IMG/VR virus record: IMGVR_UViG_3300045999_008713
Span: 1-29,045 of that record
Length of the DNA: 29,045 nucleotides
Direction: 5' to 3' (one strand)
Origin: a virus
In this document: piece after piece, positions 1 through 29,045 of the stretch
How the letters are laid out: each line of letters opens with the position of its first letter
Numbering within the stretch: position 1 is the stretch's first letter
The notes under the pieces: model-generated
Seen by the model: only the letters and a program-made list of their open reading frames with translations
What the model was told of the DNA's origin: nothing
Databases searched by the model: none
Program-made: the position numbers and the translations under genes

Positions 1-11
1 AATTAGAAATC

Positions 12-37
12 AACACACGGGGGCGACCCCGTGTGTT
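12..37 (+). promoter_or_regulatory. Leader hairpin with GNRA tetraloop upstream of uvsX
   Basis: Bases 12-22 and 27-37 are perfect reverse complements (11 bp, GC-rich inner half) closing a GCGA loop, a stable GNRA tetraloop. No T-run follows, so it is not a typical intrinsic terminator for the upstream gene. It sits just before the uvsX Shine-Dalgarno sequence (GAAAGG, about 46-51). It may be an mRNA-stabilising or processing element in the uvsX leader, or a terminator without a U tract. The structure is seen directly; the role is inferred. Confidence 0.65.
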
Positions 38-57
38 CCTATCTCGAAAGGTAAAAC

Positions 58-1113
58 ATGGGGAAACCATTTGACGTTTCAAAATTTCGCAAAGAAATTA
101 CCAAAAGCATTGACGGCCTCAGCATAGGCTTCAACGATCCCACTGACTGGGTTTCCACAGGCAACTATGCCTTGAATTATTTGATCTCAGGCGATTTCAA
201 TCGCGGCATTCCCTTGGGCAAGGTCACTGTGTTTGCTGGCGAATCCGGTGCTGGCAAAAGCTATATCTGCTCTGGCAACATCATCAAGAACGCACAAGAA
301 CAAGGCATCTTTGTGGTGCTGATTGATAGTGAAAACGCACTGGACGAAGACTGGCTCAAAGCACTTGGTGTTGACACTTCAGAAAGCAAACTGCTCAAAT
401 TGAGCATGGCCATGATTGATGATGTGGCCAAGACCATTTCAACATTCATGTCAGATTACAAGGCCTTGGCCGAAGGCGAGCGTCCCAAAGTCATGTTTGT
501 GATTGACTCACTGGGCATGTTGCTAACGCCCACTGATGTGAACCAGTTTGATGCAGGCGAAATGAAGGGTGATCTAGGACGTAAACCCAAAGCTCTCACT
601 GCCTTGGTGCGCAACTGTGTGAACATGTTTGGTTCATACAATGTGGGGCTGGTTTGTACCAACCACACCTACGCATCACAGGATATGTTTGACCCTGATG
701 ATAAAATCTCCGGCGGTCAAGGTTTCATTTACGCCAGCTCAATTGTTGTGGCCATGAAGAAACTCAAACTCAAAGAGGATGAGGACGGCAACAAGATTTC
801 AGAAGTCATGGGTATTCGTAGTGCCTGCAAGGTCATGAAAACTCGCTATGCCAAACCTTTTGAAGGTGTACAGGTCAAGATTCCATATGAAACTGGCATG
901 AACCCTTATTCTGGACTCACAGACTTGGCAGAGAAAAAAGGCCTGCTGAAAAAAGATGGTAACCGATTGATGTTTGTGACCTCTGATGGCGAAATCATCA
1001 AGTTCTTCCGCAAAGGTTGGGAGAACAACGAAGATGGTTGCTTGGACCGGCTCATGGCAGATTTTAAAAATCAGAAAGAAACGGTAAGTACCTCTGAGGA
1101 GGACACAGAATGA
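58..1113 (+). CDS. uvsX: UvsX-like RecA-family recombinase
   Basis: Strand-exchange ATPase of the RecA/UvsX family. In T4 it coats ssDNA with the help of UvsY and drives recombination-dependent replication and repair. The 351-residue protein has Walker A GESGAGKS at residues 61-68, a Walker B strand VMFVIDS around 145-151, and a UvsX-like core with NHTYAS followed by SGGQG and a basic region. T4 UvsX is about 390 aa, so the length is reasonable. The ATG follows a GAAAGG ribosome site by about 6 nt. It opens a plus-strand run, and its stop overlaps the next start (ATGA). A strong hairpin lies in the leader. The family call rests on motifs and overall similarity; UvsX rather than host RecA is supported by the T4-like neighbours. 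Confidence 0.93.
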   Translation: MGKPFDVSKFRKEITKSIDGLSIGFNDPTDWVSTGNYALNYLISGDFNRGIPLGKVTVFAGESGAGKSYICSGNIIKNAQEQGIFVVLIDSENALDEDWLKALGVDTSESKLLKLSMAMIDDVAKTISTFMSDYKALAEGERPKVMFVIDSLGMLLTPTDVNQFDAGEMKGDLGRKPKALTALVRNCVNMFGSYNVGLVCTNHTYASQDMFDPDDKISGGQGFIYASSIVVAMKKLKLKEDEDGNKISEVMGIRSACKVMKTRYAKPFEGVQVKIPYETGMNPYSGLTDLAEKKGLLKKDGNRLMFVTSDGEIIKFFRKGWENNEDGCLDRLMADFKNQKETVSTSEEDTE

Positions 1114-1364
1114 CCGAACAAGTTGTCAGTGAGATTTGGGGCGAGCTAAAACGATATATCAACACAGTGGACCGTACTGAAGCAGCCGAAACAGTGGTAC
1201 AGATATTGATGGACAATGATTGTGACGCTGAACAGATCAAAGAAGCATTCAAAGGCGATCGCGATATCAAGACAGCCTTGACCAGTTATCTGGACAACGA
1301 CAAGGACTATGCCGAAGACGAAGAATCTGAAGAAGATTACAACGAAGACGAATGGGATGAGTAA
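1110..1364 (+). CDS. Small acidic conserved phage protein
   Basis: An 84-residue protein of unknown function. The N-terminal two thirds look helical, with an EIWGELKRYI segment and a spaced pattern DNDCDAEQIKEAF. The last 20 residues are almost all Asp, Glu, Tyr and Asn. I recall similar short proteins in T4-like cyanophages but can attach no activity. Its ATG overlaps the uvsX stop by 4 nt, and its own stop overlaps the next gene by 1 nt (TAATG), so translation is probably coupled to uvsX. The acidic tail could mimic DNA or contact a basic recombination protein; that is speculation. Confidence 0.75.
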   Translation: MTEQVVSEIWGELKRYINTVDRTEAAETVVQILMDNDCDAEQIKEAFKGDRDIKTALTSYLDNDKDYAEDEESEEDYNEDEWDE

Positions 1365-2617
1365 TGTCTCAAAAGTTTTTTCCTATTAAAACTGATACAG
1401 CATGTCAGTTAAAATGGAACTGGAGCACTATAAAATTTTACACCGGCATTACAAGCTCTTGTCATAGGGTCAACGGTGACCCTATTTCAGTTGATACGTT
1501 TGACCAATTTCATAATACACCAAAAAAAATCAGTGATCGCAAATTGATGTTGGAAGGCACTTGGCCTTCTGGAGGATGTGAATACTGCAAAGATATTGAA
1601 AATTCTGGTGGGTTTTCAGATCGCCTATTGCATTTGACTATACCTGATCAGTCCCCAATTGAGCTTGAAACTGATTCCAGTGCAGTTTACATTACACCAA
1701 AAATCGTTGAAATTTATTTTGACAATATATGCAACATGAGCTGTTTGTATTGCTGGGATGGATTCAGTAGTAAGATACAACAAGAAAATATTCGTCATGG
1801 GCCTTTCAACAAACACGGTGTTTTGATTGATAATGGAGCAACCAAAGTCAACAACATTGAAGAATTAACACAAAAATTTTGGGATTGGCTTAAACGAAAC
1901 GGTGATAAAATTCGTTGTCTTCATATACTGGGCGGCGAACCGTTTTATCAAAAACAGTTTGAAACATGTTTGGATTTTTTTGAACATAATCCTTGCAGTC
2001 AGTTAGAACTTACTGTGGTCAGTAATTTGATGATACCTGATCTAAAGTTCCAAGACTTTATACAGCGCCTAAAAAATTTGGTACAGCGCCGGCATTTAGC
2101 AAGGTTTGACTTAACAGTCAGCATTGATTGTTTTGGTAAAGAACAAGAGTATGTGAGGTATGGATTAGATCTTGAGCAGTGGCGTCGTAACTTTGAATAT
2201 GTAGTTAGTCAAAAATGGGTCACAGTCAAGATCAATCAAACATTGTCTGCTCTCACTATTAAAACAGTGCCAGAGTTGCTCCAATATGTAAATCAGTTTA
2301 GGACCATACGCAAAATTGGTCATTACTTTAGCACCACAGTGCTTACTCATGACTTTTTACATCCAAAAATTTTTGGTGCTGGGTTTTTTGACAATGATTT
2401 TACTCATATAATACGCAACATGCCTGGTGATACCCCAGAACAAATTACCGCGCAAAAATACATGCAAGGAATACAACAGCAACTCAACGTTCAATGTCGT
2501 AACCAAGAAAAAATAAATCAACTGGCAATTTTTCTTGACGAAATTGATCGAAGAAGAAACTTGAATTGGAGACAGACGTTTCCGTGGTTGGAAAGAGAAA
2601 TAGAACATGTGGTATAG
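1364..2617 (+). CDS. Twitch-type radical SAM protein, class A (copy 1)
   Basis: A 417-residue radical SAM protein. The [4Fe-4S]/SAM motif CNMSCLYC gives Cys123, Cys127 and Cys130. LGGEPF around residue 190 is the GGE SAM-contacting motif, and a later SIDC strand fits the TIM-barrel core. Upstream are CQLKW (near 14-18), a TSSCH element (near 30-34) and SGGCEYC (near 69-75), the N-terminal cysteine-rich part of phage proteins annotated as twitch domain-containing radical SAM proteins. The substrate is unknown. It shares the CxxKW/SCH signature and length with the protein at 14788-16092, and differs from the shorter class at 13676 and 26261. It lies between uvsX and the uvsY-like gene, and looks more AT-rich than uvsX, consistent with an inserted accessory gene. 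Confidence 0.85.
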   Translation: MSQKFFPIKTDTACQLKWNWSTIKFYTGITSSCHRVNGDPISVDTFDQFHNTPKKISDRKLMLEGTWPSGGCEYCKDIENSGGFSDRLLHLTIPDQSPIELETDSSAVYITPKIVEIYFDNICNMSCLYCWDGFSSKIQQENIRHGPFNKHGVLIDNGATKVNNIEELTQKFWDWLKRNGDKIRCLHILGGEPFYQKQFETCLDFFEHNPCSQLELTVVSNLMIPDLKFQDFIQRLKNLVQRRHLARFDLTVSIDCFGKEQEYVRYGLDLEQWRRNFEYVVSQKWVTVKINQTLSALTIKTVPELLQYVNQFRTIRKIGHYFSTTVLTHDFLHPKIFGAGFFDNDFTHIIRNMPGDTPEQITAQKYMQGIQQQLNVQCRNQEKINQLAIFLDEIDRRRNLNWRQTFPWLEREIEHVV

Positions 2618-3059
2618 TCGCGTAGTTGCTGGCCTGGATGCTATTCCAGACTTCATAGCTCACTATGAACGCGAACTTGAAGAAGCCAAACGCGAATGTA
2701 AAATTGGTGGCCTGGTCGAACGCAACATCAAAGAACTACCTGGTCACACTGAACACAGATTCAATCAACTGCAAGAGATAGAAGCTGTGTTACAATACCT
2801 AAATATTCAGTTACGCAAAATTCGTAGAAAACATTTTCAGAAATACCTTGAAGCATATGCTCGCGCACTTACCAGTAGAGATGCCGAAAAGTATGTGGAT
2901 GGCGAAGACGAAGTCATAGATTTTGAAACCATTATCAATGAAGTGGCTTTGCTGCGCAATCGTTGGCTAGGAGTGATGAAAGGTCTTGAAACCAAACAGT
3001 GGCAAATGGGTCACATTGTACGACTGCGCACTGCTGGCATGGAAGACATTCAAGTGTAA
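2607..3059 (+). CDS. uvsY: UvsY-like recombination mediator (probable)
   Basis: A 150-residue, charged, mostly helical protein. The middle holds a basic segment (LRKIRRKHFQKYLEAYAR, about residues 69-86), then a linker with DAEKYVDGEDE. The C-terminal helix runs LRNRWLGVMKGLE and ends MGHIVRLRTAGMED. This order (basic helix, Y/K/G-rich linker, long helix, closing I-x-R-element and final G) resembles T4 UvsY (137 aa), which loads UvsX onto gp32-coated ssDNA. Location in the same transcription run as uvsX supports it. It overlaps the preceding gene by 11 nt and the next by 1 nt. The call is from pattern and context, not close identity, so a different small replication protein remains possible. 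Confidence 0.6.
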   Translation: MWYSRVVAGLDAIPDFIAHYERELEEAKRECKIGGLVERNIKELPGHTEHRFNQLQEIEAVLQYLNIQLRKIRRKHFQKYLEAYARALTSRDAEKYVDGEDEVIDFETIINEVALLRNRWLGVMKGLETKQWQMGHIVRLRTAGMEDIQV

Positions 3060-3553
3060 TGTTCAAAGAGCTTTTGCCCAAATACGATCTGGTACACAGC
3101 TTTGTAGACCAGTACCAGCCCGCCAGTGTTGTGGACTGGGGCTGTGCCAATGGAAATTTGTTGGCCAGACTGGCCAATGATTTTGGCATAGAACAACTGC
3201 AAGGCTTTGATCCCAACAATGTCCGATACAACACAGTGCCGCCGGGAATATATGATTGCATGGTCAGCTGTGATGTGATTGAACATTTTGAGCCTGATCA
3301 ATTAGATGCCACATTGAAATTGATGCAGAGCAAATTTCGAAAAGCAGCCTTTTTAATCATTGCGTGTTATCCAGCAAAGAAGCATTTGCCTGATGGACGC
3401 AATGCGCACTTGATTGTGCAAAACTGTGCCTGGTGGTTGCACAAAATACAAACACAGTTTGATCAGTGTCAACTGACCTGGTGGCAAGCAGCAGACTACC
3501 CCAGCCGAGCAGGCCCCAAACCCGAGCTGAGATTAATTTTGGAACGCAATTGA
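3059..3553 (+). CDS. Class I SAM-dependent methyltransferase
   Basis: A 164-residue small-molecule-type methyltransferase. Motif I is VVDWGCANG (about residues 24-32), a standard Rossmann SAM-binding loop. An acidic residue follows in QGFDPNN, and VSCDVIEHF (about 69-77) is the post-motif II signature of the Methyltransf_11/23 group. The start chosen is the ATG at 3059, which overlaps the upstream stop by 1 nt (TAATG); the longer in-frame start at 2999 would lie deep inside the uvsY-like gene. It is the first gene of the sugar/glycan island, so a sugar or lipid-like acceptor is a reasonable guess, but no acceptor can be read from the sequence. Confidence 0.8.
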   Translation: MFKELLPKYDLVHSFVDQYQPASVVDWGCANGNLLARLANDFGIEQLQGFDPNNVRYNTVPPGIYDCMVSCDVIEHFEPDQLDATLKLMQSKFRKAAFLIIACYPAKKHLPDGRNAHLIVQNCAWWLHKIQTQFDQCQLTWWQAADYPSRAGPKPELRLILERN

Positions 3554-3559
3554 ATGCAG

Positions 3560-3565
3560 TAAATA
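3560..3565 (+). promoter_or_regulatory. T4-late-like TAAATA box
   Basis: TAAATA sits exactly 5 nt before the ATG at 3571 and is flanked by GCAG/CTGC, a short inverted repeat. With T4 late-promoter geometry (box ending at -6) the A of the ATG would be +1. The box lies in the 17-nt gap between two genes. The motif is short and could be chance. Confidence 0.4.
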
Positions 3566-3570
3566 GCTGC

Positions 3571-4332
3571 ATGAAAATTGTACTTGTAACCGGTGGGTTT
3601 GATCCTGTGCACTCAGGACACATTGCTTATTTCAAAGCAGCTCGCACCCTGGGCGATCAACTCATGGTGGGTCTCAACAGCGACGAATGGCTAGCCAGAA
3701 AGAAAGGCCGTGCATTCATGCCTTGGAACGAACGCCTGGCCGTGATCAACAATCTCAGCATGGTAGACGAAGTTTACACATTTGATGATAGCGACGGGTC
3801 GGCCAAGCATTTTATACAACAGGTCCGAGCACACTACCCCAACGCCCAGTTGATTTTTGCCAATGGCGGTGACCGCACTGCCAAGAATATACCAGAAATG
3901 GATGTTGAAGATTCCAACATTGAGTTTGTGTTTGGTGTGGGCGGCGAAGACAAAAAAAACAGCAGCAGCTGGATCTTGGAAGAATGGAAAAAACCCAAAA
4001 CTGACCGAGCCTGGGGCTATTATCGTGTGTTACACGAAGTGGGTGACCATACCAAGCTGAAAGAACTCACTGTGATGCCAAAAACTTGCCTGAGCATGCA
4101 ACGTCATGACCAGCGAGCAGAGTTCTGGTTTGTGGCCGAAGGTGAGGCCACTGTGTACACTCTAGATGTCAGTACAGACAGAGATCTCAAAGACAGCATG
4201 ACTGTGCATGAGTCATGTTGGATCAAACGCAACGAGTGGCATCAACTGTGCAATGAAACTGATCAACCATTGAAGTTAATTGAAATACAGTTTGGTGATA
4301 ACTGTGTCGAAGAGGACATTGAACGACGATGA
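3571..4332 (+). CDS. Nucleotidyltransferase-cupin fusion
   Basis: A 253-residue two-domain protein. Residues 1-about 140 are a cytidylyltransferase-type HIGH-superfamily domain: GGFDPVHSGHI (HxGH, His14-His17), GLNSDEW, WNERLAVI and a late KKNSSSWIL element. This group charges sugars or polyols with CMP/ADP (RfaE C-domain, TagD-like). From about residue 146 (WGYYRVLHE) to the end is a cupin of the mannose-6-phosphate isomerase/ManC C-terminal type: KELTVMPKTCLSMQRHDQ, EFWFVAEGEA and HQL. The fusion suggests one protein that activates and isomerises or binds a sugar. The ATG at 3571 is preferred because the longer in-frame start at 3466 overlaps the methyltransferase and HxGH then falls at the normal distance from the N-terminus. 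Confidence 0.85.
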   Translation: MKIVLVTGGFDPVHSGHIAYFKAARTLGDQLMVGLNSDEWLARKKGRAFMPWNERLAVINNLSMVDEVYTFDDSDGSAKHFIQQVRAHYPNAQLIFANGGDRTAKNIPEMDVEDSNIEFVFGVGGEDKKNSSSWILEEWKKPKTDRAWGYYRVLHEVGDHTKLKELTVMPKTCLSMQRHDQRAEFWFVAEGEATVYTLDVSTDRDLKDSMTVHESCWIKRNEWHQLCNETDQPLKLIEIQFGDNCVEEDIERR

Positions 4333-5015
4333 ACAATCTCATACCTGTGTTTGTGGGCTATGACCCTAGAGAAGCCATTGCTTACCATGTGTGTGTAAAC
4401 AGTATCATACGCAATGCATCAGCGCCTGTGGCCATTGTGCCTGTGGCATTGAATCTCTTCAAAGATTATTCGGAGACACACACAGATGGTTCTAATCATT
4501 TCATATACACTCGTTTTTTAGTGCCATATCTAATGAGGTGGACTGGCAAAGCCATCTTCATTGATGGTGACATGATTGTGCGAGGGGACGTTGTGGAGTT
4601 GTACAACAGTTTGCCGCTGGACAAAGATGTTGCAGTGGTCAAACACGATTATAAAACTCGTATGCCAGTGAAATATCTTGGTGCCAAGAACGAAGATTAT
4701 CCCAGGAAAAATTGGAGTTCGGTGATTGTGTGGAACTGTGCCAGTTTTCCCAATAGAAAACTCACTCCTGAATTTATCATGAAGGCCACAGGCGCTGAAC
4801 TGCACAGATTTTCCTGGCTCGGCGATGATCGTATAGCTGAATTACCACCTGAGTGGAACTGGCTTCCCGACGAGTACGGCCCTAACCCCAATGCCAAGTT
4901 ATTGCATTACACGCTGGGCACTCCTTGTTTTGCAGAGTTTGCTGACACGCCGCAGGGAGAAGAATGGCATCGTGAACGCATTCTTACAGAATATTGTCAA
5001 CAAACACAGTTATGA
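4329..5015 (+). CDS. GT-A glycosyltransferase (GT8-like)
   Basis: A 228-residue nucleotide-sugar-dependent transferase. The N-terminus VFVGYDPREAIAYHVCVNSI resembles GT8-like proteins. The metal-binding DxD motif is DGD at residues 79-81, within FIDGDMIV. WNCASF near 138 and the C-terminal LLHYTLGTPCF fit acceptor-side loops of the family. It is short for a GT8 enzyme, as is common in phages. The start overlaps the upstream stop by 4 nt (ATGA), and the stop overlaps the next gene by 4 nt. Product and acceptor are unknown. Confidence 0.82.
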   Translation: MNNLIPVFVGYDPREAIAYHVCVNSIIRNASAPVAIVPVALNLFKDYSETHTDGSNHFIYTRFLVPYLMRWTGKAIFIDGDMIVRGDVVELYNSLPLDKDVAVVKHDYKTRMPVKYLGAKNEDYPRKNWSSVIVWNCASFPNRKLTPEFIMKATGAELHRFSWLGDDRIAELPPEWNWLPDEYGPNPNAKLLHYTLGTPCFAEFADTPQGEEWHRERILTEYCQQTQL

Positions 5016-5986
5016 GCAACGAGCCTGATCAAGAAGAATTGGCACCACTGCCAAGGTCAAAGTATGACATGGTGCCCAAAGAAATCTCAGATATCTTTGA
5101 CGATATTTTGAAATGGCGTGTGGATCCCTGGAATTATTATTATGGAGTAACCATTGATCACATTGTGCAGAAATTGCATGATTTGAACAACGGTGCTGTG
5201 GCAGCCATAGACAGTGAATTTAGATACACTGAGAAAGGTCATATGTACGATCCCATTATGCAAAGTTTTATTCAAGGATCAGGAGGCCGAATCAGCACCT
5301 GGTCCAAAGAAGAAAACAATCTTACTCCAGTGGTACTGCGCGGCATAACCAAACGCAAACAGATGGATGCGTGCCGCGCAGCTGGTCGAAATTTTTATTA
5401 CATTGACACTGGATACTTTGGCAATGGCAAGAAAAAAACTTACCATCGTGTCACACTCAACGATGTGCAAAATTTTGGACCCATTATTGAACGTCCAGCT
5501 GATCGCGTGGAAAAATGCAATATCACAATTTCAAAATTTCGCAAAGACGGCAGTAAGATTTTGTTAGCTCCGCCCAGTCAGAAGTTATTGAATCTCTATG
5601 ACATAGACTTGGAGCAGTGGATGCAACAAACCATTGCCGAACTTAAACAGCACACTGACAGAGAAATTGTTATCAGACTCAAACAAGGTAGGTCTGTGCG
5701 TCAAAGCACTGACACCATGCAAATGGCTCTTGAACAAGACATTTGGTGCTTGGTCACCTACAGCAGCATTGCTGCTGGTGAAGCGCTGTTGTGCGGTAAA
5801 CCAGCCATAACTCTTGGCCCCAATGCTGCCGGAATGTTGTGCAGCAATAGTCTCAGTGAAATTGAGAATCCGTTTGTGCCTACTACAGATCAAGTTGAAG
5901 CCTGGGCCAGGCACATAGCGTATTGTCAGTTCACTGAACCAGAAATGCGTGATGGCACAGCATGGCGGATTCTAAATGACCATTGA
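5012..5986 (+). CDS. GT-B-like glycosyltransferase family member 1
   Basis: A protein of about 324 residues from the ATG at 5012, which overlaps the upstream stop (ATGA); an in-frame start at 4994 is less likely. Landmarks shared with four other proteins in this window are IDTGYFGN, then a mid-region IVIRLKQGR, then VTYSSIAAGEALLCGKPAI (a donor-site-like loop seen in capsule/LPS transferases of the KpsS/KpsC kind), then IENPFVP and a closing QFTEPEMRDGTA. These suggest the C-terminal half of a GT-B fold. No substrate can be read. The family call is inference from the loop and the context; the paralogy with 5976, 6899, 8309 and 9900 is seen directly. Confidence 0.65.
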   Translation: MSNEPDQEELAPLPRSKYDMVPKEISDIFDDILKWRVDPWNYYYGVTIDHIVQKLHDLNNGAVAAIDSEFRYTEKGHMYDPIMQSFIQGSGGRISTWSKEENNLTPVVLRGITKRKQMDACRAAGRNFYYIDTGYFGNGKKKTYHRVTLNDVQNFGPIIERPADRVEKCNITISKFRKDGSKILLAPPSQKLLNLYDIDLEQWMQQTIAELKQHTDREIVIRLKQGRSVRQSTDTMQMALEQDIWCLVTYSSIAAGEALLCGKPAITLGPNAAGMLCSNSLSEIENPFVPTTDQVEAWARHIAYCQFTEPEMRDGTAWRILNDH

Positions 5987-6908
5987 TTGTGTTTCTTATG
6001 TGAGCAGTGTGGCCAATCCTAACAAGCATGGTCGCAAAATAGAGTGTCTAGAAGCCATGGCACATGGTGTGCTGGTGTCTGGCAAAACTTGTGTCATTGA
6101 GCGAGAGTACAAATACACTCCTAGCAAACTGGCAGTGATGTTGGGGTGGGCAACTACCAACACTGGCGGCCGCAACATTGCATTGCGTAAGCAAATCATT
6201 GCTGAACAGCAAAAATATGGCTATAAAACCATGTGCATCGATGCCAGCTGTTTCAAATATCTAGACAATCATGGCACTTACTTGCGTTACAGCATTGGTG
6301 GACCTTTTTATGATCGGGCAGAATATGCCAATGCCAACAGCGGACCAGAAAAATGGAATGAAATCAGTTCAGCGTTGAATCTGATCATGGAACCACCAAG
6401 ATTGAAAAAATCAGGTTACATCTTGATTTGCATGCAACGCGATGGCGGGTTTGCCATGAAAACGCTGGACCCCATGGTGTGGTTAAAAAACAAAGTTGAT
6501 GCAATAAGAAAAGTTACAAATCGAAAAATTTATATTAGGCCACATCCAGGGCAGTATAGTATGAAAGATTTCGAGATGTACACCGGAATCAATGGTAAAA
6601 GACTGAGCTGCACAGTGGTAGAGCCCACTAGATCACGGCTGATTGATGATTTGCAACATGCTCATACTGCGGTATTTTTCAACAGTTCGGCCAGTGTAGC
6701 CGCTGTGTTGGCAGGTGTGCCTATTTTTGTTGATGACAACAGTTGTGTGGCATGGGATGTTGCCAATCACGACATAGCCAGTATTGAACATCCTACTTTG
6801 ATCAATGATGAGCGTTACCAATGGATCTGGAACTTGAGTGCAGCACACTGGAGTGATCAAGACGCTCGCAGCGGCAAAATTTATCAAAAATTTTTGCCTT
6901 ACATCTGA
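5976..6908 (+). CDS. GT-B-like glycosyltransferase family member 2 (divergent)
   Basis: A 310-residue protein. It shares the C-terminal half of the local family: IYIRPHPGQY, HAHTAVFFNSSASVAAVLAGVPIFV, DVANHDIASIEHP and an aromatic C-terminus. RPHP plus the NSSxSVxAxLAGVP loop is typical of capsule-type transferases. The N-terminal part differs, with a TKC-less MCIDASCFKYL in place of the DxGYFG element of members 1, 3 and 4. It overlaps the previous gene by 11 nt. Its end overlaps by 10 nt the end of the minus-strand gene at 6899, so the two operons collide tail to tail. Confidence 0.6.
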   Translation: MTIDCVSYVSSVANPNKHGRKIECLEAMAHGVLVSGKTCVIEREYKYTPSKLAVMLGWATTNTGGRNIALRKQIIAEQQKYGYKTMCIDASCFKYLDNHGTYLRYSIGGPFYDRAEYANANSGPEKWNEISSALNLIMEPPRLKKSGYILICMQRDGGFAMKTLDPMVWLKNKVDAIRKVTNRKIYIRPHPGQYSMKDFEMYTGINGKRLSCTVVEPTRSRLIDDLQHAHTAVFFNSSASVAAVLAGVPIFVDDNSCVAWDVANHDIASIEHPTLINDERYQWIWNLSAAHWSDQDARSGKIYQKFLPYI

Positions 6909-7669
6909 TAAAGTTCTACAAGATCTGCTGGTCGGGTGGAAGCAAACTCTTCAGGAGTGAATTGACTCCAGCACACATGATCCCACCAGTCGTCTCGGTT
7001 GGGAAAATCAAAGTTTTGAAGATATCGAAGATCACCGGTGAGCAAAGTGCTGATCGACAAATCTACAGTAAAGCCAGGAACTCCCAACAGATTGGCCTCA
7101 GCACAGCTCATGGTGCGTTCACCGACCACAGCGTGTGCTCGTTCCAATTGCAGTTTAAAATTTTGAAATCTAGATTGAGATCCAATTTTTTTACGCCAAA
7201 CTATGGGCCCAGACCAATATGGCTCAATGGCACGCTGCATCCTGTTGCACCATTGGCTTAGGGTTTCTCCTGTGCGTTGAAGCAATAGTTTTTCCACTGG
7301 CATGGGCACCAGGATGTACTCTCCAGGCGTACGGCGCCAATTACCAATAGGCGGATCTGCAAATAAATGAGTTCTTGAATAAGGGCGCGATTTGATTTTG
7401 ACATTGTGATGACCACAGTATGTTACTCGGCGTGTGGTACGTTTGGGTTGATCAGGACCCCAGTAACCGTAGTCAATTTCAATGTATGGACGGCCTTCAG
7501 CAATGTATTCTTTCAATGGTGACCACCAAGGAGCAAAGTGCGACACAACCAAGCAATGATGATCAGGTACCTGAGCCACACGATCAACGGTGACCATGCC
7601 TTTTTTACGCCATGGTTCCAGAGTCCAAGAAAATCCTTGAAAAAGATCCCTGCTCCATGCGTAGTGCAT
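6899..7669 (-). CDS. GT-B-like glycosyltransferase family member 3
   Basis: A 256-residue protein, last gene of the minus operon. Shared features are EIDYGYWGPD (the DxGY[FW]G element), a mid-region PIVWRKKIG, HAVVGERTMSCAEANLLGVPGF (the SxAxxEAxLxGVP loop) and WSQFTPEEFASTR near the end. The usual RPHP or IRxR stretch is reduced to VWRKK, and the residue before the AxxEA loop is Met-Ser-Cys instead of Asn-Ser-Ile, so the active site may be altered. The start abuts the FkbM gene stop (1-nt overlap), so it is translationally coupled. Confidence 0.6.
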   Translation of the reverse strand: MHYAWSRDLFQGFSWTLEPWRKKGMVTVDRVAQVPDHHCLVVSHFAPWWSPLKEYIAEGRPYIEIDYGYWGPDQPKRTTRRVTYCGHHNVKIKSRPYSRTHLFADPPIGNWRRTPGEYILVPMPVEKLLLQRTGETLSQWCNRMQRAIEPYWSGPIVWRKKIGSQSRFQNFKLQLERAHAVVGERTMSCAEANLLGVPGFTVDLSISTLLTGDLRYLQNFDFPNRDDWWDHVCWSQFTPEEFASTRPADLVELYQM

Positions 7670-8319
7670 TACCAGCCCATGATCCAGTCATCTTTGACTT
7701 GGTCAAGTTTGATCATGCCCCAACTTTTCAGCAGATCTATGGCAGCAAATTGCCCATACTGTGAGCTGTAAGCATCATGAGGTTTTTGTTCAATCACAAT
7801 CACTGGCCGGCAACGGGCCACAGTGTTTGCAGCACCTTGCAGCACACGATATTCGAACCCTTCGCAGTCTAATTTGATATAGTCTACATACTGGTAATTA
7901 AAACTGTCTAAGGTGCGCACTGTTGTGGTACCTTGTCCCATGCTGTTGGGATCAATGTGAGTGTGTCCAGTGTTGCCTTCGGTGATGTTCATGTTGGCCG
8001 TGGTGTTTTCATTGCCTAGAGCTACACTGTGCAGCAGCAAATTTGATGCAGTGACATTTTTTGTCAGGCATTCATGAAACATTGACACTGGCTCATAAGC
8101 AATCACTGAGTCAAAATGCTGGACCAGGCTGCGAGTCCACAACCCTACATTGGCACCTACGTCCAACGCTACTCTACGATTTTTGCAAAGCTGGATACTG
8201 AGATCTCTAACTTTGTGTTGATACTCGGCAGGACCACCTTTGTCTACACTTTTTTTCAACATTTTGGGAAAATGTGATTCAATGTCAGGGAACCACCAAC
8301 CATAATCCTCACGCATCAA
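7669..8319 (-). CDS. FkbM-family SAM-dependent methyltransferase
   Basis: A 216-residue methyltransferase. Motif I is ALDVGANVG (residues 51-59), followed by VIAYEPV with the ribose-binding acidic residue. TTTVRTLDSF and DYIKLDCEGFEYRVLQGA are the hallmark motifs of the FkbM family, which O-methylates sugars and other hydroxylated substrates. IVIEQKPHD follows. It overlaps the upstream gene by 11 nt and the downstream one by 1 nt, so it belongs to the glycan operon. Sugar O-methylation is the natural inference. Confidence 0.9.
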   Translation of the reverse strand: MMREDYGWWFPDIESHFPKMLKKSVDKGGPAEYQHKVRDLSIQLCKNRRVALDVGANVGLWTRSLVQHFDSVIAYEPVSMFHECLTKNVTASNLLLHSVALGNENTTANMNITEGNTGHTHIDPNSMGQGTTTVRTLDSFNYQYVDYIKLDCEGFEYRVLQGAANTVARCRPVIVIEQKPHDAYSSQYGQFAAIDLLKSWGMIKLDQVKDDWIMGW

Positions 8320-9115
8320 CTGACTCCTTTAAAATTTTGTGTGCTGTGCCATTGCGCAGTTCATTGACATGAAACTGACCATAGGCCAAATGACAAGCCC
8401 ATTGATAAACTTGATCTTGATCTGGCAACCAAGGGTTGTCAATGGTGGTTAAATCTCTGTTGGCCACTGGATCTGCAGCATTGCAAGGAGCAGTGATATA
8501 GGCAGGTACACCAGCCAGCACTGCTTCAGTGGCTGCTATGCTGTTGTAAACTACCACTGCATGAGCTGTACTCAGCAAGTCTACAAATGGCTCAGCTTCT
8601 CTAACTTGTCGATTCTTGTTGCGATGTCTGATCACAACAGGACGATCAGTGTGGGCTTTGATAGTGGCTAAAGTCTGTTGCAGCCAGTCACTGACAGTGG
8701 TGCCATAGACCACACAGGGTTTTTCTTCTGGCATCACAATGTAGATATTTTGCCCGTGTTGTCTAGGCTTGATTTCAATGTCAAATTGACGCCATCTGTC
8801 GTTGGGTCGACTCACAATGTCGCCGTGTTGAAAATTGTCAGGAACCACACGATGCCACAATTTCCAACCATTGGGGTTGTTAGGACCAGCACGATTGCCA
8901 AAGTATCCTGTGTCCATGTAAAAAAAATCTCTTTGATCTTGCCAACAACGTTTGACAATTTTATGTTTCATTATTCCACGTATGATCAATGGCTGATCAC
9001 TGTCTTCGTAACGCCATGATTCTAACTCAGTGGGCCTAACGTTTTCGCCCTGAGCAAACATGTTTACGTATTCGTCAGTGCCATTTTTGCTGAGATAGAT
9101 CCAGGTCATTGCCAA
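8309..9115 (-). CDS. GT-B-like glycosyltransferase family member 4
   Basis: A 268-residue protein and the closest relative of member 1 (5012-5986). Both contain RGI-K plus a basic segment, then YxDTGYFGN, a RVxxxxxQxxxxI stretch, RPxDR, PVVIRHRNK (here), VVYNSIAATEAVLAGVPAYI, TIDNPWLPDQDQVYQWACHL and QFHVNELRNGTAHKIL. The conserved NSxAAxEAxLAGVP loop suggests a GT-B nucleotide-sugar-binding half. It overlaps its upstream neighbour by 10 nt and its downstream one by 11 nt. It is likely a duplicate that inverted or was recruited into the opposite-strand operon. Confidence 0.65.
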   Translation of the reverse strand: MAMTWIYLSKNGTDEYVNMFAQGENVRPTELESWRYEDSDQPLIIRGIMKHKIVKRCWQDQRDFFYMDTGYFGNRAGPNNPNGWKLWHRVVPDNFQHGDIVSRPNDRWRQFDIEIKPRQHGQNIYIVMPEEKPCVVYGTTVSDWLQQTLATIKAHTDRPVVIRHRNKNRQVREAEPFVDLLSTAHAVVVYNSIAATEAVLAGVPAYITAPCNAADPVANRDLTTIDNPWLPDQDQVYQWACHLAYGQFHVNELRNGTAHKILKESVDA

Positions 9116-9888
9116 TACGTTTCTTTACGTTGCACAATTAGATCTTTGGCTTTACTTTTGCCATGTTGTTTGCGTTTGCCTTTGAGATGGTCAATGTATG
9201 CACCCCAATCGCAGTTTATCAATGGATGTCCCTCGCCGTTGATTAGTCCTGCGCTCCAGTTCAATTCTTTCAACGTAAATTTTTGTCTAACACAGTCAAA
9301 AACATAGCTGTCATGCCATTCGCTGAGAGTGAAAATTCCATTGTCTGCATCATCGTACATGCGCTGGAATTCTGCAAGAAACTTTTGAATTTCAGCTGAC
9401 TGAAGCTGTAGTCCATACAGACCACATTCACTGAATTTGTTGCTGCGTCCAGCATAACATATATCTTTGGCAGGCGGAAAGAAAGTTGTCAAGGCCAAGT
9501 CTGACATAGGGCTGTGACAGACCATGTCTGCATCCATCCAGATCAACCAATCTGATCCACAGTGTTTGGCTGCATGAAATATTGCATAAACTTTGTGCGC
9601 GAATCTCACTGCCTGCCATTTGAATGCTTTGCGTTCACTGCCAGGACCAATGTCACCATTGGCCTTGGGCACGTTGCGCCATTTGTTTTTGAAAGCTACC
9701 AGTTCACTGCTGGTGCTGTGAAAGTCCAAAACTCGTAAATTGGGTGCAGATTCAGACACCACACAGTTTTCGGCATAGACCCATAGTTCAATATTCTTAG
9801 GCCATGTGCTCAAAAAAGTTTTGATCATGCGTTGACCATAGGTATTGTACCCTTCGGTATTGAACGTGGTAACTACAGTGTATTTCAT
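9106..9888 (-). CDS. GT-A glycosyltransferase with DAD motif
   Basis: A 260-residue protein, first gene of the minus operon. The N-terminus MKYTVVTTFN is the beta1 strand of a GT-A fold. The metal-binding DxD is DAD at residues 119-121, in WLIWMDADMV. Later come CGLYGLQL, EWHDSYVFD and LINCDWGAYIDHLKG, acceptor and lid-like segments seen in phage and capsule transferases. The C-terminus is very basic (KGKRKQHGKSKAK), perhaps for contact with an acidic polymer. The start lies only 11 nt from the divergent gene at 9900, with a TAAATA box between them. Confidence 0.8.
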   Translation of the reverse strand: MKYTVVTTFNTEGYNTYGQRMIKTFLSTWPKNIELWVYAENCVVSESAPNLRVLDFHSTSSELVAFKNKWRNVPKANGDIGPGSERKAFKWQAVRFAHKVYAIFHAAKHCGSDWLIWMDADMVCHSPMSDLALTTFFPPAKDICYAGRSNKFSECGLYGLQLQSAEIQKFLAEFQRMYDDADNGIFTLSEWHDSYVFDCVRQKFTLKELNWSAGLINGEGHPLINCDWGAYIDHLKGKRKQHGKSKAKDLIVQRKETYWQ

Positions 9889-9893
9889 AGGGA

Positions 9894-9899
9894 TATTTA
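9894..9899 (-). promoter_or_regulatory. T4-late-like TAAATA box (minus strand)
   Basis: Read on the minus strand, CTAAATA is followed by 5 nt (TCCCT) and then the ATG of the GT-A gene at 9888. This is the same 5-nt spacing as at 3560-3571 and puts the predicted +1 on the start codon. No convincing sigma70 -35 lies upstream. Short motif, moderate support. Confidence 0.4.
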
Positions 9900-10748
9900 G
9901 TGATCAAAACAGTGGCCTATTTTCCTTTGCAAGCAGCATTAAATTCCACAGCAGTGATGGGCGCGGTGTTGGATGCTATGCGTAAGCAAGGAATAAAAAC
10001 AAAAGAAAATTCTCTTGATTGCGATGCAGTAATCATATGGTCAGTGCTGTGGTACGGTCGCATGTCTGCCAATCAAGCTGTGTACAAACACTACAGGAGT
10101 CAAGGCAAACCGGTGATTGTGATCGAAGTAGGAGCCTTGTATCGTGGCAACACTTGGAAAATTTCAGTAAATCATGTCACAAGAGACGGATATTATGGGC
10201 ACACGCTCAATCTTGACCCAGATCGCCCCCGCCAGCTAAAGATCAGTTTGGCTTATCAGATGCAGTCAAAGTCACACATTGTGATTGCAGCACAACACAA
10301 ACACAGTCTGCAAGTCAGTAACTTGCCCAGTATGGATCAGTGGGTATTGGATACCATTGCACAGGTGCGGCAGCACAGTGATCGGCCAATTCATGTAAGA
10401 CCTCATCCAAGATCTCGATTGCACTTACCGTCATTGCCTGCAGGTATTACAGTAGAACAACCCAGATTGATCAATGGAACCTATGACAGTTACGATATCC
10501 ATTTTGATTGCCATGCAGTGATCAACTACAATTCGGGCCCTGGCATTCAAGCTGCCATAGCTGGCAGCAGACCTGTGGTACATACCAGCAGTTTGGCTTA
10601 TCCAGTTTCAGTAGACATGGCCAACATTGAAAATCCATACGACATTGATCGTGAACAGTGGTTGATTGAAATCTGTCATACTGAATATACACCAGATGAA
10701 CTAAGAGCAGGCACATGGCTAAAAAGAATAGAGTCAGCATTGGCATAG
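9900..10748 (+). CDS. GT-B-like glycosyltransferase family member 5
   Basis: A 282-residue protein starting with GTG (9900). Shared family features are VIEVGALYRGN in place of the DxGYFG element, RDGYYGH, a clear HVRPHPRSR, CHAVINYNSGPGIQAAIAGSRPVV in the loop position, VDMANIENPYDIDREQW and TPDELRAGTW at the end. RPHP plus the NSGPGIQAAxAG loop is the strongest capsule-transferase-like signature of the five. It diverges from the minus operon with an 11-nt gap and overlaps the next gene by 34 nt. Confidence 0.65.
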   Translation: MIKTVAYFPLQAALNSTAVMGAVLDAMRKQGIKTKENSLDCDAVIIWSVLWYGRMSANQAVYKHYRSQGKPVIVIEVGALYRGNTWKISVNHVTRDGYYGHTLNLDPDRPRQLKISLAYQMQSKSHIVIAAQHKHSLQVSNLPSMDQWVLDTIAQVRQHSDRPIHVRPHPRSRLHLPSLPAGITVEQPRLINGTYDSYDIHFDCHAVINYNSGPGIQAAIAGSRPVVHTSSLAYPVSVDMANIENPYDIDREQWLIEICHTEYTPDELRAGTWLKRIESALA

Positions 10749-11452
10749 TAGACTGTGCTTGTGTGATACACGGCACTGGGTACAATTGGATCTATGTTGA
10801 TCATCTGTACAACATGTTGAATCGGTGGTTGCCTGGCGGTGTCAGACTGCATGTTTTTACCGAACAAGAACGACCAGTGCCGCCCCACATGATCAAACAT
10901 GTGTTGGATGATTGGCCAGGTGTGGCTGGACCTAAAAAATCCTGGTGGTACAAATTGCAAATGTTCAATCCAGCACATTATCAAGGCAACTTGTTGTATT
11001 TTGACCTAGATTGTGTGATAGTGGCAGATCTATCATGGATCACTGCTCTGGATACAGCCTATTTTTGGACTTTGAAAGATTTTAAGTATCTGCAACAACC
11101 TGCCTGGAGTCACATGAACAGCAGTGTGATGTGGTGGAACACTGAAAAGTTTGCCTGGGTCTGGGATCAATTCAACCAGCTGGGTAGAGATTCGGTGATT
11201 CGCCGCTGGCACGGTGATCAAGACTTTATCAATGCTACCATTGACCATAATAAGAAAAGATATTTTGATGTTCGACGTTTTCATAGTTGGCGTTGGCAAG
11301 CCTGGAACGGTGGCATGAACTTTCAAAGTCGAAAACACAACGCACCTGGCCAAGGCACACGCATTGCACCAGATGTGTGTGCTTTGGTTTTTCACGGTCA
11401 TCCAAAACCTCATCAAATCAATGATCCTGTGATTCAAAATTTTTGGCAATAG
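10715..11452 (+). CDS. GT-A glycosyltransferase with DLD motif
   Basis: A 245-residue protein with MAKKNRVSIGIVDCACVIHG at the start. KSWWYKLQMF (residues 75-84) precedes the DxD motif DLD (97-99) in LLYFDLDCVIV. HGDQDFIN and the closing VFHGHPKPHQ are characteristic of a family of phage and bacterial GT-A proteins in which this final HGxPKPH loop lies near the metal site. The 34-nt overlap with the previous gene means a tight operon; no better start is evident. It ends the glycan island; a new sigma70 promoter follows within 20 nt. Confidence 0.8.
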   Translation: MAKKNRVSIGIVDCACVIHGTGYNWIYVDHLYNMLNRWLPGGVRLHVFTEQERPVPPHMIKHVLDDWPGVAGPKKSWWYKLQMFNPAHYQGNLLYFDLDCVIVADLSWITALDTAYFWTLKDFKYLQQPAWSHMNSSVMWWNTEKFAWVWDQFNQLGRDSVIRRWHGDQDFINATIDHNKKRYFDVRRFHSWRWQAWNGGMNFQSRKHNAPGQGTRIAPDVCALVFHGHPKPHQINDPVIQNFWQ

Positions 11453-11467
11453 ACAAAGCCAAATTGA

Positions 11468-11497
11468 TTGACCAATGAGCAGATGGTGTAGTACAAT
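11468..11497 (+). promoter_or_regulatory. Sigma70 promoter, leaderless start for the GGCT-like gene
   Basis: -35 TTGACC at 11468-11473, an 18-nt spacer, then -10 TACAAT at 11492-11497. Six nt later is the ATG at 11504, so the expected +1 is the A of the start codon and no Shine-Dalgarno sequence is possible. It sits in the only gap after the glycan island. Confidence 0.72.
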
Positions 11498-11503
11498 GTT
11501 GCG

Positions 11504-11911
11504 ATGCTGTACTTTGCATATGGAATGAATACCAACCAATCTGGTATGACCCAGCGCTGTCCTGGCGCACTGAGTATGGGTGCAGCTCGATTGTTAAATC
11601 ACGGTTTTAGATTTGCCGTGCATGCTGACGTGGTACCCTGTGATGACAGTTGGGTAGACGGTGTGCTGTGGAGTATAGATCAGCATCACCTACACAGTCT
11701 TGACCGCCTAGAAGGCTATCCATGGTATTACGACCGCCGAGAACTGGCAGTACAACATCAGGGCCGCACTGTGATGGCTCACTGTTATATCATGCAGCCA
11801 GGTGTGGCCAATGCGCAGCCCACGCAACAGTATCTTGACACTGTGGTAGAAGGCTACAGACAACATGGCGTGCCCACTGATCAACTGTACAACTTTTTAT
11901 ATTCGTTGTAA
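11504..11911 (+). CDS. Gamma-glutamylcyclotransferase-like (AIG2/GGCT fold) protein
   Basis: A 135-residue protein of the GGCT/AIG2 superfamily. The start YFAYGMN (residues 3-9) is the family's substrate-binding YGxN loop. LDRLEGYPWYY places the expected catalytic acid at Glu70. VDGVLWSI (about 51-58) is the barrel strand before it. Family members cleave gamma-glutamyl amines, peptides or glutathione, or serve as maturation enzymes; the phage substrate is unknown. It is transcribed from its own sigma70 promoter and appears to be a single-gene unit between the glycan island and the next promoter. The predicted mRNA is leaderless. Confidence 0.85.
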   Translation: MLYFAYGMNTNQSGMTQRCPGALSMGAARLLNHGFRFAVHADVVPCDDSWVDGVLWSIDQHHLHSLDRLEGYPWYYDRRELAVQHQGRTVMAHCYIMQPGVANAQPTQQYLDTVVEGYRQHGVPTDQLYNFLYSL

Positions 11912-11924
11912 ATCTGCCACACGG

Positions 11925-11953
11925 TTGACTGTTAATTGTGGCGATGCTACAAT
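11925..11953 (+). promoter_or_regulatory. Sigma70 promoter, leaderless start for small membrane protein
   Basis: -35 TTGACT at 11925-11930, a 17-nt spacer, -10 TACAAT at 11948-11953, then 6 nt and ATG at 11960. The spacing is the same as at the other leaderless-type promoters in the window. Confidence 0.72.
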
Positions 11954-11959
11954 CACAGC

Positions 11960-12202
11960 ATGAAAGGAAAATTCAATATGAACTTGAAAGTCAAAGCTTT
12001 GTTGTTGACCCTGGGTGCCCTGGGTGGCAGTGTAGTGGCAGCCCTAGCCACTGTGGAAATTATAAAGATGATCAGTATTGATCTGCTGCCCTGGATGGGC
12101 GTAGGGTTTTTGATGATCATGGCCGTTTATGTTCTTTATAACATGATCTTGGGTCAGCTGCAAGACCAGGCCAAAATCCAGCAAATGATCGAAGAAAAAT
12201 AA
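11960..12202 (+). CDS. Small two-helix membrane protein
   Basis: An 80-residue protein from the ATG at 11960 (74 residues from the ATG at 11978). Two hydrophobic helices are visible: ALLLTLGALGGSVVAALATV near the N-terminus, and LLPWMGVGFLMIMAVYVLYN in the middle. A short charged amphipathic tail ends EEK. There is no recognisable family. The 11960 ATG is at the predicted +1 of its promoter, while 11978 has an AAAGGA ribosome site about 10 nt upstream, so either or both could be used. Likely an inner-membrane protein of the infected cell; function unknown. Confidence 0.6.
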   Translation: MKGKFNMNLKVKALLLTLGALGGSVVAALATVEIIKMISIDLLPWMGVGFLMIMAVYVLYNMILGQLQDQAKIQQMIEEK

Positions 12203-12232
12203 CAAAAACAGTGGCAAAAAGCCACACAAAAC

Positions 12233-12264
12233 GGCGGGTTAATTTGGTTGACCATTAATTCGCC
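12233..12264 (+). promoter_or_regulatory. Inverted repeat spanning the -35 of the AAA promoter (possible operator)
   Basis: GGCGGGTTAAT (12233-12243) and ATTAATTCGCC (12254-12264) pair over 11 positions with two G-T pairs, and the -35 hexamer lies in the 10-nt centre. A repressor dimer site or a leader hairpin of read-through transcript would both fit. A small GTGGC/GCCAC hairpin (12211-12225) lies just upstream without a T-run. Confidence 0.4.
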
Positions 12265-12276
12265 ATTTGCTATAAT
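12248..12276 (+). promoter_or_regulatory. Strong sigma70 promoter for the AAA+ ATPase unit
   Basis: TTGACC at 12248-12253, a 17-nt spacer and a perfect TATAAT at 12271-12276. Unlike the other sigma70 promoters here it leaves a leader of about 36 nt (predicted +1 near 12283) with a strong Shine-Dalgarno, TAAAGGAG at 12305-12312, six nt before the ATG at 12319. This is the best-equipped expression signal in the window. Confidence 0.85.
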
Positions 12277-12318
12277 AGATGCATAGTAAGAAACAACCGC
12301 ACACTAAAGGAGCCAACC

Positions 12319-13341
12319 ATGAGTGCAATTCGAGTCATCAACGGTAACTACCGCGGCACCCCTGTCATTGACACTGTGTTTGAACTGGTGTCAGGTTTTC
12401 AAACTGGTGCTCGTGGCGGCTATGTCACTGTCAAAAACAACGGCATCTTCCCTAAGTGCCCTGAAACGATCCGAGTGCGAGTTGAAGATATTTCGGATAT
12501 CGAGTACACTACCCCAATGACACAAGAAAACACTGTGAAATTTGAAAAGCCTGCGGCTGCGGCCGAAACTGATGAGCAGGCCATGGATCGTATCCGTGAG
12601 CGTTTTGAAATCCTGCAAGAAATGACCAAGGCCTGTGTCAGTGGTGACATTCGTGCCATGATTGTGTCGGGCCCTCCTGGCGTGGGCAAGAGCTACGGTG
12701 TCGAGCAAGAAATTGACAAGGCCTGTTTGTTTGACAAGCTGGCCAACAAACGACTTCGCGCTGAAGTTGTCAAAGGCTCAGCCACTCCCATCGGCCTGTA
12801 TCAAACTCTGTACAAATACAGTGACTCCAACTGTGTGGTTGTGTTCGACGACTGCGACAGCATCCTGCTGGATGACGTGGCACTGAACCTGCTGAAAGGC
12901 GCACTGGACTCAGGCAAGAAGCGCAAAATTTCTTGGTTGAGCGAGAGTTCCACTCTGCGTCGCGAAGGCATCCCAGATCAGTTTGAGTTCAAAGGTTCGG
13001 TGATTTTCATCACCAACTTGAAGTTCGACACCATGAAGAGCCAGAAGCTGCGCGATCACTTGGATGCACTGCAAAGCCGCTGCCACTACTTGGATCTGAC
13101 CTTGGACACCATGCGTGACAAGCTCTTGCGTATCCGGCAGATTGCCAAAGATGGCGTGCTGTTCGCAGACTATGATTTTGAGCCTGCTGTGCAAGACGAC
13201 ATCATTGACTTCATGAATGTCAACAAAGATCGTCTGCGTGAAGTCAGCCTGCGCATGGCACTGAAGATTGCGGATCTGCGCAAACTCAGTGTGATGAACT
13301 GGAAGCGCCTGGCCGAGACCACTTGCATAAAGGCAGCTTAA
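12319..13341 (+). CDS. AAA+ ATPase
   Basis: A 340-residue protein. Residues 1-about 70 form a beta-rich N-terminal domain (GARGGYVTVKNNG, IRVRVEDISD). The AAA+ core follows with Walker A GPPGVGKS (118-125) and Walker B VVVFDD (173-178), with sensor-1-like IFITN after GSVI. SRCHYLDL may include an arginine-finger or sensor-2-type residue. It does not look like gp44 clamp loader, lacking the usual N-terminal entry and Zn or C-terminal collar pattern; it resembles the ATPases of uncertain role found in many phages and plasmids. It is followed after 1 nt by a small membrane protein and then an intrinsic terminator. Its codon use looks richer in GC-ending codons than the radical SAM genes. Confidence 0.85.
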   Translation: MSAIRVINGNYRGTPVIDTVFELVSGFQTGARGGYVTVKNNGIFPKCPETIRVRVEDISDIEYTTPMTQENTVKFEKPAAAAETDEQAMDRIRERFEILQEMTKACVSGDIRAMIVSGPPGVGKSYGVEQEIDKACLFDKLANKRLRAEVVKGSATPIGLYQTLYKYSDSNCVVVFDDCDSILLDDVALNLLKGALDSGKKRKISWLSESSTLRREGIPDQFEFKGSVIFITNLKFDTMKSQKLRDHLDALQSRCHYLDLTLDTMRDKLLRIRQIAKDGVLFADYDFEPAVQDDIIDFMNVNKDRLREVSLRMALKIADLRKLSVMNWKRLAETTCIKAA

Positions 13342-13342
13342 A

Positions 13343-13558
13343 ATGGAAAAAATTGCAGTAATTGTTGGTGCAGTTGTGTTGGGTCTAGCAACGTTGGTAT
13401 TGATTAGTTTTTTGCTGAGCTGGCCTGTGTACATGTTGTGGAACGGGTGCTTGGTGGGTGCTGTGGCAGGTGTTAGTGAAGTCACCTGGTTGCAGGCCTG
13501 GGGCTTGACAATACTGTGTGGCTTTTTGTTCAAGACCACAGTCAACACAAAAGAATGA
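13343..13558 (+). CDS. Small membrane protein with two TM helices
   Basis: A 71-residue protein. Helix 1 is AVIVGAVVLGLATLVLISFL, then SWPVYMLWN. A second hydrophobic stretch LQAWGLTILCGFLF ends near residue 64. The pattern SWPVY-LWN...TWLQAWGL...CGxLFK is recurrent among small phage membrane proteins, but no function is known to me. It starts 1 nt after the AAA gene stop and shares its promoter, so it may be a membrane partner for that ATPase. The transcript ends at the terminator 55 nt downstream. Confidence 0.75.
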   Translation: MEKIAVIVGAVVLGLATLVLISFLLSWPVYMLWNGCLVGAVAGVSEVTWLQAWGLTILCGFLFKTTVNTKE

Positions 13559-13572
13559 GACTTTAAAGTTTT

Positions 13573-13605
13573 CCTGGGCATTCAAACGGTTGGCTCCGGC
13601 CCAGG
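13573..13605 (+). other. Stem-loop preceding the terminator
   Basis: CCTGGGC (13573-13579) pairs with GCCCAGG (13599-13605). Inside, CGG (13587-13589) pairs with CCG (13596-13598) directly beneath, with a 7-nt bulge. It could protect the 3' end of the transcript or be part of a small RNA with the terminator just after it. Structure seen, role unknown. Confidence 0.45.
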
Positions 13606-13612
13606 CTTTTGA

Positions 13613-13638
13613 CAGGCACTTTGGTGCCTGTTTTTTTA
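13613..13638 (+). terminator. Rho-independent terminator
   Basis: Perfect 7-bp stem CAGGCAC/GTGCCTG closing a TTTG loop, followed at once by seven T residues and a further T-rich stretch to about 13650. It ends the AAA/membrane-protein unit and isolates it from the radical SAM genes at 13676. Confidence 0.9.
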
Positions 13639-13675
13639 TTTGTTCTTTTTGGTGGTTGTCCCAGTTAAATAAAAC

Positions 13676-14800
13676 ATGCCTTTTTGTTACGCACCATGGA
13701 CCAACATTGATATCAGTCCGCAGGGCGAAATTTCTCCATGCTGTAAATTTCAAATGTCGGCGCATGACAGCAAGTTCAATGTTCAAACTCATTCTTTGAC
13801 TGAATATTTTGACAGTGATTTTCTTTCTTCGGTGAAAGAAGCCATGGAACAACACCATTGGCCCAAAGGATGTGAGCGTTGTAAAATAGAAGAACAGCAT
13901 AGCATACCCAGTAAACGGCTATTGGATCGTGAACGGTGGAGTCAACAGTATCAAGATTGGGATAAAAACAGCAACGGCTGCATTACCGCCAGCGTGGCCT
14001 TTGGTAATACTTGCAATCTCAAATGTATCACTTGCAGCAGTTACAGCAGCAGTAAATGGCACAAAGAATCCATGGCTATTGCCGGAGTTGCCCACAGCAC
14101 AGTCAAATTTTATCAGAAAGATTTTGTTGACCAACTGGTCACTCATGCTCCCAAGTTAATTCATCTTGACATCCCCGGCGGGGAGCCGCTGTTGTCTGGA
14201 GTGCCAGATCAGCACAGATTACTGCAACATTACATTGATTCTGGGCAAGCTCAAAACATGACGTTGCATTACACTACCAATGCCACAGTGTTTCCTGACC
14301 CACAATGGTGGCAACTTTGGCAGCATTTTGCCAAAGTTGAAATACAACTCAGCATAGATGGGTTGGACAAGCACTACCAATACATTAGATTTCCTGCATC
14401 GTGGTCTACTTTGCTGACCGTCATTGACCAGTATCTTGCAATGCCAAAATGCAATGTAAACCTTGCTGTGAGTCACACCGTCAGTGCCTACAATATTTTT
14501 TACTTGGATGAATTTGTCAGTTGGTGTTCCAAAACAGGTTTGCCCGAACCTTGGTTGGGAAGAGTTCACAATCCAGTACACATGAGGCCAACTGTTTGGC
14601 CCAGGTTGACACGCGAAAAAATTATTGCTAAACTACGCAATAGTTCATGGCCTTTCATGCAAGCATGGATATCGTTGTTGGAAACCAGCGATGATTCGCA
14701 ATGGTATTCATTGTTTTGCAGTAGAGTTAGAAAACATGATCAGTATCGATCACTGTGCTTTGAATCAGTATTTCCAGAAATGGCATCATGGATCCCTTGA
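13676..14800 (+). CDS. Twitch-type radical SAM protein, class B (copy 1)
   Basis: A 374-residue radical SAM protein. The SAM/[4Fe-4S] motif CNLKCITC gives Cys113, Cys117 and Cys120. IPGGEPLLSG is the GGE motif and IQLSIDGLDKHYQYIRF lies in the barrel. The N-terminus FCYAPWTNIDISPQGE followed by PCCKF, and KGCERC near 65-69, are the extra cysteines of the twitch group. Class B (FC...CC, about 373 aa) includes this protein and the one at 26261. It begins 38 nt after the terminator; an AT-rich TAAATA box ends 4 nt before its ATG, a possible late-type promoter one nt off the spacing seen elsewhere. Substrate unknown. Confidence 0.85.
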   Translation: MPFCYAPWTNIDISPQGEISPCCKFQMSAHDSKFNVQTHSLTEYFDSDFLSSVKEAMEQHHWPKGCERCKIEEQHSIPSKRLLDRERWSQQYQDWDKNSNGCITASVAFGNTCNLKCITCSSYSSSKWHKESMAIAGVAHSTVKFYQKDFVDQLVTHAPKLIHLDIPGGEPLLSGVPDQHRLLQHYIDSGQAQNMTLHYTTNATVFPDPQWWQLWQHFAKVEIQLSIDGLDKHYQYIRFPASWSTLLTVIDQYLAMPKCNVNLAVSHTVSAYNIFYLDEFVSWCSKTGLPEPWLGRVHNPVHMRPTVWPRLTREKIIAKLRNSSWPFMQAWISLLETSDDSQWYSLFCSRVRKHDQYRSLCFESVFPEMASWIP

Positions 14801-16092
14801 CAAGTCGGAAAACTCTTCCCATCATGGCCGAGTTAGAAACTCGTAGCCAGTTTTTTTGCCCGGCCAAATGGACCGAACTGTATCTATATCTCAATCACGG
14901 TACATCTAACAGTTGCCATCATCCCATTCCACATGTGATACCCAAGGAATCACTGTCTAATCCTGCTGCTTTACACAACACCGATCACAAGTTGACTCAG
15001 CAAAAAATGATGCTGGCTGGACAAAGACCGCCTGAGTGTCACATGTGTTGGCATATTGAGGATATGAATGACACTGTGGTCAGTGATCGAATTCACAAAA
15101 GTCAACAATGGCAAGACTATATTTCCACTCTGCAAATAGATGCAAACTTTGTACCCCCTTTCATAGAATTGGTTTTTGACAATTACTGCAATTTAGCATG
15201 CAGTTACTGCGATGCTGGCCAAAGCTCAACTTGGGCAGCCAAAATACATCAAAGGCCGTTGCACTTGGTTACTGATCACAGACAGTTATATAAAAAAATA
15301 CACATAGCACCTGGGAGTACCAAATCAGAATATTTTGATGCTTGGATGGTCTGGTGGCCCCAGGTCAAAAAACAAATCAAAGTGATCAAGATCAGCGGCG
15401 GCGAGCCGCTGATCAGTAAAAACTTTTGGCAGTTTGCCAAAAAATTTGAACCAAATGATGCGTACCGAGTAGATATCAACTCCAACCTTAGTGTTGATAC
15501 TGCCTTGATAGATCAATTTATTGATGCCACCAGCAATCTGCCCGCCGCTGGTATTGGTGCCAGCATTGATGCAGTGGGCGACCTGGCCCAGTATGTTAGG
15601 CAGGGGCTTGACTATGAACAATTTTTGATCAATGTGGATCGTTGGTGTAAAAGCAATCACACTCAAAATAAATTGTGGTTGCAGAGCACTATGAACATTC
15701 TTAGCATATGGGGTCTTGTTGACAAATTAAATCTTTGCCTAGAACTGCGAAAAAAATATCCCAGCAAAATGGGCACATTGTACACTACAATTGTACGGCA
15801 CCCTGAGTTTCAAAGTGTACTGCTATTGCCGTTGCCAATTAGACAGCAACTCCACAACCAGCTGTGTGATTGGTTAATTGCCAACCAACAACATCTCACG
15901 ACCAAAGAGCGTGACATGGTTGCCCGCACCAGTGCCTATCTAATTTCAAATCCAGATCATCTAAGAGGCTTTGATATACAACAGTTGACTCTTGACTTCA
16001 AGGCATTTTTGCAGTATTATGATCAAACAGCCAAGCAAAGTTACAAACAAATATACCCACACCAGTTCTGTGAATGGGTTGAATCTATATGA
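14788..16092 (+). CDS. Twitch-type radical SAM protein, class A (copy 2)
   Basis: A 434-residue radical SAM protein. CNLACSYC gives Cys134, Cys138 and Cys141, ISGGEPLISKNF is the GGE motif, and GIGASIDAVGD lies in the barrel. The N-terminus has FFCPAKWTE then TSNSCHH, and PPECHMCWHIED matches the SGGCEYC region of copy 1. The ATG at 14788 overlaps the previous gene by 13 nt; an ATG at 14824 (MAELE...) would give a 422-residue protein closer in length to copy 1 and is a good alternative. It is directly linked to a class B copy and overlaps uvsW by 4 nt (ATGA). Confidence 0.83.
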   Translation: MDPLTSRKTLPIMAELETRSQFFCPAKWTELYLYLNHGTSNSCHHPIPHVIPKESLSNPAALHNTDHKLTQQKMMLAGQRPPECHMCWHIEDMNDTVVSDRIHKSQQWQDYISTLQIDANFVPPFIELVFDNYCNLACSYCDAGQSSTWAAKIHQRPLHLVTDHRQLYKKIHIAPGSTKSEYFDAWMVWWPQVKKQIKVIKISGGEPLISKNFWQFAKKFEPNDAYRVDINSNLSVDTALIDQFIDATSNLPAAGIGASIDAVGDLAQYVRQGLDYEQFLINVDRWCKSNHTQNKLWLQSTMNILSIWGLVDKLNLCLELRKKYPSKMGTLYTTIVRHPEFQSVLLLPLPIRQQLHNQLCDWLIANQQHLTTKERDMVARTSAYLISNPDHLRGFDIQQLTLDFKAFLQYYDQTAKQSYKQIYPHQFCEWVESI

Positions 16093-17558
16093 AACAAGCT
16101 ACCATAGTCATACGTGACGAAGTCAATATCAAGATAGAAGGTCTGGATCTTGACATGCGCCGCAGACTGGTCACGGCGTTCAAATATGATGTACCATATG
16201 CTCGCTACTTGCCGGCAGTGCGACTGGGTCGATGGGATGGCAAGGTCAGTTACTTTCAACTGGGTGGATCTACATATACCAACCTGCTGCCTGAAATATT
16301 GCCCTTGCTGGAGCAATACAATTGGGATGTTGAACTAGACGATCAACGTGATTACTCAGTCACATTTGACTTTGAATTGGTAGAAGAAAATCGCTGGGCA
16401 TACAAAACATGGCCCAAAGGACATCCTGCCGCTGGTGAACCTATTATGTTGCGGGACTATCAGGTAGAAATTGTCAACAACTTCTTGCAGAATCCTCAGT
16501 GCATACAAGAAGTGGCCACAGGTGCAGGTAAGACCATAATGACTGCTACCATGAGTGCCTGTGTAGAGCCGTATGGCAGATCAATTGTGATTGTACCCAA
16601 CAAGAGTCTGGTGACACAGACAGAAAAAGACTATCGCAATGTGGGGCTGGATGTGGGCGTTTACTTTGGTGACCGCAAAGAACACGGACATCAGCACACC
16701 ATCTGCACCTGGCAAAGTCTAAATGTTCTGTTGAAGAACACCAAAGCAGGCGTAGGCGAAGCCACCATACAGGACTTCATTGAAGATGTGGTCTGTGTGA
16801 TTGTGGACGAGGTGCACATGGCCAAGGCTGATGCACTGAAAACCTTGCTCACAGGTGTCATGGCCAGAGTGCCAATTCGCTGGGGTTTGACCGGCACCAT
16901 ACCCAAAGAAAAATTTGAAAGCCAGTCCTTGCTGGTTAGTTTGGGTCCTGTGATTGGCAAGTTGAGTGCCAACGAACTGCAACAGCAAGGAGTGTTAGCT
17001 CAGTGCCATGTGAACATTGTGCAACTACAGGATCATGTTGAATACGCCAACTATCAGAGTGAGCTTAAATATCTGCTGGAAGAGTCAGGGCGTCTAGATG
17101 CCATGGCCGAGCTCATAGAGCATGTGAATCAAACTGGCAATACCTTGGTGCTGGTGGATCGTGTGGCAGCAGGCACAGCACTGGTGTCACGACTAGGCGA
17201 CCGTGCTGTGTTTGTATCCGGCGCAACCAAGGCCAAAGATAGACAGGACGAATATGATGAGGTGGCAGAGGCAACAGATAAAATCATTGTGGCCACATAT
17301 GGCGTGGCCGCAGTGGGTATCAACATCCCCCGTATTTTCAATCTTGTGCTTGTTGAACCCGGCAAGAGTTTTGTGCGAGTCATACAAAGCATTGGGCGGG
17401 GAATCCGCAAAGCCGAAGACAAAGACCACGTGCAAATCTGGGACATAACCAGTACCTGCAAATTTGCTCGAAGGCATTTGACCAAACGCAAGGCCTACTA
17501 TCGTGAGGCCAACTATCCTTTTAGTCAGGAAAAATTAGAATGGATGATTCAAAAATAA
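16089..17558 (+). CDS. uvsW: UvsW-like superfamily 2 DNA/RNA helicase
   Basis: A 489-residue helicase (T4 UvsW is about 500 aa). In T4 it unwinds R-loops and branched DNA and moves forks, switching replication from origin-driven to recombination-driven. Seen here: an N-terminal beta domain (to about 110) with LGRWDGKVSYF; Q-like element LRDYQ; motif I ATGAGKT (143-149); motif II DEVH (240-243); motif III-like GLTGT; and motif VI QSIGRGIRKAED. The start overlaps the radical SAM stop and the last 19 nt overlap the next gene. The DEVH box, N-terminal domain and neighbourhood support UvsW over a host helicase. Confidence 0.93.
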   Translation: MKQATIVIRDEVNIKIEGLDLDMRRRLVTAFKYDVPYARYLPAVRLGRWDGKVSYFQLGGSTYTNLLPEILPLLEQYNWDVELDDQRDYSVTFDFELVEENRWAYKTWPKGHPAAGEPIMLRDYQVEIVNNFLQNPQCIQEVATGAGKTIMTATMSACVEPYGRSIVIVPNKSLVTQTEKDYRNVGLDVGVYFGDRKEHGHQHTICTWQSLNVLLKNTKAGVGEATIQDFIEDVVCVIVDEVHMAKADALKTLLTGVMARVPIRWGLTGTIPKEKFESQSLLVSLGPVIGKLSANELQQQGVLAQCHVNIVQLQDHVEYANYQSELKYLLEESGRLDAMAELIEHVNQTGNTLVLVDRVAAGTALVSRLGDRAVFVSGATKAKDRQDEYDEVAEATDKIIVATYGVAAVGINIPRIFNLVLVEPGKSFVRVIQSIGRGIRKAEDKDHVQIWDITSTCKFARRHLTKRKAYYREANYPFSQEKLEWMIQK

Positions 17559-18247
17559 AAATTGCTGTGTGTGGCGATAGTTTCTGTGCAGCCAGCAATG
17601 TCGATCTGGCCAAAACTGGTACAGGTCCTCGAGCTCACTTCAGTCACATACTGGAAGATCAGTATGGATACGAAGTGTTACATTTGGCGCACGGTGGTTT
17701 CAGCAACACTGGTATCATGTTTCAAATTCAACATGCAGTGCAATCCAACGTTGATGCAGTGGTCTACAACAAAACTTGGGCCAATAGAGTTGAAATCGTG
17801 CTCAGAGATAATCGTTTTCGTCCTGAAGCAGGCCTTAAAAATTTTGTTTACTTTGACTTAGGCATGCCATCAACTGGACAACCTTTTGTTGGTGACAAAA
17901 ACTCGCCAATTTTTTCCACGGTCTGGCAAGGCCTGGAAGAAAATACCCTGTTGAAACACAGAGAAGAACAGTTGTTGGCCGTGAATTTATATCTCAAACA
18001 TCTGTTCGATTACAATTTACAAAACACTATCGACACATGGTTATTTGAATACTGGTATCGGATCATGTTAGATAACCAAATATTGCCGCTGTGTTTTAAC
18101 GATGCAGATGTAGGCAAAGTGGCTTATGACTTTTCAGAAAAAGATCGCAACTATGACACACCGTTTCACACTGATCGAGCCACTCAAGAAACTGTGGCCG
18201 CCAACATACATGTCAAAATTCAAAAACATCTTGACAGTTTGAAATAA
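17540..18247 (+). CDS. SGNH/GDSL-like hydrolase-fold protein
   Basis: A 235-residue protein. CGDSFCA near the N-terminus (Ser14) matches block I of SGNH hydrolases, HGGFSNTG is a plausible glycine block, and DTPFHTD near the C-terminus (Asp206, His210) is a candidate Asp/His pair, although the usual spacing is DxxH, not DxxxH. These enzymes de-esterify sugars or lipids; in a phage with a glycan island, acetyl-sugar or cell-envelope deacylation would be natural, but this is inference. The start overlaps uvsW by 19 nt. A sigma70 -35 box lies in its last codons, so the next gene is transcribed separately as well. Confidence 0.6.
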   Translation: MDDSKIKIAVCGDSFCAASNVDLAKTGTGPRAHFSHILEDQYGYEVLHLAHGGFSNTGIMFQIQHAVQSNVDAVVYNKTWANRVEIVLRDNRFRPEAGLKNFVYFDLGMPSTGQPFVGDKNSPIFSTVWQGLEENTLLKHREEQLLAVNLYLKHLFDYNLQNTIDTWLFEYWYRIMLDNQILPLCFNDADVGKVAYDFSEKDRNYDTPFHTDRATQETVAANIHVKIQKHLDSLK

Positions 18248-18259
18248 ACCATCTATACT
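18231..18259 (+). promoter_or_regulatory. Consensus sigma70 promoter, leaderless start
   Basis: -35 TTGACA (perfect consensus) at 18231-18236 inside the end of the previous gene, a 17-nt spacer, -10 TATACT at 18254-18259, then exactly 6 nt to the ATG at 18266. Confidence 0.8.
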
Positions 18260-18265
18260 TGCACT

Positions 18266-18766
18266 ATGAGAATATTGACATTAGACAACACTCACTATGA
18301 TCTAGATCATTTGCCCGAAGAAATCGACGATTTACGATTTGCCATACTAGACAACAGCAATCCAGCAGATCCAGATTATCATTTTATTCCTTTGATTTTT
18401 TTAGAAAGCTTTAACGCACCTGCCCTGGTACTGCGAATAGGCACCACTACCATAAAAATGCCCATGGATTGGCAAGTGCTGATTGGCGAACCCGACGTTG
18501 GTGACTTAGAAGTGTTGCCCTTGACATCCATCAATGATCGTGGATTTCGAGTTTTTCAATTCAATCCATTGACCAGTTATCGCCCCAGCTTTCCTGACAT
18601 TGAAATTTTAGATGTGTATCATGAAGTGTCGTGGTATGCGCCCAAGCTGAAAAATGGACAGATGCTGGCTGTGCCCATCAACAATGATCCAGAACCAGAC
18701 TGTGTGTATTTTGTCAAAGATGTCAGCCGCAACTGTGAGATTGTCAACTACAATAAAGCCTGGTAA
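18266..18766 (+). CDS. Conserved phage protein of unknown function (166 aa)
   Basis: A soluble, slightly acidic 166-residue protein with no recognised fold. Distinct stretches are LPEEIDDLRFAILDNSNPAD, HFIPLIFLESFNAP, MPMDWQVLIGEP, EVLPLTSINDRGF and CVYFVKDVSRNCE. I recall closely similar proteins in T4-like cyanophages near replication genes but can assign no activity. It begins six nt after a -10 box with a perfect -35 upstream, so it is probably expressed early and leaderlessly. The stop overlaps the next small gene by 1 nt (TAATG), so the next gene is translationally coupled. Confidence 0.8.
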   Translation: MRILTLDNTHYDLDHLPEEIDDLRFAILDNSNPADPDYHFIPLIFLESFNAPALVLRIGTTTIKMPMDWQVLIGEPDVGDLEVLPLTSINDRGFRVFQFNPLTSYRPSFPDIEILDVYHEVSWYAPKLKNGQMLAVPINNDPEPDCVYFVKDVSRNCEIVNYNKAW

Positions 18767-18909
18767 TGTATACTGAACCACAAGTTTTTGAAATGATCAA
18801 TCGACTGGTGCGTATCTATCTAGAAAGCTATCCCGATGATCAGGATGGACTAGAAAGATTTTTGCGTTGGGCCCACAGTCAGTATGGATATAGCTATGGG
18901 CAGTCTTAA
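18766..18909 (+). CDS. Short 47-aa protein, translationally coupled
   Basis: An open frame of 47 codons starting at the ATG that overlaps the preceding stop (TAATG), ending with TAA at 18909. The product MYTEPQVFEMINRLVRIYLE continues into an amphipathic, aromatic-rich tail (RFLRWAHSQYGYSYG). It fills what would be a 117-nt gap in an otherwise gapless operon, and overlaps the following gene by 26 nt in another frame. Charged/hydrophobic alternation suggests a folded helical miniprotein. Function unknown; supported by position and coupling only. Confidence 0.55.
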   Translation: MYTEPQVFEMINRLVRIYLESYPDDQDGLERFLRWAHSQYGYSYGQS

Positions 18910-19144
18910 ACCAGGTGCCACATACATTTACGAACGTGCCAATGGTCGTATCTATGCCAGAGAGTTTGGATCCACCCAGAGACAAATTGTGGGTTATGAC
19001 AGTCAAGTGCAAGAGACCAGAGAGCGCAGATACTACATGAACCATATCAACCATGTGCTGTTGATGTGCGAATCAGATCCGGCCATGCGCGAGTTGCTGG
19101 AACAACTGTTTGTGCTGTATAATCTAAAGAAAACTCATGAGTGA
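18884..19144 (+). CDS. Small conserved phage protein (86 aa)
   Basis: A protein of 86 residues from 18884, or 82 from the alternative ATG at 18896 (MGSLKPGATYIYER). The central TYIYERANGRIYAREFG and RQIVGYDSQ look like a small beta sheet, followed by a helix-rich tail ending LLEQLFVLYNLKKTHE. Similar short proteins beginning LKPxxxYIYER occur in T4-like phages; no function is known to me. It overlaps the 47-aa gene and the next gene by 8 nt, making a chain of coupled genes from 18266 to 20260. Confidence 0.7.
   Translation: MDIAMGSLKPGATYIYERANGRIYAREFGSTQRQIVGYDSQVQETRERRYYMNHINHVLLMCESDPAMRELLEQLFVLYNLKKTHE
19094..19123 (+). promoter_or_regulatory. Possible internal sigma70 promoter
   Basis: TTGCTG at 19094-19099, an 18-nt spacer and a perfect TATAAT at 19118-19123, all inside the preceding coding frame, with the ATG at 19137 13 nt beyond. 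The -35 is only partly consensus and the site could be coincidental. Confidence 0.35.
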
Positions 19145-19589
19145 TCAACTGAACATTGGGAACGAAATGCGTATGTTTGATCGCAAGGTCAGAACATTCT
19201 ACGACGATCTTACCGAAGAAGAACGCAAAAAATTCAGCCCCTATCTCATGATAAGGTGGGGTTCGTCGGTGGAAGGCAGTAGGGACTTGCAAGAGTTTTA
19301 TGTGATTGCCACCAACCAGCTATTGAACAAACACTTCTTTGATATCAACACTGCTCGACACAAAAAACTACAGTGGTTGCTGGCAACCACTGTGAGTCCG
19401 GATATGGGCACTCACCGCCATACTTGGATCGCCACAAAGAAAAAAGAAAATGCATCAGGTGAAAAACGCAAAGCACTGCAACAACTGTTCCCTCATTACA
19501 AAGATGATGAAATTGAAGTCATGATGAACATTGTGACTCAAAAAGAAATCAATGAGTATAGAAAAAATCTTGGCGAAGATGTCAAATGA
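19137..19589 (+). CDS. 62: gp62-like sliding-clamp-loader small subunit (probable)
   Basis: A 150-residue protein. An N-terminal helical part (MFDRKVRTFYDDLTEEERKK) leads into SPYLMIRWGSS, DLQEFYVIATNQLLNKHFF, KKLQWLLATTVSPD, THRHTWIATKKK, a Lys-rich helix and a C-terminal LFPHYKDDEIEVMM. This order resembles the gp62 subunits of T4-like phages, where an S/D-rich entry is followed by YANxxN, a KLQYDFLxNxxR helix, K/R-F-x-KW and a closing Y-x-x-S/K-x-x-A series. gp62 joins gp44 to load clamp gp45. The alignment is by eye; no gp44 or gp45 lies in the window. Confidence 0.6.
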   Translation: MSDQLNIGNEMRMFDRKVRTFYDDLTEEERKKFSPYLMIRWGSSVEGSRDLQEFYVIATNQLLNKHFFDINTARHKKLQWLLATTVSPDMGTHRHTWIATKKKENASGEKRKALQQLFPHYKDDEIEVMMNIVTQKEINEYRKNLGEDVK

Positions 19590-20260
19590 ACCATCAGTGT
19601 CAGTACTGCAAAAAAACATTCGTCAAAGAAACGTCAATTGCAGTTCACATGTGCGAGCCCAAACGTCGACGGCAAGAGCGCAGTGAACGCGGTGTAGAAC
19701 TGGGATTTAGGGCTTACATTAGATTCTATGAGATTACTCAAGGGTCGGCTCGACTCAAAACATTTGACGACTTTGCTGACTCTGCATACTATCGTGCATT
19801 TGTGAAATTTGGAAGATACTGTGTGGATACCAGGGTGATCAATCCACAACAGTTTCTTGAATGGTTGTTGAAACACAACAAAAAAATTGATCATTGGGCG
19901 TCAGATCAAATCTACACTGAATATCTGCTGACCTACTTGCCATTGGAAAATGTAGCTGACGCCTTGGCACGTGGCGTAGAATTCAGCATGGACTGGGCGG
20001 AAAAACACAGTGCTCAATCACATCATTGTTTGAGATATGGTAGTGTTCCTGCACTGTGCTATGCTATCACAGCAGGCCGCATCTCGCCCTGGATCATTTA
20101 TAACTGTGAATCGGGACAGCAATTTTTAAACTCATTGACATCTGACCAAGTTGCAATGATTTGGTCTTACATAGACAGTGATGTGTGGCAAAAGAAGTTT
20201 GCAGACTATCCTGCAGATCAGGCCTACGCACAGGAAATTTTGACCAAGGCAGGTTGGTAA
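19586..20260 (+). CDS. Zinc-finger phage protein (C2HC type)
   Basis: A 224-residue protein. The N-terminus CQYCKKTF...VHMC places Cys5, Cys8, His21 and Cys23 as a small zinc site, followed by a very basic stretch EPKRRRQERSER, then a long helical domain (LKTFDDFADSAYYRAFVKFG, FLEWLLKHNKKIDHW, YLLTYLPLENVADALARG). Such a finger plus basic linker suggests nucleic acid binding. I recognise it as a repeated hypothetical in T4-like phages, not as a named protein. It overlaps the gp62-like gene by 4 nt, in the position where T4 has regA, but it does not look like RegA. Confidence 0.7.
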   Translation: MNHQCQYCKKTFVKETSIAVHMCEPKRRRQERSERGVELGFRAYIRFYEITQGSARLKTFDDFADSAYYRAFVKFGRYCVDTRVINPQQFLEWLLKHNKKIDHWASDQIYTEYLLTYLPLENVADALARGVEFSMDWAEKHSAQSHHCLRYGSVPALCYAITAGRISPWIIYNCESGQQFLNSLTSDQVAMIWSYIDSDVWQKKFADYPADQAYAQEILTKAGW

Positions 20261-20261
20261 C

Positions 20262-20630
20262 ATGATGACCATTGCACTGTTGACGCTGGTGTTTTTGAAC
20301 ATTAAGCATTGGTATGTGGATTTTGTAGATCAAGATCCGCAAGAGATTGCTCACAAAGGCCAGTATGGACATTGGTTGGGCATCCGACACAGTGTCAAAC
20401 ATGGTATTGGCACAGCAGTAGCTGTGGCTCTGACCTTGGGCCCAGACATGTGGTTGGTCAGTGTGATGTTGGGCATGTTTGAAAGTGTGATTCACTATCA
20501 CATTGACTGGGCCAAAATGAACTGGGGACAGCGTGATACCCGCCACCCCAGTTTCTGGGCTCATCTTGGATTGGACCAGATGGCACACCATTTGACTTAC
20601 GTGGGCATCGTTGCTATAATTGTGCTATGA
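20262..20630 (+). CDS. DUF3307-like membrane protein
   Basis: A 122-residue protein. Hydrophobic helices are at the start (IALLTLVFLNI), in the middle (GIGTAVAVALTLGPDMWLVSVMLG) and at the end (YVGIVAIIVL). HWYVDFVDQ, KGQYGHWLGIRHSVKHG, HYHIDWAKMNWGQRD and LGLDQMAHHL are the His/Asp signature of DUF3307 membrane proteins, where pairs of HxxxD-like motifs line the membrane face. The biochemical role is not known. The ATG at 20262 (a second at 20265) follows the upstream stop by 1 nt. The -35 of the next promoter is inside its last codons. Confidence 0.75.
   Translation: MMTIALLTLVFLNIKHWYVDFVDQDPQEIAHKGQYGHWLGIRHSVKHGIGTAVAVALTLGPDMWLVSVMLGMFESVIHYHIDWAKMNWGQRDTRHPSFWAHLGLDQMAHHLTYVGIVAIIVL
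20592..20620 (+). promoter_or_regulatory. Sigma70 promoter, leaderless start
   Basis: -35 TTGACT at 20592-20597, a 17-nt spacer, perfect -10 TATAAT at 20615-20620, then 6 nt (TGTGCT) and ATG at 20627. It lies wholly in the end of the preceding coding sequence. Confidence 0.8.
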
Positions 20631-20992
20631 TCAAATCTATTTTGCAATCAGGAAGGTATCTCACAGTGACTGGCAACGGTACCTATCCTTACATCAGCAA
20701 TAACGGCAACAGTCTGGGCACAGGCAATATGCGATTCAACACTCAAACTCAAAACGTCGAAGTCTATGATGGTAACCAATGGATCACGTGTAGCACTGGT
20801 TCTGTGTCAGTGGGTCTCAACGGCGCTGCTGAGTCGCTGTTGGACTGGGCTCGCATCAAGCGAGATGAAGAATCACGCATTGTGGCCTTGGCTGCCAAGC
20901 ATCCCACAGTGGCCGATGCTCTTGATGCAGTAAAGAAAGCACAAGAACAATTACAAATAGCAACCATACTGTGTGAGACCAATGAGCGCTGA
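20627..20992 (+). CDS. Conserved protein with virion-like N-domain and helical tail
   Basis: A 121-residue protein. The N-terminal half (GRYLTVTGNGTYPYIS, GTGNMRFNTQTQNVEVYDGNQW) is the beta-rich MRFNxxTQNxEVYDGxxW element common in phage fibre and neck-type proteins. After about residue 65 is a charged helical tail (LLDWARIKRDEESRIVALAA, ADALDAVKKAQEQLQIATIL), probably a coiled coil. It may be a small structural or morphogenesis protein, or may simply reuse the module. It has its own sigma70 promoter, odd for a late structural gene. It overlaps the next gene by 11 nt. Confidence 0.6.
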   Translation: MIKSILQSGRYLTVTGNGTYPYISNNGNSLGTGNMRFNTQTQNVEVYDGNQWITCSTGSVSVGLNGAAESLLDWARIKRDEESRIVALAAKHPTVADALDAVKKAQEQLQIATILCETNER

Positions 20993-21551
20993 CATTGACA
21001 TTGATGTACCCAACAGAGATGCTGTGTTACAACTCATACAGCATGTGCCAGCACGTCTTGGCAACGGACGCAGGCACAATTCTGGCGTGTATGTCACTGA
21101 AATTCCCAGAGACATTGTGAATGGCTGTGCAGCCATAGATCATGAAGCAGCTGAAGCCAGGGGCTACTTCAAGATTGACTTGCTGAATATGACTGTGTAT
21201 CAGTTGATACGTGATCCTGCGCACTATGATCAACTGCTGGCACAGGAGCCTGTTTGGTCAAGACTGTGGCTGGATCCTGAGTGGGCCCGGCAGCTGGTGC
21301 ACGTTGGAAACTATACTGATTTGTTGGCCATAATGAAGCCAGATTCAATTCCCAGAATGGCTGCTTTTATATCTATTATTCGCCCAGGCAAGGCACATTT
21401 ACAACGCAAACCCTGGGCCGAAGTTTTTGCATCAGTGTGGGATGGCAATGACACTAGAGGTTACACGTTCAAAAAGTCACATGCTGTGAGCTATGCTGCT
21501 CTGGTAGCGCTGCACATGAACTTAATCCATGCGCCTGACCAAGGTAATTGA
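20982..21551 (+). CDS. Miniature DnaE/PolC-like polymerase core protein
   Basis: A 189-residue protein related to bacterial DNA polymerase III alpha. ADIDIDVPNRD (residues 3-13) corresponds to the PDIDxDF catalytic motif, HNSGV (32-36) to the HAAGV element, GYFKIDLLNM (61-70) to the KFDFLGL third-aspartate motif, IIRPGK (132-137) to the RPGP motif, and YTFKKSHAVSYAAL (161-174) to the FNKSHA segment. All three catalytic Asp positions are kept, yet E. coli DnaE is about 1160 residues and spaces D403 and D555 some 150 apart; here it is 58-60. It lacks PHP, the GSAAGSLV motif, beta-binding and OB parts. The ATG at 20982 is chosen over the in-frame GTG at 20973. It could be a regulator, a decoy, or a minimal nucleotidyltransferase. 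Confidence 0.75.
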   Translation: MSADIDIDVPNRDAVLQLIQHVPARLGNGRRHNSGVYVTEIPRDIVNGCAAIDHEAAEARGYFKIDLLNMTVYQLIRDPAHYDQLLAQEPVWSRLWLDPEWARQLVHVGNYTDLLAIMKPDSIPRMAAFISIIRPGKAHLQRKPWAEVFASVWDGNDTRGYTFKKSHAVSYAALVALHMNLIHAPDQGN

Positions 21552-21899
21552 TTTTCTTTTGCTTTTTTTCTTGGCAATGTCCTGCAGGCTGCACACTGGG
21601 CCGTGCAAAATTTCCAAATCTTTGTTGCTGAACGTTCGCAGGGTAAATCTAAATCTATCCCAATCGCTGCGCAAAAAAATGTTGATGGGTATAGATCTGT
21701 TGCTTTCCCACCACCATTGACTGGCCAGTTCTAAAAACAATACTTTTTCTTGTTGGTCTATCACAGAACCAAAATCATAGATTGTGGTCACAGTGTCATC
21801 TTTGTTTTGGATCACCCCTACATATTCAGCGTTGGCATAGCTGCACAATGTAATAAAGGGATATTTTTCAGCCAGTTTATCAAAGATTGTATTGCCCAT
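21522..21899 (-). CDS. Conserved antisense-oriented phage protein (125 aa)
   Basis: A 125-residue soluble protein of unknown function on the minus strand among plus genes. Recognisable stretches are IYDFGSVIDQQEKVLFLELA, WWWESNRSIPINIFL, GPVCSLQDIAKKKSKRK and a final SITLVRR. I recall this combination (WWWESNR, GPV, basic linker, LVR) as a recurrent conserved protein in T4-like phages without assigned role. It overlaps the end of the mini-DnaE gene by 30 nt tail to tail. Its start faces the virion-protein promoter. No strong promoter of its own was found; TTGAGT, 17 nt, AACAAT on the minus strand is weak. Confidence 0.65.
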   Translation of the reverse strand: MGNTIFDKLAEKYPFITLCSYANAEYVGVIQNKDDTVTTIYDFGSVIDQQEKVLFLELASQWWWESNRSIPINIFLRSDWDRFRFTLRTFSNKDLEILHGPVCSLQDIAKKKSKRKSITLVRRMD

Positions 21900-21904
21900 A
21901 AATA
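21897..21904 (+). promoter_or_regulatory. T4-late-like promoter CATAAATA before virion protein
   Basis: CATAAATA differs from the T4 late octamer TATAAATA at one base. The predicted +1 is about 21910, giving a 13-nt leader to the ATG at 21923. It precedes the only clearly virion-like gene in the window, as expected for a late promoter. Confidence 0.6.
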
Positions 21905-21922
21905 TTGTTATTCGAGAATCCT

Positions 21923-22996
21923 ATGTACTCAACTACCGTTTACTTATACCAACAGATAACCAAAGTTTTGTTAGTTGACACCAGCGGTGGGTATTTTCAA
22001 GCGAGGTATGATCCAGTGTATGCAAAATCTCTAACCATCAACAAAGGTGTAGACAACGTACTGTTGTTTGAATTTATAAATCAAGAACAAAAGCCAGTGA
22101 ACATCACTGGATCCACTTTTGTGTTTAGACTGATGAATCAAACTGGTGATAAACTGTTGTTGGAAAAACCCATGACCAGTCTAAGCAATGCATTGGGCAG
22201 AGTAAAAGTAGTGTTGGATACCAATGACACCATTAATTTGGTAGCACAACCAGCCAGCTATTCTATTCAGCGAACATCTGGAGACTATGTTCAGGCTGTG
22301 TACGTGGATGCCAACAGTCAGGCTCGAGCTGACGCCAATGTGGTGGACAGTGTTTTGCCACAGTTTATACCCAGCAAAGCCTTGACCATTCCTACCATCT
22401 ACGGTAAAGCACAGCAGATTGTGCCTGGGCCCACCAATTGGCCTGATTGGGCATTGTATCCTCAACCTGTGAACACCACACAGTTGACTGAATTTTACAG
22501 CAGTTTTATTGATACTTCACAACAGAGTCTTACCACAGTCAAAATGGACCTAGACCATTTCACCGGCACTGTTAAATTTCAAGCAGCACAAGACTATGAA
22601 TCTGTATGGTACAACGTCACACCCAGCTATGATTTTCTTGATGAAACCAGCTCACAGTACTTCAACATAGAAGGTTTTCATCCTCTAATTAGAGCAGCTT
22701 TCAACAACAGTCAAGGGTTCGGTGCACAGGCCACAGCTCAAGTCAGCGAAGACGGTGTGGTCACTGGTATTTCAATTACCAATTCTGGGCAGGGGTATGT
22801 GGCCGCACCCAAAGTTCAAATCCTGGGCAATGGTAGTGGTGCCGAAGCTGTGGCCACTATTGGTGCTGATGGCAGTGTGTCAACCATTACATTGACCAAT
22901 GGCGGATCAGGCTATTTGCCAATTCAATATCAAGGCACACAACAAGCCACTGTTTTGATAACCACAGGTACAATCACCAACCTCCAATATCGTTGA
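21923..22996 (+). CDS. Virion/baseplate-type structural protein with BppU-like N-domain and C-terminal repeats
   Basis: A 357-residue protein. Residues about 30-100 (SLTINKGVDNVLLFEFINQE, ITGSTFVFRL, LEKP) resemble the phage baseplate-upper-protein (BppU) immunoglobulin-like N-domain. The middle is beta-rich with WPDWALYPQPVN. From about residue 267 to 345 are two related units ending in NSGQGYVAAP and NGGSGYLPIQ, each with ATAxVxxDGxV and ITN/LTN, typical of fibre and adhesin stalks. No signal peptide or enzyme motif is seen. The ATG at 21923 is preferred to the in-frame TTG at 21905. It follows a T4-late-like promoter; a primase promoter overlaps its last codons. Confidence 0.7.
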   Translation: MYSTTVYLYQQITKVLLVDTSGGYFQARYDPVYAKSLTINKGVDNVLLFEFINQEQKPVNITGSTFVFRLMNQTGDKLLLEKPMTSLSNALGRVKVVLDTNDTINLVAQPASYSIQRTSGDYVQAVYVDANSQARADANVVDSVLPQFIPSKALTIPTIYGKAQQIVPGPTNWPDWALYPQPVNTTQLTEFYSSFIDTSQQSLTTVKMDLDHFTGTVKFQAAQDYESVWYNVTPSYDFLDETSSQYFNIEGFHPLIRAAFNNSQGFGAQATAQVSEDGVVTGISITNSGQGYVAAPKVQILGNGSGAEAVATIGADGSVSTITLTNGGSGYLPIQYQGTQQATVLITTGTITNLQYR

Positions 22997-23021
22997 TCTG
23001 CTGTGGACGATATTGTATAAT
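22993..23021 (+). promoter_or_regulatory. Sigma70 promoter, leaderless start for primase
   Basis: -35 TTGATC at 22993-22998 overlapping the upstream stop, a 17-nt spacer, perfect -10 TATAAT at 23016-23021, then 6 nt to the ATG at 23028. It separates the late structural gene from the replication genes. Confidence 0.78.
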
Positions 23022-23027
23022 AGCTAG

Positions 23028-23996
23028 ATGCTTGACATCCTGACGTATCTGCCAGCCCGACGCAAACAGACTCCGTCAGGCTGGATCAGTTTTAATTGCC
23101 CGGTTTGTGACGATCGACGCACACGAGGTGGCCTTAAACCCAGTGACACTGGCTGGAGCTACCATTGTTTTAACTGTTCCACCACTGCTAGTTTTGTTCT
23201 GGGTCGAGGTCTAGGCCATCGAGCTAGAAAACTGTTGTCAGCACTGCATGTGCCTGAGCAAGAAATTGACCTGCTGAATCTTGAAAGCATGCGGCACCGC
23301 AGTGTGCACGGTATCTTGGACGAACGTGCCAAGCTGGCCAACCAACTCAGTGCCATTGAGTTTGAAGAAATGGATGACTTTCCTCCAGGCAGCGAAGTAA
23401 TCACTCCTGAACTGGTCAAGTATTGGCAGTATTTGAGAGACCGAGGCGTGCCTGAAGACTTTCCGGCCATGACTACCATACGCACTGATGGCGTTCACTG
23501 GGTGCGTGAACATATCACCATACCGTTTACCTACGATGGTCGTGTGGTGGGATGGACTGCTAGAATGCTGGATCGACGTGCACCCAAGTTCATCAGTCAC
23601 GCACAGCCTGGCTATGTGTTTGGCATTGATTTACAACCCAACAACTGGCAACATGTGTTGGTCATGGAAGGCATCTTTGATGCCCTCAGCACCGGTGGCG
23701 TGGCCGTGATGCATAACACCATTTCAGATGCACAGGCCAGGCTGATACGCACCTTGGATCGTGAGATCACTGTGGTCCCAGATCAAGACAAATCTGGTAT
23801 TGAATTAATTGATCGTGCTGTGGAACTGGGCTGGGCAGTGAGCATACCCAACTGGCCTGACTGCAAAGATCCCAACGATGCTGTGCGAAAGTATGGACGC
23901 TTGGCAACACTGCTAACTATTATGCAGGCACGTGAAACCAGCCGTGTCAAAATTGAATTGAGAAAGAAGCAGTTGCAAAAGCAATGGAAACAGTAA
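23028..23996 (+). CDS. 61: gp61-type DNA primase
   Basis: A 322-residue primase (T4 gp61 is about 340). It makes the RNA primers for lagging-strand synthesis together with the gp41 helicase. The zinc ribbon is CPVC (24-27) and CFNC (47-50). After a linker the TOPRIM core shows VLVMEGIFDAL (Glu), VVPDQDKSG (the DxD pair) and NWPDCKDPNDAV. A Lys/Arg-rich tail ends at 322. It has its own sigma70 promoter and probably a leaderless start, and overlaps the following gene by 13 nt. Confidence 0.9.
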   Translation: MLDILTYLPARRKQTPSGWISFNCPVCDDRRTRGGLKPSDTGWSYHCFNCSTTASFVLGRGLGHRARKLLSALHVPEQEIDLLNLESMRHRSVHGILDERAKLANQLSAIEFEEMDDFPPGSEVITPELVKYWQYLRDRGVPEDFPAMTTIRTDGVHWVREHITIPFTYDGRVVGWTARMLDRRAPKFISHAQPGYVFGIDLQPNNWQHVLVMEGIFDALSTGGVAVMHNTISDAQARLIRTLDREITVVPDQDKSGIELIDRAVELGWAVSIPNWPDCKDPNDAVRKYGRLATLLTIMQARETSRVKIELRKKQLQKQWKQ

Positions 23997-24859
23997 GAAA
24001 AATAGATTTTTTTGGCGGGCTACATGGCAATTATCTTGAACTAGTGGTTAACTATTTCATTGATCAAAACAATACCTACGATATTGCTTTGCCACAGTTT
24101 ACCAGTCTTGGTGCCTGTCATTTGAAAAACAAAAACACCTCTTACGTGCCCATTACTCGAGCTGGACACTTCAGCAGTGGACGTTACCAACAGCCATTTG
24201 ATCATGATGATTTTGTAATTCGCATAGTGCCAGAAGAACATGATTTGTTGATTGGAATCACCAATAGTTTTCTAAGAGCCGGAGACCAGCACTTAGATTT
24301 ACAACAGTTGCAGCATGACACTCACAAAAAACTTTCAGCTTTGCCCAAACTGTCTTTATTTTTAAAAACTTTGATTTTGAACCATGGAGTTCAGCCTCAC
24401 TACCCCAAATGCATTTTAAGAAAATATTTTTATGCAATGTTTGATGATTATGAGCACGGTCTAGGAATGTTCACCAAATGGCAGCCGGCTCACAAATTTC
24501 ACAATTTCAAATTTCGTAGTTTTTTCACCTTTTCAGATTTTTTTGAAAGTTTACAAAAGCTTGCAAAGTTTGTAAACATGGAGTTTGTACCAACACCGCA
24601 GCTGATCACTCTGCATCAAAATTTTTTGGCTGTCAATCAAGGGTTGGCAAGTGAGGTCAAGTGCCAACAAATAATTGAATCTATTGTGTGTGGTAGATCA
24701 CAGTGGATAGATCTAAACATTTTAGAAGAAGCATGGATAAATTACAAAATATCCAGAACGTTCAACTTATACCAACTGCCTGAGTTAGAAACAAATAACT
24801 ATCCTAATAACACAAAAACAATTTCTGATATTTGTTATTCAAAAGGAACGATGTGCTAA
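23984..24859 (+). CDS. Unidentified 291-aa protein between primase and helicase
   Basis: Opens with DFFGGLHGNYLELVVNYFI, a glycine-rich turn followed by a helix that resembles the phosphate-binding entry of sulfotransferase-like proteins, though the family's KSGTT-type loop is not present. Later FDHDDFVIRIV, HTHKK-type and HNFKFRSFFTFSDFFESLQK segments, and an Asn-rich C-terminus, are not diagnostic. It is AT-rich and low in GC-ending codons compared with primase and helicase, suggesting an inserted moron. Its last codons overlap the gp41 start. A sulfotransferase-type role would suit the glycan island but is a weak guess. Confidence 0.5.
   Translation: METVRKIDFFGGLHGNYLELVVNYFIDQNNTYDIALPQFTSLGACHLKNKNTSYVPITRAGHFSSGRYQQPFDHDDFVIRIVPEEHDLLIGITNSFLRAGDQHLDLQQLQHDTHKKLSALPKLSLFLKTLILNHGVQPHYPKCILRKYFYAMFDDYEHGLGMFTKWQPAHKFHNFKFRSFFTFSDFFESLQKLAKFVNMEFVPTPQLITLHQNFLAVNQGLASEVKCQQIIESIVCGRSQWIDLNILEEAWINYKISRTFNLYQLPELETNNYPNNTKTISDICYSKGTMC
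24841..24847 (+). promoter_or_regulatory. Shine-Dalgarno deciding the gp41 start
   Basis: AAAAGGA lies 5 nt before GTG 24853, inside the preceding gene, and selects that GTG over the upstream in-frame TTG at 24832. The ATG at 24850 is in the frame of the preceding gene. Confidence 0.7.
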
Positions 24860-26259
24860 AAGATTACTCTGTTGACGTTCAACGATTGTTTTTGGAAATG
24901 ATGCTGGAGGACGCAGCCAGTTATGTTCGTGTTCAAAACATCTACAATCCAGACAACTTTGATCGCAGTTTGAGATCTGCGGCCAAGTTTATCAAAGAGC
25001 ATTCTGATCAGCATAAAACGCTGCCGGACCGTACACAGATTTCGGCCACCACTGGGGTGAAGTTGGAGCCAGTGCCCGATCTCAACGAAGGCCACTATGA
25101 GTGGTTCATGACTGAGTTTGAAGCATTTACTCGACGCCAAGAGCTGGAACGTGCCATTCTCAAGTCGGCAGACCTGTTGGAAAAAGGCGAGTTTGAGCCT
25201 GTGGAAAAACTGATCAAAGATGCTGTGCAGATCAGTTTGACCAAAGATCTTGGCACAGACTTTTGGCTGGATCCTGAAGGCATGTTCAGCAAATACTTTG
25301 ATGCTGGCGGACAAGTCAGCACAGGCTGGGGACAACTGGATCGGCTGCTGTATGGTGGATTCAGCAGAGGTGAACTCAATATCTTTGCCGGCGGTTCAGG
25401 CTCAGGCAAGAGTCTAGTGATGATGAACATTGCACTGAACTGGGTGCAGCAAGGCTTGCATGGTGTTTATATTACATTGGAACTGAGCGAAGAACTCACT
25501 GGTCTACGCACAGCAGCCATGTTGACCAATATGAGCACCAAAGAGATTCGCAAAGACAAAGAAACAGCAGCTCTCAAAGTCCGGCTGGTGGGTAAAAAAT
25601 CTGGCAGCTACCAAGTCAAGGCTTTGCCAGCACAGAGCAACATCAATGACATTCGTGCGTTCTTGAAAGAGTATCAGATCAAGACCGGACACAGAGTGGA
25701 CTTTATCATGGTAGACTACTTGGACTTGCTAATGCCGGTGAGTGCCAAGGTCAGCCCCAACGACTTGTTTGTCAAAGACAAGTATGTTTCAGAAGAATTG
25801 AGAAATCTAGCCAAAGAGCTGGGTATCTTGATGGTCACTGCATCGCAGTTGAACCGATCAGCTGTGGAGGAAATTGAGTTTGACCACTCGCACATATCGG
25901 GTGGTATCTCAAAGATCAACACAGCAGACAATGTGTTTGGTATCTTTACGTCACGAGCTATGAAGGAACGTGGCAAGTATCAAATACAGTGTATGAAGTC
26001 GCGCTCGTCAACGGGCGTGGGGCAAAAAATTGACTTGGAGTACAACATTGAAACCATGCGCATTACTGACCTGGCCGAAGACGAACAGTATCAAGAGTTC
26101 AAGAAACGAGCACCTTCAATCTACGAATCAATCAAGGCCAAAAGCCAGATTGTTCCAGGCGAAGCCACTGCCACTGAACCTGACGAGCCAGGCAAAATCT
26201 CTGCTGATGTTCAAAGTACCAAACTGAAACAGTTATTGGGCAAGATCAAAACTGGCTAA
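24853..26259 (+). CDS. 41: gp41-type replicative DNA helicase (DnaB family)
   Basis: A 468-residue RecA-fold helicase from the GTG at 24853. T4 gp41 is a hexamer that unwinds the fork and works with gp61. N-terminal helical domain to about 135, then linker, then Walker A AGGSGSGKS (180-187). ITLELSEEL follows the position of the DnaB-type motif, IMVDYLDLLMP is Walker B, VTASQLNRSAVEE the DnaB-family Gln loop, and HISGGISKINTADN a late motif, with a basic CMKSRSS element. The C-terminal tail is long and acidic, ending near QLLGKIKTG. The GTG/SD start is described at 24841-24847. It follows the primase in the same run, with one inserted gene between them. Confidence 0.92.
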   Translation: MLKDYSVDVQRLFLEMMLEDAASYVRVQNIYNPDNFDRSLRSAAKFIKEHSDQHKTLPDRTQISATTGVKLEPVPDLNEGHYEWFMTEFEAFTRRQELERAILKSADLLEKGEFEPVEKLIKDAVQISLTKDLGTDFWLDPEGMFSKYFDAGGQVSTGWGQLDRLLYGGFSRGELNIFAGGSGSGKSLVMMNIALNWVQQGLHGVYITLELSEELTGLRTAAMLTNMSTKEIRKDKETAALKVRLVGKKSGSYQVKALPAQSNINDIRAFLKEYQIKTGHRVDFIMVDYLDLLMPVSAKVSPNDLFVKDKYVSEELRNLAKELGILMVTASQLNRSAVEEIEFDHSHISGGISKINTADNVFGIFTSRAMKERGKYQIQCMKSRSSTGVGQKIDLEYNIETMRITDLAEDEQYQEFKKRAPSIYESIKAKSQIVPGEATATEPDEPGKISADVQSTKLKQLLGKIKTG

Positions 26260-26260
26260 T

Positions 26261-27379
26261 ATGGAAAATATTTTTTGTCCAATGATCCATGGAGGTCTAA
26301 ATGTTGATCTCAAAGCCGACAATGATCTTGGTTACAATCAATGTTGTTTGAGCACTACACCAATGACTTTTATTGACAGAGACCAGGTCAACTGGAACTG
26401 TGATCAATTGGTCGATAATCGTGATAAAAACAATAGTAATCAATGGCTTTCTGGATGTTGGCAATGTGAAACTTTAGAAAAAACAGGTGCAAAAAGTTTT
26501 CGAAAGTCAATGATTGAAAAGTTTGGGGTAGATAAAAATCTAACCGGACCGCAACGGATTGACTTATTGTTTGATCGTAGCTGTAATTTGGCTTGCAGAA
26601 CCTGTGGGCCCAAATCTAGCACGTTTTGGGAAAAACATTTAAAAGAAAATAATTTACCAGTGCGCAGTGCACCACCTTCTTATAGTGGGGAGAGAATCAA
26701 ACAAATCTTGCAATCGTTGAACTTAGAAAATTTAGGCATGGTGCAGTTTTGCGGTGGTGAAACTTTAATGGGCAATGGTTATTGGCAAGTTGCACAGTGG
26801 TTGGCAGAAAATGCACCTAATCCAAAACAAAATCTTGAGTTAGGATTTCAAACCAATGGAACGCAACCCATCGATCCTAGATGGTTTGAAGTAATAGATA
26901 AATTTAAGTTAGTCAAACTAATGATCAGCATTGACGGTGTAGGCAATAAATTTGAATACTTACGTTGGCCAGCTAGTTGGAATCAAACAGTTGATAATAT
27001 TATGACTCTGAGGGAAACATTGCCTAGCAATGTGATGTTTTTTGTTCAAGAATGCACAAGTTGTTTAAATTTACTTTATCACAGTGAAGTAAAAGATTGG
27101 GTATCCAAACATTTCAATACCAACAGAGAAGGAGACCCAGTTGATCATACAACACAACTGGCCATGCATGGATATCTTGATCCTAAAAACATTACTCAAG
27201 AATATGCTGATGTTATTGGCAAAACATCAATGGCACCTATACTTCCTAAAAATTGGAAGGAAAATCCTGAATGGATAAAATTTTTCCTCAAAGAAACTGA
27301 AAAATTTGATAAAATTCGAAATGAAAATTGGAAAAAAGTTTTTCCAGAGGTAGCTGAACTGTATCGTCGATATCTCTAG
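26261..27379 (+). CDS. Twitch-type radical SAM protein, class B (copy 2)
   Basis: A 372-residue radical SAM protein. CNLACRTC gives Cys108, Cys112 and Cys115, FCGGETLMGN is the GGE motif, and MISIDGVGNKFEYLRWPASW is very close to the corresponding stretch of the 13676 protein. The N-terminus FCPMIHGG...NQCC and SGCWQCETLEK carry the twitch cysteines. It starts 1 nt after the helicase gene and is the most AT-rich gene of the region, so it is probably a recent insertion. Its stop overlaps the convergent polymerase stop by 4 nt. Substrate unknown. Confidence 0.85.
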   Translation: MENIFCPMIHGGLNVDLKADNDLGYNQCCLSTTPMTFIDRDQVNWNCDQLVDNRDKNNSNQWLSGCWQCETLEKTGAKSFRKSMIEKFGVDKNLTGPQRIDLLFDRSCNLACRTCGPKSSTFWEKHLKENNLPVRSAPPSYSGERIKQILQSLNLENLGMVQFCGGETLMGNGYWQVAQWLAENAPNPKQNLELGFQTNGTQPIDPRWFEVIDKFKLVKLMISIDGVGNKFEYLRWPASWNQTVDNIMTLRETLPSNVMFFVQECTSCLNLLYHSEVKDWVSKHFNTNREGDPVDHTTQLAMHGYLDPKNITQEYADVIGKTSMAPILPKNWKENPEWIKFFLKETEKFDKIRNENWKKVFPEVAELYRRYL

Positions 27380-29045
27380 TTTAGTTTTAGATAATCATCA
27401 ATATCCATGGCCGCAACGTTTTTACGTTCTACTTGCAAAAACTGAGATCCATCTCTACTTTGTCTTTGACCCTGTCCCACAATCACTGACCCGTTAAAAT
27501 ACTTTACAGGTCTATCTACAATTACATCTACATATTCTCCCTCGCCTACTCCCAGGGTAATAAAGTGAATGTACTGTTGTCGATCACGTCGGAACACTCG
27601 TGAGTTGGCCACTATGCCAGCAAACTGATAGTATTCTGAATACAGTCCTTGCACACCCATGTTGGGCAAAAATCCTGGTGAATTCCAAGCACCGTGCTCT
27701 CGAAAACTCTCCACAGGATCTTCGGCGATCCAATTAGCAAACCCTAGATCACGTAAATCCCATCCTGCTCGTTTGGCTTCGTTGCGATAGACCCAACGAG
27801 CATATGACCCTTGACAGTGCTTGAGAGCTGCTCGCCAAAACTCGCGAGGATTGTGGGCCTTTTGATAGGCCAAGGCCCAGATCAGCCTGCCAAGATTCAC
27901 AGCATGAGCACGACACAGCCCAAAGCCTGACAGATTCAACATCTCTCGGTAGATGTCGTCTTTTAGTGGATGGTCGCCCAGACGATTCATGAACTCCATG
28001 ACTTTTTCTTCGTTCTTTTTGGCAAATGCACGACGATACATGTCAGCTTCGTATGCATTGACACCGATCAGTTTCATGATGCGTTCTATGGCATCGTCTT
28101 CGCACACAATGGCACGTTCTTTGACACCGTCCGCAGTCCAGTCACGAAACCAGGCTGCTTTGCGTCGACCTTCCATGGCCACAGGCCGCACCAGGGCAGT
28201 GGCAAACACACAGTCTGCCACAGACGTGGGTTTTATGGCTCGGAACAATCGTCGCATGGCTGGGCTTTCGCCCTGGGTCACACCCAGCACATCGCCACGA
28301 GCCAGCAGGTCTGCTGTGGCTTCGTCTTTGGTGGGATACTCGTGTATCATGCGTGTAGGGTCAATTTCCATGAGCTGGCTCAAGCCACGATTGGCCAAGA
28401 TGTCTACCTTGAGATGTTCAAGGTCTTCAACTTCGTTTTTGTCCAGCAAGATGAGATTGTCTTCGCGGAACAGGCTTTTGGGTAGCTGACGATCAAACAC
28501 AATCACGCCACCACAGTGCTTGCTCAAGCAGCGAGTTTTGCCCATGAGCTTTTTCTCTATGCGGCGTGCTTCGGTTTCATCCACTCCCAGTTTCTTGTAG
28601 TCAATGTCTCGGGGCAAGCGTCCTCGGGCACCCAGTCTACGTGCTGCTTCACGACGTGCTGACTTTTCTTTGTATAACACATAGTTGGATATTCGGGCAG
28701 TGCGTCCAGGCCAAGCATCAAATATACGCTGCATGGCCAACTCTTGTTTGTGATGTGGCACATCAATGTCCACGTCAGGCAAGTCATCTCTCAGGGGGTT
28801 GAGAAAGCGAGCAAAAGGTATGTTCCACTCTATGGGATCCACATCAGTTATGCCCATGAGATAGCACACCAGGCTGGAGCCTGCTGAGCCACGAGTCATG
28901 TGGGGAATGTCTGAGTTGAGATCCAGCACACGCCGGATTTTGAGAAAATATTCTGTGAAGCGTTGAGCTACTATTACTTCAAATTCTTCTACTAGTCTGA
29001 GTTGGTATTGTTCTTGATCAGGACAAGGTCTGCGAAATTGTTTGA
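27376..29045 (-). CDS. dnaE: DnaE-family (family C) DNA polymerase III alpha subunit, 5' partial
   Basis: The frame is open to the window edge, so the N-terminal part, including any PHP domain, is missing. Visible elements in order: YQLRLVEEFEVIVAQRFTEY and the following YFLKIRRV, as in DnaE; TRGSAGSSLVCYLMGI (the GSAAGSLVAY motif); LPDVDIDV (catalytic Asp pair near 28762-28776); LSKHCGGVIV (HAAG-like); LKVDILANRG (third Asp at about 28402-28404); DVLGVTQGESPAMRRL; ALVRPVA; FGLCRAHAVN (the KSHA region); and a C-terminal OB-like VDVIVDRPVK, GSVIVGQ. All three catalytic Asp motifs are present. No beta-clamp motif was identified by eye. T4-like phages normally use family B gp43, so this is unusual. 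Confidence 0.88.
   Translation of the reverse strand, partial: KQFRRPCPDQEQYQLRLVEEFEVIVAQRFTEYFLKIRRVLDLNSDIPHMTRGSAGSSLVCYLMGITDVDPIEWNIPFARFLNPLRDDLPDVDIDVPHHKQELAMQRIFDAWPGRTARISNYVLYKEKSARREAARRLGARGRLPRDIDYKKLGVDETEARRIEKKLMGKTRCLSKHCGGVIVFDRQLPKSLFREDNLILLDKNEVEDLEHLKVDILANRGLSQLMEIDPTRMIHEYPTKDEATADLLARGDVLGVTQGESPAMRRLFRAIKPTSVADCVFATALVRPVAMEGRRKAAWFRDWTADGVKERAIVCEDDAIERIMKLIGVNAYEADMYRRAFAKKNEEKVMEFMNRLGDHPLKDDIYREMLNLSGFGLCRAHAVNLGRLIWALAYQKAHNPREFWRAALKHCQGSYARWVYRNEAKRAGWDLRDLGFANWIAEDPVESFREHGAWNSPGFLPNMGVQGLYSEYYQFAGIVANSRVFRRDRQQYIHFITLGVGEGEYVDVIVDRPVKYFNGSVIVGQGQRQSRDGSQFLQVERKNVAAMDIDDYLKLN

What the first reader, a model, noticed from the sequence alone, without database searches (positions are those of the whole stretch)
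11468..23030. Five sigma70 promoters place +1 exactly on the start codon (leaderless early genes)
At 11504, 11960, 18266, 20627 and 23028 the ATG begins exactly 6 nt after the last base of a -10 hexamer (TACAAT, TACAAT, TATACT, TATAAT, TATAAT), with a -35 (TTGACC, TTGACT, TTGACA, TTGACT, TTGATC) at 17 nt (18 nt at 11468). Under normal sigma70 geometry (+1 about 7 nt past the -10) the A of the ATG is the first transcribed base. Five out of five identical -10-to-ATG distances is unlikely by chance. The sixth sigma70 promoter (12248) differs, with a leader and a strong Shine-Dalgarno. This points to a deliberate leaderless class, perhaps for early expression independent of ribosome-binding-site recognition.
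Basis: partly seen in the sequence, partly recalled or inferred. Interest (0 to 1): 0.82.

Follow-up and report, generated by a model that had tools for sequence, protein, structure and literature searches.

The report
Leaderless gene class in giant phages
In a group of uncultured giant phages, bacterial-type promoters sit so close to many genes that the first transcribed base should be the A of the AUG start codon; the exact spacing recurs across dozens of gene families and even predicts a second, shortened version of one ATPase.

Summary
The five sites are real: -35 and -10 boxes 17-18 nt apart, then exactly 6 nt to an ATG opening an 80-322 aa ORF. Markov-simulated windows give 0.1 such sites. 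The pattern is clade-wide: among 1,111 distinct sigma70-like sites in related uncultured jumbo-phage DNA, 177 have ATG at +6, against 1-23 at the other offsets from +2 to +11; GTG at +6 occurs 0 times. It covers 38 ORF clusters, 18 in two or more contigs. None of 38 such starts in four large contigs has a Shine-Dalgarno motif, against 68-86% of leadered ones. Homologues keep -35/-10 while the spacer drifts. Leaderless mRNAs are the best reading; "early" and "independent of ribosome-binding sites" are untested. Extra finding: 33 AAA-ATPase homologues share an in-frame internal ATG (window 12517), 28 with a strong +6 promoter inside the gene (codon-usage null 4.6, maximum 13); homologues without that ATG mostly lack the promoter. 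The ATG lies at a predicted domain boundary, implying a truncated isoform. T4, RaK2 and PA5oct show no +6 excess; unrelated viral contigs show a weaker one. No transcript 5' ends were available.

The parts
11468..11497 (+). sigma70-like promoter (TTGACC, 18 nt, TACAAT), 6 nt before ATG 11504
11504..11911 (+). gamma-glutamylcyclotransferase-like gene (GGACT / phrog_2520), predicted leaderless
   Evidence: 5 of 10 homologues keep N6, one N7
11925..11953 (+). sigma70-like promoter (TTGACT, 17 nt, TACAAT), 6 nt before ATG 11960
11960..12202 (+). 80-aa ORF, no family match, predicted leaderless
   Evidence: 3 of 3 close homologues N6
12248..12276 (+). leadered promoter of the phage cassette type (TTGACC, 17 nt, TATAAT)
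   Evidence: cassette consensus
12306..12312 (+). Shine-Dalgarno AAAGGAG of the AAA gene
12319..13341 (+). AAA ATPase (phrog_1250), full-length form with N-terminal beta domain
12482..12510 (+). intragenic promoter (TTGAAG, 17 nt, TACACT; 8/12 here, 10-11/12 in most relatives)
12517..13341 (+). predicted N-terminally truncated AAA form starting at internal M67
   Evidence: 28 of 33 homologues with this ATG have a strong N6 promoter; linker position
18231..18259 (+). sigma70-like promoter (TTGACA, 17 nt, TATACT), 6 nt before ATG 18266; -35 overlaps the end of the preceding ORF
18266..18766 (+). phrog_11279 gene, predicted leaderless
   Evidence: 44 of 60 homologues N6, 14 more at N5 or N7-N9
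20592..20620 (+). sigma70-like promoter (TTGACT, 17 nt, TATAAT), 6 nt before ATG 20627, inside the 3' end of the preceding ORF
20627..20992 (+). 121-aa ORF, predicted leaderless; start overlaps the preceding stop
   Evidence: 7 of 33 homologues N6
22993..23021 (+). sigma70-like promoter (TTGATC, 17 nt, TATAAT), 6 nt before ATG 23028
23028..23996 (+). DNA primase gene (phrog_47, Toprim), predicted leaderless
   Evidence: 36 of 40 nonredundant homologues N6 at 8/12 or more

Best explanation
These are host-type (sigma70) promoters positioned so that transcription starts on the A of the ATG, giving leaderless mRNAs without Shine-Dalgarno sequences that are translated from a 5'-terminal AUG. The phage group uses two forms of such promoters. 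One is leadered, with a conserved spacer, C|ATA at the expected +1 and a GGAG leader. The other is leaderless, with ATG at +1, sometimes embedded in the 3' end of the preceding gene, so that a gene in a tight array can be expressed alone as well as by read-through. In the AAA ATPase gene an intragenic copy is predicted to make a second, N-terminally truncated protein. Shown by sequence: geometry, conservation, lack of SD, ATG-only. Inferred: the actual +1, initiation at the 5'-terminal AUG, timing, and the existence of the short AAA protein.
For: N6-ATG excess in relatives: 177 of 1,111 sites against 1-23 at neighbouring offsets, GTG 0 at N6, 17-nt spacer in 169 of 177. 10, 8, 10 and 11 N6 sites in G001, G002, G003 and G005 against 0.3-0.9 per other offset. 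38 ORF clusters, 18 seen in two or more contigs. SD motif 0 of 38 at N6 starts, 68-86% at leadered starts. Base at -1: C 46, T 28, A 9, G 0 at leaderless sites; C 119, T 46, A 33 at the same position of leadered promoters. phrog_11279: 42 of 44 nonredundant homologues have a promoter 5-9 nt before the ATG, 30 at exactly 6; among N6 members -35 1.33 and -10 1.45 bits against 0.48 in the spacer. AAA internal start: 28 of 33 against a null of 4.6 (maximum 13 in 2,000); Val codon GTT at the -35 in 26 of 33 with the ATG, 2 of 31 without; M67 in a low-confidence linker between domains.
Against: No 5' ends were mapped; +1 could lie 1-2 nt off, and 12 of 44 nonredundant phrog_11279 homologues use spacings 5 or 7-9. 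The primase family usually has G at -1 (25 of 36), a poor initiator context. Gene starts are inferred. Homologues are not independent, and most loci came from the AAA and primase neighbourhoods. A few N6 ATGs sit 24 nt before an in-frame SD-led ATG and may be cassette variants. The AAA model is only moderately confident (mean pLDDT 64), and the window's own internal promoter is weak (8/12).
Confidence: 0.85

Rival explanations
1. The transcripts carry a very short leader of 1-3 nt rather than none; RNA polymerase picks a purine slightly upstream and the N6 spacing is only the commonest of several tolerated spacings.
For: phrog_11279 homologues use N7-N9 in 11 of 44 nonredundant cases; the helicase family has 7 at N6 and 6 at N7; primase sites mostly have G at -1.
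Against: Overall the mode at exactly 6 is sharp (177 against 23 and 12 at the neighbours), and the pyrimidine at -1 fits a start on the A.
Confidence: 0.1
2. Chance or compositional bias: AT-rich phage DNA produces -10-like boxes near ATGs.
For: Promoter-like matches are only modestly commoner than in shuffles (45 against 33.9).
Against: Markov windows give 0.115 N6 sites against 5; every other offset serves as a control; homologues keep the boxes while the spacer drifts.
Confidence: 0.01
3. The ATG belongs to the promoter's initially transcribed sequence (the leadered cassette has ATA there) and is not used as a start codon; translation uses another start or read-through mRNA.
For: The leadered cassette has ATA at +1 to +3 in 106 of 198 copies; a few N6 ATGs precede an SD-led ATG by 23-24 nt.
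Against: N6 ATGs open long ORFs (150 of 153 are 30 codons or more) and match the N-terminus of homologues such as GGCT, phrog_11279 and primase; most have no SD-led start nearby.
Confidence: 0.04

Closest known systems
Lambda cI mRNA from PRM, and leaderless genes of phage P2 and Tn1721
   Same: [quoted passage not shown] Lambda, P2 and Tn1721 are named as E. coli leaderless examples in PMC4633059; the similar -10 to ATG spacing at PRM is from own knowledge.
   Different: Those are isolated cases; here there are 8-11 sites per large contig and 38 ORF clusters across a jumbo-phage group.
Leaderless genes of mycobacteria (PMC4633059) and TA-led genes of Zheng et al. 2011 (PMC3160421)
   Same: Promoter element just upstream of the start codon, no SD, start at +1; conserved between species.
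   Different: Mycobacteria use ATG or GTG at +1; here ATG 177, GTG 0. Here it is a viral property next to a larger leadered promoter set.
E. coli mRNAs with a 5'-terminal AUG plus an SD-led start (5'-uAUG, PMC4965119)
   Same: Five cassette promoters here have ATG at +1 and an SD-led ATG 23-24 nt downstream, four of them in frame.
   Different: Only a small minority of the sites; most N6 starts have no SD-led ATG nearby.
T4-type early promoters with leaders and SD
   Same: Strong sigma70 promoters in many copies with an extended conserved sequence (the leadered cassette); T4 early-promoter features from own knowledge.
   Different: T4 has no N6-ATG sites at this threshold.

Membership tests
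Leaderless mRNA genes | Promoter placed so that the expected +1 coincides with the start codon | tested here: met
   Sharp N6 mode by sequence; not measured as RNA
Leaderless mRNA genes | No Shine-Dalgarno sequence | tested here: met
   0 of 38 N6 starts against 68-86% of leadered starts; none of the five window sites
Leaderless mRNA genes | Transcript 5' end mapped at the start codon | not testable with these tools
   No transcriptome of these uncultured phages available here
Leaderless mRNA genes | Translation initiates at the 5'-terminal AUG | not testable with these tools
   Needs reporters, ribosome profiling or proteomics
Mycobacteria-type leaderless genes | ATG or GTG both used at +1 | tested here: not met
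   ATG 177, GTG 0, TTG 4 at N6
Sigma70-type promoters | TTGACA / about 17 nt / TATAAT | tested here: met
   169 of 177 N6 sites have the 17-nt spacer
Early gene class | Transcribed before phage protein synthesis | not testable with these tools
   No time course; several of the genes are replication or repair genes

The most novel reading that the evidence does not exclude
Leaderless promoters form a mobile regulatory layer in these phages: they appear and vanish in front of orthologous genes, they can be written inside coding sequence by synonymous choice, and in the AAA ATPase they make a conserved truncated isoform. Phage-encoded bS21 and initiator-type tRNA might favour their translation, though neither is specific to phages with the N6 excess.
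Probability: 0.35. Interest if true: 0.8.

Novelty: new variant of a known kind. Interest (0 to 1): 0.62.

Why it matters
If true, AUG-first transcription is a regular expression mode in a group of giant phages and not only a rarity known from lambda cI. It would help to fix gene starts, offers a natural panel of leaderless promoters with matched leadered relatives, and exposes isoforms hidden inside genes. A weaker excess at the same spacing in unrelated viral contigs (18 sites at N6 against 0-7 at every other offset below 20) suggests the mode reaches beyond this group.

Tried and rejected
Chance: rejected by Markov simulations and by all other offsets as controls. T4-like late promoter TATAAATA: 3-8 copies on the main strand per large contig and no clear ATG spacing, so not pursued. 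bS21 as the cause: encoded in 10 of 13 relatives but also in PA5oct, SCTP-2, Atu_ph07 and Phosso, and PA5oct has no N6 excess; not specific. Initiator-type tRNA-Met (C1-A72) in three of four large contigs: also in PA5oct, with U1-A72 forms in Phosso and CBB; not specific. IF3: not found in six relatives, present in Phosso, Atu_ph07 and RaK2. Host from bS21: the genome scan gave only weak scattered matches, best 45-47% identity, so the host is unknown. Selection against out-of-frame 5' AUGs: five dual cases only, too few. The single-sequence AAA fold was poor (pLDDT 39) and was replaced by one on a 22-sequence alignment. No Rfam family matches the window.

Full report
Observation. They are the only strong sites in the window (10/12 or more) with an ATG 4-9 nt after the -10 and an ORF of 40 aa or more. 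Markov sequences of the same composition give 0.115 N6 sites on average, maximum 2 in 200. None of the five has a Shine-Dalgarno 4-mer in the 20 nt upstream; the leadered promoter at 12248 has AAAGGAG before ATG 12319.

Identity. The window is a 29-kb IMG/VR virus fragment with UvsX, a UvsW-like helicase, primase, a DnaB-type helicase and a DNA polymerase piece. Its nearest annotated relatives by the helicase region and by phrog_11279 are jumbo phages such as Atu_ph07, Phosso, PA5oct and CBB. 160 related loci were fetched with the AAA and primase proteins, and four of the largest contigs (215-349 kb) were read in full.

Clade-wide test. With sites of 10/12 or more, both strands, exact duplicates removed, ATG at offset 6 is found 153 times in 708 sites; other offsets up to 25 have 1-26, and a separate leadered hump peaks with 43 at offset 30. 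With the whole contigs added: 177 of 1,111; neighbours 23 (N5), 12 (N7), 10 (N8); GTG 0 and TTG 4 at N6; spacer 17 in 169 of 177. Because loci were chosen by two genes, the whole contigs are the fairer sample: 10, 8, 10 and 11 N6 sites in G001, G002, G003 and G005, against 0.38, 0.92, 0.31 and 0.62 per other offset. The N6 ORFs fall into 38 clusters, 18 present in two or more contigs. Identified ones include primase, GGCT, a UvdE endonuclease, an exonuclease and a GIY-YIG-like protein.

Two promoter forms. Leadered sites share a cassette consensus gTTGACCAAtAATTCCCAATTTGCTATAATA.a.aCATA followed by a purine-rich leader with GGAG; 106 of 198 have ATA at +1 to +3 and 5 have ATG. Pooled leaderless sites share the boxes but have a much weaker spacer consensus. 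At the expected -1, pyrimidines make up 74 of 83 leaderless and 165 of 198 leadered sites, which fits a common +1. SD motifs: 0 of 38 against 68-86%.

Conservation per gene. phrog_11279: 44 of 60 homologues at N6, 14 more at N5 or N7-N9, 2 without; nonredundant 30 of 44 at N6. Primase: 52 of 81 at 9/12 or more; 36 of 40 nonredundant at 8/12 or more. Others are patchy: 18 of 48 (19586 family, whose window member has none), 7 of 33 (20627 family), 5 of 10 GGCT, and for the helicase 7 of 62 at N6 and 6 at N7. So such promoters come and go per gene. Box information exceeds spacer information in phrog_11279 and primase; in the 19586 family, where the promoter lies in the preceding coding region, the spacer is nearly as conserved. 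The profiled members were chosen for having an N6 promoter, which inflates the box values; the offset counts are not affected by that choice.

Intragenic start. In 33 nonredundant AAA homologues an in-frame ATG stands at the position of window 12517. 28 have an N6 promoter of 10/12 or more; resampling codons by family usage gives 4.6 on average, maximum 13 in 2,000. In 31 homologues without the ATG, 2 reach 10/12. The window itself has a weak version (8/12). Shared ancestry within each group is not corrected for. A model from 22 sequences shows a confident N-terminal beta domain (about residues 1-63), a low-confidence linker and then the AAA domain (mean pLDDT 64); M67 is in the linker. A truncated AAA product is therefore predicted, not shown.

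Controls. N6 sites with an ORF of 40 aa or more: T4 0, RaK2 1, PA5oct 0, SCTP-2 4 (background 1.23 per offset) in 400 kb, Phosso 3. Viral contigs fetched by an unrelated spacing (N9), with relatives of the window removed, show 18 at N6 from 16 contigs and 0-7 at every other offset below 20. The second background set, fetched by N6 and with its own hits removed, shows only 6 at N6 and 6 at N7. So the mode exists outside this group, more weakly and unevenly.

Literature. Leaderless genes are described as few in E. coli and mostly of mobile origin, including lambda and P2 (PMC4633059), and as more than 20% of genes in Actinobacteria and Deinococcus-Thermus (PMC3160421). The AR9 jumbo-phage paper reports leaders of 26-491 nt and remarks that phage transcripts are often leaderless (PMC5312081). 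The ten paper searches made here returned no genome-scale study of leaderless genes in phages; most subscription papers are not held, so this is not proof of absence.

Limits. No RNA data; related sequences are not independent; the host is unknown; gene starts are inferred.

Noticed in passing
window 20985-21551 (+) and 27376-28929 (-): Two ORFs on opposite strands both match DNA polymerase families (phrog_11778; phrog_405), so the polymerase looks split.
   Followed up: no
G001, G002, G003 (related contigs): 24, 33 and 38 tRNAs, including an initiator-type tRNA-Met with C1-A72 in each; G001 and G005 also carry a tmRNA.
   Followed up: partly
10 of 13 related contigs: Ribosomal protein bS21 gene; four of eight annotated comparison phages also have it.
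   Followed up: partly
G001, G002, G003, G005: Dispersed leadered promoter cassette with conserved spacer and GGAG leader in many copies, mostly ATA at +1 to +3.
   Followed up: partly
L014, L018, G001:1824, G005 reverse strand 103373: Cassette promoters with ATG at +1 and an in-frame SD-led ATG 24 nt downstream, possible dual starts.
   Followed up: no
window 1364-2617, 13676-14800, 14788-16092, 26261-27379: Several ORFs with clustered cysteines that resemble radical SAM proteins by eye; not searched against families.
   Followed up: no

Follow-up and report, generated by a model that had tools for sequence, protein, structure and literature searches.

The window analysed here, the whole stretch of 29,045 nucleotides of viral DNA in record IMGVR_UViG_3300045999_008713, raises the question of why a T4-like cluster of replication and recombination genes should hold two relatives of the bacterial polymerase DnaE, one of them only 189 residues long. 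The preliminary description had reported both relatives in such a cluster, and both lie where it placed them, the small protein (hereafter B) at 20982–21551 on the plus strand and the larger one (hereafter LG) at 27376–29045 on the minus strand. Its assignment of the neighbouring genes is confirmed by PHROGs matches for a UvsX-like recombinase (58–1113; phrog_97, PF00154), a UvsW-like helicase (16089–17558; phrog_16), a gp61-like primase (23028–23996; phrog_47, PF13155) and a gp41-like replicative helicase (24832–26259; phrog_19, PF03796), all on the plus strand, but not for a gp62-like protein, no clamp-loader small subunit being matched among the 19 window proteins (part of the window ORFs) scanned with PHROGs. 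An AAA protein at 12319–13341 yields weak clamp-loader matches only (E ~0.003, PHROGs). In most of the named phages B likewise lies between uvsW and gp61/gp41, though not in XacN1. A convergent gene for a 125-aa protein of unknown function (21522–21899, minus strand; phrog_11637), whose 3′ end overlaps the 3′ end of B, is matched by a homologue in the corresponding position in 10 of the 12 named phages, and its product is a candidate partner of B.

The ORF of B starts with ATG (an alternative start, GTG at 20973, would lengthen the protein to 192 aa), and its product matches phrog_11778, annotated as a DNA polymerase, over almost its full length (E 1.3e-48, PHROGs), with a weak match to phrog_405 (E 2.1e-6, PHROGs) and no Pfam match at E 0.1. 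The motifs previously read from this protein, DIDID, HxxGV (as HNSGV), KIDLL, RPG and KKSHA, are all present and follow the order of DnaE; the metal-binding aspartates (D6, D8 and D66) are conserved without exception in all 179 unique relatives, and RPG and KKSHA are kept in the alignment of these relatives. A palm-like fold had been set beforehand as the check on this protein, and structure prediction returned one: the model (pLDDT 92.4) superposes on Pol III α and PolC with Z up to 9.8, covering 186–187 of the 189 residues, and C-family polymerases alone, among the families compared, rise above Z 3.2, the other listed families remaining at or below that value. No match to the model in the PDB reached E 0.001 with Foldseek, the sequence profile of B meets solved Pol III structures at E 0.01 or worse, and its profile match to LG is weak (probability 44.9). 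As modelled, B makes up the C-terminal half of the palm of DnaE. It begins at the DxD motif, so that the GS nucleotide-binding loop lies outside the chain that holds the aspartates; by the motif spacings, the thumb and most of the fingers are absent as well. The existence of at least 594 relatives in IMG/VR, together with a dN/dS of 0.10–0.15 against three of them, indicates that B is more than a product of chance.

In all 12 named B-bearing jumbo phages examined, a further gene (hereafter A; ~172 aa) lies 14–224 kb from B. The proposal that the 189-residue protein might be a minimal enzyme on its own is hence unlikely, since the GS/NTP-binding half is a separate gene in each of these relatives. 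The split point is uniform: GRGS is present in 86/86 unique A ORFs, A ends 33–35 residues past it in 85/85 ORFs, and none of the 86 reaches the PDxDID motif, at which B starts. Co-occurrence is close, 59 of the best 60 among 63 records with B being also found among 60 records with A, and B being present in 13 of the 15 IMG/VR records of 171–353 kb that have A (2 of 15 are without it). A was not found in the 29-kb window, itself a fragment, and among nine B-bearing IMG/VR records of 30–210 kb, A and a family B polymerase (PolB) occur in the longest alone. A natural A–B fusion was discarded as a candidate, none of the ORFs compared (219 for B, 95 for A) matching both profiles. B is thus of a kind already known, the C-terminal unit of the split minimal DNA polymerase III α that Iyer et al. 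(2021; PMC7824862) place in “group 2.2” jumbo phages. A and B correspond to PHROGs families 11127 and 11778, and with relatives of A in at least 592 IMG/VR stretches and at least 594 relatives of B, the split minimal Pol III is widespread.

The sequence and fold of B, the co-occurrence of A and B and the uniform split point suggest a palm built from two chains. In such an arrangement, A would bring the GRGSS loop, which in Pol III binds the triphosphate of the dNTP, and B would bring the metal-binding aspartates and the RPG and KKSHA motifs, the two presumably assembling into a single nucleotidyltransferase active site from which PHP, thumb and most of the fingers are missing. The place of B between uvsW and gp61/gp41 points to the synthesis of short DNA patches during recombination-dependent replication or repair as the most likely role, with family B gp43 as the probable main replicase of such a T4-like phage. 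The reading in which A and B make up a stripped-down Pol III α palm for short-patch synthesis, and LG is a separate, extra polymerase, is given a probability of about 0.7. The near-complete loss from A/B of thumb and fingers, which in Pol III grip the DNA and the incoming nucleotide, while the palm motifs are kept, would also suit a Pol β superfamily nucleotidyltransferase repurposed for something other than DNA polymerization, such as attaching nucleotides to RNA, protein or the ends of DNA in the course of infection. Such a change of function is rather unlikely, given that outside XacN1 the named phages mostly preserve the position of B among replication genes, and that RPG and KKSHA, which belong to the template/nucleotide side of Pol III, are kept.

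The suggestion that a C-family enzyme has replaced the expected polymerase is not borne out in the relatives. A family B polymerase is encoded by all 12 named phages with B and, once LR756508 (a 484-kb uncultured phage with an LG-type enzyme) is included, by 13 of 13 named records; it is also present in 13 of 15 A-bearing IMG/VR records and missing from the other two. Family A polymerase was found in none of the 13 named records over the cut-off, with one sub-threshold match in LR756508. PF00136, the T4 gp43-type family, was not found in the window, which as a 29-kb fragment of a virus genome cannot decide whether gp43 is absent from its own genome. PolB was not found in 12 LG-bearing fragments of 32–157 kb either, and these stop short of the position that PolB occupies in G003 and G022.

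LG is a PHP-less, single-chain C-family core that matches PF07733 (5.6e-40) and PF17657 (1.3e-14), with no PHP family found in the Pfam scan. Its 5′ end is cut off by the contig end, at a cost of ~11 residues by comparison with complete relatives, which measure ~566 aa (mostly about 565–568 aa) and start some 50–65 residues ahead of the RGS motif. It combines a palm with the GS motif, three catalytic aspartates and a match to the fingers family, and its active-site motif residues are kept in 58/58 unique sequences. The decay of the gene that had been contemplated is contradicted by a dN/dS of 0.035–0.092 against three relatives, and on this sequence evidence LG is judged to be under purifying selection, with its active site intact; its predicted model is poor (pLDDT 61.7). 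A conserved C-terminal motif, present in 53 of 58 tails as against 59 of 1971 internal windows, may bind the clamp. The sole long ORF matching the A profile is the LG of LR756508, which is present twice (L086 and L094). In the tree, LG as sister of A/B receives a support of 27, and LG is phylogenetically separate from A/B and apparently new, none of the literature matches listed showing an enzyme of the LG type in a T4-like jumbo phage. Derivation from a bacterial genome was considered and rejected: among the relatives listed from genome contigs (at least 18), 17 are 20–24% identical, under titles naming Clostridia, Oscillospiraceae, Bacilli/Bacillales, Clostridium and Halanaerobium; the remaining one is a 41% identical partial match on a contig binned as a Pacearchaeota MAG, close to the contig end. 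Four of the 17 are labelled PolC in the tree, an identity that we presume from their length.

LG occurs behind gp41 in 1 of the 17 B-bearing loci that cover that site, and its gain or loss is seen at this one site. It is a complete core in its own right, carried by some members of the clade, and probably serves as an additional polymerase, which its C-terminal peptide may tether to the sliding clamp. LG is found in 0 of 31 A-bearing records (positive control G010) and a PF07733-detectable A in 0 of 12 LG-bearing contigs, counts that would accord with the loss of A upon arrival of LG and the conversion of B into an accessory subunit of LG rather than a partner of A. Mutual exclusion of A and LG is nonetheless no secure deduction from these counts, because LG is rare enough at the site for 0/31 to be unsurprising and the contigs are fragmentary, those bearing LG ending before the position expected of A (97–98 kb from B, as in G003 and G022). 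This scenario is improbable, for LG has a complete active site of its own and B retains both Asp motifs in LG-bearing loci (25/25 unique). That B is a non-catalytic remnant, or a decoy blocking host Pol III, as its small size might suggest, is very improbable in view of its invariant aspartates (179/179), its low dN/dS (0.10–0.15) and its close co-occurrence with A.

Beyond the two-chain palm itself, even odds may be given to a broader picture in which some T4-like jumbo phages would have three DNA polymerases from two families: a replicase of family B, a minimal Pol III α made of two chains that complete its active site in trans, and a single-chain, PHP-less C-family polymerase with an accessory role, tethered to the clamp by a C-terminal peptide and gained or lost at one constant position behind gp41. 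To our knowledge, the split minimal Pol III is among the most reduced polymerase-type cores known. Together, A/B and LG would offer a means of probing the respective contributions of thumb, fingers and PHP in C-family polymerases, and of asking why phages whose relatives own a family B replicase keep C-family cores.

When set against known systems, LG stands as a compact PHP-less C-family enzyme adjoining B, distinct from the split form and from canonical DnaE. Compared with bacterial DnaE/Pol III α (E. coli, T. aquaticus, M. tuberculosis), it retains the aspartates and aligns with residues 315–788 of the E. coli protein (E 2e-44), but it has no detected PHP and no match past residue 788, and is ~566 rather than 1160 aa long. 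The full-length DnaE proteins of other phages (Cronobacter Ss1, Streptomyces Zemlya, Rhizobium RHEph10, Pbunavirus Ab27) are likewise C-family replicases in phages, mostly sharing 24–28% identity with LG across the matched region, but span 931–1159 aa, with roughly 260–390 residues ahead of the match or palm motif. The DnaE of LR756508 shares 38% identity and a PHP-less layout of ~574 aa with LG, and the two form one clade (support 100); LR756508 differs in that PolB is present and A and B, which were looked for there, were not found. Lastly, the split minimal Pol III, whose function is only conjectured in the describing paper (PMC7824862), agrees with the present locus in the family of B, in the split and in the family B polymerase found alongside in relatives. 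The split-form phages are stated to contain no other Pol III domains (Iyer et al., 2021), whereas the window also holds LG, with fingers and thumb regions, and the B-bearing clade with LG hence constitutes an exception to that statement.

The preliminary description placed two DnaE relatives in a T4-like replication cluster, and both are encoded in the window, a 29,045-base fragment of a virus genome, together with UvsX-, UvsW-, gp61- and gp41-like genes; PHROGs scans of 19 window proteins did not confirm the gp62-like protein also proposed. The first relative, B, is a 189-aa ORF (20982–21551, + strand) matching phrog_11778 ("DNA polymerase", 197 positions; E 1.3e-48), and the second, LG, is a 5'-truncated ORF of 555 residues (27376–29045, − strand). 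Relatives of B, each with at least 80% query coverage and less than 60% identity, were detected by tblastn in 63 of 50,697 phage records, and the carriers among the 60 records listed are, bar a few short records, jumbo phages, including RaK2, 121Q/PBECO4, GAP32, CBB, PA5oct-like phages, Atu_ph07, Phosso, XacN1, SCTP-2, and CM1; at least 594 relatives are found in IMG/VR. Residues D4, D6, D8, H32, G35, P42, K64, D66, W92, R134, P135, K137, and H167 are invariant across 179 unique B sequences, derived from 219 ORFs with none dropped, most of which were found through peptide patterns, a route biased to conserved stretches. In Atu_ph07 (NC_042013, gp074; locus positions 11986–12561), the annotated start of B at 12067 omits the DIDID motif, and an in-frame ATG lies upstream at 11986. 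The palm-like fold anticipated for the 189-aa protein is borne out by structure prediction: the model, built on an alignment of 83 sequences, has a mean pLDDT of 92.4 and aligns in VIA-align with Thermus aquaticus Pol III alpha (3e0d; Z 9.8, 186 residues, 3.7 Å) and PolC (3f2b; Z 9.8, 187 residues, 3.4 Å), the best 14 rows being C-family polymerases and the next row having Z 3.2. The top ten PDB chains in Foldseek are all Pol III alpha, none of which reaches E 0.001.

Comparison with E. coli DnaE, in which regular expressions locate GRGS at 360, PDFDVD at 399, KHAGGV at 509, KFDFL at 552, RPG at 637, and NKSHS at 756, indicates which parts B lacks. The palm spacings are roughly kept (33 and 69 residues vs. 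43 and 85), whereas ADIDID and RHNSGV lie 28 residues apart instead of 110, and IRPG and KKSHA 31 instead of 119, gaps that we assign, from known Pol III structures, to a missing thumb and almost missing fingers; in LG, the same four spacings are, in motif order, 86, 37, 73, and 92. The GS loop is absent altogether from B. A PF07733 search hits one place per genome in all 12 named phages with B, the match being confined to the profile's first third. The ORFs found there, designated A, have 169–183 aa from the chosen start codon, carry GRGSS or GRGSC, and end exactly where B starts: the end lies 33–35 residues past GRGS in 85 of 85 ORFs, and none of 86 continues as far as a DxDxD motif. When profiles are compared, A aligns with LG positions 18–97 (probability 92.9) and B, in order, with 187–302 (probability 44.9).

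The two genes lie 14–224 kb apart in record coordinates. No ORF among 219 B and 95 A ORFs matches both profiles, and no locus contains both, as expected with flanks no longer than 12 kb. The listings for A and B, 60 records each (from 63 for B), share 59 records; the B record missing from the A listing is 109 kb long. Of 15 IMG/VR records (171–353 kb) that carry A, 13 have B, and A is present in one of nine B-bearing IMG/VR records (30–210 kb), the longest (G003). A and B probably assemble one active site, which would catalyze template-directed DNA synthesis, and because B sits between uvsW and gp61/gp41, a role in recombination-dependent replication or repair is proposed. Convergent to B and overlapping its 3' end is a 125-aa gene (21522–21899, − strand) of phrog_11637, a family with no functional label. 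Ten of the 12 named phages have a homologue directly after B, and none was found in XacN1 and CM1; the protein may be a partner of B or may regulate it.

The proposal that a DnaE-type enzyme has replaced the family B polymerase does not hold for the relatives, where the latter is found alongside: all 13 named records have it, as do 13 of the 15 records carrying A and one of the nine B-bearing records, again G003. None was detected in 12 LG-bearing contigs (32–157 kb), the downstream reach of which falls short of the distance separating it from B in G022 (~141 kb) and G003 (~145 kb). No family A polymerase exceeds the cut-off in 13 records; LR756508.1, an uncultured 484-kb phage that also has an LG-type enzyme and a family B polymerase, shows a sub-threshold match (241534–242250, E 1.4e-5, 456-aa frame).

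Complete LG genes, judged from 72 complete ORFs that include several with longer mechanical starts and some duplicated contigs, mostly encode ~565–568 aa and start ~50–65 residues upstream of the RGS motif. Pfam scans of two copies, complete or nearly so, give matches to PF07733 and PF17657 and none to a PHP family, and residues 315–788 of E. coli Pol III alpha align with the LG profile (E 2e-44). The active-site residues of the RGS, PDxDxD, and KxD motifs are kept in 58 of 58 unique sequences, and dN/dS against three relatives is 0.035, 0.045, and 0.092 for LG, compared with 0.152, 0.095, and 0.099 for B and 0.019, 0.050, and 0.067 for gp41. LG ends, after a variable stretch, in a conserved [ILMV]xxY[LFY] peptide, a motif picked after the tails were inspected and present in 53 of 58 tails vs. 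59 of 1971 16-residue windows from inside the protein; I559 and Y562 hardly vary in the alignment. This tail is reminiscent of the peptide with which T4/RB69 gp43 binds the clamp at its C terminus, and LG may be tethered to the phage clamp by it. A radical SAM protein (PF04055; 26261–27379) adjoins gp41 and LG, and by their cysteine pattern the window ORFs at 1364–2617, 13676–14800, and 14788–16092 are presumably radical SAM relatives. Between uvsX and an AAA protein, a gene run (3466–11452) resembles by eye glycosyltransferases, a nucleotidyltransferase-like protein, and methyltransferases. Some kb upstream of LG in phage contigs lies a small protein that we take, by eye, to be NifU/IscU-like (L134: 2049–2420; L185: 2402–2812).

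A relative of LG is encoded in 94 of 99 IMG/VR stretches carrying LG peptide patterns, of which the best 80 were used. Among the loci collected, LG and B occur together in 32 including the window, LG without B in 52, and B without LG in 95, counts in which L002 and L119 are one contig, B of L168 is cut by the contig end, and many LG-only loci are short-flanked. Among 17 loci found via B and reaching at least 2.5 kb beyond gp41, one has LG. The genes flanking LG in locus L134 follow gp41 after 36 to ~4,200 bp in 15 of the 16 loci lacking it, and none do so in L064; in L072 and L076, which probably derive from a single phage, 36 bp separate the gp41 match from the flanking gene, and the module that follows shares 90% identity with its counterpart in LG-bearing L134. 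At synonymous sites, LG and gp41 have diverged less from the window (0.49 and 0.59 in L117; 0.52 and 0.29 in L119) than B (1.8; 0.68) and the structural gene (2.7; 1.5), which suggests exchange of an LG-gp41 block in these two loci; in L134, LG is lower (0.92) and gp41 is not (1.8). LG was found in none of 31 A-bearing records, the positive control (G010) being detected, and PF07733-detectable A in none of 12 LG contigs, but the rarity of LG keeps these counts from proving mutual exclusion.

LG, with LR756508 included, comes out as a single clade (support 100) in a tree of 26 sequences and 275 columns, as does A+B, whose branch is long (support 100); a union of the two receives support of 27. 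The tree used A joined to B, and large deletions interrupt the alignment; we therefore conclude no more than that LG and A/B each form a clade, as lineages of their own. LG is a PHP-less C-family polymerase variant, apparently new in this phage group, for which the literature searched yielded no description. A partial match (41% identity) lies near the end of a Pacearchaeota-binned contig (DAKN01000015.1, 9674–10108), which may be misbinned phage. Among the phage-record matches listed, a single one, LR756508 (38%), exceeds 30% identity across the greater part of LG; in this record, unlike the window with its B, neither A nor B was found and a family B polymerase is present.

The split enzyme has precedents. 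Iyer et al. (2021; PMC7824862) describe group 2.2 jumbo phages with a family B polymerase and a minimal Pol III alpha specific to phages, the N-terminal NTP-binding and C-terminal Mg- and template-binding parts of which are separate proteins encoded by distant genes. The authors suggest that this enzyme may cooperate in one-strand synthesis or repair, and state that the split-form phages have no further Pol III domains. The CBB paper (PMC5259590) notes a truncated Pol III alpha of 172 aa, the length of A. On these descriptions, the mini-polymerase B is a member of an already described system.
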